Origin: Bacteroidetes bacterium GWF2_38_335
GTDB lineage: Bacteria > Bacteroidota > Bacteroidia > Bacteroidales > GWF2-38-335
Assembly: GCA_001769535.1 (NCBI GenBank)
Contig: MEOH01000012.1
Location: forward strand, 1-64,000
Direction of reading: 5' to 3'
Length of the DNA: 64,000 nt
Shown: piece after piece, positions 1 to 64,000 of the stretch
Layout: each line of letters starts with the position of its first letter
Numbering within the stretch: position 1 is the stretch's first letter
The notes under the pieces: generated by a model
The model's input: only the letters and a program-made list of their open reading frames with translations
Database searches by the model: none
Told to the model about the DNA's origin: nothing
Made by a program: the position numbers and the translations under genes

Positions 1-499
1 ATATCCATTTATCTTCTGTTGTGGATGGCATTTCGGCTTTCCACCTTTGCAGATACAAACCGAAAACTAATTAAGTCGCATGAACTGGAATTTTAAAAAG
101 GAGATGGGTGCAAAAACTTTTTGGGGGATAAGCAGATTGGGAGGTGGATGATCTAAAATGCTTTGGTTGCTTTTAAATATTTTAGTAAAAAAAATGATTT
201 CTTTTTTTTTATAGAAAAATGTGCTATCTTTAGCCTTGTAGAGGTTGATTGAGGTATAAAAAAGTAAAAAGACAACTAAAAGAGAGCAACATAAAATTAT
301 AAACAATTACAAGTTATTTGACAAAAATTGTTGCTGATTTGTTACTTTGAACAACGAATAACAAAGTTATAATGTTTAATTATAGCTTGTTATATATTGT
401 TAGATAATTCACCTTCGGTGAGCTAATCGCAAAGTTGCTTCGTTCCTCGCAATGACGACTCCATTAATATAGTTTACCGATAGTCATAAAAAAAAAGCC
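1..499. other. AT-rich intergenic region, no supported gene
   Basis: No convincing coding region was found. A 79-codon minus-strand reading frame (67-306) has a hydrophobic start but a low-complexity body and no neighbours, so it is not called. The stretch contains a small hairpin at 409-421 (TCACC TTC GGTGA) and one arm of an interspersed repeat at 436-457. Confidence 0.5.
436..457. repeat. Interspersed repeat arm (TGCTTCGTTCCTCGCAATGACG)
   Basis: This sequence matches, with few differences, the right arm of the palindromic repeat at 39869-39952. It is a single arm here, so the copy looks partial. Related sequences are scattered in many bacterial genomes as non-coding repeats; that is background knowledge, not shown by this window. 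Confidence 0.6.
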
Positions 500-726
500 C
501 CGCCATACCCAAACATTTTACCCGGTTCGTCTGATCCTGACTGGTATTTTCTTTTTTATCAAAAATTATGAGAATTTTACAAATGAATCCATTTCCGGTT
601 TATGGGGAATTGATTATATTTACATGGTAAACGAATGGCATATTTGGGATCAATAACCCTGCTCCAGAAACAATACAGGATAGTGCTAATTTTTTTCATA
701 TGTATTGGTCATTTTGTGGAGATTAA
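500..726 (+). pseudogene. Degenerate RHS-repeat protein C-terminal remnant
   Basis: One frame reads GLWGIDYIYMVNEW at about 597-638 and stops at 654-656. After a frameshift near 640 another frame continues GINNPAPETIQDSANFF and ends at 724-726. The remnant at 13681-13896 reads GIDYIYNINGWLKGINNPT at the same place, so the two are paralogous. The GIDYxYxxxGWLKGxN pattern is typical of the end of Bacteroidota RHS/YD-repeat cores. The upstream core is missing and the frame is broken, so this is a decayed fragment. The 5' limit is approximate. Two orphan secreted proteins follow on the same strand. Confidence 0.6.
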
Positions 727-741
727 GAAATAAGTAATTAT

Positions 742-1377
742 ATGAAAAAATTTATTTTTTATTGTTTTATTTTAGTTATTATATTCTGCGGTTGCAAATC
801 TTCAAATAAAGAAAATGCTGTGATTTATATCGCTAATAAATCCTACTTTTTATGGTTTTTTGACAATGAGTATCAAGATGTAATTTCATTTTTTCCAGAC
901 AGTTTAATAAATCATTTTCCAAAAAGCTACCCGATTTCGACAAAAATTTATACATATTCTCATTCTAAAACAGATGAAATATACTGGGTAACCTTGACAT
1001 GTGATTATGTTGACACTTTTAATTTAAATAAAAAAAACTCAATCATTGTTAGCCCAAATGATAGTATGTTATATTTAGTGAACAAAGTCATGTGGGATGA
1101 GAATGATGGCTATTTTGAAAAATTAGAAAAAATGAATTATAATTTTATTGCTTTACCATATTTTAAAGAAGAAGAGTTTTCAACAAACTTAACGGAATGC
1201 AAACTACCTTTGGATTTTGTTATTTATATTATTGAAAGTAAAGAAGGAATCTTCTTGTCAAAAGAATACTTTTCTAAGAATGAGTATTCTGCAGAAAAAT
1301 TAAAAAATGGTTTTTCAAGAGGTTATGCAATAAGTAATAAAAGAAACATAATAATATTTTGGCTGATAATATGGTAA
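742..1377 (+). CDS. Putative lipoprotein of unknown function (RHS-associated)
   Basis: A 211-residue protein that I do not recognise. It starts with a short Lys-containing n-region, a hydrophobic stretch and a lipobox-like F-C-G-C with Cys18, so it is probably a lipoprotein. The rest is rich in Phe, Tyr, Asn and Lys with no clear motif. The last ten residues are hydrophobic. The DNA is far more AT-rich than the housekeeping genes from 2.1 kb on, which suggests acquisition. It starts 15 bases after the end of the RHS remnant and is followed after 30 bases by another exported protein. A role as an RHS-associated immunity or accessory protein is only inferred from this position. Confidence 0.7.
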   Translation: MKKFIFYCFILVIIFCGCKSSNKENAVIYIANKSYFLWFFDNEYQDVISFFPDSLINHFPKSYPISTKIYTYSHSKTDEIYWVTLTCDYVDTFNLNKKNSIIVSPNDSMLYLVNKVMWDENDGYFEKLEKMNYNFIALPYFKEEEFSTNLTECKLPLDFVIYIIESKEGIFLSKEYFSKNEYSAEKLKNGFSRGYAISNKRNIIIFWLIIW

Positions 1378-1407
1378 ACTTTGAAAGAATTTTTTAACAA
1401 AATAAAG

Positions 1408-2001
1408 ATGAGAAAACAAAATCTGGCTTTAGTAATTCTTCCCTTAATATCCGTAATTTTTTTCCAAAGCCAATTATTTTGTCAAACGAAGGAATTTCTT
1501 ATTCTAAAAACCAATGACACTATATACGGTCATACATTAGCACATGATTGGATAGCTGACCGGTATTGTCAAACGGTTAATTTTTTTAATGAAGAGACCG
1601 GGATTAAAGAGTATTGGGCAGATAGTATCGTCGGTTACTATAATGGATTAAGCTACTATGAGGCTTGTTGGGTTGATTGGGATTATCATTTTTGCAGGGT
1701 TATTATTTCGGGTGAGATCTCTCTTTTAAAAAAAGGCATTTATGAAGAAGATGTTGTTTATGACAATGGAAGTTCAACGGGCTCAATATTTATACCAAAA
1801 GTAATTTATTATTTGAAAAGGAATGGCGTTTATACTCCGATAATACGAAAGAAATTTCATAAAAATATGGCATATTACTTTTCAGAGGACTCGGAAATAT
1901 ATAGCAAAATAATAAACAGAAGTTTAGGGTTTAGAAATATAAATCAAATTGTTGAAGTTTTTAATAAACACTATTATGAGAATAAAAAAATAGAAAACTA
2001 A
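1408..2001 (+). CDS. Secreted protein of unknown function
   Basis: A 197-residue protein with a clear signal peptide (basic start, hydrophobic run ending in LFCQ) when started at ATG 1408. An in-frame TTG at 1381 gives a longer form that would bury the signal sequence, so the ATG is preferred. The mature part contains FLILKTNDTIYG near its start, a pattern seen in many short Bacteroidota exported proteins, and then many Tyr and Trp residues. No enzymatic motif was seen. It forms an AT-rich pair with the preceding putative lipoprotein, downstream of a decayed RHS gene. Confidence 0.7.
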   Translation: MRKQNLALVILPLISVIFFQSQLFCQTKEFLILKTNDTIYGHTLAHDWIADRYCQTVNFFNEETGIKEYWADSIVGYYNGLSYYEACWVDWDYHFCRVIISGEISLLKKGIYEEDVVYDNGSSTGSIFIPKVIYYLKRNGVYTPIIRKKFHKNMAYYFSEDSEIYSKIINRSLGFRNINQIVEVFNKHYYENKKIEN

Positions 2002-2072
2002 TAACTATTTTTTGCACTGTTTTTTTTGTTATTGTACAAAAACTCAAACTCAAAACTTTCAACTAAAATCAC

Positions 2073-2080
2073 TACCTTTG
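2073..2080 (+). promoter_or_regulatory. Bacteroidota -7 promoter box for rbfA (TACCTTTG)
   Basis: TACCTTTG is a perfect match to the Bacteroidota consensus TAnnTTTG. It ends only 5 bases before the rbfA ATG at 2086, so transcription should start at or very near the start codon. No good -33 TTTG was found at the usual spacing. Confidence 0.5.
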
Positions 2081-2085
2081 CCCTC

Positions 2086-2436
2086 ATGATTAACGAAAAC
2101 GCATTTTCTCAGAGGCAGCTCAAGGTATCACGGCTCCTGCAAAAGGAACTCGCCGATATTTTTATCAGGGAGGCCGCAGTACTGGCTCCTGGCTCCATGC
2201 TCACCATCACCGTTGTGAGGATCAGCACCGATTTAAGTGTGGCACGGGTGTATCTCAGCATATTTCCGTCGAAAAATGCCCCTCAGGTAATCACCAGCGT
2301 TGAGGAACAGGCCGGACATATCAGGTATGAACTGGGTAAAAAAGTGAAAAACCAGCTCAGGATTGTTCCCGAACTGAAATTCTTCAGCGACGATTCGGGC
2401 GATTATGCCGAAAGAATTAACACGCTGCTTAAGTAA
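2086..2436 (+). CDS. rbfA: Ribosome-binding factor A
   Basis: A 116-residue protein that helps mature the 30S subunit by acting on the 5' end of 16S rRNA. The sequence has the RbfA KH-like pattern: SQRQLKVSRLLQKELADIF at the start, LTITVVRISTDLSVARVYLSIF in the middle and a C-terminal VPELKFFSDDS. The length is normal for the family. The ATG at 2086 is chosen because family members begin just before the SxRQ motif; an in-frame upstream start at 2026 would add 20 unrelated residues ahead of the promoter box. It is followed 6 bases later by a methyltransferase gene, and is probably cotranscribed with it and the permease after that. Confidence 0.93.
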   Translation: MINENAFSQRQLKVSRLLQKELADIFIREAAVLAPGSMLTITVVRISTDLSVARVYLSIFPSKNAPQVITSVEEQAGHIRYELGKKVKNQLRIVPELKFFSDDSGDYAERINTLLK

Positions 2437-2442
2437 ACTAGG

Positions 2443-3222
2443 ATGATCAAACTGGCCATCAGCATCGTAACTCGGTTCGTCCCCCGGCACCACCTGCACC
2501 GGGTAAGCCACTTTTTCCTTTCGGTGATCGGATTGTTTTATGAAGGAAATACCATCACCGATCCCATCGACGGCAGCACTTACCGCAAACTTTTACCCTA
2601 CGGCCGCCTGCAGTCGCGGAAAAACGCCCTGGCACCCTATTCCATGTCGCTTGAGCGCCACCGCCTTTTATGGCTGTACTTTAAGGAAAAAACAAATTTT
2701 TTCACCAGCAACATCCGCTTTCTCCATATCGCCCCCGAATACTGCTTCATCAGGAAATTCAAAGCCATGAAAAACCTCGATTATGTCACCGCCGACCTGA
2801 TTTCTCCCTGGGCCGACGTGAAACTCGATGTGCAGAATATCCCCTTCAAAGAAAATGAATTCGATGTGATCATGTGCAACCATGTGCTTGAACATGTGGA
2901 TGACGACCGCAAGGCCATGTCAGAGTTTTTCAGGGTGATGAAACCCGGAGGATGGGGCATTTTTCAGGTCCCAATAAATTATGACAGCGAAGTCACAGCC
3001 GAAGACAAATCGGTAACCGATCCGCGCGAACGCGAGCGACTTTACTGGCAGGATGACCATCTGCGCCTGTACGGAAAAGATTATGGAAAAATATTGGCAT
3101 CAGCCGGCTTTGATGTGGTTGAAGATGATTTCGTGAAAAAAATGGACCCGGCGCTGGCTGAAAAGTATGCCCTGCCGCTGAACGAGATAATATACCTCTG
3201 TAAAAAACCTGCAGGAAATTGA
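2443..3222 (+). CDS. Class I SAM-dependent methyltransferase
   Basis: A 259-residue protein of the Methyltransf_11 type. The Rossmann signature is atypical (RFLHIAPE in place of a Gly-rich loop), but the post-motifs are clear: LDVQNIPFKENEFDVIMCNHVLEHV and then FFRVMKPGGWGIFQVP. A Trp-Gln-Asp-Asp-His-Leu-Arg segment near residue 205 is usual in small-molecule or lipid methyltransferases of this group. The substrate is unknown. It lies between rbfA and a lipoprotein-release-type permease and overlaps the latter by 4 bases (TTGA), so the three are probably one operon. Confidence 0.85.
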   Translation: MIKLAISIVTRFVPRHHLHRVSHFFLSVIGLFYEGNTITDPIDGSTYRKLLPYGRLQSRKNALAPYSMSLERHRLLWLYFKEKTNFFTSNIRFLHIAPEYCFIRKFKAMKNLDYVTADLISPWADVKLDVQNIPFKENEFDVIMCNHVLEHVDDDRKAMSEFFRVMKPGGWGIFQVPINYDSEVTAEDKSVTDPRERERLYWQDDHLRLYGKDYGKILASAGFDVVEDDFVKKMDPALAEKYALPLNEIIYLCKKPAGN

Positions 3223-4448
3223 ATATATCATTTTACATAGCAAAAAGATACCTGCTGGCGAAAAAATCAACCAACGTCATCAATATTATTTCCGGAGTAA
3301 GTGTTGTCGGCGTGGCTACCGTTACCACGGCACTCATCGTGGTACTTTCGGTGATGAATGGCTTCAACGGATTGCTTACCGAGCTGTACAATTCATTTGA
3401 CCCGGATATAAAAATCACACCGAAAACAGGAAAAACATTTATTGCCGGAAATCCGGAAATAGAAAAACTAAAGGAAATAAAAGAAATAAGCTTTTTTGGT
3501 GAGGTAATCGAAGAGTCGGCTCTGCTCAGGTTTGATAAAAAGGAATATGTGGCCGTGCTGAAAGGTGTTGAAGATAATTTCAGGCACATGAGCGGCGTTG
3601 ATTCCATGATTGTGGCCGGAGAATTTTTGCTGAAGAGCGGAAACACAAATTTTGCGGTGGTCGGACTGGGAGTTCAGCATTTTCTGGGAGTGGCGGTAGA
3701 TCCCACGTACCAGCGTTCCATTGAGGTTTATGTACCCAAACGCAGGGAAAAGATTTCGCAGGATCTGGAAAAAATGTATAAGATTATGCGCATTGTTCCG
3801 GCCGGCGTTTTCAGCATCCAGCAGGATTATGATACCAAATATGTGATTGTTCCCATTGAATTTATGCGCGAACTACTCGATTACAAAAACGAGATCACCT
3901 CGCTCGAAATAAAGGTTAAAAATGAAGCCGACATACCGGCAGTTAAAGAAAAGATAATGGCCATTCTGGGCGATGGATATGTTGTAAAGGACAAGTATGA
4001 GCAACACGAATTCATTTTCAGGATCATGAAATCCGAAAAACTGGCAATCTTTCTCATTTTGTCTTTCATCCTGATCATTGCTTCGTTTAACATCATCGGT
4101 TCTTTAACCATGCTGATCATCGATAAAAAAGAAGACATCGGGATATTGAAAAGTCTGGGTGCAAGCAACAGTCTGATAAAGAGAATATTTTTAATCGAAG
4201 GATGGATGATCTCCATGGCGGGGGCGCTGATCGGACTTGTTCTTGGTGCATTGATCTGCTGGGTTCAGATTCACTTTGGGATTGTGCAGTTGCAGGGCGG
4301 CGGATCGTTTATCATCAGCGAGTATCCTGTTGAAATGCACTGGCTCGATTTTGTCACTGTTTTGGCAATAGTTATGGGCATTGGTTTTGTAGCTGCCTGG
4401 TATCCCGTCAGATACATCAATAAAAAATATCTGGATTCCGTTTCCTAA
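3219..4448 (+). CDS. LolC/LolE-type ABC transporter permease (FtsX/MacB family)
   Basis: A 409-residue inner-membrane permease. It has an N-terminal transmembrane helix (about residues 20-48) after IAKRYLLAKKSTNVINIIS, the usual LolC/E start. A large periplasmic MacB-like domain (about 50-265) follows, then three helices in an FtsX domain that carries LIIDKKEDIGILKSLGAS. This group extracts lipoproteins from the inner membrane together with a LolD ATPase, which is not in this window. The start is TTG overlapping the stop of the methyltransferase gene. Assignment to LolC versus LolE is not possible from sequence alone. Confidence 0.88.
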   Translation: MNISFYIAKRYLLAKKSTNVINIISGVSVVGVATVTTALIVVLSVMNGFNGLLTELYNSFDPDIKITPKTGKTFIAGNPEIEKLKEIKEISFFGEVIEESALLRFDKKEYVAVLKGVEDNFRHMSGVDSMIVAGEFLLKSGNTNFAVVGLGVQHFLGVAVDPTYQRSIEVYVPKRREKISQDLEKMYKIMRIVPAGVFSIQQDYDTKYVIVPIEFMRELLDYKNEITSLEIKVKNEADIPAVKEKIMAILGDGYVVKDKYEQHEFIFRIMKSEKLAIFLILSFILIIASFNIIGSLTMLIIDKKEDIGILKSLGASNSLIKRIFLIEGWMISMAGALIGLVLGALICWVQIHFGIVQLQGGGSFIISEYPVEMHWLDFVTVLAIVMGIGFVAAWYPVRYINKKYLDSVS

Positions 4449-4476
4449 ACCGGCAACAGCTATCCCAAGTCGCGCT

Positions 4477-4500
4477 ATCCCAAGTCTCCAGACTTGGGAT
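4477..4500. repeat. Perfect 11-bp inverted repeat (ATCCCAAGTCT CC AGACTTGGGAT)
   Basis: A perfect hairpin with an 11-bp stem and CC loop lies 29 bases after the permease stop. A partial direct copy (ctatcccaagtc) precedes it at 4459-4470. It has no T-run, so it is more like an interspersed palindrome than a strong terminator. A similar AAGTC..GACTT palindrome occurs at 16406-16428. Confidence 0.6.
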
Positions 4501-4577
4501 TGAGATTAGTATTACATCTCCATACTTTAAAAATCAGGCTTATTCACATTTTTTAACCATCACAAAAAGAACTTCTA

Positions 4578-4608
4578 TTGTCTTCTGAAAAGATTATTTG
4601 TATATTAG
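4578..4608 (+). promoter_or_regulatory. Probable promoter of ftsX operon
   Basis: TTG at 4578-4580, a 20-base spacer and TATATTAG at 4601-4608 match the Bacteroidota TTTG-N19/20-TAnnTTTG promoter with one mismatch in the -7 box. The ftsX ATG is at 4625, giving a leader of about 10 bases. Confidence 0.45.
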
Positions 4609-4624
4609 CGCCCTGATTAATAAT

Positions 4625-5515
4625 ATGGCAGGAAAAGAAGAAAAATACACACGCCGCCGTTTACGCAGTTCCTACATCACCACCGTGATAAGCATTTCAT
4701 TGGTGTTGTTTATGCTTGGACTGATGAGTTTTCTCATTTTAAATACACGCAATCTTTCCAATTATGTGAAAGAAAACATTGGTTTTTCCATTTATCTCAA
4801 CGATGAAGTAAAGGAAGTGGATATTGTCAGGATACAAAAAATCATTGATGCATCCGATTTTGCAAAGGAAAGTAAGGTGGTAACCAAAGATGAGGCAGCA
4901 AAACAATGGCTCGAGGAAACAGGTGAGGATTTTTATGATGTGCTTGATTTTAATCCCCTTCCCGGATCCATTGACGTGAAACTTAAAGCAGAATATGCCA
5001 ACCTCGACAGCATTGAGGTTATTAAAAAGCAGTTGTATGCTTATGATCAGGGAAAAAATCAGATCAGGGAAATTGACTATCAGGAAGATCTCATCGCAAA
5101 TGTGCAGAATAATGTGAATAAAATCTCATTGTTCATTTTGGCTTTCAGCGCACTTTTGTTCATTATTTCCTTTGCATTGATCAATAACACCATCAGGTTG
5201 TCGGTATATTCAAAACGATTTAATATCAAAACCATGAAACTGGTGGGTGCTACCAGGGGTTTCATACGCCGGCCTTTCATTTTCAACGGAGTGTTGCAGG
5301 GCGTTTACAGTGCAATGATTGCCATATTATTACTTTCTGCTGTTATTTATTATCTGCATGAAGAATTTAAGGAAATTATCAGTCTGGAACAACTCGACAT
5401 AATCGGATTGCTTTTCCTTATGGTACTGGTAATGGGTGTTTTGATCACCTGGATCTCGACCTATTTCTCGGTAAACAAATATCTGAATATCAAAGAAGAC
5501 AAATTATATTTCTAA
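4625..5515 (+). CDS. ftsX: Cell-division protein FtsX
   Basis: A 296-residue permease-like protein of the divisome that, with the ATPase FtsE, regulates peptidoglycan hydrolysis at the septum. It has an N-terminal cytoplasmic segment with RRRLRSSYITTVISISLVLF leading into helix 1. The extracellular domain has NIGFSIYLNDEV and LPGSIDVKLK. Three C-terminal helices follow, with the conserved KTMKLVGATRGFIRRPF. The ATG at 4625 gives the usual MAGKEEKY start; an upstream ATG at 4598 would lie inside the promoter. ftsE is not adjacent, as is common in Bacteroidota. Downstream genes are closely packed. Confidence 0.93.
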   Translation: MAGKEEKYTRRRLRSSYITTVISISLVLFMLGLMSFLILNTRNLSNYVKENIGFSIYLNDEVKEVDIVRIQKIIDASDFAKESKVVTKDEAAKQWLEETGEDFYDVLDFNPLPGSIDVKLKAEYANLDSIEVIKKQLYAYDQGKNQIREIDYQEDLIANVQNNVNKISLFILAFSALLFIISFALINNTIRLSVYSKRFNIKTMKLVGATRGFIRRPFIFNGVLQGVYSAMIAILLLSAVIYYLHEEFKEIISLEQLDIIGLLFLMVLVMGVLITWISTYFSVNKYLNIKEDKLYF

Positions 5516-5526
5516 ATACAAACACA

Positions 5527-5793
5527 ATGAGCAAAGAAACAGACAAATCAAAAGGCACATTTGCATTCTCTAAGCAGAACTATATTTTTCTTGCCGCAGG
5601 CGTTCTGGTTGTGATTATCGGCTTTTTGCTGATGTCGGGAGGTAAATCAGATGATCCTTCTGTTTTTAACGAAGAAGTTTTCAGCGCCAGGAGAATTACT
5701 CTTGCGCCCATTGTGGTTCTGCTTGGATATGCTTTTATCGTGTGGGCCATTATGAAAAAGCCCGGTGAAAAACACGAAGAAGCAGAAAAGTAA
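5527..5793 (+). CDS. DUF3098 family small membrane protein
   Basis: An 88-residue protein with two predicted membrane helices (about residues 18-38 and 58-77) joined by a short loop with FSARRITLAPIVVLLGY. This is the DUF3098 pattern, and members usually sit between ftsX and uppP in Bacteroidota, as here. The function is not known; conserved linkage suggests a role in envelope synthesis or division. It starts 11 bases after ftsX and ends 18 bases before uppP. Confidence 0.85.
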   Translation: MSKETDKSKGTFAFSKQNYIFLAAGVLVVIIGFLLMSGGKSDDPSVFNEEVFSARRITLAPIVVLLGYAFIVWAIMKKPGEKHEEAEK

Positions 5794-5811
5794 AATCTAA
5801 AAAACATAAGC

Positions 5812-6591
5812 ATGGATTGGTTTCAGGCCTTAATCATTGCCGTGGTTGAGGGTATTACCGAGTTTTTACCCATTTCGTCCACCGGCCACATGATAATTAC
5901 CGAAAAGCTCCTTGGGCTGGAAAGTACAGATTTTGTAAAAACTTTTATCGTAAGCATTCAGTTTGGGGCAATTTTATCTGTGATAGTACTGTACTGGAAG
6001 AGATTTTTTAAAACCATGAAGTTTTATTACGTGCTCTTTGTTGCCTTTATTCCCGCAGCAGTTATCGGATTTTTGGCCAGCGATTACATTGATGAAATGC
6101 TTGAAAACGTTGTTGTGGTGGCGGTTTCGCTGGTTGTGGGCGGAGTTGTGTTGCTGTTTGTGGATAAATGGTTTAATAAAGCTTCTGAAAATCAGGAGGT
6201 GAATTATAAAAAAGCATTGAAAATCGGTTTTTTCCAGGTCATTTCAATGATACCGGGGGTGTCGCGTTCTGCCGCTACCATCATTGGAGGTATGACACAG
6301 AAACTAAGCAGAAAAACAGCTGCCGAATTTTCATTTTTCCTGGCTGTGCCAACAATGTTCGCCGCCTCGGGATATAAACTGGCCAAAAACTACGAATCAA
6401 TAAATAACGATAATATTGGTATTTTGCTCTTTGGAAATGTAGTGGCTTTTATCGTTGCACTCATTGCCATTAAAGCGTTTATTGGTTTTCTGACAAAGTA
6501 CGGATTTAAAATATTTGGCTATTACAGAATCATTTTGGGTATTGCGATATTAACTTTGCTGGCGTTCGGTATTGAATTAAATGTTGTGTAA
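5812..6591 (+). CDS. uppP: Undecaprenyl-diphosphatase UppP (BacA)
   Basis: A 259-residue polytopic membrane enzyme that recycles the C55 lipid carrier by removing a phosphate from undecaprenyl diphosphate, needed for peptidoglycan and other surface polymers. Both active-site motifs are present: [18 protein letters not shown] near the N-terminus and [14 protein letters not shown] near residue 150. The length is normal. Its stop overlaps the start of truB by one base (TAATG), so the two genes are translationally coupled. Confidence 0.95.
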
Positions 6592-7274
6592 TGAATTTTA
6601 TTGAGGGGAAAATACTTCTGATTGACAAGCAGACTGACTGGACTTCCTTTGATGTGGTGAACAAAATCAGAAACTTACTGAAAAAACACCTGAACATTAA
6701 AAAGATCAAGGTAGGACATGCGGGCACACTTGACCCGCTGGCCAGCGGACTCATGATTGTGTGTACAGGTAAAGAAACCAAAAACATTGATAACTATCAG
6801 GCCCTGACAAAAGAATATATTACCACCATTAGTCTGGACGGTACAACACCATCGTTCGACCGCGAAACCGAAGTAACTGAAACTTTTGACACCTCTTTTT
6901 TAACAAAGGATAAAATTCAGGAATGTCTGGACAGGTTCAAAGGCCCGATTCAACAGGTTCCGCCTGCCTATTCAGCCAAAAAAGTGGACGGACAACGTGC
7001 CTACATCAAGGCAAGAAAAAATCAGGACGTTGAACTTAAACCCGTTGAAATTGTTATAAATGAACTAGACTTAATTGACTTTTCAAACCCTTTGCTGACA
7101 ATCAGGATCAATTGCAGTAAGGGAACCTATGTGAGGTCGTTGGCACGGGATATCGGAAAAGAACTGGGTTGCGGAGGTTACCTCACGGAATTGAAAAGAA
7201 CCGCCATTGGACAGTTCCTGCTTAATGATGCAGTTACTGTTAAGGAATTTGAAGAAATGCTGAATAAAAATTAA
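6591..7274 (+). CDS. truB: tRNA pseudouridine(55) synthase TruB
   Basis: A 227-residue enzyme that makes pseudouridine 55 in the T-loop of tRNAs. The catalytic motif GHAGTLDPLASGLMIV contains the active Asp, followed by KEYITTISLDGTTPSFDRETE and the YSAKKVDGQRAY and GTYVRSLARDIG motifs. It lacks a long C-terminal PUA domain, as is usual for short Bacteroidota TruB. The gene is coupled to uppP upstream, and queA follows after a 67-base gap. Confidence 0.95.
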   Translation: MNFIEGKILLIDKQTDWTSFDVVNKIRNLLKKHLNIKKIKVGHAGTLDPLASGLMIVCTGKETKNIDNYQALTKEYITTISLDGTTPSFDRETEVTETFDTSFLTKDKIQECLDRFKGPIQQVPPAYSAKKVDGQRAYIKARKNQDVELKPVEIVINELDLIDFSNPLLTIRINCSKGTYVRSLARDIGKELGCGGYLTELKRTAIGQFLLNDAVTVKEFEEMLNKN

Positions 7275-7341
7275 CTTTTTTGATGCGTTTTCGTATAAAG
7301 TTTGAATTTTAAAATTGTTTATTAACTAAAAAATAGAAAAA

Positions 7342-8391
7342 ATGAAGTTATCTCAATTCAAGTTTAATTTACCTGACGAACTTATTGCTGCACATCCAAA
7401 ATCAAACCGTGACGAGTCCCGGCTTCTGGTTTTGCATAAGGAAACAGGAAAAATTGAGCATAAGGTATTTAAAGAGGTAATAGATTATTTTGATGAGCAT
7501 GATGTGATGATCTTCAATAATACAAAGGTTTTTCCTGCCCGTTTATTTGGAAACAAAGAAAAAACCGGAGCAAAAATCGAAGTGTTCCTGCTCAGGGAAC
7601 TTAATCGTGACCAAAGATTGTGGGACGTGCTTGTTGATCCGGCAAGGAAAATAAGAATTGGCAATAAACTGTATTTTGGCGAAGATGATATGCTTGTAGC
7701 CGAAGTTATTGATAATACCACCAGCCGCGGCAGAACCCTCAGGTTTTTGTTTGACGGAGAATATGAAGATTTTAAAAAGACTTTATATGAGCTGGGCGAA
7801 ACACCACTGCCAAAATTTATTAAAAGGGATGTTGAGCCCGAAGACCGTGACAGGTATCAGACCGTTTATGCACAGCACGAAGGAGCGGTGGCTGCACCAA
7901 CAGCCGGAATGCATTTTTCGAGGGAACTGCTGAAAAGACTTGAAATAAAAGGACTGGATTTTGCCTATGTTACTTTACATGCCGGTCTTGGCAACTTCAG
8001 ATCAGTAGATGTTGAAGACCTCACCAAACATAAAATGGATTCGGAACAGATTCTGATTACCCCCGAATCATGCAATATTGTAAATGCTGCCAGGGAAAGA
8101 AAAAATAATATCTGCGCTGTGGGCACAACAGTAATGCGTACCATGGAAAGTTCGGTATCAACCGACGGATATCTGAAACCTTTTGATGGCTGGACAAACA
8201 AATTCATTTTCCCTCCTTATGAGTTTTCTGTGGCCAACAGAATGGTTTCAAATTTCCATTTGCCATTGTCCACTCTGCTAATGATGGTTGCTGCCTTTGC
8301 AGGATACGATAACTTAATGGAAGCTTATAAAGTTGCCATCAAGGAAAAATACCTCTTTGGTACTTATGGCGATGCAATGCTGATTGTGTAG
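7342..8391 (+). CDS. queA: S-adenosylmethionine:tRNA ribosyltransferase-isomerase QueA
   Basis: A 349-residue enzyme that transfers and isomerises the ribosyl part of SAM onto preQ1 in tRNA to give epoxyqueuosine. The start [17 protein letters not shown], the [13 protein letters not shown] motif, [13 protein letters not shown], the [15 protein letters not shown] segment and [20 protein letters not shown] are all family hallmarks. The length is normal. It is the last gene of the + strand housekeeping run and is followed by a strong intrinsic terminator. Confidence 0.96.
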
Positions 8392-8409
8392 ATTTTAAAA
8401 AAAAATATT

Positions 8410-8447
8410 AAAGCCGCGAAGCAAAATTAGCGCATTCGCGGCTTTTT
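8410..8447 (+). terminator. Intrinsic terminator after queA
   Basis: AAAGCCGCGAA (8410-8420) pairs with TTCGCGGCTTT (8435-8445) across a 14-base loop and is followed by T residues. It sits 19 bases after the queA stop. Confidence 0.8.
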
Positions 8448-8454
8448 CATTGCT

Positions 8455-8482
8455 ATAAAAAAAAGGCCGGAATTTCCGGCCT
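8455..8482 (-). terminator. Intrinsic terminator for the convergent minus-strand gene
   Basis: On the minus strand AGGCCGGAAATTCCGGCCT is an almost perfect palindrome followed by a run of eight T. It lies 20 bases past the stop of the secreted-protein gene at 8503. Confidence 0.8.
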
Positions 8483-8502
8483 CTTATATATTATTGCGTG
8501 TG

Positions 8503-9300
8503 TTACTTTTTGGTAATCTCTTCCATGGCATTGTCATAGTTGAGGTAGTATTTACCCTTGGATAAACTGCTCACATCAACTGTTTTTGCCGTTCCTTTTA
8601 GAACTATGTTTCCATAGGTGTCATAGATTTCATACATGGTCTCCTGTGAAAACTCCACCTTATCGTCAATTTTGGTTTTTGTAAGAGTCACCGGAGGTGC
8701 CAGTGATTTATATTCGGTTTCGGTGGAATAACGATGTGTTTTTGTGTAATCGGTCTGTTTTACCCGGAACTTGTTTTTGCCTGAATGTGGAGCAATATCA
8801 ATTGAGTAGGTGTTTTCGTTTGAGGTTCCTTTGCCTTCAACTTCTCCAACCTTAACCCATTTGTTCCAACGGAACTGCTGAACATCAAAAGAAAGTTTTC
8901 CGGCTTCACCTGAAGTTGACCAGGTTAATTTTTTACCATCCTGGCTTACAGCAATAGAAACAGTTTCGAAAGTACTTTTTGGCTTAAGTACCTCGGGATT
9001 TAATACTTTTGGTTTGCAATTGTCTTTATGCTTGATTACAACAGTAAGTTTATCGCCCGGCTGGAATTGAAAGATTGAAAGGTCAACCTCAAATGCACTG
9101 GAGTTGATTTCATCGGTTGTGACGCTTCCGTTTACGGATACTTCATAAACACAGAAACCCACACCTGAAGATGCAAAGGGATTCATCACATACAGGTTTT
9201 TACCCTGAAAAATTCCCTCAAGTTTTATTTCTGTAGCCCGCACCTGATAAGCCGAAGCAAGCAACAAAACTAAAAATAACCGGTATAACAATTTTTTCAT
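8503..9300 (-). CDS. Secreted protein with T9SS-like C-terminal region
   Basis: A 265-residue exported protein with a signal peptide ending near ASAYQVRA. The middle has β-rich segments (a Fn3-like pattern around residues 110-200, KLTWSTSGEAGKLSF). The end MYEIYDTYGNIVLKGTAKT...VDVSSLSKGKYYLNYDNA resembles a type IX sorting domain: a turn, a variable strand, then LxxGxYYLxx. The catalytic role, if any, is unknown. It is a single gene with its own terminator, convergent to queA. Cell-surface or secreted location is inferred. Confidence 0.8.
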   Translation of the reverse strand: MKKLLYRLFLVLLLASAYQVRATEIKLEGIFQGKNLYVMNPFASSGVGFCVYEVSVNGSVTTDEINSSAFEVDLSIFQFQPGDKLTVVIKHKDNCKPKVLNPEVLKPKSTFETVSIAVSQDGKKLTWSTSGEAGKLSFDVQQFRWNKWVKVGEVEGKGTSNENTYSIDIAPHSGKNKFRVKQTDYTKTHRYSTETEYKSLAPPVTLTKTKIDDKVEFSQETMYEIYDTYGNIVLKGTAKTVDVSSLSKGKYYLNYDNAMEEITKK

Positions 9301-9585
9301 CTGCCAATAAGATTACTTCACAATATATGAATTGACGAATTTAACATCAATTTTTAAAAATTCAAAATTTTTTATACAATAATGCAGTATACATGTATTT
9401 TTTTTCTAACAGCGTCGAAATGAGTCAAATCTGCATTCTGTATTTAAAAGGCTAATTTAAACCGTATTTATATTGTACTGATTTTATTTGATTAAAATAA
9501 TCACTTGAAATGAGGTTGATTTGACTAAAATCAGATTAATGGTGATCAACGAATGAAAAGTGGTGATTAAAATTTCATCTTTCTC

Positions 9586-11079
9586 CTAGTGTTCCATGTC
9601 CCGCTCAATAATTTCCACCAATTTATCAATGGCTTCCATAATATTCAGGTTTTTTAAAACTTCTTCGCTACCCTTATAAAGATTTACTTTGCCGGGTTTT
9701 GAACCCACAAAACCGTAATCGGCGCCGGCCATTTCGCCCGGACCATTGACCACGCATCCCATTACCGCAATTTTTAATCCCTTTGCCTGTGGCAATCTTG
9801 CTTTGATTTGTCTGGTAAGCGCTCCCACATCATAACCCGAGCGGCTGCAGGTGGGACAGGATATGAATTCGGTGCCGGAAATCCGGATTTTCAGTGCCTG
9901 CAAAATTCCTAAAATAGTGCGGTCAACTTCCAGAGGTGAAAAGTTTTTGTTGCTGACCAGAAATGCCTCAACTTTTTGGTTTCTCAGGTCATTTGAAAGT
10001 TCACAGGCAGCTTTTATCTGAAAATCTGTCAGATTATCCTCAAAATATTCCTTTTTAAGTAATCCCTTTTGTTTTAGAAAATCATCCTTTTTCATTTTTC
10101 TGAAACCGGGTGAGGTTGATTCCAAAAGATAATCCGTTTCAGGGTCCAGTAACTCTGGTTTGCCTGATTGGTTAGAAATGATAAAGGGTTTGTTTACCAA
10201 AAGATAGTTTGTTTCAGCCGGCACCTTCAACTGCTTTGAGTATTCAAGGATTTTGGCTGCAACTGGAATTTCATTTTCGGGCGGTTCGCTCAACGAAACC
10301 CTGATGGTATCACCTATTCCGGCCGCCAGCAAACAACTGATTCCGGCCGCCGACCTGATCCTGCCATCCGCGCCTTCTCCGGCTTCCGTTACCCCCAAAT
10401 GCTGCGGATAAACATACCTGCTTTGCTCCATGGCTTTTTGAAGCATAATTCCGGCCTCTGTCATGGTATTCACGCTGCTGGCTTTCATGGAAAGGACCAG
10501 ATTGTAGAATCCCTCTCGCTCACAAATACGCACAAACTCCATGGCTGCCTCAACCATTCCGGCCGCCGTATTACCATATCGTTCAACAATACGCCCCGAA
10601 AGCGATCCGTGGTTTGAACCAATGCGAATCACCGTTCCGTATTCTCTGCAGACCTTCAGCAGCGGCAATATCCTTTCATGGATTTTTTCTATTTCCAGAT
10701 TGTATTCCGAATCTGAAATGGCTTTTTTCAGAACCCTTTTTTCGGTATAATTGCCCGGATTGATCCTTATCTTTTCAACAATGCGGGCTGCCTCCAGAGC
10801 GATTTCGGGATTGAAATGGATGTCGGCGATCAGGGGTTTCCCGTAACCAGATTTATGTAATTCTTTTTTGATGAGGGCTAAACTTTCACAATCCTTCATC
10901 GTTGGCACCGAGATGCGCACATAATCGGCACCGGCATCAAAAATCCGGATACTTTGCGCAACGGTTGCCTTAACATCTCCGGTGGGTGTATTGGTCATAG
11001 ACTGCAGGCGTATCGGGTTGGATGAGCCCAAAGGCACATCTCCGATTTTTATTTCGGTACTTTTTCGTGTTGCAGTCAC
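9586..11079 (-). CDS. ispG: (E)-4-hydroxy-3-methylbut-2-enyl-diphosphate synthase IspG (GcpE)
   Basis: A 497-residue enzyme of the MEP isoprenoid pathway that reductively opens MEcPP to HMBPP using a 4Fe-4S cluster. The TIM-barrel part (about 1-270) starts with LGSSNPIRLQSMTNTPTGDV. The cluster domain has ISCPTCSRSG (Cys408, Cys411) and GCVVNGPGE (Cys442 and the catalytic Glu). Between them, at about residues 275-390, is an insert of roughly 110 residues. E. coli-type IspG has none, and most Bacteroidota and plant enzymes have a much larger one, so this is an intermediate form. The gene stands alone, with repeats upstream. Confidence 0.95.
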   Translation of the reverse strand: MTATRKSTEIKIGDVPLGSSNPIRLQSMTNTPTGDVKATVAQSIRIFDAGADYVRISVPTMKDCESLALIKKELHKSGYGKPLIADIHFNPEIALEAARIVEKIRINPGNYTEKRVLKKAISDSEYNLEIEKIHERILPLLKVCREYGTVIRIGSNHGSLSGRIVERYGNTAAGMVEAAMEFVRICEREGFYNLVLSMKASSVNTMTEAGIMLQKAMEQSRYVYPQHLGVTEAGEGADGRIRSAAGISCLLAAGIGDTIRVSLSEPPENEIPVAAKILEYSKQLKVPAETNYLLVNKPFIISNQSGKPELLDPETDYLLESTSPGFRKMKKDDFLKQKGLLKKEYFEDNLTDFQIKAACELSNDLRNQKVEAFLVSNKNFSPLEVDRTILGILQALKIRISGTEFISCPTCSRSGYDVGALTRQIKARLPQAKGLKIAVMGCVVNGPGEMAGADYGFVGSKPGKVNLYKGSEEVLKNLNIMEAIDKLVEIIERDMEH

Positions 11080-11123
11080 TTTTTACTTTTTTTGTCAAAG
11101 ATAGGATAAAAGTCTGTAAAGTT

Positions 11124-11172
11124 GAAAGTCGGAAGTCCGAAGCCGGAAGACCGAAGTCGGAAGCCGGAAGTC
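11124..11172. repeat. Degenerate heptanucleotide tandem array
   Basis: Seven consecutive 7-base units of the form [G/C]GAAG[N]C: GAAAGTC, GGAAGTC, CGAAGCC, GGAAGAC, CGAAGTC, GGAAGCC, GGAAGTC. It lies 45 bases upstream of the ispG start. Confidence 0.8.
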
Positions 11173-11258
11173 GGCCCTCCTTCGCTGATGCTGCGGAGGG
11201 TAAAAGATCGAAATGAAGTATTAAAAAACCAATTCCTTTTAGCAATGTCATTGGTTAA

Positions 11259-11460
11259 AATAACTCCGAAGGAGTTGCCCAAACATAACCGTAGGTTTCA
11301 ACCTGCGGAAATCCACACACGGTTATCAGCAGTATCCCTCACTCCCTGTCTTGTGCATCCCCTCGGTCGCCAAAGATTAATCTTCAGGCTTGCCGAAGGT
11401 GATACGGTCAAGAACATTTTAGAATGAAAAATCTTTTTCCGGCGGAAATGAATGACAGAA
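11259..11460. repeat. Palindromic interspersed repeat patch
   Basis: Contains AACTCCGAAGGAGTT (perfect inverted repeat), CCGTAGGTTTCAACCTGCGG (hairpin) and, near 11438-11455, TCCGGCGGAAATGAATGA. The last 18 bases recur exactly on the other strand near 17930-17947. The patch has no coding signal. Confidence 0.6.
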
Positions 11461-11625
11461 CATAAATCAATAATATTCAACAAATTAATACATTTTTGTT
11501 AAACAATTATACTGAAATATTTTTTGAACCACTGCTTTACCTTTTATTTTAATACAGATATTGTAGTGTTACACCCAATTTTTCAGAAACAATTATGTAA
11601 ATTATGACATTGGAAATATTTTTTG

Positions 11626-11633
11626 TATTTTTG
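11626..11633 (+). promoter_or_regulatory. -7 promoter box for antitoxin gene (TATTTTTG)
   Basis: Perfect match to TAnnTTTG, 16 bases before the antitoxin ATG at 11650. A clear -33 box at 19-20 base spacing is not seen. Confidence 0.45.
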
Positions 11634-11649
11634 TTTAAATTTAATTCAT

Positions 11650-11886
11650 ATGAGTACATTAGAATTAAGAAATAAACTAATTGAAAACATCTTCTTAATA
11701 GAGGATAAATCATTTTTAGAAGCATTAAAGACAATTGTTGACACAAAATTAGCTTCAACTACTTATGAATTATCAGATTTTCAAATAGACAGAATTAGAA
11801 AAGGCAGAGAGCAACTGATGAATGGGAATACAATTTCAAATGATACTGTTCAAAAAAAAGTTGACAAATGGCTAAGTACAAAATAA
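11650..11886 (+). CDS. Antitoxin of a RelE/ParE-type toxin-antitoxin pair
   Basis: A 78-residue protein. Its position directly before a RelE/ParE-family toxin, the 19-base overlap with it and the small helical sequence (ELRNKLIENIFLIEDKSFLEALKTI) point to an antitoxin. The C-terminal half, SDFQIDRIRKGREQLMNG, resembles the toxin-binding tail of short Bacteroidota antitoxins. No classical ribbon-helix-helix motif is evident, so the DNA-binding mode is uncertain. ATG 11650 is preferred over 11623 because the latter lies inside the promoter box. The base composition is AT-rich, as in other accessory genes here. Confidence 0.82.
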   Translation: MSTLELRNKLIENIFLIEDKSFLEALKTIVDTKLASTTYELSDFQIDRIRKGREQLMNGNTISNDTVQKKVDKWLSTK

Positions 11887-12194
11887 GCTGGTCAGTTGAA
11901 GCAGAAATAGATTTGACAGAAATTCTTGAATTCTACATCCAAAGAAACAAGACAGTATCGTACAGCAAGAAGCTTTATTCAAAAATCAAAAAAGACATTT
12001 CTGCAATCTCTAAAAATCCAAAATTAGGTATTAGGACAGAGTTTGATCCTGTTAGAGTATTGATTACCGGAGACTATCAAATTATTTATGAAATTACAGA
12101 GGACAATATCGTAATTTCAATGCTTTGGGATTGCAGAAGAAATCCTGAAGACAAAAAAATAGGAAAGAGAATAAAGAATAAATACAGGGTGTAA
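11868..12194 (+). CDS. RelE/ParE family toxin
   Basis: A 108-residue protein of the RelE/ParE fold. The sequence has the typical opening YKISWSVEAEIDLTEILEFY, a central basic helix and the ending LITGDYQIIYEITEDNIVISMLWDCRRNP, which matches the family's late β-strands (YRIIYEI...I.I..V...RR.P). Whether it cuts mRNA on the ribosome or poisons gyrase cannot be told from sequence. It overlaps the antitoxin gene by 19 bases, so the two are cotranscribed and the antitoxin should silence the pair. Confidence 0.88.
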   Translation: MAKYKISWSVEAEIDLTEILEFYIQRNKTVSYSKKLYSKIKKDISAISKNPKLGIRTEFDPVRVLITGDYQIIYEITEDNIVISMLWDCRRNPEDKKIGKRIKNKYRV

Positions 12195-12252
12195 AATATT
12201 AAATAAAATGAATGTCATTTATCATTGAAAAAAGAATAAAAAAAATGATATT

Positions 12253-12876
12253 TTATTCATTTGCATTAATTAACAAGTTATTTAGTTCTTCAAAAAATAT
12301 TATAACATTATCATCCAATTGAACATATCCAGTTTCACTACTATAGTTATAGTATTTATGTAATTTTATTTGAATTTCTTTAGAATATATACCTATTATT
12401 TCTGAGGCATCTTTGCAGCTATCAATATATATTTGTTTACCAGTTTTTATATCTAGTACTTTTCGGGATCTAAATAAAAAGTTTTTTTTGCTTCGGTAAA
12501 CACCTCCTTGCGGATCATATTCATCACATATTAAATAACAATAAGGACCTATCGTTAATAATGGAGTAACTCGTCCATAATAACACGATTTTATATAAAC
12601 TTTTTTTCCTGTACAAGCACCAAAATATTTTCCTTTAATTTTTTTATATTTCCCTGATTCGTTCTTTATTCTGATTTTTTCATAGGTAATTTTAAAATCT
12701 GAGGTAATAGACGGTGAATTGTTTTTGAATTCCTCAAAAGTCCGATAAACGCCTTTTTTATATTCCTTTGCTTGTAATATTGGTATTGAGTAATAAAATT
12801 TAGCAATTGTATCATTCTGCGATTTTGCAGATAATGAAACAATCAAAATAAATATGAAAATAAAAGATTTAGTCAT
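12253..12876 (-). CDS. Secreted DUF6563-like protein
   Basis: An exported protein of about 207 residues with a good signal peptide (MTKSFIFIFILIVSLSAKSQ) if started at 12876. A longer form from ATG 12909 adds 11 residues to the n-region and is possible, because it starts only 3 bases after the upstream stop. The mature protein has KKGVYRTFEEFKNNSPSI, a phrase shared by a family of small Bacteroidota exported proteins that I recall as DUF6563. Function unknown. The DNA is very AT-rich. It is the second gene after an RHS remnant on the same strand, mirroring the arrangement at 500-2001. Confidence 0.75.
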   Translation of the reverse strand: MTKSFIFIFILIVSLSAKSQNDTIAKFYYSIPILQAKEYKKGVYRTFEEFKNNSPSITSDFKITYEKIRIKNESGKYKKIKGKYFGACTGKKVYIKSCYYGRVTPLLTIGPYCYLICDEYDPQGGVYRSKKNFLFRSRKVLDIKTGKQIYIDSCKDASEIIGIYSKEIQIKLHKYYNYSSETGYVQLDDNVIIFFEELNNLLINANE

Positions 12877-12912
12877 TACTAATTTTTTATAAAGGAACTT
12901 ATATCTCATTTA

Positions 12913-13650
12913 TTAATCTTGATTAATTTTCTTGGGAACAGGAGCTGAAAGATTTTGAATCGACTCAATTCCATAACATATATTGTTTAATTTATATGAG
13001 ACTAAACTTGAAAGTATTTTTAAAACTTTTAATAATTCTGTGCTTCCATTGAAATCAACTTCCAACGGAGATAATCTATTAATAGCATGATATTTGTCTA
13101 TTGTCTTTCCCTCAATAAGAATTTTTGTCGCCCCATCCAAATAAGATATTGGAAATATGGATTTTAGATTCCAAAAATTCATCTCATTCATCAATAAAAA
13201 AACGCTATCTAATTTTTCTATTATATTTAAATTATTACTAGTATTATCATCTATTGAAACTATATTTATTTTTTTTTCAATATTTATTATATTGCTTTCA
13301 TAAATATTATCAACGATTTCATAAAAATTAAATCTATAATATTGTGAACATTTTTCAATATAAAAAAGCGAAATTCTTTGGAAATCAGAGCAAATTAAAA
13401 ATCTAAAAACTTGCTCTTTCTTTTTTGTTTTAATATCCAAGTGTTTTTGGTTAAATTTTGATAAAAAAAACGAATACTTTATTACTAAAAAACTATCAAT
13501 TTTGGGGTAATTTTCAAATATTCCAAAATTAAAATATAGCACCGACTGCTTAATATTATTGTTAAGTTTTGATATAGTATTTTTATTCTCATTACAACAA
13601 TAAAATAATATAGCAAATAAAAAAACGTAAAGAATAAATTTCATTTTCAT
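12913..13650 (-). CDS. Putative lipoprotein of unknown function (RHS-associated)
   Basis: A 245-residue protein with a hydrophobic N-terminus ending in a Cys pair (Cys18-Cys19), so it may be a lipoprotein, although Tyr before the Cys makes a weak lipobox. Around residues 160-215 it has NFWNLKSIFP...DGATKILIEGKT...KYHAINRLSP, matching a motif (FWxL...DGxxWxLEG...KYHxxxRWSP) that recurs in small proteins of many Bacteroidota and Proteobacteria. The biochemical role is not known. It lies 30 bases downstream of the RHS remnant and is very AT-rich. Linkage to RHS suggests an accessory or immunity role, which is inference. Confidence 0.72.
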   Translation of the reverse strand: MKMKFILYVFLFAILFYCCNENKNTISKLNNNIKQSVLYFNFGIFENYPKIDSFLVIKYSFFLSKFNQKHLDIKTKKKEQVFRFLICSDFQRISLFYIEKCSQYYRFNFYEIVDNIYESNIINIEKKINIVSIDDNTSNNLNIIEKLDSVFLLMNEMNFWNLKSIFPISYLDGATKILIEGKTIDKYHAINRLSPLEVDFNGSTELLKVLKILSSLVSYKLNNICYGIESIQNLSAPVPKKINQD

Positions 13651-13680
13651 CTTTTATTTTTTAAAAATATTTACAGCTTG

Positions 13681-13896
13681 TTACAAGTCTATCTGAGTTG
13701 TATTTGAAATAATTGTGTCAAAATAATCAAACTCCATACAAAAAACTTCTTCATTAAATTTGTTTCTTATAAGACTATCCCCACCGGAATCATGTGTAAA
13801 CCCATCCCGTGTTGCTCTAAGTGTCGGATTGTTGATTCCTTTAAGCCATCCGTTGATGTTGTAAATATAATCAATTCCCTGAAAACCGGAAACAGT
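13681..13896 (-). pseudogene. RHS-repeat protein C-terminal remnant
   Basis: An open stretch of 71 codons reads TVSGFQGIDYIYNINGWLKG, then INNPTLRATRDGF, and later NKFNEEVFCMEFDYFDT before its stop. Bacteroidota RHS proteins have the same order: LQGIDYxYxxxGWLKGxN, then DxFGxxLxYFxxDY. An in-frame stop immediately upstream and the absence of any RHS core before the gldA promoter show that this is a truncated leftover. It is paralogous to the remnant at 500-726. Confidence 0.7.
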
Positions 13897-13985
13897 TTAG
13901 TTTACATTGTAAATGAACGCCGTTAAAAAACCAGAATTTAGAATAATAGCTTTTTATTTCTCATAATAAAAACCACAATTTTTTG

Positions 13986-13993
13986 TAGTTTTG
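13986..13993 (+). promoter_or_regulatory. -7 promoter box for gldA (TAGTTTTG)
   Basis: Perfect TAnnTTTG match, 20 bases before the gldA ATG at 14014, in AT-rich DNA between the RHS remnant and the gene. Confidence 0.5.
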
Positions 13994-14013
13994 CATATTC
14001 AAATATCCGAATT

Positions 14014-14922
14014 ATGGCTATAAGTGTAAAAAATATTTCGAAAATATACGGGAAACAAAAGGCCCTCGACAATGTGTCCTTTGAAATCAGGACAGGCGAT
14101 GTGGTGGGATTTCTTGGCCCAAACGGTGCCGGTAAATCAACCATGATGAAGATCATCACCGGGTTTATTCCGCAGTCATCGGGCGAGGTGTATGTGAACG
14201 GAAACAACGTGACCGAAAAATCATTGCTGGTCCGCAGGGAAATTGGCTATCTGCCCGAAAACAATCCCTTATATCTTGATATGTATGTGAAAGAATATCT
14301 GAAGTTTGTGGCAGGATTGTATGACCTTGAAAATGCAAAAGCCCGGGTTGAGGAAATGATTAAAAAAACCGGACTTACCGTTGAACAGCATAAAAAAATC
14401 GGAGCTCTGTCAAAGGGTTACCGACAGCGTGTAGGCCTTGCACAAGCGCTGATCCACGACCCAAAGGTTTTGATACTTGATGAACCGACATCCGGACTGG
14501 ATCCCAACCAGATTGTTGAGATCAGAAACCTTATTTCGGAAATTGGAAAGGAAAAAACTGTGATGCTTTCAACCCACATAATGCAGGAAGTCGAAGCCAT
14601 TTGCGATAAAATCATCATCATCAACAAAGGAATGATTGTGGCTGACGATACCACCAAACACATTCAGGAAAGTTTGTCCGCTGCTGAACAGCAGGTCACC
14701 GTTGAGTTTGACAGTATGCCCGATATCAACGAAATCAAAAAACTCCCCGGCGTTTCAAAGATCATTTCCCATAAAGAAAATACCGTTGTCCTTGAAAGTA
14801 AGGGAGATGCGGATATCAGACCAATTATTTTCAATTATGCCGTTGAAAAGAAACTTACTGTTTTGTCTTTACAGAAACAGGAAAAAAGTCTGGAGAAAGT
14901 ATTTCAGGAACTCACAAAATAA
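14014..14922 (+). CDS. gldA: GldA-type ABC transporter ATP-binding protein
   Basis: A 302-residue ATPase. It has Walker A GPNGAGKST (about residues 35-43), Q-loop region, a variant signature LSKGYRQRVGLAQAL, Walker B VLILDEPTSGLDP and a switch His in LSTHIMQEVEAICD. The C-terminal 80 residues form the extra domain found in GldA, the ATPase of the GldAFG transporter required for Bacteroidota gliding. Similar ATPases occur in non-gliding relatives, so motility itself is not proven. gldF and gldG are not in the window. nadE follows after 2 bases, suggesting one transcript. Confidence 0.85.
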   Translation: MAISVKNISKIYGKQKALDNVSFEIRTGDVVGFLGPNGAGKSTMMKIITGFIPQSSGEVYVNGNNVTEKSLLVRREIGYLPENNPLYLDMYVKEYLKFVAGLYDLENAKARVEEMIKKTGLTVEQHKKIGALSKGYRQRVGLAQALIHDPKVLILDEPTSGLDPNQIVEIRNLISEIGKEKTVMLSTHIMQEVEAICDKIIIINKGMIVADDTTKHIQESLSAAEQQVTVEFDSMPDINEIKKLPGVSKIISHKENTVVLESKGDADIRPIIFNYAVEKKLTVLSLQKQEKSLEKVFQELTK

Positions 14923-14924
14923 AC

Positions 14925-15722
14925 ATGGATTACAAAAAAGCTTCAGAGCACATAATCAACTGGCTGAAAGGACAGCTTGAAACATCCGGTCAAAAGGGTT
15001 TTGTGGTTGGGGTATCGGGCGGAATTGATTCGGCCGTTGTTTCATCCTTGTGCGCCCGTACCGGTTTTCCGGTGATTGTGCTGAACATGCCCATTTATCA
15101 GGTTAAGGAACAGTTCAGCCGGGCCGAAGAACATATTGCCAATCTCTTAAAATCATTTAATAACGTCCGGACTTTCACCGTTGACCTCACCAACACTTTT
15201 CAGATGCTTTGTGATTCCATGCCTGATGAGGCAAAAGGCGAGTTGGCGCTTGTCAACACCAGGTCACGGTTGCGCATGACCACGCTGTATTCCTTTGCCA
15301 ACACAAACAATTATCTGGTTTGCGGCACCGGCAACAAAATCGAGGATTTCGGCATTGGTTTTTTCACCAAGTACGGCGATGGCGGCGTGGATATCAGTCC
15401 GATTGCCGACCTCCTAAAATCGCAGGTTTACGGTCTGGGCCGGATTCTCGGAGTCCCCGAATCCATTCTGAAAGCCCCTCCCACCGATGGCTTATGGGAA
15501 ATTGACCGCACCGATGAAGACCAGATCGGAGCCAGCTATGACGAATTGGAATGGGCCATGGCATTTTTGGGAGATCAGAATTTGAAAAAAGTTCAGATCG
15601 AAACATTGAAAGAAATCACCGACAGACAAAAGACCGTATTGAAAATATACATCTCACGCAACCTCGGTTCACAGCATAAGATGAAGATGCCGGCGGTTTG
15701 TGTTTTGCCAGAGGGAATGTAG
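14925..15722 (+). CDS. nadE: Ammonia-dependent NAD+ synthetase
   Basis: A 265-residue enzyme that converts deamido-NAD and ammonia to NAD+ using ATP. The PP-loop VGVSGGIDSAVV (about residues 28-39), NTRSRLRMTTLYSFAN, VCGTGNKIED and the KSQVYGLGRILGVPESILKAPPT stretch are typical. There is no N-terminal glutaminase (nitrilase) domain, so it uses free ammonia or an external donor. It starts 2 bases after gldA, an unusual partner that probably reflects simple cotranscription. Confidence 0.94.
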   Translation: MDYKKASEHIINWLKGQLETSGQKGFVVGVSGGIDSAVVSSLCARTGFPVIVLNMPIYQVKEQFSRAEEHIANLLKSFNNVRTFTVDLTNTFQMLCDSMPDEAKGELALVNTRSRLRMTTLYSFANTNNYLVCGTGNKIEDFGIGFFTKYGDGGVDISPIADLLKSQVYGLGRILGVPESILKAPPTDGLWEIDRTDEDQIGASYDELEWAMAFLGDQNLKKVQIETLKEITDRQKTVLKIYISRNLGSQHKMKMPAVCVLPEGM

Positions 15723-15992
15723 TTTTGTAAATATTAATTTTGCTTGTCTATAATTAGTATAATTATTTAAGAACAAGGAACACCGATTTTAGAATATCGA
15801 AGTGTAATTCTGAAATCATAAATCCTTGCCTGCAGCAAGCAGGGATGTTCCTTATTCATTATTTTTCCTTTTGCAAAGACTTTTTTAATAATGCCACCGT
15901 CTTTAAAAGTGTTTGATTAATATCTTAGTCAGGAGACTTGACAAAGCGGTTCGAAATTATTATTTGGGTACAATTTTTGTGAAATATCTGAT

Positions 15993-16400
15993 ATGAAAAA
16001 CTTATTCCTGATATTTTTTTATTTATTTATTTCAATATCATATGGTCAGGATAATGCTGATTCAGCAAAGGTCTATAGTATTGGCGAGGTTGAGGTTAAA
16101 CCGGAATTTCCGGGTGGGGATGGTGCTCTGATTGATTATCTATTAAAAATTAATTTTAATGACATTTTTGAGGAATGTATGATTTTCACATTTTATTATT
16201 CTTTTGAAATAGACACAAATGGCAAAGCACAAAATATAACCATGCTCAGGAAAAGAGAAGATTGTATGGAATTATTCAATAATCTTGAGAAACAACTCAT
16301 TACAATATTTTCAGAAATGCCCAACTGGACGCCGGGGATGATTTTGGGGAAAAAAGTCAGGGTGAAATATACTGTTCCGTTAAGAATTCATCCCGGGTAG
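15993..16400 (+). CDS. Exported TonB C-terminal-domain protein
   Basis: A 135-residue protein with a signal peptide ending at SYGQ. The mature part fits a TonB C-terminal fold: VEVKPEFPGGDGALIDYLLK, a strand with FEIDTNGKAQNI and the ending MPNWTPGMILGKKVRVKYTVP. Unlike a true TonB it has no long proline-rich spacer, and its signal peptide looks cleavable, so it is a periplasmic stand-alone domain. Such proteins are common in Bacteroidota; the role is unclear. No operon partner is evident. The upstream 270-base gap has an imperfect inverted repeat (AAGGAACA...TGTTCCTT). Confidence 0.75.
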   Translation: MKNLFLIFFYLFISISYGQDNADSAKVYSIGEVEVKPEFPGGDGALIDYLLKINFNDIFEECMIFTFYYSFEIDTNGKAQNITMLRKREDCMELFNNLEKQLITIFSEMPNWTPGMILGKKVRVKYTVPLRIHPG

Positions 16401-16405
16401 GTATA

Positions 16406-16428
16406 ATATCAAGTCAAAGACTTGATAT
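16406..16428. repeat. Perfect 10-bp hairpin (ATATCAAGTC AAA GACTTGATAT)
   Basis: A perfect inverted repeat lies between two convergent genes, 6 bases after the TonB-domain gene. It lacks a T-run, so termination is uncertain. It resembles the palindrome at 4477-4500. Confidence 0.6.
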
Positions 16429-16448
16429 AGTTGAAAAACAGTATTGGT

Positions 16449-17147
16449 TTACTGTATTTCCGGGAATTCACGGTAAAGATTCAAATAGGTTAAGAAATCC
16501 TTTTGGAGATTATTTTTCACGAATTTTTTCATGTCTTCATCCAAAAATTCACCCATTCCCTGCAGCAGGCCTTTTTCACTGTGTTTTTCAATGGTGCTGA
16601 TGCATTTGCCCAAATAGTCTTTCCAAGGCATTTTCATTCTGTTTTCAACAAGCTCCAAATTTACCGGATAACCGTTTTTCATAAAAAACCAGCAATCAAA
16701 AATATCCCTGTTTGCCAATCCTTGCCTGTCCAATAAAGCACACAACTTATGCGCAAACATGTCGGGTAAAACCATGACTTTCATGTTGATTCCCAAAAAG
16801 TTTTTCACTTCATAACGGTCGCTAAAAGCCCTGTTTGAAATTTCAATTTTTAGTTTTCTTTCATTTGCACCGTAATCAAGGACAATAATCGGACCGTAGT
16901 GTTTTAATGCTTCATCATGAATGGTACCGTATTTTAAAACGATGTTTTTCAGTTTTTCATAGACATTTTTTTCTTTTCCCGGCTCAATCAGGTTAAAATC
17001 CAGATCAACTGAAAAGCGCGGAAGGTCATAAAAAAGCATCATTGCCGTACCACCTTTAAATCCAAGCAGAACGCATAGTTCGATATCAGAATAGATTTCT
17101 TTCAGCAACTGTACCAAAAAAAATCTGTGTTTATTCAGATCAATCAT
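16449..17147 (-). CDS. AbiEii-type nucleotidyltransferase toxin
   Basis: A 232-residue protein of the AbiEii/nucleotidyltransferase family. The active site GFKGGTAMMLFYDLPRFSVD (GGT at residues 32-34) is followed by LDF, giving the paired Asp48 and Asp50. A later KLEKIE-type stretch (KLKIEISN) and DMFAHKLCALLDRQGLANRD complete the pattern, with the conserved Lys and RxxxRD. AbiEii toxins modify tRNA or other targets and cause abortive infection or growth arrest. It overlaps the upstream AbiEi-like gene by 8 bases. Whether it protects against phage here is untested. Confidence 0.88.
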   Translation of the reverse strand: MIDLNKHRFFLVQLLKEIYSDIELCVLLGFKGGTAMMLFYDLPRFSVDLDFNLIEPGKEKNVYEKLKNIVLKYGTIHDEALKHYGPIIVLDYGANERKLKIEISNRAFSDRYEVKNFLGINMKVMVLPDMFAHKLCALLDRQGLANRDIFDCWFFMKNGYPVNLELVENRMKMPWKDYLGKCISTIEKHSEKGLLQGMGEFLDEDMKKFVKNNLQKDFLTYLNLYREFPEIQ

Positions 17148-17727
17148 TTTTACTTAATAATTTTTTTACACGTTTGTTTAATGATCCATTTTTATAAATG
17201 GGTAAAAGTTCATATACTTTATCTTTATTGAGCACATTAATATTATCAAAATAAAAATCCTTCATAAGGTATAAGGTGTCAAGGAATGCTCTTTCAGGAG
17301 AAGCTTCATTAATACCTGAGGGCAAGCTGATTATTCCTTTGTTGTTTAGCAGAACATCATATTTAATTTTTCTGAAACTAATGGTAATCTGTTTCCCCGG
17401 AAAATCAACTTCAATTTCCCTGCTTAGATAACTCACCATAGTTTTAGAGGAATAATATTGAAAAATGACCCCGGATTTTTGCAAAACAGTCTCGGTCGAA
17501 ATGTATGAAGGTTTATAAATTTTACAGGCCAATTCATCAATTTCAGGCATATCCTTGGTGTAGATTCCTTTTCGGATATTGTTAAGCTTCCCTTTTTTTA
17601 CATAGTAATTAATTTTCTGTTTGAGTAAATTGATGTTGGTTTCCCCGATTAGCTGGGCAATATCATTGAGGGAAAAAACAGTTCTTTTATCCCTGTATAT
17701 TTCGTATATAATATCCTTTTTTTGCAA
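17140..17727 (-). CDS. AbiEi-type antitoxin / transcriptional regulator
   Basis: A 195-residue protein. The N-terminal winged helix (VFSLNDIAQLIGETN...VKKGKLNNIRKGIYTK) is the AbiEi DNA-binding domain. The rest includes YKPSYISTETVLQKSGVI and SPERAFLDTLYL, both typical. In type IV AbiE systems this protein represses its own promoter and counteracts the toxin without binding it. The start is TTG, placed about 21 bases after a TACCTTTG box. It is the first gene of the pair. Confidence 0.88.
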   Translation of the reverse strand: MQKKDIIYEIYRDKRTVFSLNDIAQLIGETNINLLKQKINYYVKKGKLNNIRKGIYTKDMPEIDELACKIYKPSYISTETVLQKSGVIFQYYSSKTMVSYLSREIEVDFPGKQITISFRKIKYDVLLNNKGIISLPSGINEASPERAFLDTLYLMKDFYFDNINVLNKDKVYELLPIYKNGSLNKRVKKLLSKND

Positions 17728-17747
17728 GATAAATTCAATTTATGAAC

Positions 17748-17755
17748 CAAAGGTA
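17748..17755 (-). promoter_or_regulatory. -7 promoter box for the AbiE operon (TACCTTTG)
   Basis: On the minus strand TACCTTTG matches TAnnTTTG exactly and ends 20 bases before the TTG start at 17727. Confidence 0.45.
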
Positions 17756-18135
17756 TGAAATATTATTACATCAGGTTTATATTTTAATATTTTTTTTTAT
17801 ATCGAATCGTGAGACATGAAATTGCTTGTAGCAAAAAATCAGAGATATGACCGGGTTACTTTTTCGGGGTTGGATAAACAATAATTAAATTGAATGTCCG
17901 GTTTTGAATATACATCATAAAAAACTTCATCATTCATTTCCGCCGGAATGGATTTTTGGGTTTTAACGGATTTTAAACCGGCGGTTTTTTTAGCTTCGCT
18001 AAAACCCTGGGCGTTGCCCAGGGCTGAATTGACCTGGCCTTTCAGGCCGCTTGGGCCCAACGTTCTACCGTTCCAATGCCCAACCCCGTCACCCTGTTAC
18101 CTTGTCACTCTGTCACCTTGTTACCTTGTAACCCA
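17756..18135. other. Intergenic repeat region
   Basis: No supported gene. Holds the second copy of TCCGGCGGAAATGAATGA (minus strand, about 17930-17947), hairpins such as CCCTGGGCGTTGCCCAGGG (18006-18024) and an octamer tandem array (18088-18135). Reading frames here (17839-18060 minus and 17948-18370 plus) are products of the repeats. Confidence 0.55.
18088..18135. repeat. Octanucleotide tandem array
   Basis: Six consecutive 8-base units: GTCACCCT, GTTACCTT, GTCACTCT, GTCACCTT, GTTACCTT, GTAACCCA. The array runs right up to the stop codon of the oxidoreductase gene at 18136. Confidence 0.8.
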
Positions 18136-19260
18136 TCACCTCCCCACCATTCCCCCAACAAACTCAGCAATAGCCAAACAGGAAGTCAACCCCGGCGACT
18201 CAATGCCGATAAGATTTATAAAACCGGGGAATCCCTTTGAGGTTTCTTCACAAATAATAAAGTCGCGGGCCGGTTCACCGGGTTTCTGGAGTTTGGGCCG
18301 GATGCCGCACTGGTCCGGACACAGGTCTTCGGGCTCGATGAATGGTAAGAAGCGTACGGCCGATTCGTAAAAGCCCCTCATTTTATTTTTGTCAACGGAG
18401 TAATCGTGGTTTTTTTGCGGCAGGTATTCAGCCGACGGACCAAGTTTCATTCTGTGCGAAAGATCAAGCGTTGCATGAATTCCCAGTCCGACCGTATTGG
18501 ACTCAGGTACCGGATAAACCAGCCCGCTGATCATTTTTCCCTTGCCGTTTCCCACCGAAAAGTATTCGCCTTTCCAGTAACTGAGCTCATACTCCGGAAT
18601 TTTTAAACCGAGCATTTCTGCAATTTTATCGGAGAACAAACCGGCCGAATTGATAAAATATTCAGCGGTAAAAGTGTATTCTTGTTTATTACTATCAGTG
18701 ACGGTCACTGCATAGCCGTCATCAATTTTTTTAATGCAGGTGACCTCACTGCCATACACCATTTGTGTGCCGTTGATCACCGCATCGGTTTCGAGCTGCT
18801 TCATTAGTCCGTGCGAGTCAATAATTCCGGTCGACGGATAATGGATGGCCTTTATCGCATTAATATTGGGTTCGAGGGATAAAATCTCATCTTTTTCAAT
18901 GATGCGGCTGTCGGTTACCCCGTTGGCTTTGGCGTTTGCATAGATCTTTTCAATCTGAGCAGCTTCAAAATCACTTGTAGCCACGATGAGTTTTCCGCAT
19001 TTGCGGTGACCGATTTCATTTTTCAGGCAATAGTCATAAAGCAATTCTTTTCCTTTAACGCAAAGCTTTGCCTTTAAAGAACCTTTGGGGTAGTAGATTC
19101 CGGAGTGAATCACTTCCGAGTTGCGGCTGCTGGTTTCCTGACCAAATTTCGGATGTTTTTCGATGACAAATACCGAACCGTGAACTTTTGAAAGCTCGGC
19201 TGCAATGGCCAGACCAACTACTCCGGCGCCTGTTATGGTTATTTTTGTGTCCAGGTTTAT
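18136..19260 (-). CDS. L-2-hydroxyglutarate oxidase-like FAD-dependent oxidoreductase, start codon not apparent
   Basis: A protein of about 374 residues from the DAO/LhgO family, which oxidises 2-hydroxy acids using FAD. Reading upstream, the frame contains the FAD dinucleotide motif TGAGVVGLAIAAELSK, then QETSSRNSEVIHSGIYYPKG, and ends with GIESPGLTSCLAIAEFVGG. The only usual start codon (GTG 19113) lies after the FAD motif and would give a dead enzyme. Upstream of the motif, back to the in-frame stop, there is no ATG, GTG or TTG. An ATG about 9 bases before 19260 is out of frame and followed by a stop. Either a rare start (ATA or CTG) is used, or a small indel has broken the start. The 19260 end is therefore provisional. 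Confidence 0.75.
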   Translation of the reverse strand: MNLDTKITITGAGVVGLAIAAELSKVHGSVFVIEKHPKFGQETSSRNSEVIHSGIYYPKGSLKAKLCVKGKELLYDYCLKNEIGHRKCGKLIVATSDFEAAQIEKIYANAKANGVTDSRIIEKDEILSLEPNINAIKAIHYPSTGIIDSHGLMKQLETDAVINGTQMVYGSEVTCIKKIDDGYAVTVTDSNKQEYTFTAEYFINSAGLFSDKIAEMLGLKIPEYELSYWKGEYFSVGNGKGKMISGLVYPVPESNTVGLGIHATLDLSHRMKLGPSAEYLPQKNHDYSVDKNKMRGFYESAVRFLPFIEPEDLCPDQCGIRPKLQKPGEPARDFIICEETSKGFPGFINLIGIESPGLTSCLAIAEFVGGMVGR

Positions 19261-19318
19261 CTTTACATCCTTGTTTAATAGTTACAAAAATACCTAAAAA
19301 AATTAATTTTTACTTGAC

Positions 19319-19942
19319 TTAAATATTTTCACTTTTCCATCTTTCAGGCATTTTAAGAACAAAACCATCCCTTTTTTTAACTTCTTCAGGAAAAAGAATC
19401 TTTTTAAGGTTGTGCTTCCCAATTGTGAAATACCCATTTGCAAATTTTGTAAGTTCGAAAGAAAACCTGTCAGGAGGAAAAGCAAGAATTACTTGTTTAT
19501 TGGCAAACAGATTTCGAATTGTTTTGATAGGAGCAGCTAAATCGCTATCTGCTGAAATTAATAATGCTGTTTCAAATCTATTTTCAAATGCGTCTTTTAG
19601 AATTTCAACTGCAATATTTACATCCGTCATTTTCTCATTTGGCTTAATCATTTTGTATTTGCAATTCGGACAAATAATATTATTTGATTGATATTTTCCA
19701 TAAAATATTTCAATATCATCAAGCGATTCCAGTGCTTCAATATAAGTTTTCTGCCTTTTACTTTTATCGGGAGGAGATGAAACAAATGAAGTAAAATATT
19801 TTGTTTTTATGAGCTTTTGATCTGATTTCAACAAATTATTTGACAATCGAACCAGATCAGTCCAATAATATTTTTTCCATCCTTTTGATTTCAGCCCAAA
19901 ATAAAGATTAAATCCATCAACATATACAATTACATTTTTCAT
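19319..19942 (-). CDS. NYN-domain (LabA/DUF88-like) protein
   Basis: A 207-residue protein of the PIN-like NYN nuclease group. The acidic positions are visible in VIVYVDGFNLYFG (Asp9), EKMTDVNIAVEI and LLISADSDLAAPI. A CPNCK segment just before the second acidic motif suggests a bound metal or a structural loop. NYN proteins cut or bind RNA, but the substrate is unknown here. It has no operon partner. The region directly upstream, on the other strand, carries a promoter and the candidate small RNA. Confidence 0.85.
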   Translation of the reverse strand: MKNVIVYVDGFNLYFGLKSKGWKKYYWTDLVRLSNNLLKSDQKLIKTKYFTSFVSSPPDKSKRQKTYIEALESLDDIEIFYGKYQSNNIICPNCKYKMIKPNEKMTDVNIAVEILKDAFENRFETALLISADSDLAAPIKTIRNLFANKQVILAFPPDRFSFELTKFANGYFTIGKHNLKKILFPEEVKKRDGFVLKMPERWKSENI

Positions 19943-19944
19943 TT

Positions 19945-19976
19945 CTTGCTTTTCTGATATTTATGTTGTATTTTTG
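19945..19976 (+). promoter_or_regulatory. Promoter CTTG-N20-TATTTTTG
   Basis: CTTG at 19945-19948, a 20-base spacer and TATTTTTG at 19969-19976 fit the Bacteroidota vegetative promoter very well. No protein gene follows closely; a hairpin and a terminator do. Confidence 0.6.
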
Positions 19977-19982
19977 CATCCA

Positions 19983-20044
19983 TAACAGCGCTGAAGATAG
20001 CATCTTCAGTTTGACAGTCTGGTTCTGCCAGGCTGTTTCTTTTT
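19983..20044 (+). ncRNA. Candidate small RNA of about 60 nt
   Basis: Directly downstream of a good promoter is hairpin 1, CTGAAGAT/ATCTTCAG (19991-20009). Hairpin 2, ACAGTCTGG TTCTG CCAGGCTGT (20014-20036), follows and runs straight into TTCTTTTT, an intrinsic terminator. No open reading frame of note fits inside. The ends are estimated from the promoter and the T-run. It could be a regulatory RNA or a leader-type attenuated transcript, and I do not recognise a known family. Confidence 0.5.
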
Positions 20045-20373
20045 ATAGCATTTATGAAAATCAAATATATTAATAATAATTAAATATATGTTTATTTTTA
20101 TTAATATTATAAATGATTATCGGAAAACCTTGATAATAAAGTCGTCATTGCTAAGAGCGAGGCTGTTTCAAATGATAGTCAATTATTGCAATCTCTGAAA
20201 AATCAATTGATTTTAAATGAAGTCATAGAAATTGATCCGAAAACCTATAAATGATTGCAATATGATCGCTGATTTTTATCATTCAGGGTAAAAAACAAAC
20301 TCCTCTTAATATTAGTTTTGTTGTAAAAAACATTAATTTTGAACTGGTTAACAATTTAATTAAGGAGGTAAAA
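20045..20373. other. Intergenic region before the molbindin gene
   Basis: No gene is called. A 45-codon + frame ending at about 20253 (it reads NLDNKVVIAKSEAVSNDSQL and ends IDPKTYK) looks like the tail of a lost protein but has no start or partner. The rest is AT-rich. A strong ribosome binding site lies at the right edge. Confidence 0.4.
20362..20369 (+). promoter_or_regulatory. Strong Shine-Dalgarno (AAGGAGGT) before the molbindin gene
   Basis: AAGGAGGT sits 4 bases before the ATG at 20374. It is the clearest Shine-Dalgarno in the window; nearly all other genes here have only A-rich sequences before their start, as is normal for Bacteroidota. Confidence 0.8.
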
Positions 20374-20583
20374 ATGAAACACGGAGCAAGAAATACAATT
20401 ACAGCCAAAGTAAAAAGTATTAAAAAAGGCGATATTATGTCGATGGTAAAATATGAAATAGTTTTACCGGCAGAGATGGCTTCTGTAATAACAACAGAAT
20501 CACTCGAAGACCTGGATCTGAAAGTTGGTGAAGAAATTAAACTTGCAGTGAAAGCAATTCATGTATTGCCTTATAAAGAATAA
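20374..20583 (+). CDS. Molbindin (Mop / TOBE-domain molybdopterin-binding protein)
   Basis: A 69-residue single-domain protein. It begins with GARNTITAKVKSIKKGDIMSMV and continues with ITTESLEDLDLKVGEEIKLAVKAIHV, the standard Mop fold pattern (SARN...GxV...G......V........ITxxSxxxLxLxxGxxVxxxxKAxxV). Such proteins bind molybdate or tungstate oxyanions and may store them. It is a single gene with its own terminator. A molybdoenzyme operon lies about 22 kb away (42-44 kb). Confidence 0.93.
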   Translation: MKHGARNTITAKVKSIKKGDIMSMVKYEIVLPAEMASVITTESLEDLDLKVGEEIKLAVKAIHVLPYKE

Positions 20584-20608
20584 TAGTTCGAAAGTGTTTT
20601 AAAAAAAA

Positions 20609-20632
20609 GGCAACTCTACGTTGCCCTTTCTT
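20609..20632. terminator. Bidirectional intrinsic terminator
   Basis: GGCAAC TCTAC GTTGCC (20609-20625) is flanked by eight A on the left and a T-rich run on the right, so it can stop transcription of the molbindin gene (+) and of the convergent DUF1573 gene (-). Confidence 0.75.
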
Positions 20633-21435
20633 TATTGTTTAATTGGCTGTTCCTGGGGTACCGGTTTTGCAGCAACATTGACATTCCCTTTTATTGTAAT
20701 AACAGCATTTGAGTTGGTGGGATCATTGCAGGTCACTGTTATTGTTTTGCTCTGCTGGCCTGATTTTCCCGCCGAATTAAAAGTAACATGAAGCTTAGTC
20801 TTTTCACCTGATTTCAAGGTTGATTTTTCGGGGGTTCCTACGGTACAACCGCATGAGCCCTTAGTTTTCCTGATAATGAGGTCATTTTTTCCGGTGTTAG
20901 AGAAAACAAAATCATATTCAATCTTATCGCCCTGATTAATAGTCCCAAAATCATAAACCAGATTTTCAAACTGAATTTTTGGTGCATCTTTTAATTGTTT
21001 TGGGGTCATTTTTGAAAAGTCCTCAACAATATTTGCAGAAATGCTTATTGTCTTATCAGGCTGTAAACTGTCATTTGTTTTAATAATTAATCTGTCGTAA
21101 ACATACCCGAAATCATTTCGTTTTGCGGCATTGTATGTTACCAGAATATAGCCTTTTTGATTAGGATTTAGCGATTCGGGAACTGATTTGCATGTAATAT
21201 GCTCTGGTAGTCCCGGAAAAGAAATGGTAATTGGGGAATTCCATTCATTTAACATTTTTAAGGTATCAGTTTTAGAATCAGTCAGGTTAATATTCTGCAT
21301 CATCAACTGATTGGTGTTAAATTTCAGATGGCCGATTTGAGTCGGATATTCATCGGTTTTCGGTTTATCCTGAGCCGAAACTGTTAAGACAGAGACCCAT
21401 GCCACTGCCAATATAAAAAACATTCTTTTTTTCAT
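20632..21435 (-). CDS. Secreted DUF1573-domain protein
   Basis: A 267-residue exported protein with a signal peptide ending at VSAQ. The C-terminal half has the DUF1573 motif series: FENLVYDFGTINQGDKIEYDF, FSNTGKNDLIIRKTKGSCGC and LHVTFNSAGKSGQQSKTITV. DUF1573 is an Ig-like (ASH/SPD-2-type) β-sandwich, common in Bacteroidota exported proteins. The N-terminal half looks like a second, weaker β-sandwich of the same kind. The function is unknown. It is a single gene, convergent with the molbindin gene. Confidence 0.9.
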   Translation of the reverse strand: MKKRMFFILAVAWVSVLTVSAQDKPKTDEYPTQIGHLKFNTNQLMMQNINLTDSKTDTLKMLNEWNSPITISFPGLPEHITCKSVPESLNPNQKGYILVTYNAAKRNDFGYVYDRLIIKTNDSLQPDKTISISANIVEDFSKMTPKQLKDAPKIQFENLVYDFGTINQGDKIEYDFVFSNTGKNDLIIRKTKGSCGCTVGTPEKSTLKSGEKTKLHVTFNSAGKSGQQSKTITVTCNDPTNSNAVITIKGNVNVAAKPVPQEQPIKQ

Positions 21436-22067
21436 AATTCTATTTTATTGATTTATATTATTTCAATGATTAATTTTTTGTCTGTTTATTTGAAGTACTT
21501 TAATGGACAGCAAATAACCATAAAAGAAATTCTGAGGTATTGTTTTGCTTAGTTCCCTTTTTAATGCAGAACAAATAATGCCCCGAATTAAAAATAAACA
21601 TGTTCAGGTTATTATTTTTGTTCTTTGAGGCATGGGTGATTTTCTTTTTTAAAAAACGAAAGTGTTCTTCATTAAAAAGAGTAAAAGCGTAAACAACAGG
21701 GTAAAAATTGGGTACAGAAAGGGATGAAGGAATAAATACTTTTATAGACTTGTTAAGGGACGTGGAGAAATCAGATTCAGGTACAGCAGGGCTAAGACAC
21801 AGCAAATAAAGATTTACCACAGAGGAAATTCCCCTGTGGCAAAGATCCAATATTTGTGTCAATGTTGCCAACATTTGAATAATCTGTATAAATAAAAGCT
21901 GAGGTAGTCCTTAGACAACCCATCACTTTTTCCTGCTGCATTTTACTAATCACAGCTCCTGAAAAAACTCAATATCTTTTATATATGATCATTTATTAAT
22001 AAATTTCGATTTAAGCCATTACTGGCATTAATTATTTTACGCAAACAAAAATAGTGCAATTTTCAGT
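21436..22067. other. 630-base intergenic region
   Basis: I see no gene I can support. A minus-strand frame of 124 codons (21500-21874) has no family resemblance and no neighbour. A hairpin CCACAGAGG AAATT CCCCTGTGG lies near 21819-21841. The rest is AT-rich. Confidence 0.5.
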
Positions 22068-25000
22068 TTATTTTCTAATTATTTTAAACCTTTTGTTAAA
22101 TTCATTATTTCTAATCTCAACAAAATAAACCCCCGGATTAAACATTGAAACGTCAATTGAATTTATTCCTTTAGTAAGATTTTTTGAGAGAAGCTCTTTC
22201 CCGGATACATCAGTAAGTATCATTTCAAATGGTTCTTTTACCGAAATATTTATAATGTCTTCAAATGGATTAGGATAAATAATTATTTGAGTTGAATTTG
22301 AATTTAAGGAATTTATCCCCGAGCAAATAGAAATTTCCACCATTGCTGTGTCTATGGTCATACAGCCTGTTATATTGGTAACAGTTACATAAAAATACTC
22401 AATTCCAATTTCATATTCATCAGAATTTATTGTCATTGTGGGTGTTATTCCGCCATTTGACCAATTATATGTATAGACTCCGGGTACCGAAGGAGTCGCA
22501 TCCAATACAGCAATTTCACCGTAATTTTTGCAAAGTAAGGTGTCATGAAGATTCACATCAGGATGTTCAATAATGGTAACCAAAAAGGTGCAGGTATCGG
22601 TATTTCCGGAATAATCATAGGCAACAAATTCATAAACAGTTTCTCCGATTGGAGGAGTGCTTGTCGAAGGAAGTCCCTGTGTCTGGACCACGTAAGCACT
22701 GCAGTTATCGGTAGCTGTAATATTAAAAGTTATCGGGGTCACCGGACATCCAAATAAATCAGGCCAACAACTGATAACCGGGGCAATGGTATCAAGCACC
22801 TCAACCACAAAACTGCAAGAGGCTGTATTTCCATCATTGTCGTTAGCAGTAAGAGTTACTGTTGTACCGTTTATAATTTCAGTACCGGGCAAGGGATACT
22901 GATCAATCTGAATATCAGTATCACAATTGTCTGTGGCGGTTGCTAAGGAGGTATAATCGGGAACTATTGCTTCACAAGCTGCATTGGCATATAAAGCTGA
23001 GGGAGTTGAACAAGTAATCTCCGGATCAATGGCATCATGGACAATGGCATCAAAAAGGCAATAACCAACATTTCCTGAATCATCGGTTGAAGATAAATTT
23101 ATGGTTGTTGTTTCATGAATAGTGGAACCGGGTGCGGGGAATTGAATTACGGTGAGCGAAGCATCACAATTATCACTAACACTTACCAAACCGGTATAAT
23201 CAGGAAGAATCACATCACAATTGGCATCAGAATAGAAATCCTGATCGCCGGGATTGGTAATCACTGGTGAGGTGACATCAATTAAAAAAGCAGTGAAGGT
23301 AACCTGTGAACTATTGCCTGAGTCATCAATAGCCGTAATAGTAACTGAAACAGTTCCTGTCATAGCGGTGCCCGGAACAGGGGATTGGTTTTTAGTCACA
23401 GTGGCATCGCAATTGTCTGATGCAGTGGCAAGAGGTCTGAAATCAGGCAGTGTTGCGGTACAGCTGGCATTGGCTTCGACATTCTGATCTCCCGGATCGA
23501 CAAGTAAAGGATCAGTATCGTCAACAATGCTCAGTGAAAAATTGCATGAAGCAGTATTTCCGGCATCATCGGTAACAGTGAGGGTAACGGTAGTGGTACC
23601 GGTTATGGTTGTTCCGGCAAGCGGCGACTGTGTAACTGTCGGAGTAGCATCGCAATTGTCAGAAACAGTGGGCAGGGTGGTTAAGTTTGGTACAGTTGCC
23701 TGGCATGATGCATTGGCCGAAACAGTTTGGTTTCCGGGGTTTGTAATCGTCGGGTTGGTAGCATCAACCGGAGTAGCAGTAAACGTGCACTGTGAAGAAT
23801 TTCCCGCATCATCGGTGGCGGTAATTGTCACCGTTGTGGCTGAGGAGATGGTTGTACCTGAAGCCGGGGACTGGGTTTTAGCCACAGACACATCACAGTT
23901 GTCGGTAGCGGTAGCCATGCTGGTAAAGTTCGGAAGTACGGCATTGCAGCCCGATGACATGCTCACATTCTGGTTTCCAGGACAGGTAACTGTGGGATTG
24001 GTCACATCATTCAGATTCACGGTAAAACTGCAATTGGAAGAGTTACCCGAATCATCTGTTGCAGTGAGCGTAACCGTTGTTGAAGCCGAAATGACTGTTC
24101 CGGATGCCGGCAACTGGGTTATTGTCGGGGTGGCATCACATCCGTCGGTGGCTGTGGCCATGGAAATATAGGACGGCAGAGTGGCCTGACAGCTTGTATT
24201 GGCGTTCAGACTCTGTGTGCCCGGACAGGTAATGGTTGGTGCTACAGCATCCACCACGGCAACTGATATTGTCGGGGAATAAGCATAAACATCACCCAAA
24301 GCAGTTTTATATCCCCTTACACGGTAATAATATGTCTGTCCTATAGTTAAACCTGTTACATTTTCGGTCAAAGCTGTTCCCATATCTTTATAAGGATTAT
24401 ATCCTGTAATTTTATTGGTAAAAGCAGCATCGGTGGCAATTTCGAGGTAATATTTATCAACGGTTCCGGTTACCGGTGCTGCCCAGTTGGCAGTGAATCC
24501 GGTGCAGGTAATTCCGGTTGCGGCAGAAACCACCGGAGTGGTAATGGCAGCAGATCCGATCCAGTTTGAAGTACAGTCGGCAGTTGAAAGATCAAATCCT
24601 GATAATGCTCCTGTGTTTGCATTGGTTGTAAGATCGGTGAGAGAAGTAACTCCGGTGTTCACGCCGCATGCAGTACCATGGTTAAAACGGTAATAAGCAA
24701 CCAATCCTGAGGATGCCGGATCCACCACATTGTCCAGATTATCCTGTATTTGCGCCTGGGTGCGGGCAACATTCCAAACCCTCAGTTCATCCATGGCTCC
24801 GTCGAAGCTGCGGTTAAGGGTGGTGCTGTTACCAACGGCCATCACGTTGTTTGCATCGGAATAATGGATTCCTGCTCCGGTTTGATGAATCAAATAGGAG
24901 GCTTCCACGCCGTTAATGTAAACCGTTGCAACTTTTGTGTCGCCATCAAAGACAGCGGCTATGTGCACCCAACGGTTGAGGTCAATTGTTCCGGCAGCTG

Positions 25001-25325
25001 TTTTGGCCCGGGCCGGAGTGGAGCAATGGACGTAAAATTCAAGGCATTCTTCGGCAGCGGAGTTATCCATTTGGATCATCCAATAACCGGTTGAAACATC
25101 ACGTTTTTGTATAATACGGCCAAAATTGACTTCGCCAAAAGACCGGGGATTAACCCACACTTCGACGGTAAAGCTGTACATATCATCCAGAATCGCATTT
25201 GATCCACAGTTTACAAGATCATCCACACCGTCAAAATCCAGGGCATTTCCGGGATCCTGCGATTTAAGGTTTATTGTTGCCGAAAAGAAAATAATCAGCG
25301 CAAAAAGAAGTCTGCCGGTTTTCAT
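22068..25325 (-). CDS. Large T9SS-secreted protein: LamG, Fn3 and seven HYR repeats
   Basis: A 1085-residue exported protein. After the signal peptide (ending LKSQ) a LamG/concanavalin-like domain spans about residues 26-215 (ALDFDGVDDLVNCG ... GAMDELRVWNVARTQAQI). A Fn3-like domain follows at about 260-355. Then come seven HYR-type Ig repeats of about 81 residues, each with a DxxxPxIxxPGxQ start, SDNCD in the middle and TVTxTDDxGN near the end. The seventh is shorter and divergent. A PKD-like stretch precedes the final 75 residues, which are a type A sorting domain (IIYPNPFEDIINIS ... FNPGVYFVEI). It is likely a surface adhesin or matrix protein. It stands alone. Confidence 0.92.
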   Translation of the reverse strand: MKTGRLLFALIIFFSATINLKSQDPGNALDFDGVDDLVNCGSNAILDDMYSFTVEVWVNPRSFGEVNFGRIIQKRDVSTGYWMIQMDNSAAEECLEFYVHCSTPARAKTAAGTIDLNRWVHIAAVFDGDTKVATVYINGVEASYLIHQTGAGIHYSDANNVMAVGNSTTLNRSFDGAMDELRVWNVARTQAQIQDNLDNVVDPASSGLVAYYRFNHGTACGVNTGVTSLTDLTTNANTGALSGFDLSTADCTSNWIGSAAITTPVVSAATGITCTGFTANWAAPVTGTVDKYYLEIATDAAFTNKITGYNPYKDMGTALTENVTGLTIGQTYYYRVRGYKTALGDVYAYSPTISVAVVDAVAPTITCPGTQSLNANTSCQATLPSYISMATATDGCDATPTITQLPASGTVISASTTVTLTATDDSGNSSNCSFTVNLNDVTNPTVTCPGNQNVSMSSGCNAVLPNFTSMATATDNCDVSVAKTQSPASGTTISSATTVTITATDDAGNSSQCTFTATPVDATNPTITNPGNQTVSANASCQATVPNLTTLPTVSDNCDATPTVTQSPLAGTTITGTTTVTLTVTDDAGNTASCNFSLSIVDDTDPLLVDPGDQNVEANASCTATLPDFRPLATASDNCDATVTKNQSPVPGTAMTGTVSVTITAIDDSGNSSQVTFTAFLIDVTSPVITNPGDQDFYSDANCDVILPDYTGLVSVSDNCDASLTVIQFPAPGSTIHETTTINLSSTDDSGNVGYCLFDAIVHDAIDPEITCSTPSALYANAACEAIVPDYTSLATATDNCDTDIQIDQYPLPGTEIINGTTVTLTANDNDGNTASCSFVVEVLDTIAPVISCWPDLFGCPVTPITFNITATDNCSAYVVQTQGLPSTSTPPIGETVYEFVAYDYSGNTDTCTFLVTIIEHPDVNLHDTLLCKNYGEIAVLDATPSVPGVYTYNWSNGGITPTMTINSDEYEIGIEYFYVTVTNITGCMTIDTAMVEISICSGINSLNSNSTQIIIYPNPFEDIINISVKEPFEMILTDVSGKELLSKNLTKGINSIDVSMFNPGVYFVEIRNNEFNKRFKIIRK

Positions 25326-25440
25326 AGTTGTAGTATTTTAATAATTTAAAAATACAGATTTTTTTTAATTAGACATTGAATTATCTCAATTAGTTGCCTT
25401 TTATGGTGAAAATTAATTTAACAAATATGTTATTACTGCT

Positions 25441-25468
25441 ATAACTATGGCCTAAAGGCCATGGTTAT
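25441..25468. repeat. Inverted repeat around ATGGCCT AA AGGCCAT
   Basis: ATAACTATGGCCT and AGGCCATGGTTAT form a near-perfect hairpin with one mismatched pair. It lies in the 247-base gap between the HYR protein and cvpA, next to a second palindrome. Confidence 0.65.
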
Positions 25469-25471
25469 AGG

Positions 25472-25493
25472 GAGACGCAAAATTTTGCGTCTC
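25472..25493. repeat. Perfect 22-bp palindrome
   Basis: GAGACGCAAAA directly followed by TTTTGCGTCTC. This GAGACGC...GCGTCTC palindrome is known to me as a scattered non-coding repeat in several phyla. It has no T-run and lies 4 bases after the preceding inverted repeat. Confidence 0.7.
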
Positions 25494-25560
25494 TACGTTA
25501 TTCACAAATCATTGTTTATTAATTGACTTGCAAAATCCGTGTAATCACGTTTCTAACACT

Positions 25561-25568
25561 TAATTTTG
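25561..25568 (+). promoter_or_regulatory. -7 promoter box for cvpA (TAATTTTG)
   Basis: Perfect TAnnTTTG match ending 4 bases before the cvpA ATG at 25573, so the transcript is probably leaderless or nearly so. Confidence 0.45.
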
Positions 25569-25572
25569 TTTT

Positions 25573-26142
25573 ATGAATTATCTGGATATTATTATTTTGA
25601 TTCCGCTTATTTGGTGGACATACCGGGGATTTACCCGCGGACTGATCATTGAGGCCGCATCGGTTGCAGCCTTGCTTTTGGGAATACTTATTGCCAATGA
25701 GTTTTCCTATTTTGTTGCCGGCATTCTCGAGGATAATTTTGATGCGGATAAGGAAACGGTCCATTTGATTTCGTTCATCATTACATTTACCGGAGTGGTT
25801 ATCGGAGTGCATTTTGTTGCACGGCTGATTGACCAGGTGGTTAAAAAAGTTGCTCTTGGTTTTCTTAATAAATTGCTTGGGGCTGTTTTTGGATTTGTGA
25901 AGGTGGCTTTCATTCTCAGTGTTTTACTGGTGGTTTTCAATCACATTGACAGCAAAGAAAAATACATTTCTAAGGAAACAAAGAAGAATTCTCTGCTGTA
26001 TGAACAAACCTACAAGGTATCGCTGATGGTTTTTCCTTCGCTTGAAAAAGATGTGAAAAACTCAAAGGAAATTAACACTGCAAAGGAAAAGCTGGAAGAA
26101 TACGACAAAAAGAACACTGAAAAAAAAGATACTTTAAACTAA
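25573..26142 (+). CDS. CvpA family membrane protein
   Basis: A 189-residue protein with four membrane helices in the first 120 residues and a charged, helical cytoplasmic tail. The start NYLDIIILIPLIWWTYRGFT is the CvpA signature (short helix, then RGFxRGLIxE), and KVALGFLNKLLGAVFGFVK matches the conserved second half. CvpA proteins are linked to colicin V production and envelope stress in other bacteria; the mechanism is not established. It is followed after one base by the DUF2797 gene. Confidence 0.9.
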   Translation: MNYLDIIILIPLIWWTYRGFTRGLIIEAASVAALLLGILIANEFSYFVAGILEDNFDADKETVHLISFIITFTGVVIGVHFVARLIDQVVKKVALGFLNKLLGAVFGFVKVAFILSVLLVVFNHIDSKEKYISKETKKNSLLYEQTYKVSLMVFPSLEKDVKNSKEINTAKEKLEEYDKKNTEKKDTLN

Positions 26143-26143
26143 T

Positions 26144-26941
26144 ATGACCATCCACGGCAATTTAAAAAAAATGAAAACCGAATATGCTGATCCTGTCAGG
26201 TACTATATCCAGACCGGAGAAGCGGAGGTTTGCATGAATGAATTGCTTGGTCATGAGATATCTCTGGAATTTCTGAACAGGATCAACTGCATTCATTGTG
26301 GAAAAGTGACCAAAACATCATTTGGCCAGGGCTTTTGTTATCCCTGCTTCCAGACTGCTCCCGAAGCCGATCCTGCAATTGTCAGTCCGGAACTCGACAT
26401 GGCACACCTCGGAATTTCACGAGATATGGAATGGGCTAAGGAAAACAGTCTGGTTGACCATTTTGTATATCTGGCATTGTCGGGTGGACTAAAAGTTGGT
26501 GTGACGAGGCATACCCAGGTTCCAACGCGGTGGATTGACCAGGGAGCAAGCGAGGCAATAATAATAGCACGCACTCCTTACCGCAATCTGGCCGGACAAA
26601 TTGAGGTAGCGCTGAAAAAACATTTTGCCGACAAAACAAACTGGAGAAAGATGCTCACGGGAAACACTGAAGGATTTTCATTTCTTGCTGATGACAAAAG
26701 TAGGGCACTGGCGCTGCTTCCCGAAGAACTTAAACAATATTCGGTAAACGGCAGCGAGGTAAGTAAAATCAATTATCCTGTAAGGTTCTATCCGGTAAAA
26801 GTAAATTCCGTTTCATTTGAAAAAACAAATCTGATAAAGGGAAAACTTAACGGAATCAAAGGGCAGTATCTGATTTTTGAAAACGGCGATGTTTTTAATG
26901 TCAGAAAGCATTCAGGTTATTTTGCAGAGATGAAATTTTGA
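26144..26941 (+). CDS. DUF2797 family protein
   Basis: A 265-residue soluble protein. A probable zinc site is formed by INCIHCGK and FCYPCFQ (about residues 48-65). Downstream VYLALSGGLKVGVTRHTQVP followed by TRWIDQGASEA is a conserved DUF2797 segment that resembles part of a GIY-YIG fold. Nuclease activity has not been shown to my knowledge and the function is unknown. It starts one base after cvpA, so the two are cotranscribed. Confidence 0.88.
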   Translation: MTIHGNLKKMKTEYADPVRYYIQTGEAEVCMNELLGHEISLEFLNRINCIHCGKVTKTSFGQGFCYPCFQTAPEADPAIVSPELDMAHLGISRDMEWAKENSLVDHFVYLALSGGLKVGVTRHTQVPTRWIDQGASEAIIIARTPYRNLAGQIEVALKKHFADKTNWRKMLTGNTEGFSFLADDKSRALALLPEELKQYSVNGSEVSKINYPVRFYPVKVNSVSFEKTNLIKGKLNGIKGQYLIFENGDVFNVRKHSGYFAEMKF

Positions 26942-26997
26942 CCTAATTTTGAATCGTATTTTATATTGAAAAAATACACAAATACAGACAGTTGTTT

Positions 26998-28026
26998 ATG
27001 ATGACAAAACCCTTGTTGATGCTGCTGCTGATTATTCCGGCAGTACTTTTTGCCACAGTGGGAGAACCTTGTCTCATAAGCAATCTCTACTACAGCAAAA
27101 AAGCCAATCTGGTTTATTACGAGCGTGATTGTGGTTATTCGACTGAATTTTACAAGCTTGATTTACTTACAGGTGAAAATATTAAGGAAAGCTCATTTTC
27201 TGAAGGTGAGTATGAAGCCCTGCAGGCATATCGCAGTGCCAAGTTTGCAGGATTGAAAAAGCTGAAAGAAACTGACATCAAAGTGTTGCGGTTTTCAGTC
27301 GAAGCCCGGTCAGCAGGTTTGCGTGGCATATACGAAAAAGATGGAACCATGACAGAAGACATGGATGACATTTTCCCGGGAAATATCCGGCTCATGCATT
27401 CATGGAACATTTACGTGTCGGTGAGCGATCACAACGTGGATACTTTCACCATGCAAGGATGTTATTACATCAACCACATGCTGTTCAGGGGTTATACCAT
27501 TCCCGGAAAAGCCGCTGTTATCATGATTTCATCAGCCGATCAATATTGCTATGAGGGAGGATATTACTATGAAACTGCCCATCTGATAAAGCATTCATCG
27601 CTGATTGACGCGCCCGAAATCGAAAACCCCGCAGGAATAAAAGAGAGCTATGGCGATTATTCTCAAAAATTTCCTTCATACCGGATAAAATGCTTTATTG
27701 ACCAGAGTGAAGTGGCATCGCAGTTAAATGCAGCCGGACAACAAGCTATTAAAGAAGAAAAATACCTGCTTGCCGACAATTATTTTGCCGGTGCTTGTGA
27801 CTTATATGAGGCAGGAACAGGCAATATGTACGAAAAAGCCATGTACAACAGGGCAAAGGCACTTTCTCTTTGTGAAAAGCCCGAGGAATCAGTCGAAATC
27901 ATGGAAAAGCTTGTTTCTGTTCCCGGAAACAAAGACAAATACCTTGTAAGGTTTATTTCGGACAAGGATTTTGAGAAAACAAAAAAGACCTCCGTTTTCA
28001 AGATTTTCCTGCGGTCGAACCTGTAA
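26998..28026 (+). CDS. Exported protein with C-terminal TPR-like region
   Basis: A protein of about 342 residues with a signal peptide ending near VLFATVG. I do not recognise the N-terminal two thirds. They have two Cys near the start of the mature chain and a run of aromatic residues. The final 90 residues (AIKEEKYLLADNYFAGACDLY ... MYEKAMYNRAKALSLCEKPEE) look like two TPR hairpins. ATG 26998 is chosen over TTG 26992 because it gives the better signal start; ATG 27001 is equally possible. It is a single gene followed by a tandem duplication. Confidence 0.72.
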   Translation: MMTKPLLMLLLIIPAVLFATVGEPCLISNLYYSKKANLVYYERDCGYSTEFYKLDLLTGENIKESSFSEGEYEALQAYRSAKFAGLKKLKETDIKVLRFSVEARSAGLRGIYEKDGTMTEDMDDIFPGNIRLMHSWNIYVSVSDHNVDTFTMQGCYYINHMLFRGYTIPGKAAVIMISSADQYCYEGGYYYETAHLIKHSSLIDAPEIENPAGIKESYGDYSQKFPSYRIKCFIDQSEVASQLNAAGQQAIKEEKYLLADNYFAGACDLYEAGTGNMYEKAMYNRAKALSLCEKPEESVEIMEKLVSVPGNKDKYLVRFISDKDFEKTKKTSVFKIFLRSNL

Positions 28027-28070
28027 AAAGGAAAATGCTTCGTACAGTTTTATCCAAGCCAATTTTTAAC

Positions 28071-28362
28071 ACCACAGGGTGAAACATTGTGAAACTCTGT
28101 GAATTAAAACAGCTTTTTACGCATAGGGTTGCATTTCATTTCACCCTACGCGGATACAATTCCAGGGCTTTGCCCTTGCTGTGTCTAAATTTAGGTCTGA
28201 AAGACCGGTTTGTAATACCACAGGGTGAAACATTGTGAAACCCTGTGAATTAAAACAGCTTTTTACGCATAGGGTTGCATTTCATTTCACCCTACGCGGA
28301 TACAATTCCAGGGCTTTGCCCTTGCTGCATCTAAATTTAGGTCTGAAAGACCGGTTTGTAAT
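28071..28362. repeat. Tandem duplication, 2 x 146 bp
   Basis: The block 28071-28216 is repeated at 28217-28362 with only a few differences (for example aaactctg versus aaaccctg, and ctgtgtc versus ctgcatc). Each unit contains AGGGCTTTGCCCT and GGTCTGAAAGACC inverted repeats and several GGGTGAAA/TTTCACCC pairings. It has no coding potential. It lies between two exported-protein genes. Confidence 0.9.
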
Positions 28363-28401
28363 CCCTGTGAAAAAATTTGAATAAATTACTAACTTTACAA
28401 A

Positions 28402-28983
28402 ATGAATAACAATAAGGAAAAAATGAAAAATGTTCTGTGTGCAATTTTGTTGACTTTTTTAGTCTTTGGCACAGTCAATGCAATAGGTCAAAATACTAAT
28501 GAAATGGGAAAAATAGACAAAACAACTGTAAAGGAACTGAATCTGGAAAAATTTCTGGGAACATGGTATGAAATTGCACGTTTTCAGCATTCCTTTGAAA
28601 AAGATCTGGTCGGAGTAACCGCCACTTATTCACTGAAAAAAAACGGCCGGATTGAGGTTCTCAATCAGGGATATCAGTATAAACTTGATGGTGTACACAA
28701 AAAAGCAACAGGAAAGGCCAAACAGCCCGATCCGGTTAATAAGCCCGGACAGTTGAAAGTATCTTTTTTCCTGTTTTTTTATGCAGAGTACAACATTTTG
28801 GAACTTGACAGTGAAAATTATCAGTGGGCATTAATCGGCAGCAACACACCGGGATACCTGTGGATTTTATGCCGTAAGCCGGTAATGGATGAGGAATTGT
28901 ATAAACAGCTTGTTGAAAAGGCCCGCCAAAGGGGATATAATGTGGAAAATCTTGTTAAGGTTGAACAGAAACACCAACTATAA
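28402..28983 (+). CDS. Lipocalin (Blc-like)
   Basis: A 193-residue exported lipocalin. The signal peptide is followed by the family motif LEKFLGTWYEIARFQHSFEK (about residues 48-67), VTATYSLKKNGRIEVLNQGY, and the late strand motif YNILELDSENYQWALIGSN. The lipobox of E. coli Blc is absent, so it is probably soluble in the periplasm or secreted. Blc-type lipocalins bind fatty acids or lysophospholipids. The gene starts just after the tandem duplication and ends 59 bases before purD. Confidence 0.92.
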   Translation: MNNNKEKMKNVLCAILLTFLVFGTVNAIGQNTNEMGKIDKTTVKELNLEKFLGTWYEIARFQHSFEKDLVGVTATYSLKKNGRIEVLNQGYQYKLDGVHKKATGKAKQPDPVNKPGQLKVSFFLFFYAEYNILELDSENYQWALIGSNTPGYLWILCRKPVMDEELYKQLVEKARQRGYNVENLVKVEQKHQL

Positions 28984-29042
28984 CCGGCGGATTGACAGTA
29001 GAGAAAAAATATATAACTTAGCCGGCAAAATAAAAAAGTACA

Positions 29043-30314
29043 ATGAACATTCTTTTAATCGGTTCAGGTGGAAGGGAACATGCCATTGCCTGGAAAATTA
29101 AGCAATCTGAAAAAAACGTAAATTTATTTGTCGCACCGGGTAATGCCGGAACAGCAGCCATTGCCAAAAATATTGCTCTTAACCCGGCAGATTTCCAACA
29201 GATAAAAGCCTTTGTTCTTCAAAACGAAATTAACCATGTGGTTGTTGGTCCGGAAGCTCCGCTTGTTGATGGAATACATGATTTTTTCCTCGCTGATGAA
29301 TCATTGAAAAAAATTCCGGTCTTTGGTCCGGATAAATCAGGTGCCCGGCTCGAAGGCTCCAAGGACTTTGCCAAGGAGTTTATGAAAAAATATTCCATTC
29401 CCACAGCCCGTTATTTCACCGTAAATAGTCAAAACATTGCTGCAGGCCGTGATTTTATTAATTCACTCAACCCTCCTTATGTGCTAAAGGCTGACGGGCT
29501 TGCTGCCGGAAAGGGTGTGCTGATCATCAAAGATAAAAATGAAGCTCTGTCGGAACTGGATGAAATGATCACCGGCAAATTCGGGAAAGCCAGCGAAAAA
29601 GTGGTGATCGAGGAATTTCTTTCGGGAATTGAGCTTTCGGTTTTTGCCGTTACGGACGGAAAAACCTACAAAATACTCCCCGAGGCTAAAGATTACAAAC
29701 GAATTGGTGAAAAGGATTCCGGTCCAAACACCGGAGGAATGGGTGCTGTATCGCCGGTAAAATTTGCCGATAAAGCTTTTATGGATAAAATTGAGCAAAG
29801 GGTTATTATTCCTACCGTTAAAGGATTGCAGACCGAAGGAATTAAATACAAAGGGGTGATATTTTTCGGATTGATCAATGTGGAAGGAAATCCTTTTGTA
29901 ATTGAGTATAATGCGCGGTTTGGAGATCCCGAAACCGAAGTGGTGATGCCCCGGCTGAAAACCGATTTGGTGGAAATCCTTGATGCTGTTGCCAGGGAAG
30001 AACTGGAAAAAATAAATATCGAATTCATTCCCGGATTTGCCACCACTGTAATGGCTGTTTCGGGGGGGTATCCCGATGCGTACAAAAAGGGTTTGGAAAT
30101 GACCAATCTTGAAAAAGTAAACGACAGTCTGCTTTTCCATGCCGGCACCAAAGAATCAGGCGGGAAAATTCTCACCGATGGAGGAAGGGTAATAGCGGTA
30201 ACATCTTTTGGGCAAACCATGAATGAAGCGCTTGAAAAGTCGATGAAGAACGCAGAAATTATTACCTTTGAAGGAAAATATTTCAGAAGAGACATTGGAT
30301 TTGATCTCAAATAA
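29043..30314 (+). CDS. purD: Phosphoribosylamine-glycine ligase
   Basis: A 423-residue ATP-grasp enzyme of purine synthesis that joins glycine to phosphoribosylamine. The N-terminal MNILLIGSGGREHAIAWKI, VVGPEAPLVDGI, FAKEFMKKYSIPTA, VLKADGLAAGKGV, GPNTGGMGAVSP and EYNARFGDPETEVVMPRL motifs are all intact. The length is normal. It is followed after 9 bases by a DUF6427-like membrane protein, a pairing common in Bacteroidota. Confidence 0.96.
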   Translation: MNILLIGSGGREHAIAWKIKQSEKNVNLFVAPGNAGTAAIAKNIALNPADFQQIKAFVLQNEINHVVVGPEAPLVDGIHDFFLADESLKKIPVFGPDKSGARLEGSKDFAKEFMKKYSIPTARYFTVNSQNIAAGRDFINSLNPPYVLKADGLAAGKGVLIIKDKNEALSELDEMITGKFGKASEKVVIEEFLSGIELSVFAVTDGKTYKILPEAKDYKRIGEKDSGPNTGGMGAVSPVKFADKAFMDKIEQRVIIPTVKGLQTEGIKYKGVIFFGLINVEGNPFVIEYNARFGDPETEVVMPRLKTDLVEILDAVAREELEKINIEFIPGFATTVMAVSGGYPDAYKKGLEMTNLEKVNDSLLFHAGTKESGGKILTDGGRVIAVTSFGQTMNEALEKSMKNAEIITFEGKYFRRDIGFDLK

Positions 30315-30323
30315 TAGCCAATT

Positions 30324-31292
30324 ATGGTCCTGAGTTTTGTTAAAAAAAACCACCCTTTGATTCTTTTTACTGCCCCCATACTGGCAGTAATACCCTTTTT
30401 AATTACCATAAACTACGACCATATTTTTTCGGGCCAATTGACTACCAATGTTTTTTTATGGTTTGCCGGTTTGTTCGATTCAATTGCATATGCCTGGATT
30501 ATTGTTCCATATGGATTGATCATTGCTGTGTTTTTTCTGCTGGTGAAAATGAATTCCCGATATATTTTCATCGAATCGCGCACTTTCCTTGATGGAATAG
30601 TTTTTCTTTTTCTGGCATTGAGTCTTTTCCCGTTGAGGGTTTTAAATCCTGCACACATTTCAGGTATTTTTTTAATGCTGACTTTCTTTTCACTTTTCAG
30701 ACTCGAAAAGGAGACCAATATAAGGGTGGCTTTTGATACCGGGTTTATACTTTCGGCTGGGAGTTTGTTTCACTGGCAACTGATTTATTATCTGATACCC
30801 GTATGGATTGCCTTTTCGGTTATTAAAACCATGTCGTTCAGGGAATATCTCGTTTCATTAGCCGGAATTATTGTTCCGTATATGTTTTATTTTTTCTGGT
30901 TCTTTTGGAATGATGATATTCAGGGTTTTGTAATATTGATGAAACAGCAGAATATCTTTGATTTTTCCATACCGGTATTAAATTTACGCGAAACCATATA
31001 TTTTTCTTCACTGGTTCTGTTTTTTCTCATTTGTCTGCTTGCCTCCATGAGCAGCATGAAAGCAAAAAAAATAATCAGAAGAAAGTATTTTACCATTTTC
31101 TTTATCCTGGTTTTTTATTCTTTCATTTTATGCATGGTAAGAAATTTTGATACTTCGTTTATTATTATTTCTCTTCCCTGGCTGTCTGTTCTGTTGGCAA
31201 ACTTTTTTATTTTATCAAAATCACGATTCTTTACCGAATTGGTATTTACAATAATGGCTGGGGTTTCGCTGTATAACATTTTTACCTGGTAA
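30324..31292 (+). CDS. DUF6427-like multi-spanning membrane protein
   Basis: A 322-residue protein with about nine or ten predicted transmembrane helices and few charged residues. The HWQLIYYLIPVWIAF and NLRETIYFSSLVLFF stretches are typical of a Bacteroidota membrane family that I recall as DUF6427. No transporter or enzyme motif is visible. Its position just after purD suggests cotranscription but says nothing about function. The family name is from memory and should be treated as probable. Confidence 0.7.
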   Translation: MVLSFVKKNHPLILFTAPILAVIPFLITINYDHIFSGQLTTNVFLWFAGLFDSIAYAWIIVPYGLIIAVFFLLVKMNSRYIFIESRTFLDGIVFLFLALSLFPLRVLNPAHISGIFLMLTFFSLFRLEKETNIRVAFDTGFILSAGSLFHWQLIYYLIPVWIAFSVIKTMSFREYLVSLAGIIVPYMFYFFWFFWNDDIQGFVILMKQQNIFDFSIPVLNLRETIYFSSLVLFFLICLLASMSSMKAKKIIRRKYFTIFFILVFYSFILCMVRNFDTSFIIISLPWLSVLLANFFILSKSRFFTELVFTIMAGVSLYNIFTW

Positions 31293-31434
31293 CTTTCAGT
31301 TTTTCTAATGATTGTTTTTAAGTGTAATGGCGTTGACTCTTTGGATAACCCAGGCTTTGAGGTAGTTATTATTGAGTCGTGCAAACAAATCTTTTTTGAA
31401 ATTTATACGTATAAATGACTTTAAAATTTTAGTA

Positions 31435-33645
31435 GTGAAAAATAAGGTATTTCTATTTGGGTTTTTGTTGTTGTCTGTTTTTGCCTTTTCTCAGGCAAAA
31501 TCTGGCGGTGAAAAAACTGCAAAGGAATATTTTATTTCAGGAAATGAATTAAGGAAATCAGGAAATCAGGAACAAGCCAGGGAAAATTATTTAAAGGCCG
31601 AAGAAATATATAAAAACAAAAAGGATATCAGCGGGTTGTGCAATGTATATTCAGCACTTGGAAACAGCTATTATTCGACCGGAGATTATGAAAAGGCAAT
31701 ACGTTATTTCGATCTGCACTATAAAAACGCTTTGATAAATAACAGTTCAGAGGATAAATATCTTGCACAGATCAATCTTGGGGCGGTTTTCTATGATCTC
31801 AGCGAATATGAAAAAGCGATGGGCTATTTTGTAAATGCTGCTGAGATATGTGAGAATAAAAAAGATAAAAACTTGTCGTTTGCCTATACCAGTATTGGTA
31901 ATGTATGCTATGCCATGAAAAAGTACGATGAGGCAATAGTATATTATAAAAAATCCATTGATATAGACCAGAAAATCAACAATACTGCGGGATTGGCAAA
32001 ATCTTTGAATAACATGGGCAGTGTTTATCAAAGTTTTGAATGGCCCGACGTAGCCCTGAAATATTTCCGTCTTTCACTTGAAAACGAGAAAAAAATAAAA
32101 AATGAAGAGGGGATTGCCGAGTCTTGCAATAATATCGCCGGAATACTTATGCATCAGGAAAAGTATGATGAGGCAGCCGAAATGCTTGATCAAGCCGAAG
32201 AAATAAACCTGAAACTGAAAGACAGTCTGAGCCTTGCATGGACCTACCTGAAAAAGGGAGAGCTAAACAAATTGCTTGTGAATGAAGACCAGGCGCAGGC
32301 GTATTTTGAAAAATCATTGGAAATCTGCAAAAATAAAAGCCTTTTAAGCCTTAAACAAGAAAACTATTTTCAGTTAGCCTCTTCGGCCGAGTTAAAGGGC
32401 GAATTCAGGGATGCTTATAAGTATTACAAAATGGCACTGGAAATAGGCGACAGCATTTTTGACCAAAATACCGAACTTCAGATCACAACGTTACAGGTAA
32501 AATATGAAACAGATAAAAAAATCAAGGAAATCGAACTCCTGAACAGCCGCAAGGAAATTGATGACCTGAAACTCAGTCAGCTCAAGGAAAAAAACCTGAA
32601 AACAAACATGATTCTTACATCTGTATCAATAGTTCTCGGTATTATTTTCCTTCTTGCCATGTTGCTGTATTATCAATTCAGAACCAAACAGAAATTAAAC
32701 AAAAAACTACTTTCCATAAAGGCAGAAATAATTCAGCAGAAAGAGGAAATAGAAGCCCAGCGTGATGAAATTGAAGCCCAGCGAAATAATATAGAACTTC
32801 AGAAAAACATTGCCACCGAGCAAAAGGAAAAAATTGAAGCCCAGAAACAATATATTACATCCGGGATTGAATATGCTGCAAGAATTCAAAATGCCATGAT
32901 GCCTCCGGTCGAAATTCTTAAAAAGTATTTTCCCGACAGCTTTATTTTTTATCACCCTAAGGACATTGTGAGCGGAGATTTTTTCTGGTTTCATAACGAC
33001 AACAGAACTATGGTTGTTGCTGCGGCCGATTGCACCGGACATGGGGTGCCCGGGGGGAGTATGAGCATGCTCGGACTAACATATTTATCGGATGTGGTTT
33101 CGGGTGAAAATGAGAAATCACCCGATTTGATTCTCAATAAATTGAGAGCAAAAGTGATTGAAATTCTTAAACAGAAATCCGCTGCCGAATCAGGGTTGTC
33201 GGTTAAGGATGGTATGGATATGTCTGTTGTCAGTATTGACCTGGATTCAAAAATCCTTCTTTATGCCGGGGCCAATAATCCGGTATGGATCATCAGGGCA
33301 AAAACCGGAGAGCTGATCGAACTGAACCCGGATAAATGTCCGGTTGGAATTCATTACCTCGATGAATACAAACCCTTTAATCTTGCTAAAATCCAGTGTG
33401 AACAGGACGATTGCATCTTTCTTTTTTCAGATGGGCTGGCCGATCAGTTTGGCGGACCAAAGGGAAAAAAATTCAAGTACCAATCCTTTAAAAATGTACT
33501 GATCGAAAACCATACAAAGTCAATGCTTCAGCAAAAACAGAAGCTTGAAGAAGCTATTAATGGTTGGATGAATTTCCCCGACCATAGCGGCAACCCCCAT
33601 CAACAGATAGATGATATCCTTGTAATCGGAATTAAAATTACATGA
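31435..33645 (+). CDS. TPR / SpoIIE-type PP2C protein phosphatase (first of tandem pair)
   Basis: A sensor-type serine/threonine phosphatase of about 736 residues. The GTG at 31435 is chosen because it puts a clean signal peptide (VFLFGFLLLSVFAFSQ) at the start; an in-frame TTG at 31372 adds 21 residues. About seven TPR motifs fill residues 30-360. A transmembrane helix lies near 385-405, then a coiled coil with repeated EIEAQRDEIEAQ. The C-terminal phosphatase domain has VSGDFFWF, AAADCTGHGVPGG, DGMDMSVVSID and FSDGLADQFGG, which supply the metal-binding Asp residues. It probably dephosphorylates an anti-sigma antagonist or other partner. It overlaps the next gene by 4 bases (ATGA). Confidence 0.9.
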   Translation: MKNKVFLFGFLLLSVFAFSQAKSGGEKTAKEYFISGNELRKSGNQEQARENYLKAEEIYKNKKDISGLCNVYSALGNSYYSTGDYEKAIRYFDLHYKNALINNSSEDKYLAQINLGAVFYDLSEYEKAMGYFVNAAEICENKKDKNLSFAYTSIGNVCYAMKKYDEAIVYYKKSIDIDQKINNTAGLAKSLNNMGSVYQSFEWPDVALKYFRLSLENEKKIKNEEGIAESCNNIAGILMHQEKYDEAAEMLDQAEEINLKLKDSLSLAWTYLKKGELNKLLVNEDQAQAYFEKSLEICKNKSLLSLKQENYFQLASSAELKGEFRDAYKYYKMALEIGDSIFDQNTELQITTLQVKYETDKKIKEIELLNSRKEIDDLKLSQLKEKNLKTNMILTSVSIVLGIIFLLAMLLYYQFRTKQKLNKKLLSIKAEIIQQKEEIEAQRDEIEAQRNNIELQKNIATEQKEKIEAQKQYITSGIEYAARIQNAMMPPVEILKKYFPDSFIFYHPKDIVSGDFFWFHNDNRTMVVAAADCTGHGVPGGSMSMLGLTYLSDVVSGENEKSPDLILNKLRAKVIEILKQKSAAESGLSVKDGMDMSVVSIDLDSKILLYAGANNPVWIIRAKTGELIELNPDKCPVGIHYLDEYKPFNLAKIQCEQDDCIFLFSDGLADQFGGPKGKKFKYQSFKNVLIENHTKSMLQQKQKLEEAINGWMNFPDHSGNPHQQIDDILVIGIKIT

Positions 33646-36203
33646 GAATAGTTGTTTTCACATATTGCCTTTTGTTTTCTTTCGGATTGTTTTCGCAAAC
33701 CGAACGTGCCGACAGTATTCAAAACCTGCTAGGCCATTCGCAAGGAAAAGAAAAAGTAAATATTTATCTGAAATTGGCCGAGGAGTATGCAAATATTAAC
33801 TTTGAAAAAGCACTCGATTATGCTCAAAAAGGCTTGTCTCTTGCCCGTAAATTTAAAGACAGCCGCCTGATTAAAGAAGCACTGAATAGCTGTTCCTACT
33901 GCTGTTATAATCTCGGAGAATATGAAAAGGGATTAGATTACTCGGAGGAATCTGAAAAATTGCTTAAAAAACACCCTGAACCCGACCAGCAGATCACGGT
34001 GAACAACAACTTCGGATTAATTTTTACCGAGTTGGGAAAATATGAACTGGCGCTTTTCAGGTATAAACAGAATATCATTATTGCCAATAACATAAACTCT
34101 TCAGAAGACCTGTCCGTTTCTTACAGCAATATTGGCATTGTATATGAATATCTTGGTGAGCCTGATACTGCTTTGGTTTATTATTTTAAGGCACTTGAGA
34201 TTGATAAAAAATCAAAAGACATCAGAGGACAGGCATTTTGCTACAACAGCATCGGAATTATTTATGAGTTTAAGGGAAACTATGATGATGCCATGCGTTA
34301 TTACGAAAAGTCAATCCAGCTTTTTACCCAGTGTAATTATAAAATCGGGATTGAGTCGGTGCTTCACAATTGCGGAATAATTTTTACTGTGCGGGGCGAC
34401 TACAAAAGGGCAATTGAATATTATAACAGGTCACTCGCCATTGCCGAAGAGTTGGGAAGCAAAGAAGGCATTGCTGCAACACTGGTGAATATTGGCGAGG
34501 TGTACAGTTTCTGGCGTAAATTTGATGAAGCTCTTGCATACTACAAAAAATCACTGGCACTTAACCATGAAATGGGCAGAACCGATGCCGAAGCACTTAT
34601 TATCATGAATATTGGTTCGATTTTCGATCGAAGAGGGTTTTCCGATTCGGCTTTTTACTATATGGAAAAAGCAAGGGAAATGTACGAGAAAATAAATAGC
34701 TTTGAGGGTAGGGCAGGGGTCTATCACAACCTTGGAACTTTGTATCTTAACAGAAAAGAGTATGATAAAGCGAAAACATATCTCCATAAATCTGAAGAAG
34801 TTCTTATAAAAACTGGTGAAAGAAGAGGATTGGGAATATTGTTTATCTCACTTTCAGAGGTGTATGCCAGTACCGGAGATTATAAAAAAGCCTTGGAATA
34901 TGTTGATAAAAGTGCTGAAATTTCCGATAGAATTGAGAACAGAAAAGGACAGAAAAATGTCACACTGGCTTATTCTTTCATTTATTTTAAAATGGAAGAA
35001 TACGAAAAGGCATTTGGCTATCTGGTGGATTATGGTCATTGGAAAGATTCGGTTTTTAATGCAGAATCCACAAAGCAGTTTAGCGAACTCCGGGCAATTT
35101 ATGAATCAGAAAAGCGCGACAAGGAAATCACCCTGCTCAATAATAATATCGAATTGCAAAATCTGTCGATAAACAATGAAAAATCCATTGAAAACCGTTA
35201 CCGGATTATTTTAGCCTTTATCCTTGGCGGACTGTTGGTTTTTAGTGCCTTTGCAGTGTTTATCATCAGGTTGAACAGACAAAAGAGAATTCTCAATAAA
35301 GCATTGGCTATCCAAAATGAAGAACTAATGCAGCAAAAAGAAGAAATTGTTTCCCAACGCGATGAAATTGAAGCCCAGCGTGATCTTATGACTGAACAAC
35401 GTGATATTGCCAATGAACAGAAAGACCTTATTGAACACCAAAATATCGAAATAACCGACAGCATCAGATACACACGCGGCATACAAAATGCTTTGCTGGG
35501 TTCTGAAAACGACATGATCAGTTATTTTGAGGATGCCTTTATTATCAACCTTCCGAAGGAAATTGTGTCGGGCGATTTTTATCTGTTTTCTTCCAATGAA
35601 AGAAACTCTGTTCTGGCTCTTGGTGATGCAACCGGACATGGAGTGCCTGCTGCATTTCTTTGTATGCTGGGCACGGCGCTGCTCAATGATATTATCAAAC
35701 AGTTCGATATGCCCGATAAAATTCTCAACGAATTCCGACGTAAATTTATCGAAGCCCTTGAACGCAAGGAAGGCAATACCGAACAACGCGACGGCATTGA
35801 TCTGGCGCTGGTAATGATTAACCATGAAACACGTGAGATTTATTATTCCGGAGCCAAACGACCGGTGATTATTACTCGAAAAAATGGCGAAACGCTGGTG
35901 CTGAATCCCGATAAAATGCCCATTGGCATGCATCGTCTGGTCGACCAGCCCTTTACCATGAAAACCGAAAAAATACTTCCGGGTGATACACTGTACCTGT
36001 TTTCCGATGGTATGACCGATCAGTTTGATTCGGAAAATAAAACCAAAATGGGCCTTGAGCGGTTTAAATCAGCAATTGAACACTATTCTGATATTCCTCT
36101 GTCTGACCAAAAATCAGGCCTGATAAAGTTTTACAATGAATGGAAAGGCGATTACAAACAAATTGATGATGTTTTGGTAGCAGGGGTTAAATTGAATTTT
36201 TGA
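33642..36203 (+). CDS. TPR / SpoIIE-type PP2C protein phosphatase (second of tandem pair)
   Basis: An 853-residue paralogue of the preceding protein with the same order: signal peptide (ending GLFSQ), about ten TPR repeats (residues 30-460), a transmembrane helix near 520-540, a coiled coil (QQKEEIVSQRDEIEAQRDLM) and the PP2C/SpoIIE domain. Metal-site motifs are VSGDFYLF, LGDATGHGVPAAF, DGIDLALVMI and FSDGMTDQF. The longer TPR array suggests a different ligand. The 4-base overlap with the upstream gene points to coordinated synthesis. No anti-sigma factor or antagonist gene is adjacent. Confidence 0.9.
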   Translation: MRIVVFTYCLLFSFGLFSQTERADSIQNLLGHSQGKEKVNIYLKLAEEYANINFEKALDYAQKGLSLARKFKDSRLIKEALNSCSYCCYNLGEYEKGLDYSEESEKLLKKHPEPDQQITVNNNFGLIFTELGKYELALFRYKQNIIIANNINSSEDLSVSYSNIGIVYEYLGEPDTALVYYFKALEIDKKSKDIRGQAFCYNSIGIIYEFKGNYDDAMRYYEKSIQLFTQCNYKIGIESVLHNCGIIFTVRGDYKRAIEYYNRSLAIAEELGSKEGIAATLVNIGEVYSFWRKFDEALAYYKKSLALNHEMGRTDAEALIIMNIGSIFDRRGFSDSAFYYMEKAREMYEKINSFEGRAGVYHNLGTLYLNRKEYDKAKTYLHKSEEVLIKTGERRGLGILFISLSEVYASTGDYKKALEYVDKSAEISDRIENRKGQKNVTLAYSFIYFKMEEYEKAFGYLVDYGHWKDSVFNAESTKQFSELRAIYESEKRDKEITLLNNNIELQNLSINNEKSIENRYRIILAFILGGLLVFSAFAVFIIRLNRQKRILNKALAIQNEELMQQKEEIVSQRDEIEAQRDLMTEQRDIANEQKDLIEHQNIEITDSIRYTRGIQNALLGSENDMISYFEDAFIINLPKEIVSGDFYLFSSNERNSVLALGDATGHGVPAAFLCMLGTALLNDIIKQFDMPDKILNEFRRKFIEALERKEGNTEQRDGIDLALVMINHETREIYYSGAKRPVIITRKNGETLVLNPDKMPIGMHRLVDQPFTMKTEKILPGDTLYLFSDGMTDQFDSENKTKMGLERFKSAIEHYSDIPLSDQKSGLIKFYNEWKGDYKQIDDVLVAGVKLNF

Positions 36204-36219
36204 AATGGAGTAAAAAACT

Positions 36220-36227
36220 TATTTTTG
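36220..36227 (+). promoter_or_regulatory. -7 promoter box (TATTTTTG)
   Basis: Perfect TAnnTTTG match 14 bases before the TerB-like gene, with TTTG at 36199-36202 (17-base spacer, slightly short). Confidence 0.45.
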
Positions 36228-36241
36228 CATAAAAAAAAGCT

Positions 36242-36634
36242 ATGGAAGAATCACTGGGTTTGCTAAGCAGTCTGATACAACTGATTAAATCTGATGGACA
36301 GATTAAAGAAAAGGAATATGTTTTTTTAACCGAAATGGCACGGATGCTGAATGTTTCGAAAGAAAAACTTGATGAGCTTTTTAATCAGGAAGTCCCCTTT
36401 ATCCCTCCAAAACATGAATTTGACAGGATCATTCATTTTCACAGGTTGGTGTTAATGATGAATTTTGATCTCGATACAAATAAAAACGAGCTTGATTTCA
36501 TCAATCAGCTTGGATTGAAAATGGGTTTAAATACCCTGGCCATTTCAAAAGTATTGATTGAGATGAACAACTACCCAAACAAGGTGGTTCCGCCTGAAAG
36601 GCTGATTGAGATATTCAGGGAGAATTATAATTAA
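36242..36634 (+). CDS. TerB-like α-helical protein
   Basis: A 130-residue all-helical protein. The pattern LIQLIKSDGQIKEKEYVFLTEMARMLNVSKEKLDELF resembles the TerB/DjlA N-terminal family, whose acidic loop (SDGxIxxxE) may bind a metal. Related Bacteroidota proteins are annotated as TerB-like, but no tellurite phenotype can be inferred. It is convergent with the rhodanese operon, with only 2 bases between the stop codons. Confidence 0.75.
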   Translation: MEESLGLLSSLIQLIKSDGQIKEKEYVFLTEMARMLNVSKEKLDELFNQEVPFIPPKHEFDRIIHFHRLVLMMNFDLDTNKNELDFINQLGLKMGLNTLAISKVLIEMNNYPNKVVPPERLIEIFRENYN

Positions 36635-36636
36635 AA

Positions 36637-37761
36637 TTAACCACACCCCCCCGAAGCACTCTTCTTCTGCTTTTTCACCGGAGGATTGTTTGTGGCAGGT
36701 GCAGCAGACTGTGATTGTGAAGTAGTAGCCGTAACCTCAACTTTTGGAACTATTGTTTCGCTGCCGGTTATTACCGGAAAATCTCCTGAAGCTTCTGCTG
36801 AATATACCGGCCAGCCATTGTTTTTTGCGGTATTGTAAATCAATCCGTTTATTCCGTAGGCAATGGCATAGGCATCATAACCCAATAATCTTAAATAGGC
36901 CGTTACAAAGGCTGCCTTTGTACCTGTCTCACAGTAAACAACTATTTTTTTATCAGTGGGAAGGGTTTTTAATGAAGCAGTGCTCAAAAGTGACTCCCGG
37001 TTTTTGTACAACACAGCTCCTTTTAGATGCCCTGAATTGTACTTGTTTGTATCGGAATAGTTTATTATAAATAAGTTGCCCGAGTCTGTCAAAACATTTT
37101 CTGCCTTGACACGGAATGATCCCTGCTCTTCAGCGAACAAGGCTTCTATTCTTTTCTGAAGTATTTTTTCAGGTGATTTTGCACCGGTTTTTAACACAGG
37201 ATAACTCCCTGCTGCAGGTTGACTTACTGCAACGGTGTCAAAATTTTTCTCATATGCCGAGGAGGTGTTTTCAGACCAGTAACCCGAAAACTGTTTGTTC
37301 CACGAAGCCATGCCCCATTTGAGTGCAAATACGTTTCCATAACCTGCCAGTCTGAGCAGCGCAGTAGCATAAGAAGCTGTTTGGCCATCCTTGCAAATCA
37401 TAATAATTTTGTCGTAAAGCGAAGGGTTGATGCTGTCTCTGAAATGATTCAGCAGTTCCGCAAACTTGATGTTGTATGCTGCGCTGACATGACCTTTTTC
37501 GAAATCTTCGGCCGGACGCATATCAATAAAATAATATGCGGGGTTGGCCAGATTGGCAAAAACCTCATCTGCCTGAACAAGATTGGGTGTTTCTGCATCA
37601 TTGATATAATTGCCGTGCTTTTCAAGAAAGCCCAGGAGCATTTCCTGTTCAGATAATTTATCCGCCGGTTTGATAACGGTGAGTTCCTTTTTTTCAGGGG
37701 CTTTTCCGCAACCTGCAAAGATCAAAATAACTATGGGAAGTGAAAATATCAGTCGTTTCAT
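36637..37761 (-). CDS. Lipoprotein with two rhodanese domains and a GGCG tail
   Basis: A 374-residue exported protein with a lipobox (IFAGC, Cys18). Rhodanese domain 1 (about 65-160) has catalytic loop CKDGQTA (Cys123); domain 2 (about 215-320) has CETGTKA (Cys277). Both catalytic Cys are present, which is unusual because tandem rhodaneses often have one dead domain. A flexible Ser/Ala/Pro-rich linker and a Lys patch (KKQKK) lead to the end SASGGCG. It is the last gene of the molybdoenzyme operon. A role in periplasmic persulfide transfer is inferred. Confidence 0.9.
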   Translation of the reverse strand: MKRLIFSLPIVILIFAGCGKAPEKKELTVIKPADKLSEQEMLLGFLEKHGNYINDAETPNLVQADEVFANLANPAYYFIDMRPAEDFEKGHVSAAYNIKFAELLNHFRDSINPSLYDKIIMICKDGQTASYATALLRLAGYGNVFALKWGMASWNKQFSGYWSENTSSAYEKNFDTVAVSQPAAGSYPVLKTGAKSPEKILQKRIEALFAEEQGSFRVKAENVLTDSGNLFIINYSDTNKYNSGHLKGAVLYKNRESLLSTASLKTLPTDKKIVVYCETGTKAAFVTAYLRLLGYDAYAIAYGINGLIYNTAKNNGWPVYSAEASGDFPVITGSETIVPKVEVTATTSQSQSAAPATNNPPVKKQKKSASGGCG

Positions 37762-37778
37762 TTCGTAAGATTTTTATT

Positions 37779-38402
37779 TTATCCGCAACTGCCTTTTACA
37801 GCAGGTTTCTTATTGTTGTTTACAGGTAACTGTGGGGTGTTGGCTGGCGCCTGTTCGGCTTTTCCATCTGTTCCTGGTGTACTCATCAAAGCCCGGTAAT
37901 TGTAATGAGGTGTTTCGTCGTTCGAGGCACCTGATCGCGGGTTGTAAGTTTCGAGCATGTCGCTTTTCCAGAAATTCATTCCGCCTTCAAGAACATAAAT
38001 ATTGGTACATCCAAGCTGATGAAGCAGCATCATGGCTTCGGCCGAATAGATATCCAAATCGCAGTAAAGAACTTTTTTAATGGTAGTGTCCAGGAAAAAC
38101 CCATACCATTCTTTATCAAGGATTTTTTGAAAAGGAATGTTAACGGCATTATCAATGTGGCTTGCCAGAAAATTCTGAGGATTTCTGATGTCAACAAGAA
38201 CAAATTCTTCCTCAGCGGCAGTGAGCATTCCGGCCAGCTGCTCAGGTTTGACCAGATATTCTCCTTTGCTCACGGTTTTAATCAGATCGGCATCATTTTT
38301 TTTCAGTTCGAACTCATTGCCTTCATCGGTTTGTTGTTTCAATACCAAAGCAATGATGATTAATGATGCAAGTGCCAGAATATAAAACGGAATGTTTTTC
38401 AT
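37779..38402 (-). CDS. Membrane-anchored rhodanese with a GSCG tail
   Basis: A 207-residue protein with one N-terminal membrane helix (about 5-21), so the rest is periplasmic. A single rhodanese domain (about 48-155) has the catalytic loop CDLDIYS (Cys114) and the late motif VLEGGMNFWKSD. After a Pro/Asn-rich linker and a basic patch the chain ends KPAVKGSCG. The Cys-Gly ending is shared with both neighbouring rhodaneses. Spacing of 17 bases to the next gene supports one operon. Confidence 0.9.
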   Translation of the reverse strand: MKNIPFYILALASLIIIALVLKQQTDEGNEFELKKNDADLIKTVSKGEYLVKPEQLAGMLTAAEEEFVLVDIRNPQNFLASHIDNAVNIPFQKILDKEWYGFFLDTTIKKVLYCDLDIYSAEAMMLLHQLGCTNIYVLEGGMNFWKSDMLETYNPRSGASNDETPHYNYRALMSTPGTDGKAEQAPANTPQLPVNNNKKPAVKGSCG

Positions 38403-38593
38403 TTTTCTGTGTTTAACTTGGTTTTGTCTTTTTTGTTTTTTCCTGTTGTGAAGTCTGAAATCGTCTTATATAATTTTTTGCCTGTAAATACAAAGGCATC
38501 AATAAAGATTCAGCCACCCGTAGTGGGGCAGAAGCTGAAGTTTGGTTTGGGTTTTTCGTCCATATTAAAAATCTGTAAAATGCATTTAAATTA

Positions 38594-39214
38594 TTATCCG
38601 CAACCGCCCCCGACGGTTTTCTTTTTGCCGCTGTTGATGGGGGCAACCGGACCGGCAGAGTTTGTTTTTGCTTCAACTTTTGCTCCGGTAAAAAACTGTT
38701 TTGCCCCAAGGCGTTTCCTATATATGGCCATGGCAGTGCGGTCTTGTGTCGATTTTGGGGGCGTTGGGTTGATGATCAGATGAAACCATTCATTCAATCC
38801 GCCTTTTAAAATATAGTTGTTTTTATATCCGATGCTACGGCAGAGCATCCATGACTCGGAAGCTTTTTGTGTTCCGTTGGAAAAGAAAATCACTTTTTTG
38901 ATTTTCTGGTTCAGGAACCCCGACCATGTTTCGCTGGTGACGCTGTCAACCGGAATATTATAGGCACCGGGAAGGGTAAACTCGGCATATTCCTTTGGAG
39001 TTCTTACATCAACGATAAAAACCGAAGAGTCTTTATTAATGAGATAAGACGAAAGGTCATCAACCGAAATCATGTTCGATTCGGTTTTCATTTCCTGAAG
39101 TATTTCACGGGCATCCGGAGCATAAGGGTTGTTTGTTTTTGCCGGGATGATGGCCAGCAATGCTCCAAAAACCAGGATAACAGCCGAAAGAATAATTCTC
39201 GCTTTTGCTTTCAT
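38594..39214 (-). CDS. Membrane-anchored rhodanese-like protein lacking the catalytic Cys, GGCG tail
   Basis: A 206-residue protein with an N-terminal membrane helix (about 6-24) and one rhodanese domain (about 47-140: VFIVDVRTPKEYAEF, ILKGGLNEWF). Where the active Cys should stand, the loop reads VIFFSNGTQKAS, with Phe111 in its place, so classical sulfurtransferase activity is unlikely. The chain still ends in a Lys-rich patch and TVGGGCG. A gap of 191 bases separates it from the next rhodanese gene, longer than elsewhere in the operon. Confidence 0.9.
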   Translation of the reverse strand: MKAKARIILSAVILVFGALLAIIPAKTNNPYAPDAREILQEMKTESNMISVDDLSSYLINKDSSVFIVDVRTPKEYAEFTLPGAYNIPVDSVTSETWSGFLNQKIKKVIFFSNGTQKASESWMLCRSIGYKNNYILKGGLNEWFHLIINPTPPKSTQDRTAMAIYRKRLGAKQFFTGAKVEAKTNSAGPVAPINSGKKKTVGGGCG

Positions 39215-39231
39215 AAGTTGAAAATATCAGG

Positions 39232-39852
39232 TTAAATTTCTTTAGTAATATCGGGACGGGCAAATTTCTTTTCGAGCCATTCGCCTCCCCAAAACATAAC
39301 AATTGCCATACAAATAAGTACCAGGGCAAAAATTCCATCCGACAGACCAAGGGCATCAGAAACTTTCAGTTCGTTGTCGACAAACCACATGGAACCTTCT
39401 TCGGGGTTCATAATAGGCGCGAAAACGGGATAAAAGAATCCGAATACAAAAACACCCAGAAGGATGCCGAAAATAAAAAATATCGCATCCACCTTTCCGA
39501 TGGCAGCAGCGCAGACACTTGTTCCCGGGCAATATCCCCCGGTTATAAAACCCACGCCCATGATTACCCCGCCGATCAAAGCGGCATAAACTGCTGCATC
39601 GTGAATGTAAACCATGGACAAATCAATCATTTCAAAATAATTAAGGAAGAAAATGTTGATCATGGCCACAATGGCAGCGGTAAAAAATACTTTTAAGACG
39701 GTTGTGTCATAACCGTAAAACATTCCTGCCAACCGGCGGCTTGATGAAAAACCTGCCTGTTCCAGAACGAATCCGAATCCCAGTCCTATTGCAAAGGCAA
39801 TCAGAAATCCCATTTCTGTTGATATGCCTGCTATTGGTATTATTGGTCCCAT
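39232..39852 (-). CDS. YeeE/YedE family sulfur transport protein (half 1)
   Basis: A 206-residue membrane protein with about six helices. The motif GGYCPGTSVCAAA near residue 107 has two Cys in the arrangement that TsuA-type thiosulfate channels use for transient persulfide contact. FVLEQAGFSSSRRLAGMFYG near the start is also conserved. It pairs with the second YeeE-like gene at 40046, the two together resembling a split full-length transporter. Likely role: import of thiosulfate or a persulfide group, or membrane sulfur transfer to the rhodaneses. Confidence 0.9.
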   Translation of the reverse strand: MGPIIPIAGISTEMGFLIAFAIGLGFGFVLEQAGFSSSRRLAGMFYGYDTTVLKVFFTAAIVAMINIFFLNYFEMIDLSMVYIHDAAVYAALIGGVIMGVGFITGGYCPGTSVCAAAIGKVDAIFFIFGILLGVFVFGFFYPVFAPIMNPEEGSMWFVDNELKVSDALGLSDGIFALVLICMAIVMFWGGEWLEKKFARPDITKEI

Positions 39853-39868
39853 AGTTATATGTGTTTTT

Positions 39869-39952
39869 CGTCATTGCGAGTAGAACGAAGCAATCTCCTA
39901 ATTGAATATATATTTTTTATTTAGGAGACTGCTTCGTGCCTCGCAGTGACGT
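39869..39952. repeat. Palindromic interspersed repeat (CGTCATTGCGAG ... CTCGCAGTGACG)
   Basis: Left arm 39869-39901 (CGTCATTGCGAGTAGAACGA, AGCAATCTCCTAA) and right arm 39921-39952 are imperfect inverted repeats separated by about 19 AT-rich bases. The element sits between the two YeeE genes of the operon. A single arm occurs at 436-457. Confidence 0.8.
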
Positions 39953-40017
39953 CTTAATTATTTTTTGTATTTATTTTTATTATTCATCTGCTAATTAACT
40001 AATTTACTAATCTGCTT

Positions 40018-40033
40018 CCCGATAGCTATCGGG
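40018..40033. repeat. Perfect 16-bp palindrome CCCGATAGCTATCGGG
   Basis: A perfect self-complementary sequence 13 bases downstream of the second YeeE gene stop. With the neighbouring palindromic repeat it makes a 193-base gap inside an otherwise tight operon. Confidence 0.7.
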
Positions 40034-40045
40034 ACTACTAATTAA

Positions 40046-40567
40046 TTACACCCAGTTCTTCTTAAAGATAAACGAGAACATAAAGGCGGTTCCGAAGATT
40101 GCCATCATGGCTATGAATCCCGAAAGTGCCAGACTTGCCATTCCGCTCAGAGCAGCACCGCTGGTACATCCTTTGGCAATCTGGGCGCCGAAACCGAAAA
40201 GCATTCCGCCAATAATTGCGAAAATAATCCGTCGACGGCGTGTGATTTTTGGTGAACGCTCCACTTTCCAGGTTAGTCTTCCTGATACGGCTCCGGAAAT
40301 AAATCCTCCCAGCAAAACGCCTAGCACCTCAAAAACCAGCCATGATCGCATGGGACTTTCTTTCTGGTGGGAATATTTTCCATAAAAATCACTGTTCTTT
40401 GCATAGTCGGGAGCCACCGTGAGAACAGTGGAAGCAACGACCGATTTAGCGGCACCGCTGGCACCCAATCCTTGTCCTGCAAGGAAAAATGAGGCAGTCA
40501 GAACCAATCCGAGTAACACCCCTGCAATGTAGGGGTTCATGTACTTCCATTTTTTTTGTTTTTCCAT
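40046..40567 (-). CDS. YeeE/YedE family sulfur transport protein (half 2)
   Basis: A 173-residue membrane protein with four helices. The motif GAQIAKGCTSGAALSGMASL near residue 130 carries the conserved Cys of the second half of YeeE/YedE transporters. The N-terminal region GVLLGLVLTASFFLAGQGLG is typical of the first helix. It is 27 bases from the NrfD gene. Together with the gene at 39232 it is expected to form the sulfur-moving unit of the operon. Confidence 0.9.
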   Translation of the reverse strand: MEKQKKWKYMNPYIAGVLLGLVLTASFFLAGQGLGASGAAKSVVASTVLTVAPDYAKNSDFYGKYSHQKESPMRSWLVFEVLGVLLGGFISGAVSGRLTWKVERSPKITRRRRIIFAIIGGMLFGFGAQIAKGCTSGAALSGMASLALSGFIAMMAIFGTAFMFSFIFKKNWV

Positions 40568-40594
40568 AATTATTTTTTTTGATGCACTCGGTTT

Positions 40595-41587
40595 TTAATA
40601 TAAATAACGGGAGGCCTGTCCGGCTTCCAATAAAATAATTCTCAACATTACCCCGCCGAATATAATCAGTCCGGCCGGCAGATAAACCGGAATATGATAC
40701 CCCCGGTATTCCAGAAATTCAAGCAGCAGAGGCAATAGCAAGCCCATAAACACCACGGTAATCCAGAAAATAAGGGTGTAATCGCCCCCGAGGAACATGT
40801 TTGCTGTTTCGATCTGAACCTGTGTTCCGGCAAGGAATCCCATAAACATATGGACAATCAGGAACAGCTCAATAATAATCAATATCAGATCGATGCGACT
40901 GAGTAATTTCCTTTCTACCTCATTTTTTGAAAGCCACATCACGGTAGCTGCTCCGGTAGACAACCCTGATACCAGAAACAACATACCCAAAACCGAAGTG
41001 TTCCAGAGCGGACGGGCGTTGAATGCTGAAAGCAAAATACCTGTATAAACCCCAAGAACAATGGCCATGATCAGCATCACCCAAGCTATTATTTTCCTTT
41101 GTGTGCCAATCCAGGAATAAAAATCACGAACATTTTTCCATTTGAACATCAGCTTTTCAACCCATTTGAAGCGCTTGTAAACCTTGGGATAATTTAGTTT
41201 CCAGTGGTCAAAAAGCTCCTGTGAATAGCTTAAAATCCACATGATGGATAAGGGCGTGATGATCATTAAAACCCACGCACCCCATGACATGGGAGATTCA
41301 AATTTTATGGTAGTGTATAATTTCCAGAAATAAAGCTTGTGGGTAAGGTCGAGGAATAATGCGAAAAGACCTAATGCCAAGGCAATCGGAACGATAAACG
41401 GGGCAATTTTTACAGCGGTACGATATTTAGAATCGTTTCCCTGCAGATAAAATAATGCTGCAAAAAAGAGAATTCCGGCAGCCAAACCGCCGAGAAACAG
41501 GTAAGTGGGAATTTCCCAGTGCCAGGCTTGCAGCACGGGATCGATGTTTTCATTCATCCTTCCGCTTACGATTACTTCTTCTTTCAT
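40595..41587 (-). CDS. NrfD/PsrC-type membrane subunit of a molybdoenzyme
   Basis: A 330-residue membrane protein with eight or nine helices. The start VLQAWHWEIPTYLFLGGLAAG is the NrfD/PsrC signature (WxWxIxxYLFLGGLxAG). These subunits anchor the Fe-S partner and exchange electrons with the quinone pool. It follows the Fe-S gene by 27 bases in the order catalytic - Fe-S - membrane, as in polysulfide and thiosulfate reductases. Confidence 0.94.
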   Translation of the reverse strand: MKEEVIVSGRMNENIDPVLQAWHWEIPTYLFLGGLAAGILFFAALFYLQGNDSKYRTAVKIAPFIVPIALALGLFALFLDLTHKLYFWKLYTTIKFESPMSWGAWVLMIITPLSIMWILSYSQELFDHWKLNYPKVYKRFKWVEKLMFKWKNVRDFYSWIGTQRKIIAWVMLIMAIVLGVYTGILLSAFNARPLWNTSVLGMLFLVSGLSTGAATVMWLSKNEVERKLLSRIDLILIIIELFLIVHMFMGFLAGTQVQIETANMFLGGDYTLIFWITVVFMGLLLPLLLEFLEYRGYHIPVYLPAGLIIFGGVMLRIILLEAGQASRYLY

Positions 41588-41614
41588 TTGAAAATATTTT
41601 TATATTACCGGTAA

Positions 41615-42148
41615 TTATATTAAAAAATACACTTGTGGATTGGTTCCTGCTTCAGGAATCAGTGTTTTGTGTTTTCTCCTGGCAAGGATTAAGGAAACCT
41701 CTGAATTGGGATTGTCAAGATCGCCAAAATACATGCATTTTGTTGGACAAACATCCACACAGGCGGGTTTTTGTCCTTTGGTAACAAGCTGAATGCAGAA
41801 AGTGCACTTGTCAACATACCCTTCGGGATGTGTGTAACGGGCGTCGTACGGACAGGACTGGATACATGCCGAACAGCCGATGCAGTCCTGCTTGGTGACA
41901 GTTACAATTCCGCCTTCCTCATAATGTGACGCGCCGGTTGGACAGCATCTTACGCAAGGTGAATTTTCACAATGGTTGCAACGCTCCGAACGGTTTTCAA
42001 GAACCAATTGCGGGTAAGAACCATCAGTACTTTCAACAACCCAGTCGCGGCAAAAACCGATGGGCACATTGTTTTCTGTCTGGCAAGCCACTACACAATC
42101 ACTGCAGCCGACACATTTTTTGGTGTCTATTGCCATTGCATATCTCAT
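41615..42148 (-). CDS. Four-cluster 4Fe-4S electron-transfer subunit (PsrB-like)
   Basis: A 177-residue ferredoxin-like subunit with 16 Cys in four groups: C12/15/18/22, C57/60/65/69, C89/92/95/99 and C115/118/130/134. This is the normal set for the PsrB/DmsB family and would form four 4Fe-4S clusters. It has no signal peptide, so it should be exported as a complex with the Tat-tagged catalytic subunit. It lies 2 bases after the catalytic subunit gene. Confidence 0.95.
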   Translation of the reverse strand: MRYAMAIDTKKCVGCSDCVVACQTENNVPIGFCRDWVVESTDGSYPQLVLENRSERCNHCENSPCVRCCPTGASHYEEGGIVTVTKQDCIGCSACIQSCPYDARYTHPEGYVDKCTFCIQLVTKGQKPACVDVCPTKCMYFGDLDNPNSEVSLILARRKHKTLIPEAGTNPQVYFLI

Positions 42149-42150
42149 AA

Positions 42151-44376
42151 TCAGGCCTCCTCAAAATTGGTGATAAATGTTACAAAATTCCCACGCATTC
42201 CGGTTCCTCCCATGATGGGATCGACCATTACATTGGTGATCAGTTGAGAGTCGCTGGCACCGCGGCCGTGTGCTCTTGAAAGCCGGGTGTTTGAATGGCC
42301 GAATCCATGGACCATGTAAACCGAGTCGTGGCGTATCCTTTCGGTTACCCTCACTTTTACGGCAAAATCAGAAATGATTCCGTCCTGATTCTGCAATTTC
42401 ACATACTGATCGTTTTCCAGTCCCCACGATGCAGCCACTTTAGGATTTACCCAAACAGTATTTTCGTCCATCAGATCGGTAAGATTCGGATTGTTCGAAG
42501 TTCGGGTAAAAGTATGCATGGGAGCCCTTCCGTAATTCAGGCGGTAAAAACCTGCGGGTGGTTCGGGGTGCGGAGTATAAACCGGCATGGGGTCAAAACC
42601 GTTGTTTGCCAGTTCGGTAGAGTATAATTCGATTTTTCCGGTATTGGTATTGAATGTCACTTCATCGGAATCACGCATGTAAAGATCGTCGTATTCGCGT
42701 TTAAATTTTTTCACTCCGATTTTCTGCATTTCTTCCAGAGAAGAACCAACCTGGTTGAGTTGCCAGTCAAGGAGATCTTCAATTTTTTCGTGTGGGAAAA
42801 AATCGCCAAGACCAAGTCTGATAGCCAGTTCGCGGGCCATCCAATAGGCGGGTTTTGAATCTCCAGCAGGTTCAGCCGCAGGCATTCTGAGTGCAAGAGT
42901 TCCTTCGCGTTGGGTTGCTTCCCTGATCTCATCATATCTTTCGATGTAGGTACATTCGGGCAGCACAACATCCGCATATCCGGTAATTTCCATGGGCATG
43001 GTGTCAATCACCACCAATAGATCCAATTCTTCGATTGCTTTAAGAGTATTTGCCCTGTTTGGAAGGGTTTCGATTAAATTTGTTCCGTTAACAATCCAGG
43101 TTCTGAAGGAGCAATCGCGGTCGGGAGCCGGAATGGTGGCATCGCATAAACCGTTTGCAAGAACAGAATCGGCAAGTGGGAATTTTCCGGGGAAAGCATC
43201 CCTCCAGCTCTTTCCGGGTTTTGGATAAGGAGGAGCAGGATATTTTGGCAGATGTTTAATTTCAGGATTGAAAAAACCGCCTCTTCTTCCCCATGATCCC
43301 AAAAGGGCGTTGAGGATGGCCACAGCCCGCATGCGCTGGGTATCGTCACCATACCAGGTAACATGACGACCGGGGTGAACGATTACCGCAGGTGCTGCAG
43401 CAGCCATTTCGTAGGCTGCATCGCGGATAAGCTGAGGTTCAAGGGTGGTGATTCCATAAGCCCATTCGGGTGTGAAATCCTTAACATGCTGTTTCAGTTC
43501 TTCGAACCCATGGCACCTTTTGGCAACATAGTCCTTGTCGTATAGTTCTTCCATGATGATTACATGAATCCATGAAAGTAAAAGAGCAATGTCGGTGGCA
43601 GGCTTAATGGGAAGCCAGTATTTTGATTTGCTTGCAGCAATTGAAAAACGGGGGTCAACAGTGATGATGGAGGCGCCATGATCAATGGCATCCGACATTT
43701 CCTGAACCTGTGAGTTGTGCATGTTTTCGCCCAGATGGGAGCCAATGAGTACAAGGCATTTGGTGTCGCGTATGTCGGTGGGCTCAGGTGAGCCGATGGT
43801 TGAGCCGAAAGTAGTAAAAAACGCTACTTCGCGCGGACCACGGCATTGAGCATACGACGGAGCGCCAATATTGTCTGAGCCGAAAGCATTTAGCAGATGA
43901 CCAAAATATTTTCCGCCAGATCCATGGGTAAACAAAGCCGTACATTCTGGGCCATATTTATCGGCAATTTCCCTCATGCGTTTGGCAATATAATCCAGGG
44001 CTTCGTCCCATGAAGCTTCACGGAAAGTGTCTTTTCCCCGGTCGCTGGTCCTGATAAGCGGTTTGGTAAGTCGGTCTTCGTCGTAGTACATACCCACGCC
44101 GCCGGTGCCTCTGGGACATAAACGGCCGTTGCAGTTTGGATCATCAACGTTTCCGGTGATTTTTTTTATCCTGCCGTCGGCAGTTTTGTGAATCCATCCG
44201 GCACATTTCCAGAAACAAATTTCACAATAGGTCGGTATGCGTTCGGTATCTTCATCCACTTCGTCATTCAGAAACTGGCCGAAAATATCCGATGGTGCCC
44301 ATTTGTATAATGATGAAGCCAAGGCAATACCACCTAAACCAATGGATGAAATTTTTATGAATTCTCGTCTTTTCAT
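42151..44376 (-). CDS. Tat-exported molybdopterin oxidoreductase (thiosulfate/polysulfide reductase-like)
   Basis: A 741-residue catalytic subunit of the DMSO-reductase superfamily. The Tat motif KRREFIK is at the N-terminus. Cys51, Cys54, Cys58 and Cys87 form the first 4Fe-4S site. Cys178 in APSYAQCRGPRE is a likely Mo ligand, as in PsrA/PhsA. Later motifs (TVDPRFSIAASKSKYWLPIK, YADVVLPECTYIERYDE) are typical of the family. With its Fe-S and NrfD subunits, two YeeE transporters and rhodaneses, reduction of thiosulfate, polysulfide or tetrathionate is the best guess; the exact substrate cannot be fixed from sequence. It is the first gene of the operon. Confidence 0.93.
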   Translation of the reverse strand: MKRREFIKISSIGLGGIALASSLYKWAPSDIFGQFLNDEVDEDTERIPTYCEICFWKCAGWIHKTADGRIKKITGNVDDPNCNGRLCPRGTGGVGMYYDEDRLTKPLIRTSDRGKDTFREASWDEALDYIAKRMREIADKYGPECTALFTHGSGGKYFGHLLNAFGSDNIGAPSYAQCRGPREVAFFTTFGSTIGSPEPTDIRDTKCLVLIGSHLGENMHNSQVQEMSDAIDHGASIITVDPRFSIAASKSKYWLPIKPATDIALLLSWIHVIIMEELYDKDYVAKRCHGFEELKQHVKDFTPEWAYGITTLEPQLIRDAAYEMAAAAPAVIVHPGRHVTWYGDDTQRMRAVAILNALLGSWGRRGGFFNPEIKHLPKYPAPPYPKPGKSWRDAFPGKFPLADSVLANGLCDATIPAPDRDCSFRTWIVNGTNLIETLPNRANTLKAIEELDLLVVIDTMPMEITGYADVVLPECTYIERYDEIREATQREGTLALRMPAAEPAGDSKPAYWMARELAIRLGLGDFFPHEKIEDLLDWQLNQVGSSLEEMQKIGVKKFKREYDDLYMRDSDEVTFNTNTGKIELYSTELANNGFDPMPVYTPHPEPPAGFYRLNYGRAPMHTFTRTSNNPNLTDLMDENTVWVNPKVAASWGLENDQYVKLQNQDGIISDFAVKVRVTERIRHDSVYMVHGFGHSNTRLSRAHGRGASDSQLITNVMVDPIMGGTGMRGNFVTFITNFEEA

Positions 44377-44432
44377 TTGCTTTTCATTGAGTAGTTCCCT
44401 GAAAAATCAGCGAAAATATTTTAAATAAAAAG

Positions 44433-44464
44433 CAAATATCTTAAAAAAAACAAGCCGATGCAAG
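44433..44464 (-). promoter_or_regulatory. Probable promoter of the sulfur-reductase operon
   Basis: On the minus strand CTTG (44464-44461), a 20-base spacer and GATATTTG (44440-44433) match TTTG-N19/20-TAnnTTTG with one mismatch in the -7 box. The first gene starts about 56 bases downstream. No obvious operator palindrome was seen. Confidence 0.45.
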
Positions 44465-44657
44465 TATTAATTTGTTTAAATTACAAGTGTAATGACTTAA
44501 AAACTAATCGGTTTAATCACGTACTTTTAATCTTACAGACTTTAAATCAGAATGATACAAAACAATATATTTTAATATGAAGATATCTATATATGTTGAA
44601 AAACATATAATAAAATATATTTTCAAAAATTTGTATATTTACATCCAACCTAAAACA

Positions 44658-45935
44658 ATGAATATGAAAACATTTTTAATCTTTTTTGCACTATTTATGG
44701 CTATTAATGCTGTATCTCAGACCTGCTGGACAAAGTATATAGACAATCCCGTTATGGAAAAAGGTCCTGAACTGTGGGACATTATCGCTATTGGTCAGCC
44801 AACAGTGCTTTTTGAGGAAGATACCATTAAAATGTGGTATGTTGGTGTTGGCAGCGACATGAAAGGCAGGATTTGTTTTGCTTATTCAATAAACGGAACA
44901 GATTGGTTCAAGCATTTTGAGCCGGTTATTGATGTTGGAGGTTCAGCCGAATGGGATTGCGGATGGCTCGACACACCTGAGATTGTAAGGGACAGTTCGG
45001 GTTACAAATTATATTATTATGGCGATACGGCGCAACAGTTTGCAGGAATCAGTTCCTCCATTGGAATGGCATTTTCAGCAGATGGAATCCATTGGATTAA
45101 GCATCCCGCGAATCCGGTTTTTACAAAAGGGGAACCCGGAGAGTGGGACTGTACCTGGGTGGAATCGCCTGCACTTGAATACAACGGTATTTCAGGTGAG
45201 TATTACATGTGGTATAACGGAGTAGATACTTCAACGTGGAAACTTCAGATTGGTCTTGCTACCTCGACCAATGGAGTTGATTGGGAGCGTTACGCCATGA
45301 ACCCGGTTGTTGAAAACGGTTTTTGGGGAACTTATGATGACATTTGGATCGGGACACCGGCAGTTATTAAATATGACTCTGAGTATTACATGTGGTATTC
45401 TTCCACATCAACTAACAGTTACAATGGAGTTACAGAGCAATTTGACACAATAAATATTTGTTTTGCTTACTCAACAGATGGAATTAATTGGACCAAACAT
45501 GAAGACAATCCTTTATTCCACACTTTTACCCCGCCCTATGACTCTGTTATTGACAGCGGAGGTCCATGGGCTCCGGATGCAATTTACCATTCTTCCACAG
45601 AGCAGTTCATGATGTGGTATGAAACATTTGACGGGTTTTGTTTGGCTGTTGCGCCTGTAGATACTACATCAAATATTATTCAGCAGGAAGGAACACAATC
45701 AGAACTGATCATTTTTCCCAATCCGGCAAAAGATTATATTAATGTTTCAATAAAAAACCCTGAAGATAATTCGGTATTGACAATAACCAATAGTTTTGGC
45801 CAGGTAATCCGAAAAATTAACATGGATAATAAAAGCACTACCATATTTGATACTGGCAAACTGTCTCCAGGTATTTATTATCTAGGTTTGAAGGGCAATA
45901 AAACAGTTATTGTCAGAAAAATTCTGGTTGAGTAA
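44658..45935 (+). CDS. T9SS-secreted five-bladed β-propeller protein (GH43/GH32-like)
   Basis: A 425-residue exported protein with signal peptide ending AVSQ. Repeated blade motifs occur: IKMWYVGVG, ICFAYSINGTDWFKH, IGMAFSADGIHWIKHPANPV, IGLATSTNGVDWERYAMNPV and ICFAYSTDGINWTKHEDNPL. This is the pattern of predicted glycoside hydrolases with a GH43/GH32/DUF377-type propeller. Catalytic Asp and Glu residues cannot be assigned. The last 75 residues (LIIFPNPAKDYINVS ... LSPGIYYLGLKG) are a type A sorting domain. ATG 44658 is chosen over 44577 because it gives a signal peptide. Confidence 0.88.
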   Translation: MNMKTFLIFFALFMAINAVSQTCWTKYIDNPVMEKGPELWDIIAIGQPTVLFEEDTIKMWYVGVGSDMKGRICFAYSINGTDWFKHFEPVIDVGGSAEWDCGWLDTPEIVRDSSGYKLYYYGDTAQQFAGISSSIGMAFSADGIHWIKHPANPVFTKGEPGEWDCTWVESPALEYNGISGEYYMWYNGVDTSTWKLQIGLATSTNGVDWERYAMNPVVENGFWGTYDDIWIGTPAVIKYDSEYYMWYSSTSTNSYNGVTEQFDTINICFAYSTDGINWTKHEDNPLFHTFTPPYDSVIDSGGPWAPDAIYHSSTEQFMMWYETFDGFCLAVAPVDTTSNIIQQEGTQSELIIFPNPAKDYINVSIKNPEDNSVLTITNSFGQVIRKINMDNKSTTIFDTGKLSPGIYYLGLKGNKTVIVRKILVE

Positions 45936-45958
45936 TCAAAATAGAATGGTTCTTACTC

Positions 45959-46162
45959 TTATTCATCTTTTGTTTTATATTCAATTCCGTTAACCCCAAT
46001 GACATACCCGTTTTTGTTTTTTCCTGTTTTGATGATATTCACTCCGGCACAAGCAGTTAAGCCCTGCCATTTGCAGTTAATTTTTGTGCAATGTTGTAAT
46101 CCGTTAATTTGAATACCCACACATTCGTCGTGCGACAATTTTGACATATCTACAGTTTTCAT
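45959..46162 (-). CDS. Small Cys-containing protein in the NifX/DUF134 cluster
   Basis: A 67-residue protein with four Cys (DECVGIQ, HCTKINC, TACAGV). I do not recognise a family. It begins 12 bases after the NifX-like gene on the same strand, which supports it being real and part of that cluster. The Cys spacing could bind a metal, but this is only a suggestion. Confidence 0.6.
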   Translation of the reverse strand: MKTVDMSKLSHDECVGIQINGLQHCTKINCKWQGLTACAGVNIIKTGKNKNGYVIGVNGIEYKTKDE

Positions 46163-46174
46163 TTTCTCACTTTT

Positions 46175-46546
46175 TTAGTGATTACACTGATGCCCATGTT
46201 CGTGGTCGCCATGTTGGTGGCATCCTTTGCCTGAGTCTTTGACCTGGCCTTCCAGGAACTCATCGACCAAGGCCTCCACATTACCTGAGCAGCCGCGGTA
46301 AACATCCATTCCCTGCTGTGATAACATTTGAAGTGCGCCCTCGCCCATATTTCCTGCAAGCATCACTTTTACGCCCAATTGCTGCAAAACTGCACCAATA
46401 TTGCTTTTACATCCGCATCCCTGAGGTGCTTGTAAAAGTTCTGATTTTATTACTTTGTTGTCTTCAATACTATAGATCATATAATATTCACAATGGCCAA
46501 AATGGTCATCCACAACATGATTCCTTGTCGGAACTGCAATTTTCAT
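46175..46546 (-). CDS. NifX/NifB-type iron-molybdenum cofactor-binding protein
   Basis: A protein of about 123 residues of the dinitrogenase iron-molybdenum cofactor biosynthesis family (NifX/NafY/VnfX fold). The sequence reads [20 protein letters not shown], then [34 protein letters not shown] and [19 protein letters not shown] His-rich tail ([14 protein letters not shown]) is added. There are no nitrogenase genes here; such stand-alone proteins occur widely in anaerobes and may bind Fe-S or Mo clusters. ATG 46546 is preferred, although 46555 is also in frame. Confidence 0.88.
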
Positions 46547-46718
46547 TGTTTTCATTTTTCTTTTTTAAATATAATTGATGATGATAACTTCCTTCGCGCA
46601 TCATTTTTTTACCACATTTCGGACAATCAGTTTCCCTGCACGGAACGCCCTTTTTATGGTCAATTTTGGTGTCACAGTGCACACAAATGCAAAACCCGTT
46701 AAATTCCTCGTTGCTCAT
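46506..46718 (-). CDS. Zinc-ribbon-like small protein with a CCG end
   Basis: A 70-residue protein with [20 protein letters not shown] followed by [20 protein letters not shown], a metal-binding arrangement with paired CxxC-type motifs. The end of the chain is Asn/Lys/Ser-rich and finishes ESCCG. Similar small proteins often accompany DUF134 and NifX-type genes in anaerobes. It overlaps the DUF134 gene by 4 bases (ATGA) and the NifX-like gene by about 40-50 bases, in another frame. Confidence 0.8.
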
Positions 46719-47113
46719 TGGTTCAATTTTCTCAAAGTTTGTGACTTACAGTAATGACATTCCCTTGTTTCACTGGTTGAAATATTAAGTTTCAGGCATG
46801 AATCACAACGATACCAATGGTCGTCGGTATGGTAGTTTCCACCCTCAATAAAAATGGCTTTCCCTTCAACAAACGCTTTGGCAATGGAACGGCGGGCTTT
46901 TTCATAAATTCTTGTAAAAGTAGGACGCGATACATCCATTTGCCGCGACGCTTCTTCCTGAGTCAATCCGTCATAATCAGTGAGCCGAATCGATTCATAC
47001 TCTTCAAATAACAAAATTACCGGTTCCAGGTCCTTGATTGGAATACCAAAGGGCTTAAATCCCTCCATTAACGGAGGAGTTTCAATTTTTCTATTTCTTT
47101 TTGGCCGGGACAT
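46715..47113 (-). CDS. DUF134 family HTH protein with C-terminal zinc ribbon
   Basis: A protein of about 132 residues. The DUF134 part reads [40 protein letters not shown] and [20 protein letters not shown], followed by [20 protein letters not shown], a helix-turn-helix. An added zinc ribbon ([10 protein letters not shown] ... ECHYCKSQ) forms the end. It is likely the regulator of the downstream NifX-like genes. ATG 47113 is chosen because family members begin MSRPxR; an upstream ATG at 47131 adds six hydrophobic residues. Confidence 0.9.
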
Positions 47114-47170
47114 AAAATTAATAAAAAACAAATTTAGATATTATATTGAACAAATGTTCATAATTATTCC

Positions 47171-47178
47171 TAAATTTG
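47171..47178 (+). promoter_or_regulatory. -7 promoter box (TAAATTTG)
   Basis: Perfect TAnnTTTG match, 15 bases before the thioesterase ATG, with ATTG at 47145-47148 (22-base spacer). Confidence 0.45.
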
Positions 47179-47193
47179 ACAATATTTTAAAAC

Positions 47194-47583
47194 ATGATGG
47201 AAGAGAAAATAAACCAAAGTGAAGTGCGTCAATTCAGAACGGTTTTTCCGGGCACTATTAACTCGAACGGCTCATTATTTGGAGGGCTGACAATGAAATG
47301 GATGGATGAGACGGCCTATATTTCTGCCACAAGATTTTCACGAAGGGAACTTTTTACCATTAGAGTAGAAAAAATCAGGTTTCTTAAAACTATTCGTCCG
47401 GATACATTTGTTGAACTCATCGCAAAGGTGGAGTCTGAAGAAACATACAGAATAAACGTAAAAGTTGAAATATTTGAGGAAGATAGATATTCAGGCAATA
47501 GAGAAAAAGCTGTTGACGGGATTTTTATTTTTGGGTGTAGGGATGAAAACAGCAAATTGGGAAAAATTGCAGAAAAAGAATAA
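47194..47583 (+). CDS. Acyl-CoA thioesterase (hotdog fold, YciA-like)
   Basis: A 129-residue protein of the hotdog thioesterase family. TVFPGTINSNGSLFGGLTMKWMDETAYISA is the expected helix region with Asn, Gly and the catalytic-type Asp/Glu; it continues with IRVEKIRFLKTIRPDTFVEL. Such enzymes hydrolyse acyl-CoA. The substrate is unknown. The first Met is at 47194 and a second, equally possible, at 47197. It is a single gene; the TauE promoter overlaps its end. Confidence 0.87.
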   Translation: MMEEKINQSEVRQFRTVFPGTINSNGSLFGGLTMKWMDETAYISATRFSRRELFTIRVEKIRFLKTIRPDTFVELIAKVESEETYRINVKVEIFEEDRYSGNREKAVDGIFIFGCRDENSKLGKIAEKE

Positions 47584-47597
47584 AACATTTATCTTTG
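47566..47597 (+). promoter_or_regulatory. Promoter ATTG-N20-TATCTTTG before the structured leader
   Basis: ATTG at 47566-47569, 20-base spacer and TATCTTTG at 47590-47597 form one of the best promoter matches in the window. It gives a transcript starting near 47604 with a long leader before the TauE start at 47770. Confidence 0.6.
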
Positions 47598-47603
47598 CAA
47601 AAT

Positions 47604-47701
47604 ACCCGAGTCCGGTTTTTCTACGTGCAATCATATGAAAAACGGACCGATGGGTTTAACGGGAAACCGGTAAGCCTCCCGATTTCCGCTGTTTTGCGGA
47701 A
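47604..47701 (+). promoter_or_regulatory. Structured 5' leader, candidate riboswitch or other cis-RNA
   Basis: Three helices are visible. The first is ACCC (47604-47607) with GGGT (47652-47655), enclosing GTCCGGTTTTTC/GAAAAACGGAC (47610-47621 and 47637-47647). The second is CGGGA/TCCCG (47660-47664 and 47677-47681). The third is TTCCGC TGTTTT GCGGAA (47684-47701). It precedes a TauE/SafE - MobB-like pair. Short stretches (TTAACGGGAA...CCGGT and GCCTCCCG) recall cobalamin and Moco aptamer pieces, but neither full consensus fits. No T-run follows. Confidence 0.5.
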
Positions 47702-47769
47702 TGACTTGGAAAGGGAAAATGACTTGCTTTTTGGCAATATTCTTGCCGGTTTTCACATTATTTGTATTT

Positions 47770-48495
47770 ATGGAAATTTACATTGCTGCAGCTGTGGTTA
47801 TTGTTGCTTTTCTTTATTCGTCTATCGGACATGGTGGCGCCAGTGGTTATATCGCCGTGATGGCCCTGTTCAGCGTCCCTGCTTTTTACATCAAACCTTC
47901 GGCGCTGATATTGAATCTTTTTGTGGCCGGAATTGCATTTTTGATGTTTTACCGTGCCGGATATTTTAAATTGAAAAAACTGCTGCCTTTTGCCATTACC
48001 TCCATTCCCTTTGCATTTTTAGGCGGTTTGATGGAAATTAATGCGCATGTTTACAAAATAATATTGGGCGTTTTTCTGCTTGTTGCTATCAGCAGAATGT
48101 TTTTTATTCCCAAAGAAAAACTCAGCATTTCCGACAATCCGCCTTTTACAGTTGCTCTTTTTATTGGTGCCGGATTGGGTTTTATTTCCGGACTAATTGG
48201 AATTGGAGGGGGCATTTTACTTTCACCCATCCTGATTGTTTTTGGCTGGGCTACCCTGAAAGAAGCTGCCGCCGTATCTGCCGTATTTATTTTTCTGAAC
48301 TCGGCTTCGGGTTTAGGCGGGTTGATTGTTAACGGAATAGATATTCACAGCAGTCTTTATTTGTTTATTTTTGCCGGAATGATAGGCGCCCTTGCCGGAA
48401 GTTACGAAGGAAGTTTCAAATTTAACACGGTCCAGTTGCGCTCTGTCTTGGCAATTGTATTAATTTTGGCTTGTTTTAAATTGTTTTTTAATTAG
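47770..48495 (+). CDS. TauE/SafE family sulfite/anion exporter
   Basis: A protein of about 241 residues with seven or eight membrane helices. SSIGHGGASGYIAVMALF near the start and FISGLIGIGGGILLSPILIV in the second half are the two inverted TauE/SafE repeats. Members export sulfite, sulfoacetate or related anions. Sulfite is a product of thiosulfate reduction, so the nearby operon makes that substrate plausible. ATG 47770 is preferred to 47701, which would place the start inside the leader hairpin. Confidence 0.88.
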   Translation: MEIYIAAAVVIVAFLYSSIGHGGASGYIAVMALFSVPAFYIKPSALILNLFVAGIAFLMFYRAGYFKLKKLLPFAITSIPFAFLGGLMEINAHVYKIILGVFLLVAISRMFFIPKEKLSISDNPPFTVALFIGAGLGFISGLIGIGGGILLSPILIVFGWATLKEAAAVSAVFIFLNSASGLGGLIVNGIDIHSSLYLFIFAGMIGALAGSYEGSFKFNTVQLRSVLAIVLILACFKLFFN

Positions 48496-48506
48496 AAACT
48501 GGCTTC

Positions 48507-49037
48507 ATGATTTCAAACCAGGTTGAATATAAAAACATACTATTGGTATCGGGCACCGGACGAAATGTGGGCAAAACCACTTTCGTGAGATCGGTTATAA
48601 GAAATTTCAGCAAGCACGGAATTGTTGCCGTAAAAATTACCCCGCATTTTCATAACGGGGATCCCGGTGAAATTCTCCTTCAAAATGAAAAGTTCATTAT
48701 TGCCCGCGAACACAGGACGGAAACTGGAAAGGACAGCTCAAAATTTCTTGATGAAGGTGCCGAAAAGGTTTACTTTATTCAGGTTTTGGACAATCATTTG
48801 CCGGAAGCTTTCTTTGAATTTTTGAAAATTGAAAAGGAAAATCCCTTAATGGTGATTGAATCGGGCGGATTAAGAAATGTTTTAATTCCCGGTATTTTTT
48901 GTCTCATAACCGATGGAAAAGGCAATAAAAACAACCATTTCACAGAAATGGCTGATATGCTTGTTGTCAATGAAAAAAAGCAAAATATTGATCTGAAAGG
49001 AATTTTGGTTAAAAGCGGCACCTGGATTAAAGAATAA
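48507..49037 (+). CDS. MobB-like P-loop GTPase/ATPase
   Basis: A 176-residue protein with P-loop VSGTGRNVGKTTF (GTGRNVGKTT at residues 16-25) followed by AVKITPHFHNGDPGE. This resembles MobB (molybdopterin-guanine dinucleotide synthesis, where HFHN-type His residues follow) and also dethiobiotin-synthetase-type ATPases. ESGGLRNVLIPGIF later in the chain fits a switch region. It starts 11 bases after the TauE gene. A role in molybdenum cofactor handling is plausible, but the family assignment is tentative. Confidence 0.65.
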   Translation: MISNQVEYKNILLVSGTGRNVGKTTFVRSVIRNFSKHGIVAVKITPHFHNGDPGEILLQNEKFIIAREHRTETGKDSSKFLDEGAEKVYFIQVLDNHLPEAFFEFLKIEKENPLMVIESGGLRNVLIPGIFCLITDGKGNKNNHFTEMADMLVVNEKKQNIDLKGILVKSGTWIKE

Positions 49038-49087
49038 AGCCGGTAGTTTATTAAAATGACCGACATTAAAAGAGGTTACTATTCTGG

Positions 49088-49582
49088 TTAAAAATTGAAA
49101 ATTTTCTGCAGAACAGTTTTGTTACCCGTATTTATTTGTGAATTGAAACTTAAATTTTGTAGCGGTATCTTGTTTGGAAATTTTGAAAAGAGCTGCAAAT
49201 CAACATACACGAAAACATCATAAAAATCTTTGTTGTTACTGATAAAGGAGTTGTAATCGATACTGTCTACATCGGCAATTAAATAGCCAAATTCGCTTTC
49301 GGGATATTGGTCAATTTCGATTAAAACCTTTTGTCCGACCTCAACAATTCGTATTACTTCCGGGGGTACTTTTAAAACAAATTTGGCTGTATTGTTCTGG
49401 TAAAAAACTTCGGACTCAACAGTTAGATAATCAGGCTGCCTTAAAAACCCTGCACAGATGAACAGTGTTAAGAGCACAATAAAAATGGCTGCAATTCCAA
49501 ATCTTATTACTATGGGGGGAATTTTTCCGATGATGTCTCTAACATCCTTGCTTCGAAGTTCTATTTGATTTTTTGCTTCCAT
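49088..49582 (-). CDS. Short HlyD-like adaptor of a RiPP exporter
   Basis: A 164-residue membrane protein with one helix (about 26-47) after a basic start, then a short β-rich part (YLTVESEVFYQNNTAKFVLK). Normal HlyD/membrane-fusion proteins are about 350-450 residues and contain a lipoyl hairpin and coiled coil. Here the coiled coil is missing and the sequence goes straight to the β-barrel-like end. It follows the C39-ABC gene by 2 bases, so it is the adaptor candidate. Whether it is a compact functional form or a decayed gene is open; the intact frame favours the former. Confidence 0.75.
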   Translation of the reverse strand: MEAKNQIELRSKDVRDIIGKIPPIVIRFGIAAIFIVLLTLFICAGFLRQPDYLTVESEVFYQNNTAKFVLKVPPEVIRIVEVGQKVLIEIDQYPESEFGYLIADVDSIDYNSFISNNKDFYDVFVYVDLQLFSKFPNKIPLQNLSFNSQINTGNKTVLQKIFNF

Positions 49583-49584
49583 GT

Positions 49585-51780
49585 TTAATCTACCTCCAGT
49601 TGGTTTTTAACAAGAGAATAGTATTTGCCCTTGAGATTAATTAATGATTTATGGTTTCCCTGTTCAACAATTTCACCATTTTCCAGCACAACAATGCTGT
49701 CGGCATTCTTAACGGTACTAAGCCGGTGAGCAATAATGAAGACGGTTTTATTTTGAAAAAAAGCATCCATATTTTGCACTATTATTTTTTCACTGTTGGT
49801 ATCCAATGAATTTGTTGCCTCATCGAAGAACACAAAATCGGGGTTTTTGTAAATGGCCCTTGCAATTAGGATTCTTTGTTTTTGACCTTGACTCAAACCA
49901 CTTCCGCTGTCGCCAATAACTGTATTATACTTTAATGGAAGCGACATAATAAAATCATGAATATTTGCCATTTCGGCTGAGTATTGCAGTTGACTCTTGT
50001 CGATTTCTTCCACTCCAACACAGATGTTTTTAGCAATAGTATCGGCAAAAATAACCCCGTCCTGAAGTACCGCTCCAAGTTTCTCGCGCCATAGTCTCGT
50101 GCTGATATTTTCCAGTGCAGTATTGTTAACAAGTATTTCTCCCGACGTAGGCGGGTAAAATCCCAACAGGAGTTTCATCAGGGTTGTTTTTCCGCTGCCA
50201 CTTGCTCCAACAACAGCGGTAACAGAATTCTTTTTGATATCAAGGTTAATATTTTTCAATACCAAAGGAGAATAAGGGCCTTCATATTGAAAACTTAGAT
50301 TTTTTATATTAATGTCATTGGTTGCAAATGCGTCATTTTCAAAAATTTTACTATTGGTGTCTTCTGGTTTTTTGGTGTGAACTTCAGCCAATCTTGACAA
50401 ACTAAGCCGGGCATCCTGTAAGCTGTTAAAGAAAACAATAAGCTGTTCGATGGGACTGTTAAGTTGTCCGATGATGTATTGAATAGAAAGCATCATGCCC
50501 AGAGTAATTTCGCCATTAATTACGGCTGTTGCCGAAATAATGGAAATAAGCATGTTCATTATGCCATTAACAAATTTTGCTCCTGAGCTTTGCCATTGAG
50601 ACAGAGAAAGCTGTTTGATGTTTATTCTAAATACTTTTGCCTGAACATCTTCCCATTCCCATCTTTTTTGTTGTTCGGCATTATGCAGTTTAATTTCCTG
50701 CATGTTGGTGATTAAACGATACAGTGCATTTTGGTTTTCTGCTGCCTGGCCAAATCTTTTAATATCGATTTGCTTTCTTTTTTTCATAAAAAGCAGAATC
50801 CACAACACATATAAAAAAGCACCAAGATAAAATACCAACAGGATTTTCAGACTAAAAATGCCAAGGACAATGGAAAAAACAATAATATTTAGGGCAGAAA
50901 ACAAAATGCTCAAAGTGCTGCTTGTTAGAAATGATTCGATTCTTGAATGATCGTCAACTCTTTGTTTAAGGTCGCCGGTCATTTTTGTTTCGAAATAGCT
51001 CATCGGCAATTTCATGAGCTTAATAAGGAAATCGGATATAAGGGAAATGTTTACCCTTGTACTGATGTGGAGCAAAATCCAGGAACGGATTATTTCCACA
51101 AATGAGCTACTGAAAAACAATACCAATTGGGCAAGAAGGACTAAATAAACGAAAGAAATATCGGCTTTTTTTACCCCAACATCCACCAGGTTTTGCATCA
51201 GGAAAGGAAAAGCCAGTTGCAACAAAGTTCCGGTCAGCAGTCCGATAAAAAGTTGAAGCATCAATTTTCTATAGGGCCTGAGGTAGGAAAGAAGGAAATT
51301 TATGTCCGATTTCGGCTTTCGTTGACCCTCATCCGCTTTTTCATAAAATGCTGGCAGGGGTTGTAAAATAAGACACACTCCTTTTCTTTCGTTGTTGTCA
51401 ACGGTTGTTGCCCAGCCGTTGGTGAATTCCTCACTGCTGATTTTGTATTTTCCAATTGCAGGATCAGAAACCCACACATATTTCGAAGTAATTTTATATA
51501 CAACTATAAAATGATGTTGTTTCCAATATGCAATAAACGGAGTTGGATTTTCTTTTAACAATCTTTGATAGGATGTTGTTACTCCAAGGGTTTTAAAACC
51601 AATAGACTCGGCGGCATGGCTAAGTCCCTTTAAAGAAATTCCTTTGCGGGTATAAAAACTTTTTTCTATTAAAGTATTCAGCGTATACTTTTTCCCATAA
51701 AATTCTGCAATTATTTTTAAACAAGCCGGACCGCAGTCCATGGCATCATATTGATTAAAGAATGGAAAGCTTTTAAACAT
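49585..51780 (-). CDS. C39 peptidase-containing ABC exporter (PCAT)
   Basis: A 731-residue exporter. The N-terminal C39 protease domain has FNQYDAMDCGPACLKII (catalytic Cys16), His90 in WKQHHFIVVYK and Asp106 in VSDPAIG. Six transmembrane helices follow (about 160-430), then a nucleotide-binding domain with Walker A VVGASGSGKTTL, signature GLSQGQKQR and Walker B FVFFDEATNSLD. These proteins cleave the leader after a double-Gly-type site and export the core peptide. The gene is 3 bases from the TonB-type barrel gene. Confidence 0.95.
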   Translation of the reverse strand: MFKSFPFFNQYDAMDCGPACLKIIAEFYGKKYTLNTLIEKSFYTRKGISLKGLSHAAESIGFKTLGVTTSYQRLLKENPTPFIAYWKQHHFIVVYKITSKYVWVSDPAIGKYKISSEEFTNGWATTVDNNERKGVCLILQPLPAFYEKADEGQRKPKSDINFLLSYLRPYRKLMLQLFIGLLTGTLLQLAFPFLMQNLVDVGVKKADISFVYLVLLAQLVLFFSSSFVEIIRSWILLHISTRVNISLISDFLIKLMKLPMSYFETKMTGDLKQRVDDHSRIESFLTSSTLSILFSALNIIVFSIVLGIFSLKILLVFYLGAFLYVLWILLFMKKRKQIDIKRFGQAAENQNALYRLITNMQEIKLHNAEQQKRWEWEDVQAKVFRINIKQLSLSQWQSSGAKFVNGIMNMLISIISATAVINGEITLGMMLSIQYIIGQLNSPIEQLIVFFNSLQDARLSLSRLAEVHTKKPEDTNSKIFENDAFATNDINIKNLSFQYEGPYSPLVLKNINLDIKKNSVTAVVGASGSGKTTLMKLLLGFYPPTSGEILVNNTALENISTRLWREKLGAVLQDGVIFADTIAKNICVGVEEIDKSQLQYSAEMANIHDFIMSLPLKYNTVIGDSGSGLSQGQKQRILIARAIYKNPDFVFFDEATNSLDTNSEKIIVQNMDAFFQNKTVFIIAHRLSTVKNADSIVVLENGEIVEQGNHKSLINLKGKYYSLVKNQLEVD

Positions 51781-51783
51781 CTC

Positions 51784-54210
51784 TTAAATTTTTATGTCTT
51801 TTGATCCACGGTCGCCTTCTTTAAACATATAATAAATGTAAATCCTGAAATATCTTTTATAATAGGTGTAATCATAAATCAAATCGGTATTCACACCCAT
51901 ATAATCATAAGTTGATTTCTTATCAAATAAGCCATATAAAACATTTTCTATATTAAAATTGATAAACAGCTTATCATTGAAAAATCTTTTGGAGGCTGCC
52001 CAATGAAGGTGAAAATAGGGATGGGTCCAGCCCGAAAAGGTAACCTCTTTTGAGTCATAATTAAACCAAAAACTCATCCCGATTGTTTTTTTATTGAAAT
52101 AATTGAACGATAATTTGCTGTTGTAACCAAACTGTTTTCTGATAATGTTTAGGGAATAATTGTTGAGCATCCCGGCAAGGTTTTGTAAGTCGCCACTTTC
52201 AAAATATGTATGCACTATGTTTGTGCTGAATGAGATTTTATACAACCTGTTGATTTGATACCATAGAGAGATATCTGCTCCAATCTTTTGGTTTGTTGAA
52301 AGGTTATAAGGCATTGTAAGAAAAGTGCTCTGATCTATTGGAAAGTTTACTTTTGAAATGCCGTTGTGTGTAGTCTTAAAAAACAGTTCTGTTGAAATAT
52401 TGAAGGAATCTTTTATAAACCGGTGCCTGAAATATGCATTGTGATAATATTCGGGCTTTAAATCATTGTTTCCGCTATACCAGTTAATGGGATTTTGTTT
52501 GTCGACAAAAGACAGGTAATCTTCAGGGTCACCGGGCTGATTTGTATAATTATAACCCAAATAAAAATCATTTATTTTGTTTAAACTATATGTTATTCTG
52601 GCCGATGGAATTATTGACGAGTAGGTTTTATAAACATTTATACTGGTGTCATTTGTTCCCACATACCGAACAAAATCTCCGGTAATTTTATTGTATTTAT
52701 AATCAATAGTTCCCTGTAAACTCAGTTTCTTTAATTTTCTGCTGATGTTTATGCCAATTTTTGAATTTGACTGTTCCTTGGCAGCTCCTCTGTAGAATGA
52801 CAAGAGCTCCTCATCGTTCAATAAATATTGAAAAGAGTTTTCAGGATAATTATGAGAAAAATGCGTTCCATGGATATTTAATCCCCATTTATGGTTAAAA
52901 GGGTGATTGTAATAGAATTCATATAAAGTTGTACTGGATTTAGCTTTTTCGACCACCGAATAATTATAAATTGAGTCGGCATATAAACCGGCAGTATCAT
53001 TCGACATGTTTACATTTGTTTTTGAATCTGAGTGCCCGGATAAGCGCGCATTGGTGTAGGTAAATGAAAACTCACGGTCGTTTTTAAAACTTTGTGTTAT
53101 TTTTCCAAGATAGTAATGACTGTTGGCGTTTCTTTCGTTAAGCGAATTAAATTTATTACTAAAGGAAATAAGTTGACCGGATATTGATTGGTCGATGGTA
53201 TTGGATTGTTCCTGGGCATAATCCTGAAACCCATAGGCAATAAGAATCTTCGTTGTTTCGCCGGGAATATAAATGCCGGAGTAATTGGTTAAATCATGGT
53301 TTTCTGATGACAATCCTGTTTTGGAATTTTTGATGAAAGACTCGTCTTCCATATTGATGGTTCCATTTTCATCCACATGGTTTTTTTCCCTTGTATTATT
53401 GAGACTCAAATTATTAAATAACAGAAAGGGACCCAGCAGGTAATTCAGATTGAGAAATGTTTCATCCTTGTATAACTGTTTGTCCTTGGGAGTGTAAGAA
53501 TAATCTCCGGATATATAAGCGCTAAAAGTGGCAGGTTTTTTTGTTTTCAGTTTAATATTGATAATTCCACCCTGACCGCTTCCTCCAAACAAGGCTGATC
53601 GGTCAATTAATTCAACAGAAGCTATATCCTCCACTGAAATCATTTCAAGCTTGGGATATAAATATGCAGAGGGCATATTATCAACTAAAACTTCAGGTGA
53701 CCCACCCTTAAACCTGATGGTCTTGGTCGATTCATCAACAACAACTCCGGGCATGGTTTTTAGGATATCATAAATATCCATAACATTTTTGGTTTTTTCT
53801 TCGGTAATATTGTAAACCTCCCTGTCGAACTTTTTTATTACAATATTGCTGTCGGCTTTAACAACCACTTCGGGAATGGAATTGGCATCCTGCACCAGAC
53901 TGAAATTATATTGATTAACTGCATCTGGAAATTCATTCAGGTTGAATTCTTTAACCTTATAGCCTAAGTGGCTGAACCGGATTACGCCCTCCTGGTTTTC
54001 ATTGTAGGTAATTGAAAAATATGCATTTTCATTTGAATAGCCGTATCTGACTATTGAATCTTTCTTATTGTGTATGGAAATATTTGAATAAGGAAGGATT
54101 TCTTTTGTAAGACTATCCATAACAGTTCCTTTAATTGTTCTTGACTGACCATAGGATTCAGCTTGAGAAAAAGCCATAAGAATCAGTAAGATGAGATATA
54201 TTGATTTCAT
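51784..54210 (-). CDS. Outer-membrane β-barrel of TonB-dependent receptor type (PF14905-like)
   Basis: An 808-residue exported protein. After the signal peptide (ending ESYGQ) a carboxypeptidase-regulatory-like domain (TIKGTVMDSLTKEILPYSNI, about 23-100) precedes a plug-like region (about 130-215: MPGVVVDESTKTIRFKGG, RSALFGGSGQGGIINIKLK). The rest is barrel, ending in an aromatic-rich terminal strand (YFRIYIYYMF). Such barrels normally import ligands, but its place between the maturase and the exporter of a RiPP cluster suggests export, immunity or re-import of the product. This is inference. Confidence 0.88.
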   Translation of the reverse strand: MKSIYLILLILMAFSQAESYGQSRTIKGTVMDSLTKEILPYSNISIHNKKDSIVRYGYSNENAYFSITYNENQEGVIRFSHLGYKVKEFNLNEFPDAVNQYNFSLVQDANSIPEVVVKADSNIVIKKFDREVYNITEEKTKNVMDIYDILKTMPGVVVDESTKTIRFKGGSPEVLVDNMPSAYLYPKLEMISVEDIASVELIDRSALFGGSGQGGIINIKLKTKKPATFSAYISGDYSYTPKDKQLYKDETFLNLNYLLGPFLLFNNLSLNNTREKNHVDENGTINMEDESFIKNSKTGLSSENHDLTNYSGIYIPGETTKILIAYGFQDYAQEQSNTIDQSISGQLISFSNKFNSLNERNANSHYYLGKITQSFKNDREFSFTYTNARLSGHSDSKTNVNMSNDTAGLYADSIYNYSVVEKAKSSTTLYEFYYNHPFNHKWGLNIHGTHFSHNYPENSFQYLLNDEELLSFYRGAAKEQSNSKIGINISRKLKKLSLQGTIDYKYNKITGDFVRYVGTNDTSINVYKTYSSIIPSARITYSLNKINDFYLGYNYTNQPGDPEDYLSFVDKQNPINWYSGNNDLKPEYYHNAYFRHRFIKDSFNISTELFFKTTHNGISKVNFPIDQSTFLTMPYNLSTNQKIGADISLWYQINRLYKISFSTNIVHTYFESGDLQNLAGMLNNYSLNIIRKQFGYNSKLSFNYFNKKTIGMSFWFNYDSKEVTFSGWTHPYFHLHWAASKRFFNDKLFINFNIENVLYGLFDKKSTYDYMGVNTDLIYDYTYYKRYFRIYIYYMFKEGDRGSKDIKI

Positions 54211-54216
54211 AAATAT

Positions 54217-55527
54217 CTAAGACTTTTTTATTCTTGAATACTCATAATCTTTGATAATACTTGTCTCCATGGGAATTTCCGTATATTTCAGAACGCAGCT
54301 TTCCTGCCCGCCTCTTTCAATAATGTTTTGCGAACAAGATCCCCCGCACATGGGCAGGTAGATGCAATCAGGACATATCGTATTTTCGACAGTTAATTTA
54401 CAAAATCTTTTTGCCTGAATACCAGCTTTTAATTGAACTGACCCGTCATCTTTTAATGTGCCGACAACGTAATCATCTGTATATCCTTTAGCCGTGCATT
54501 TATAAACTTTTCCTTCATGGTCTATTTCAAGGTGGTAGTATTTATCCACATAACATCCATAATGCCTGTGCGGCTGAAGTTTGGAAAAAGCCACCGAAAA
54601 ACCTTCTTTTGCTGCATACTCCAGCCAATGAAGCAGTTCTGTGTTGCTTTCTGAGGGAGCAGAACAATCGGGCTTGATGGTTTGCCACACTCTTTGAAAA
54701 TCTATTCGGATATTTTTCCTGATTTCTATGGGGAAAATCGTTAGAAATTCAGGGTTGTGGTTTAAGGTTTTATCATCGTAATTGATCCTGAGAATAATAT
54801 TAACCTCAGGATTTTCTGTACATAAGTCGATTATATTACCGCAGATTTTATCGAAGGTGGGTTTTCCCTGGTGCCGTCTTACTTTATCGTGCTTCTCTTT
54901 ATTTCCGTCGAGGGTTATCTGAAAACTGGACATTTCTATTTCCTTCAAATCCTTAATCATGCTTTTATTAATATAATAACCGTTTGTGGTTATGGTATTC
55001 CGGAATGTCAAACCTTTGCTCTTCATTAATTGCTGTCCGTATTTTGAGATGGGTCTGACTATCTCATTGAAATACATCAAAGGCTCACCTCCAAACCATG
55101 ACAAATGTAATCCGGAAATTTTATTTGACATGTAATTTATGTGGTTAATTATCTTTTCATAGGTTTTTTCATCCACCATGCCCTTTGGATGCTCCTCATA
55201 ACAATACCAGCAATTGAAATTGCAATCCAGCGTAGGATGAAGAAAAAGCCAGTATTCTCGATCTAAAAATACTGATTCTCTTTTGTTGAACATGACTTCT
55301 TCCTGCTCGTTTCTTTTTGCATCTATAATAAAGCCTGACTTATAAAACTTATGGAAAATATTGGGAAATTTCTTTTCAAATTCATCCAGATTCCTGAGTT
55401 CGTTTTGAACTGTTTCATGCTCGTTTTTATTCAATCCAACTTTGGCTCCGGTAAAAGTGTTAAAATATATGTGCTTATCCGAATTATTTACAATAATATT
55501 GTATTTGCTTGTTTTGTGTGCAGTCAT
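54217..55527 (-). CDS. Radical SAM/SPASM peptide maturase
   Basis: A 436-residue enzyme. The radical SAM cluster motif is CNFNCWYCYE (Cys102, Cys106, Cys109), followed by SWFGGEPLMYFNEI and TTNGYYINKSM. The C-terminal SPASM region has KCTAKGYTDDYVVGTL, then CPDCIYLPMCGGSCSQN, giving auxiliary Fe-S ligands. The first 90 residues do not match the radical SAM core and may bind the precursor leader. SPASM maturases install thioether or C-C crosslinks in peptides. It lies 68 bases after the precursor gene, with a terminator between. Confidence 0.93.
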   Translation of the reverse strand: MTAHKTSKYNIIVNNSDKHIYFNTFTGAKVGLNKNEHETVQNELRNLDEFEKKFPNIFHKFYKSGFIIDAKRNEQEEVMFNKRESVFLDREYWLFLHPTLDCNFNCWYCYEEHPKGMVDEKTYEKIINHINYMSNKISGLHLSWFGGEPLMYFNEIVRPISKYGQQLMKSKGLTFRNTITTNGYYINKSMIKDLKEIEMSSFQITLDGNKEKHDKVRRHQGKPTFDKICGNIIDLCTENPEVNIILRINYDDKTLNHNPEFLTIFPIEIRKNIRIDFQRVWQTIKPDCSAPSESNTELLHWLEYAAKEGFSVAFSKLQPHRHYGCYVDKYYHLEIDHEGKVYKCTAKGYTDDYVVGTLKDDGSVQLKAGIQAKRFCKLTVENTICPDCIYLPMCGGSCSQNIIERGGQESCVLKYTEIPMETSIIKDYEYSRIKKS

Positions 55528-55551
55528 ATTTAAAAATACATTATAAAAATT

Positions 55552-55586
55552 ATATTAAAAAAACAAAACCGGAGATAATCTCCGGT
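55552..55586 (-). terminator. Intrinsic terminator between precursor and maturase
   Basis: On the minus strand ACCGGAG ATTAT CTCCGGT is followed by TTTTGTTTTTTT. It lies 9 bases past the precursor stop and before the maturase start. If it is leaky, most transcripts end after the precursor gene, giving more peptide than enzyme. Confidence 0.75.
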
Positions 55587-55595
55587 CTGTCTCCA

Positions 55596-55817
55596 TTATT
55601 TGGTGGGATCAGGTACTGTTGTACAGCCCAGCCATCCTTTTACTTTGCAGTCATCGCCACAGAATAATTTGATGCATACACCATTGTAAGTTTCACATGT
55701 GTTTGTGCAATCACTGTTGTTTGAACCTGCATAAGTTTCCATCATTTGGAAATCGTCAAGTAATTCATCGGAAAAAATTTCCAATTCCTTTTCATTAAAA
55801 CTGATTGTTGTTTTCAT
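55596..55817 (-). CDS. Six-Cys RiPP precursor peptide
   Basis: A 73-residue peptide. The leader (about 1-31) is acidic and helical (EKELEIFSDELLDDFQMMET) and ends in YAG, a C39-type cleavage site variant. The core (about 32-73) has six Cys at 37, 41, 48, 53, 57 and 65 and ends TTVPDPTK. It resembles no precursor that I know. Its adjacency to a radical SAM/SPASM enzyme and a C39 exporter makes it a very likely substrate. Cys spacing suggests several thioether or disulfide links. It differs from the clostridial six-Cys (SCIFF) family in sequence. Confidence 0.85.
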   Translation of the reverse strand: MKTTISFNEKELEIFSDELLDDFQMMETYAGSNNSDCTNTCETYNGVCIKLFCGDDCKVKGWLGCTTVPDPTK

Positions 55818-56308
55818 TTAAATAAAATTTGATTAGACAATAAATGACACTAATATTTTACAATAATAAAACATTTTTTGTAATAAATAATAACATTTTG
55901 TAAAATACATTAAATACCCTAAGTAGTAGATGGTATATGTTTATATGTTAAGTTTTGATTTAGAGCAAATTCAAATTTCGAACTAATTTGGCAGGCATAA
56001 TTATAGTTAAAAGCCGTCGATATTTCATATTTTCCCAATTAATTCTTATTTTTGTTAAATCAGTGAGACTATAATTTCAGGAACGATAGTGAACTGAAAT
56101 TGTTTAGTCGAACTGATCCCGAGGGAAGCCGAGGGATCTCTAAGGTTTTATTTGCTTCGCCGAACGCTTTCGCATTAAGCTTCAGCATTTGCGAAGCTCG
56201 TAAATTTATCTTAAGACTCGGTTCCTCGCCCCTTGGGGCGGATATATAATAAATCCTAAGTTGATACCCCGTTTGCTTGCAACGGGATAGTTCATTAAAG
56301 TTTAGCTT
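55818..56308. other. 490-base intergenic region with interspersed repeats
   Basis: The left part (55818-55950) is very AT-rich and should hold the RiPP promoter on the minus strand, but no clear -33/-7 pair stands out. The right part holds GATCCC...GGGATC (56115-56138), CCCCTTGGGG-type palindromes near 56230 and CCCGTT...AACGGG (56268-56286). No gene is supported. Confidence 0.5.
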
Positions 56309-58852
56309 ATGAAAAAATTAATAATATTCTCTGCAATAACAATCCTAAGTGGATTGCTTTGCATTTCAATAATTCCGGGCGTTACAAAAAAGTCAATGCC
56401 TAAACCTGCCAAAACAACGGTTCTTGAAAAAGATGAAGCCGGCGAAGAAAACGAACGGGATGCCCGGGAAAAATGGATTGAACAATTGCATAAAGCTGCT
56501 CCGGGTGTAAACTGGAGAATGATGGACTATGAAACACGGCTGGAAAAAGCCAAATACTACCAAAATAAAAACAGTGCTAAAAGCCAGATTGAGATTGCCG
56601 GCGGAGCACTTACCGGAAATTGGCGCGAAACAGGCAGCATGAATCAGGCAGGCAGAACGCATTTGGTTGAATACGACTACAATACCGATTCAATTTACTG
56701 CGCCAGCTCGGGAGGAAATATCTGGAAAGCTGATAAATCCGGCAATGGCTGGAGGTGCCTAAACAACTATTTTAAAATTCCGGATATCAATATGGTCCGG
56801 ATCATCGATCATAACAGTGGCAGACGATTGCTCGTTTCAAGCGGTGGCTGGGGCGTTCCGTCGTTCTATTACTCCGATGACGATGGCCTTTCATGGGCGC
56901 ATTCAAACGGACTAAATGAGATCTCCGACTGGGGTTGCTCACAGCGCACAATTGTGCTGAACGACGCCGACCGTACCGTTATAATGCTTGCCTTGCAGTG
57001 GGATTATGACAATTGGGAAAAAGAAACCAGTGTTTACGTTTCACAGGATCATGGCGAAACCTTCACCAAACACCACTCTTTCAGAGAATCGGTTTATGGA
57101 AGCGAGGGTGTTTTTGATATATGGACCGATAATGACGGCTCAGGAACAGCCTATTTTATCGAGAATGAAAACATATCAGTATTTGATGGCTCATTCAATC
57201 TGAATCCCATCGGCAGCATAACTCTTAGCGAGCCCGGCAGCATTCTTCTTACCGGATGCGAAACAGCAACTAAAACATATTTGTATGTTGGCGTTTATCA
57301 AAGCGAAAATATTGATTTTTACCAATCCCAGGATGCCGGTATTAGCTGGATGTCTATGGGGAATGTAGCATCCGGACCATTTTTCAAAACAAGTTTTTCC
57401 TGCTCACAGGTGTATCCTGAAACATTGTATTATGGAGGAATGGAATGTTATCGTTCTGCCAACGGAGGCGACACCTGGACAAAACTCAATGTTTGGTCAG
57501 ATTATTACGCAGATATCCTAAACAAACTTCACGCTGATATTCCGTCAATCAATTCCTTTGTTGATGATTATGGCGAAGAATTTGCTTATGTCAATACCGA
57601 CGGAGGAACTTATTTGTCACTGAATTCTCTGGAAACAGTACAAAATATTTCGCTCACAAACCATAATGTGGGACAGTTTTACTCGGTTTATTCACATCGC
57701 ACCGACCCATCGGTTATTTATGGAGGGACTCAGGATCAGGGGTATCAGTTATGCATTGCAAATGATGGAACCGGTTCAGAAAGTTTTGAGCAGATCATCA
57801 GTGGCGATTACGGGCATATTGTTTCTTCGGATGGCGGAAACTCCATCTGGATGGTGTATCCGGGTTTTGCCGCTTACTACCCCGAAGCAGTTACAAATCC
57901 ATATTTCAGCGATTGGTGGGATTTTCAATGTTCAGGCCAATTCTGGATTCCACCACTTATGGCTCATCCCGATAATCCAAATCAGGTGTATCTTGGAGGC
58001 GGTACCACCAGTTCGGGTACACACATGATTTTGCTCACATCCTTTTCGGGTTGGGTAACATACGAAGAAGATCCTTATGATTTCAGCGGGACTTCGGGTG
58101 CCACCGCAATTTCGGCCATGGCCTGCTCCCCGCTTAATGATGATTACCGTTATGTCATGAACGGCAACGGTGAGTTTTTTGCATCTACCGATGGAGGTAA
58201 CACCTGGACACTCACTTCCGGCTTCGACGGTCCCGACGGCAATTATCTGAACGGAGCAGTTATTATTCCCTCGCCCACCACGCTTGGCAGAGTGTATGTT
58301 GCCGGAAGCGGATATTCAAATCCTCCGGTGTACGTTTCAAACAACAATGGTACTTCCTTCAATTCCATGTCGGCCGGAATGCCATCTACAATGGTTTTTG
58401 AAATGGCAATAACCCCCGGTGAAGAGTTTATTTTTGCCGCCACCGAAGTCGGCCCGTATGTTTATGTCGTATCTGAAAATTACTGGTATGACCTTGGACA
58501 AGGCGTTGCTCCCGATCAAACATACTGGACCGTCGATTACAGTCCGGCTACCAAAATAGTCCGCTTCGCAACCTATGGCCGCGGAATATGGGATTTCAAT
58601 ATTGAATCAGGTATCACCGGAAATAAGGAAAAAACCATCGCAGGTCTGACAATTTATCCCAATCCGGCTACTGATTATATCACAGTTCAGGGTTGTAATA
58701 ACCAAAGTCTTGTGATTTATGATTTGAAAGGCCGCAAAAGGTTAGAAAAGGACATTCTGGGAGACAGGGTGAAAATAGATATTGAAAACCTGGAAACCGG
58801 AATATATATTGCAAAAGCAGGAAACCTTACACAAAAAATTATTGTTGAATAA
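56309..58852 (+). CDS. T9SS-secreted BNR/sortilin-like β-propeller protein
   Basis: An 847-residue exported protein with a signal peptide. Asp-box-type repeats are numerous: YYSDDDGLSWAHS, YVSQDHGETFTKH, YQSQDAGISWMSM, YRSANGGDTWTKL, FASTDGGNTWTLT and YVSNNNGTSFNSM. They indicate a sortilin/VPS10 or exo-α-sialidase-like propeller fold (a BNR-type, possibly two-propeller, protein). The last 80 residues (LTIYPNPATDYITVQG ... LETGIYIAKAG) are a type A sorting domain. Enzyme activity is not evident; surface or secreted glycan binding is possible. Confidence 0.9.
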   Translation: MKKLIIFSAITILSGLLCISIIPGVTKKSMPKPAKTTVLEKDEAGEENERDAREKWIEQLHKAAPGVNWRMMDYETRLEKAKYYQNKNSAKSQIEIAGGALTGNWRETGSMNQAGRTHLVEYDYNTDSIYCASSGGNIWKADKSGNGWRCLNNYFKIPDINMVRIIDHNSGRRLLVSSGGWGVPSFYYSDDDGLSWAHSNGLNEISDWGCSQRTIVLNDADRTVIMLALQWDYDNWEKETSVYVSQDHGETFTKHHSFRESVYGSEGVFDIWTDNDGSGTAYFIENENISVFDGSFNLNPIGSITLSEPGSILLTGCETATKTYLYVGVYQSENIDFYQSQDAGISWMSMGNVASGPFFKTSFSCSQVYPETLYYGGMECYRSANGGDTWTKLNVWSDYYADILNKLHADIPSINSFVDDYGEEFAYVNTDGGTYLSLNSLETVQNISLTNHNVGQFYSVYSHRTDPSVIYGGTQDQGYQLCIANDGTGSESFEQIISGDYGHIVSSDGGNSIWMVYPGFAAYYPEAVTNPYFSDWWDFQCSGQFWIPPLMAHPDNPNQVYLGGGTTSSGTHMILLTSFSGWVTYEEDPYDFSGTSGATAISAMACSPLNDDYRYVMNGNGEFFASTDGGNTWTLTSGFDGPDGNYLNGAVIIPSPTTLGRVYVAGSGYSNPPVYVSNNNGTSFNSMSAGMPSTMVFEMAITPGEEFIFAATEVGPYVYVVSENYWYDLGQGVAPDQTYWTVDYSPATKIVRFATYGRGIWDFNIESGITGNKEKTIAGLTIYPNPATDYITVQGCNNQSLVIYDLKGRKRLEKDILGDRVKIDIENLETGIYIAKAGNLTQKIIVE

Positions 58853-59000
58853 GTGAGTTTCAGCAATATTTAAGAATCATTCAAGTAAATTCCAATGATT
58901 TTTATTGGTGTAAATCGTGATTTCATAAAACAAATCAGGGTAAATCATTTTTCTTGTGTATTAGTTCATATTTTTGTTCAATCAATTAAAACCCATATCT

Positions 59001-60227
59001 ATGAAAAAAATTTTCGCATTTACACTGATTTTATTTTCACTTTCGGGAATAGCTCAGACCTATACCTCTTCGCAGGATGGCAACTGGACAAACCCCATGA
59101 CCTGGTCTCCAATGGGCGTGCCCCTTCCAGGCTCAACGGTAATCATTAATCACAATGTTATTCTGGATACCGATTTTGGATATTCATCAGGGAGCATTAC
59201 GGTTAATGCATCGGGAACCCTTGAGCAGAGTGCGGTTGGTAGAAACCTTTCGGTTGATGGCGGCGAACTGTACAATAATGGCGAAATCATCGTAACAAAT
59301 TTTGCCTTGTTTAGCGGCTATTTTTATAACAACAGTTTTTTTTCATCACATCTGATTTACCTGACCGATTCGGCCGACAATTCCGATAATGGTATTTTTT
59401 ACGACTGTGATAGTTTATACACAAACGTTTACTTATACAGTACAGGCGAAATCAATGCCGTGAAACTTTACAATGACGGATACTTCTTTAATGACGGATA
59501 TTTTTTCGGAACAGATTTTTGGAACAACAGTGAGTTTTATTCAAACAGTGGAGTGCTGGTGACAAATTTCACCAACGCCGGTTACATGGAAAACAATGGC
59601 GGATTTCAATTCCAGAACAGCACAAACCTTAGTGAACTAATCAACAGCGGAGATTATATAGGAAATTATTTTACCAACACCGGCAAGTTTTACAATTATA
59701 TGGTCACCGCTCTTACAATGGATTTTTTGAATGTGGACAGCACCGACCATGATGCTTTGCTGCACCTTGAAGGACCTTTTCTGATTACAAATGACATGCT
59801 GAATATTGACTCAATTACAGGAACCACCGACGGCAACATTTGTGTAGGCAACCTGTCTACCAACGCAGGTTTGTTTTTGGGCAACTTTGATTTCTGCGAC
59901 CAGACAGGCAGTGTGCCTGATGTGAATACAGGAACCATTGACGCCGGAATCACATATTGTACCAAATCATGTGAAGTTGGTGTGCCTGAAACAGTCGATA
60001 CCGGTACTCCGGTTTTATTCCCCAACCCATTCAGCACCCATCTGAAAATAAACAGTCAGGGATACGAAAATTTCAGTCTGTTTGATGCAGCAGGCAGGAT
60101 GATCGTTCACGTGGACATTACCCAGAGTGAAACGATTATCAGCACCGAATCACTGAAAGAAGGAGTATATTATTACTCATTAACCAACAAAAATTCGGAG
60201 GTCAGGGGAAAGGTGATTAAAAACTGA
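59001..60227 (+). CDS. T9SS-secreted protein with GNW-type N-terminal repeat domain
   Basis: A 408-residue exported protein with signal peptide ending GIAQ. The start of the mature chain, SQDGNWTNPMTWSPMGVPLP followed by GSTVIINHNVILD, is a phrase common in T9SS cargo with parallel β-helix folds. Repeated Asn-rich short motifs (YNNGEIIV, YNDGYFFNDGYFF, NNSEFYSNSG) fit a β-helix. The final part (VLFPNPFSTHLKINSQ ... LKEGVYYYSLTN) is a sorting domain. ATG 59001 is preferred over 58974. It is followed by a clear terminator. Confidence 0.85.
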   Translation: MKKIFAFTLILFSLSGIAQTYTSSQDGNWTNPMTWSPMGVPLPGSTVIINHNVILDTDFGYSSGSITVNASGTLEQSAVGRNLSVDGGELYNNGEIIVTNFALFSGYFYNNSFFSSHLIYLTDSADNSDNGIFYDCDSLYTNVYLYSTGEINAVKLYNDGYFFNDGYFFGTDFWNNSEFYSNSGVLVTNFTNAGYMENNGGFQFQNSTNLSELINSGDYIGNYFTNTGKFYNYMVTALTMDFLNVDSTDHDALLHLEGPFLITNDMLNIDSITGTTDGNICVGNLSTNAGLFLGNFDFCDQTGSVPDVNTGTIDAGITYCTKSCEVGVPETVDTGTPVLFPNPFSTHLKINSQGYENFSLFDAAGRMIVHVDITQSETIISTESLKEGVYYYSLTNKNSEVRGKVIKN

Positions 60228-60261
60228 AATTAGAATAATTATTTATCACTCAAAATATTAA

Positions 60262-60290
60262 AACACCGCTTAAGGCGGTGTTTTTTTTTA
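60262..60290 (+). terminator. Intrinsic terminator
   Basis: AACACCGC TTAAG GCGGTGTT followed by a run of T, 34 bases after the T9SS-protein stop. Confidence 0.85.
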
Positions 60291-60296
60291 ACACCA

Positions 60297-60363
60297 ATTG
60301 TAATTATAAAACAGTCCCCCGTAAACGAGGGTTATGAAACAAACTGTTTTATAATTTTACAAT
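60297..60363. repeat. 67-bp hairpin element with long terminal inverted repeats
   Basis: Left arm ATTGTAATTATAAAACAGT (60297-60315) pairs with right arm ending TTATAATTTTACAAT (60343-60363), with only a 2-base indel. The inside has CCCCCGT AA ACGAGGG (60316-60331), another near-perfect hairpin. No other copy is seen in the window. It could be a MITE-like remnant. Confidence 0.6.
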
Positions 60364-60556
60364 GGCAGTATGTGCCCGAATTTTTATTCGGCATTAATAC
60401 TCGAAATGCATTACAAAATAATTAGTCAATGGACTATTTTATAATTCATTTCGGTATAACAATACTTTTTTGCCTTTTCTTCTTTGAGAAAGAAAGAAAT
60501 TTTACATAAATTGGCACAATGTTTGTTTTTTATTGTTTTCAGATAATAGAATTACT

Positions 60557-61120
60557 ATGAATTCTGGCACAATTAAATTATTTGCAATACTTATTGCATT
60601 TATTTCAATTCTTTCGGGTTGTTTCTACGGGAACACTGTTTCAAGGGAATACACACAGACAGCGGGGGTTCCTGTAGGACCTAAGCCCGACCGGGTTTAT
60701 CTGTTTTTTGATGGCGACCAGAAGGATTTCAATTATAATGAAGCAGGTTTTGTCAAAGTGTGTGGCGAAGAATTTTCGAAGGATGATGAATTGCTTGCCA
60801 TGATGATGGCTCAGGCAAGAGACAACGGAGCCAATGGCGTAATCAACATCACATGCTCCTTTGTTGAAAGAGAAAAGGGCGTGATTGGCGATGAAGAGTC
60901 GGTTTCTTTTTATTGGGCAACTGTCTTCACCGGAACAGCAGTAAATATTGACCGTGATTCGGCCTTTTGCACTAAATACGGCTGTGAAACCGATACATCA
61001 TTTCTCCAACCGGTAAAACAGATACAAGATGATGAATCATTTGGTTGTGCTGCACAGATTTTCGGAGCTTTTGCCGGAGCAATAATCGGATTGATAACCA
61101 TTGCAAACGGCAATTATTGA
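60557..61120 (+). CDS. Lipoprotein of unknown function
   Basis: A 187-residue protein with lipobox ISILSGCFYG (Cys22). The middle has DELLAMMMAQARDNGANGVINITC, a pattern reminiscent of small lipoproteins with a YbjQ-like or RcsF-like βαβ fold (xxAxxxGANGVIxI). The end (CAAQIFGAFAGAIIGLITIANG) is hydrophobic. The function is unknown. ATG 60557 is chosen because it gives the lipobox; an upstream ATG at 60533 adds 8 residues. Confidence 0.72.
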   Translation: MNSGTIKLFAILIAFISILSGCFYGNTVSREYTQTAGVPVGPKPDRVYLFFDGDQKDFNYNEAGFVKVCGEEFSKDDELLAMMMAQARDNGANGVINITCSFVEREKGVIGDEESVSFYWATVFTGTAVNIDRDSAFCTKYGCETDTSFLQPVKQIQDDESFGCAAQIFGAFAGAIIGLITIANGNY

Positions 61121-61204
61121 TTTGCAATATAATTTCAAGTATTTGCCCCCTATTCAAATAATTACTACATTTGATTTTCTTTCACGAAAAAGTATTAAAA
61201 AACT

Positions 61205-61567
61205 ATGAAAAAATTACTCCTGATTCTGTTTATCATCGCAAACATTAAAGGTTTTTCCCAGATTTCTGCAGTATCAGGCGGATCAGATCAGGGGAGCGAT
61301 GATAAAGTTTCCTTTACGGTAAAATTCGATAAAAGCCTGCAAACAAAAGACGGATATTATCTTAACGGATATGTGGTGCAGATCTCCGATAAACAGGCTG
61401 ATAAATTTCACTGCAAAACAATCAAAATCAGTGGCAAAGTCACCGTTGTTAAAGGACTTGACAGTCAGCCAAAGGAATATGACGATCAGGGGAATGAAAT
61501 TTTTTCACAGGGACGCCAGGGAGATACCAACTTTATTCTTTCCCCGAAAATAAAAATTGTAAAATGA
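61205..61567 (+). CDS. Small secreted protein of unknown function
   Basis: A 120-residue protein with signal peptide ending GFSQ. The mature part is β-rich (VSFTVKFDKSLQTKDGYYLN, GYVVQISDKQADKFHCKTIK) with one Cys. I do not recognise it. It overlaps the next gene by 4 bases (ATGA), so the two are translated together. Confidence 0.68.
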   Translation: MKKLLLILFIIANIKGFSQISAVSGGSDQGSDDKVSFTVKFDKSLQTKDGYYLNGYVVQISDKQADKFHCKTIKISGKVTVVKGLDSQPKEYDDQGNEIFSQGRQGDTNFILSPKIKIVK

Positions 61568-62514
61568 AACACATTAAAATTTTACTGACCGCCCTGCTTG
61601 TCATTTCTTTTCTATCTTCATGTTTTAAGCAAAAAAGATCGGACAATGCCGGTGAAAAAATGCAGGAATTTATTATTGCAATTTCTGATTATGCACGTCA
61701 AACCGATTCTGATTTTATCATCATTCCCCAAAACGGCGCCGAACTTTGCTATAACTATTGCGATATAAGCGATGGATTCAATCAGTCCTACCTTTACGCC
61801 ATTGACGGATTGGGCATCGAAGAGCTTTTTTACAACGGCACCTACGCTCCCGACAATGAACGGCTGGATATGCTTCGCCAGTTAAAAGATGAAAAAAAGA
61901 TACTTGTTTCGGAATTTGTATCCGACAATTCCCTTATCGATGATGCCTATACCGCAGATTCCACCGAAGGCTTTGCCTGTTTTGTGCGGACAGCTGCCAA
62001 TTATGATTATTTGCAGATTCCCGAAGTCATTCCCAACGAAAATAACAATGACATTACCGCTCTTTCACAGATAAAAAACTACCTGTACCTGATCAGCACC
62101 GATAATTTTTCATCAAAACAGGACATGATCGATGCTATTGCAGCAACCAACTTCGATCTGGTGATCATTGACCTGTTTTTTGATGATACAGAATTTACCT
62201 CGTCCGAAATTGCCATGTTGAAAACTAAAGCCAACGGGGCCAAACGTTTGGTCATTTCATACATCAGCATCGGTTCGGCCGAAAAATACCGCTATTACTG
62301 GAAAAAAAGCTGGGTAAGACACTTTCCATGCTGGATTAAAAAGCGATACGACGGGTATCCCGATGAATTTTGGGTGAAATTCTGGAACAACACATGGCAG
62401 GAAATCATTTACGGCAATGATGACTCGTATATGAAAAAAATTCTGAACGCCGGCTTTGACGGAGCTTATCTTGACAATGTGGAAGCATATTATTTTTTGT
62501 ATTTTAAGGATTGA
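61564..62514 (+). CDS. GH114-like lipoprotein (endo-α-1,4-polygalactosaminidase family)
   Basis: A 316-residue lipoprotein with lipobox FLSSC (Cys20). The fold is TIM-barrel-like with FDLVIIDLFFDD, RLVISYISIGSAEKYRYYWK, GYPDEFWVKFWNNTWQEIIY and LNAGFDGAYLDNVEAYYFLY. This is the pattern of GH114/TM1410 proteins, where the YISIGSAE and GAYLDNVE segments carry the likely catalytic acids. The last 50 residues are normal. It is coupled to a small secreted protein. Confidence 0.8.
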   Translation: MKHIKILLTALLVISFLSSCFKQKRSDNAGEKMQEFIIAISDYARQTDSDFIIIPQNGAELCYNYCDISDGFNQSYLYAIDGLGIEELFYNGTYAPDNERLDMLRQLKDEKKILVSEFVSDNSLIDDAYTADSTEGFACFVRTAANYDYLQIPEVIPNENNNDITALSQIKNYLYLISTDNFSSKQDMIDAIAATNFDLVIIDLFFDDTEFTSSEIAMLKTKANGAKRLVISYISIGSAEKYRYYWKKSWVRHFPCWIKKRYDGYPDEFWVKFWNNTWQEIIYGNDDSYMKKILNAGFDGAYLDNVEAYYFLYFKD

Positions 62515-62572
62515 TATTTCTTTGCTAACAAAATATTTTTAATTTTACTTCAAAATTTCTGGTTTGTCAGTT

Positions 62573-63505
62573 ATGCGCGTATCTGCAACATTATTCTTTT
62601 TGCTGTTGACCTGGCTTTCTTATTCTCAGGTTTATCAGTATTATGATAAGGGAAAATCTGTATTCCTGAAAATTAATGGGGATTCGGCCAAACTGCAGTC
62701 ATTTGGCAGATATTATCCTCATTTCTACTTTCAGGTTTCTGACGACATACTGAAAAAATCTGTAAAAGGTAAGGACACGTTGTATTCAAATGAAAATGTT
62801 TGTTTGAAAATCAGTGGCGACTGGATAAGGATAAAAACCACAAAAGGAAAAAAAACAAAAACACGCACCCGTTTTCTTTACCATTGCAAGATTTCAGATC
62901 TGGATTTCTACAGAATAAATGTTTACCTGTCAAAGATACAGTCTCCACTTTATCAATTATTTGACAGTCTCTCGGTAGATAGAAAAGCCCTTGACTCAAA
63001 CTTAATTAAGCGGCAAAATATACTCAAAAGTCTGAAATATGATGATTTCATTAAACAGGCAGATGGATTTTATGATTCACTGCGACTTAATTATATTTCA
63101 AATAGAAATACTATCACAGATGTTTATTACAATGCCACTGACTCTATTTTGCTTTTGGATTCAGCAAGAATAATCAGCTTGTTTGAAAAGGCGGATTATA
63201 ATCACTATTGCTGCAGATTTTTTCTACATCAGTGTGCCCTTCAAAGACCTGATTGTCTGATTTATTTTGCAGAAAAAGATACTCCTGCCAGAAAAAGCTT
63301 TTTGAAAGCAATCAGAAATCACCGGAATTATCGTGAAATCATTAAAAAAGTTAAAGAAACACCCATCGAATCGAAGGGAAAAAAACTCATCCTCAGGCAA
63401 AAATCCACCCGGGTTATTTCAGATGTAGCGATAGCAACTGCAGGAGTTATTCTTGTACTATCTAATATTTCTTTAATGGTTCTGCTTTGCATCTGGATTT
63501 TTTAA
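62573..63505 (+). CDS. Exported protein with C-terminal membrane helix
   Basis: A 310-residue protein with signal peptide ending LSYSQ. It has a C-terminal membrane helix (VAIATAGVILVLSNISLMVL), so it may be anchored at both ends or tail-anchored after cleavage. The middle is basic and contains no motif that I recognise. The in-frame TTG at 62564 gives a start with 3 more residues; ATG 62573 is preferred. Confidence 0.68.
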   Translation: MRVSATLFFLLLTWLSYSQVYQYYDKGKSVFLKINGDSAKLQSFGRYYPHFYFQVSDDILKKSVKGKDTLYSNENVCLKISGDWIRIKTTKGKKTKTRTRFLYHCKISDLDFYRINVYLSKIQSPLYQLFDSLSVDRKALDSNLIKRQNILKSLKYDDFIKQADGFYDSLRLNYISNRNTITDVYYNATDSILLLDSARIISLFEKADYNHYCCRFFLHQCALQRPDCLIYFAEKDTPARKSFLKAIRNHRNYREIIKKVKETPIESKGKKLILRQKSTRVISDVAIATAGVILVLSNISLMVLLCIWIF

Positions 63506-63556
63506 TTGGAATAAGCAACTTTTATTTGAATAAAAGAGTCTTATTATAAACACACT

Positions 63557-64000
63557 ATGAAAAATATATACCTTTTAGTCTTTGCATTAATAATTAATTA
63601 TTCTGGTCAGAGTCAGCAGACAATTGATTTTGAATTCGGCAGTGCCTGGCAATTTTTTGTTGTTCAGGGCACTGATAGCACCTGGCAGGTAGCCGTGCCT
63701 TCAAAGGGTCGTTTTAACGGGGCCTATTCAGGCAATTACGCCATGATTACTGATTCGGCCAATTCAATAATGTCAGGCGACACTGCTTTAATTGACGTTT
63801 ATATTGAAAATGGAGGTTGTCATAACATGTACTTTTCCTTTTGGCATAAATATTTTACCGATTCACTTCATTCAGGCGGAAGCGTTGAAATGACCTTTGA
63901 TAACGGACTTACATGGATTAATCCGGTGTATGATACTATTTATTACGATATCTGGTTCAATAACTTTTATGGACCCCGCGATACACTGAGTTCAGGGATT
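63557..64000 (+). CDS. Secreted protein, truncated by window end
   Basis: An open frame of 148 codons from ATG 63557 to the window end without a stop. It starts with a signal peptide (IYLLVFALIINYSGQSQ). The mature part reads DFEFGSAWQFFVVQGTDSTW, YSGNYAMITDSA and MYFSFWHKYFTDSLHSGGSV. This resembles the MAM/LamG-like jelly-roll found at the start of T9SS-secreted proteins. A sorting domain would lie beyond the window. Confidence 0.78.
   Translation, partial: MKNIYLLVFALIINYSGQSQQTIDFEFGSAWQFFVVQGTDSTWQVAVPSKGRFNGAYSGNYAMITDSANSIMSGDTALIDVYIENGGCHNMYFSFWHKYFTDSLHSGGSVEMTFDNGLTWINPVYDTIYYDIWFNNFYGPRDTLSSGI

Follow-up and report, generated by a model that had tools for sequence, protein, structure and literature searches.

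A RiPP-type gene cluster from the order Bacteroidales with a miniature, hairpin-less HlyD-type adaptor

We identified a set of five genes that very probably produces a small peptide rich in cysteine, modifies it and exports it, within a 64,000-nucleotide stretch of DNA from Bacteroidetes bacterium GWF2_38_335 (the whole stretch analysed, here called the window). The reading of these genes as a RiPP-type cluster is convincing, and secretion of the peptide is what we infer from it. We consider it likely that they form a RiPP operon comprising a thioether-forming maturase, C39-dependent export, an adaptor devoid of the hairpin, periplasmic release of the product, and an outer membrane barrel as the candidate for a second step. 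The most unusual part of the cluster is the adaptor; since it has no bridging parts, the exit of the peptide from the cell becomes a testable question.

Organization of the cluster and its precursor

All five genes are placed on the minus strand, in the order precursor, SPASM radical SAM peptide maturase, outer membrane barrel, C39-ABC exporter and adaptor, and are separated (as calculated from the gene coordinates) by 68, 6, 3 and 2 bases, respectively. The position, order and spacing given by a previous, sequence-only reading of this DNA were thereby reproduced, and its grouping of a precursor with a SPASM maturase and a C39 exporter is borne out by domain matches and by relatives with the same pairing. 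Known RNA families were absent from positions 48000-57000 at gathering scores, and a scan for sigma-70 promoters revealed no excess of sites (27 observed versus 30.7 expected).

The 68-base gap between the precursor and maturase genes contains a hairpin followed by a T tract (55558..55588, minus strand; a 10-pair stem and then TGTTTTTTTA). Its fold has a z-score of -2.29, with 4 of 200 shuffled sequences folding equally well or better; terminator-like sites were not in excess in the scan as a whole (7 found, 5.9 expected). The hairpin is a probable partial terminator: the precursor would be made in excess because most transcripts would stop after its gene, the remainder presumably reading through.

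The precursor (55596-55817, minus strand) is composed of 73 aa, divided into a 31-aa leader and a 42-aa core. The leader (residues 1-31; 55725..55817, minus strand) ends with Tyr-Ala-Gly, and C39 cleavage is predicted after AG. An Ala-Gly leader end is also present in the precursors of locus L054 (encoded beside an ABC homologue), which read MYAG followed by S, and the precursor of a same-genus relative (L007) carries MMEINGG. The core (residues 32-73; 55596..55724 with the stop codon, minus strand) has six cysteines in its sequence. As judged by eye, Thr, Asn, Asp or Glu is found close to each of them, and the thioether acceptors can therefore not be read from the core.

In the same-genus genome, the maturase gene is preceded by a homologue of the precursor (local score 64, a value reached by none of 2000 shuffles, the highest of which scored 54), and the segment FCGDDCKVK of the window core aligns with VCPKDCTIK of this relative. 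The sequence-only reading had made its case dependent on the precursor frame being retained next to the maturase in relatives; it is conserved in this one genome (n=1), although the maturase there is cut at 217 aa. The search against family models which that reading proposed showed that the window precursor is matched by none of the NCBIfam and Pfam models. This includes TIGR04149 (GG-Bacteroidales rSAM targets), which gave one weak match (13.2 of 25 bits) when compared with the L007 ORF and with seven precursor candidates from other loci.

Related maturases were found in 21 of the 393 genomes of the order (own genome included). The expected co-occurrence in related loci was also observed: a cysteine-rich leader ORF precedes 21 of 32 maturases, with 1 such case in 32 when the opposite strand is read, and with at least three extra cysteines the numbers are 18 and 0. 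The 32 maturases represent 31 loci, with L053 counted twice. Left out of this count were L010, L014, L057, L064 and L065 (cut or split near a contig end), L108 (split), L107 and L050 (the places of L061 and L012), L017-L019 (weak partial matches) and class-level matches. Two loci were scored 0 and counted as misses, namely L007 (the listed ORF begins before its likely start) and L009 (candidates more than 900 bases away).

The maturase

The maturase (54217-55527, minus strand; 436 aa) is complete and contains a Radical_SAM domain (Pfam, E 1.1e-16) with the CX3CX2C motif, whose cysteines (C102, C106 and C109) are invariant in 30 aligned maturases. Equally invariant in this alignment are Cys 325, 344, 385, 388, 394, 398 and 411 of the SPASM region (54295..54555, minus strand), for which the Pfam match (E 0.018, 15.7 bits) falls below the 21.5 cut-off. 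The predicted structure (pLDDT 89.8) finds its best PDB matches in CteB (5why/5wgg), followed by TigE (8vpo). The match to CteB has an E-value of 1.7e-42 by profile and 1.6e-19 by fold, and the model aligns with it over the full length, including an RRE-like N-terminal wing (residues 1-90; 55258..55527, minus strand) in which strands are followed by helices. No RRE family of Pfam matches this region. To judge from the model, the wing may bind and grip the leader, and the SAM radical would then modify the cysteine-rich core.

Near full-length matches of the maturase were obtained with CefB (NF038107), TIGR04463 and Clo7bot (TIGR04334), at 160-173 bits compared with cut-offs of 525-600; the scores for SCIFF (TIGR03974; 81 of 425 bits) and PapB (NF047865; 95.8 of 340 bits) were also below their cut-offs. 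Among 30 members of the maturase family, the lowest E-value against any of the families was 1.9e-68. Membership of the window maturase in a named NCBIfam equivalog was rejected, the scores being far under every curated cut-off listed. The family had been put forward as undescribed. This stands for the precursor and maturase, which have no curated family, but not for the build of the cluster, since a similar one from Bacteroidales is described in the available text of an earlier publication (PMC10352776).

The modification of the core most likely consists of cysteine thioether crosslinks, as suggested by CteB being the top match by both profile and fold. CteB forms thioethers, and TigE forms cyclopropanes. 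The maturase might instead introduce another change (a C-C or C-O crosslink, a cyclopropane or an epimer), with the six cysteines becoming disulfides only after export, as in bacteroidetocins; we regard this as possible, at well below even likelihood. It draws on TigE and TIGR04463 ranking second among the structurally matching enzymes and the NCBIfam matches, respectively, and on a K-V-K-G-W stretch in the window core (K-W is also present in the core of the same-genus relative), which recalls Lys-Trp crosslinking enzymes. It agrees, moreover, with the bacteroidetocins of the same order, GG-leader peptides encoded beside a C39-ABC protein, whose gel behaviour fits disulfides in the available account (PMC6671954). 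The CteB match speaks against it, as does, weakly, the frequency of cysteine in the precursor candidates, which were picked for this residue.

Exporter, adaptor and barrel

The exporter (49585-51780, minus strand; 731 aa) combines in one chain Peptidase_C39 (PF03412, 1.4e-34), ABC_membrane (PF00664) and ABC_tran (PF00005), and shares 43-61% identity with relatives within the order among the matches listed. By analogy with its family, the C39 protein would cut the window leader after Ala-Gly and pump the core over the inner membrane.

The adaptor gene (49088-49582, minus strand) encodes a protein of 164 aa, compared with 434-439 aa in the three long adaptors with which it was aligned. It retains the N-terminal motif, one membrane helix and the beta-barrel; the lipoyl and alpha-hairpin parts are missing from both the alignment and the predicted model (pLDDT 82.3, pTM 0.67). 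The previous description of a short HlyD-like adaptor is correct as to length, but the protein is no simple truncation of HlyD: it has kept both ends and lost an internal segment, and the form is recurrent. The alignment of 22 rows contains a conserved IELRSEKVRNIIGQIPP motif. The match to TIGR01843 covers only positions 314-408 of this model (31 bits, under the cut-off of 208.65), and the profile match to an HlyD-type chain of 478 residues spans its residues 353-466. Among PDB structures the adaptor matches MacA, HlyD in 7sgr and BesA, together with non-adaptor folds (e.g. 8ftm, E 9e-4). Pfam recognises 1 of the 22 miniature adaptors as HlyD. An origin of the short gene in a frameshift or assembly error was rejected on account of the internal deletion and the 22 aligned loci.

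Further C39 exporters of Bacteroidales, mainly those of a single clade, likewise have a miniature adaptor as their neighbour. It is improbable that the short form is a decaying remnant, with export lost or served by another adaptor of the genome. Adaptors of many lengths do exist, a few of them reduced to a single helix, and further adaptor-like genes are present in the genome away from the cluster (none scoring above the cut-off of TIGR01843); against decay stand the open frame, the kept ends with an internal deletion, the N-terminal motif conserved in 22 loci, and the retention of the short form across an exporter clade. As a functional part, the miniature adaptor would sit on the exporter via this motif and its membrane helix. 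Because the adaptor has no hairpin, it could not dock TolC as HlyD does, and the peptide would therefore be released into the periplasm, making any exit a second step. The presence of six TolC-family loci elsewhere in the genome speaks against this reading.

The tree built from 110 exporters contains a clade of 24 (SH-aLRT 100) made up of 19 exporters with short adaptors, 1 with a mid-length one, 4 without and 0 with a long one. Two of the four are special cases: at L061 a miniature adaptor follows after an intervening ORF (L107), and L048 has a one-helix ORF. On the same strand, a barrel gene lies no more than 3.5 kb upstream of 19 of the 24 clade exporters, compared with 5 of the 61 whose adaptors are long. 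Among 80 exporter loci, 10 were classed as having a short adaptor, one of which (L143) is probably a long one broken by a frameshift, and the 61 long ones include L133 (cut by a contig end); the barrel matches at the 80 loci include weak ones (L173, L182). The raw counts associate barrels with reduced adaptors (p 2.5e-6, and p 0.012 in another count), two of the three sampling routes having selected loci by the presence of a maturase or short adaptor. A tree-corrected pair test yielded 7 pairs, with means of 0.4 for and 0.1 against. This test used 90 of the 110 rows, leaving out 17 without an adaptor as well as L117, L143 and L133; too few pairs differed to be informative, so the link may reflect shared descent. 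The window exporter does not fall firmly within the short-adaptor clade (AU p 0.714 for joining it), and the rows nearest to it have long adaptors. The same-genus exporter (59% identical) adjoins an adaptor of the long type, of which 326 aa precede the contig end, and long adaptors also occur beside a maturase and barrel in L062 and L064. These points weigh against our reading.

The barrel (51784-54210, minus strand; 808 aa) matches OMP_b-brl_3 (PF14905) with an E-value of 5.7e-27 and 95.2 bits, above the gathering score of 27, and also carries CarbopepD_reg_2 (PF13715) and Plug (PF07715). If the peptide leaves the periplasm at all, it would do so by a second step for which this co-encoded barrel is the best candidate. 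A rival role, which we hold to be a real possibility although somewhat short of even, is that of a TonB-type receptor which imports the bacterium's own or a competitor's peptide, or serves self-protection, and is not an exit port. Plug-bearing barrel proteins are mostly uptake receptors, and no immunity gene is obvious by eye in the operon. Similar barrels, however, are repeatedly found next to the exporter where the precursors are very different, consistent with a transport component that such loci have in common, and TonB-type proteins have been predicted to export graspetides (PMC8939145, in its available part). Extending the exit role of the barrel to a TolC-independent two-step route of Bacteroidota for modified peptides, with a C39-ABC protein and a hairpin-less adaptor, at its smallest a bare helix, leading to the periplasm and a dedicated TonB-type barrel to the outside, is speculative and at present rather unlikely.

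Comparison with known systems

The maturase resembles CteB and the SCIFF ranthipeptide maturases (5WGG, TIGR03974) in its SPASM fold, N-terminal wing and cysteine-rich precursor, whereas the window precursor and operon differ from theirs. The maturase and its precursor together represent an additional RiPP group, one for which NCBIfam has no curated model. Counterparts of the cluster as a whole are BGC1-9 of the same order, which likewise contain rSAM/SPASM, C39-ABC and outer membrane protein genes (PMC10352776). According to the available text of that source, BGC6-9 have an exporter and outer membrane protein with no adaptor identified, and the outer membrane step is left open; the window cluster, in contrast, has an adaptor, albeit a much reduced one. 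The miniature adaptor, mostly invisible to standard models, may be the part missed in such clusters.

The bacteroidetocins share the GG-leader, cysteine-containing peptides, C39-ABC exporter and Bacteroidetes host, but genes for a TM protein and a thiol oxidoreductase replace those for the maturase and barrel (PMC6671954); their outer membrane step is also left open in the available part of that paper, where lysis was not ruled out. HetC of Nostoc, also a C39 exporter, is believed to release its substrate into the periplasm, but the accessible text reports no adaptor gene near hetC, which does not belong to a RiPP cluster with maturase and barrel (PMC10986499).

Mutations in the tip of HlyD abolish TolC binding and HlyA secretion, as stated in the available text of PMC3391258. 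With this T1SS adaptor the window protein has in common the membrane helix, the beta-barrel domain and a gene beside the exporter, while lacking the lipoyl and alpha-hairpin parts. BesA of Borrelia retains the lipoyl domain, in contrast to the window adaptor, which is without this domain as well as the hairpin. Both are hairpin-less adaptors (PMC4446572, PMC8277102, in the parts available), but BesA serves an RND pump and has been noted as a challenge to the view of tip-to-tip bridging (PMC4446572), whereas the window adaptor adjoins a C39-ABC exporter. In the literature searched, at the level of titles and abstract openings, no adaptor of a C39 exporter without both lipoyl and hairpin parts is described. 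The miniature adaptor tests, for a C39 exporter, the view that adaptors bridge tip-to-tip to TolC.

Gene layout and precursor

The five cluster genes described by the sequence-only reading were confirmed in position and in minus-strand orientation: a precursor (55596-55817), a radical SAM/SPASM maturase (54217-55527), an OMP_b-brl_3 barrel (51784-54210), a C39-ABC exporter (49585-51780) and a miniature HlyD-type adaptor of 164 aa (49088-49582). Their reported compact spacing was also borne out (intergenic gaps of 68, 6, 3 and 2 bases). The 68-base precursor-maturase gap, a usual site of a partial terminator which keeps the precursor above the enzyme, carries a 10-pair hairpin and a T tract. 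On the 5' side of the precursor, 491 bases without a likely gene precede a divergent gene at 56309. This AT-rich upstream region contains a perfect 10-base inverted repeat (TATTTTACAA, 55854-55863; TTGTAAAATA, 55898-55907), which may be either an operator or a product of chance. C-terminal sorting tails seem to be present in the flanking proteins encoded at 44577-45935, 56309-58852 and 58974-60227; the second has Pfam matches to Por_Secre_tail and Sortilin/BNR, and the tails of the other two were judged by eye.

The precursor consists of 73 aa, with all six Cys located C-terminal to Ala-Gly (residues 30-31). It was assigned to no Pfam family and to no credible NCBIfam family (one match, E 0.098, to a maturase model), and a genome search revealed no second copy in its own genome. 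The expectation that its frame would be kept beside the maturase in relatives held in L007, a locus of the same genus and of the only other genome of the family examined. There, a homologue (7639-7851) lies 5' of the maturase, with the leader end MMEINGG and the core VVCPKDCTIKLC; its local score of 64 against the window precursor was reached by 0/2000 shuffles (highest 54). A weaker likeness, with TYNGVC in common, links the window precursor to a candidate at L056 (score 46, reached by 2/2000 shuffles). The L007 maturase homologue (7995-8648) ends at 217 aa and no match to its second half was found at that locus, so this cluster has the look of a decayed or misassembled one; its upstream precursor is intact.

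Maturase group and its precursors

The Cys of the radical SAM and SPASM motifs are conserved without exception across 30 aligned maturases, in which the 29 relatives show 22-34% identity to the window protein. Its structure model (pLDDT 89.8) is closest to the SCIFF/ranthipeptide maturase CteB (5why/5wgg), followed by TigE (8vpo); CteB also headed the profile search (E 1.7e-42), with 8vpo next (E 2.6e-28). Since the window maturase falls below every NCBIfam cut-off among the matches listed (best 25 of 58 families), and the best E-value among the 30 members is 1.9e-68 (to TIGR04334), the group appears to be nameless in NCBIfam.

At E up to 1e-35, relatives occur in 21/393 sampled genomes of the Bacteroidales and in 6/395 of the class, three of these six belonging to the same order (own genome included in both counts). 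A search of genome contigs for the maturase yielded 13 loci. Three are weak partial matches, and the labels of the other ten, which match better, are Bacteroidales, Bacteroides sp., Muribaculaceae, Prevotella and Tannerella. Precursor candidates, defined as small ORFs at most 900 bases upstream whose leader ends in [GA]G and is followed by at least two more Cys than it contains, were found on the same strand for 21/32 maturases versus 1/32 on the opposite strand (18 versus 0 with three or more extra Cys). Their cores vary widely between loci, and some loci (L054, L045, L100) carry three or four copies. The leader end of the L054 candidates (MYAG, then S) resembles that of the window precursor (TYAG, then S).

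Miniature adaptors beside C39 exporters

A motif at the N-terminus, a single helix and a beta-barrel make up the 164-aa adaptor (model pLDDT 82.3, pTM 0.67). A structure search retrieved, each at E 2.8e-4, MacA (TM-score 0.45) and the HlyD of HlyB/D complex 7sgr (TM-score 0.53) and, lower down, the hairpin-less Borrelia adaptor BesA (E 4.2e-3); the fold match alone is modest, because the non-adaptor 8ftm also scores (E 9e-4). Profile searches matched residues 353-466 of an HlyD-type chain (E 1e-7) and HlyD of 7sgr (E 1.2e-6). Alignment with three long adaptors (434-439 aa) revealed that the entire stretch of lipoyl halves and hairpin is absent. With matches counted to E 0.01, one of 22 such short proteins is identified as HlyD by Pfam and six are matched by TIGR01843, the window's below the cut-off.

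The window adaptor matched 110/393 genomes of the order, short and long adaptors pooled, and exporters like the window's occur in 133/393 (E up to 1e-150). At 80 exporter loci drawn from the matches listed, scripted classification of adaptors within reach of the exporter gave 10 short adaptors (one, L143, a likely frameshift), 61 long and 9 none; a barrel was nearby in 5/10, 7/61 and 2/9 loci, respectively (short versus rest, Fisher p 0.012). Adaptor lengths range from about 440 aa, by way of 335, 201-226 and 153-180 aa, to single-helix forms of 47-65 aa.

Several exporter loci show further arrangements. Proteins of 47-65 aa with a single hydrophobic helix, matching the adaptor profile, occupy the expected adaptor position beside C39 exporters at L055 (about 9730-9873), L192 (9188-9385) and L157 (2327-2494); a 74-aa one-helix ORF in such a place at L048 (8646-8870) does not match it. 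No adaptor was found near five exporters of one clade (L165, L166, L171, L174, L180). Where it would be expected, L171, L174 and L180 encode a small, presumably SUI1-like protein and a larger one which we take to be ankyrin-like; the start of the small protein is visible in L165. Between exporter and miniature adaptor lie a 119-aa ORF at L099 (817-1176), presumably resembling four-helix-bundle proteins, and a 475-aa ORF, transposase-like by eye, at L107 (3919-5346; same place as L061), where the exporter frame stops early (643 aa).

The exporters were placed in a quick tree without bootstrap (110 rows from three sampling routes, two of which took loci on account of a maturase or short adaptor). 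One clade (SH-aLRT 100) of 24 rows comprises 19 short, 1 mid, 4 none and 0 long, with a barrel at most 3.5 kb upstream in 19/24 versus 5/61 long-adaptor exporters. Other short-adaptor exporters (L102, L116, L182, L193) sit beside long ones, and adaptor length differs within seven independent pairs placed on supported branches (mid-length cases included); adaptor length has thus changed more than once, in a direction that we infer. These pairs hardly differ in barrel presence and give no information on the barrel link. In the quick tree the window exporter lies outside the 24-row clade, but a topology that includes it gains the better score (AU p 0.714), so its placement is tentative. In the same-genus genome, an exporter 59% identical to it stands beside a long-type adaptor.

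Proposed pathway and known systems

The analysis establishes the gene content, conservation and motif completeness and, by sequence and model together, the adaptor architecture. In the pathway we propose, the maturase would bind the precursor leader and crosslink the core, the leader would be cleaved after AG, and the peptide would be exported, with the barrel as its putative exit. According to PMC3391258, HlyD needs its hairpin tip for TolC binding, and the miniature adaptor therefore cannot work in this way; the parts it has kept suggest that it acts at the exporter in the inner membrane. Six TolC-family loci occur in the genome, all away from the cluster. Delivery to the periplasm is proposed for the Nostoc C39 exporter HetC in PMC10986499, and a role of TonB-type proteins in graspetide export is predicted in PMC8939145. 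In Bacteroidales, RiPP clusters with a broadly similar make-up have already been described (PMC10352776). As far as the searches show, the new elements are a group of maturases and precursors that no curated model covers and a recurrent miniature adaptor.
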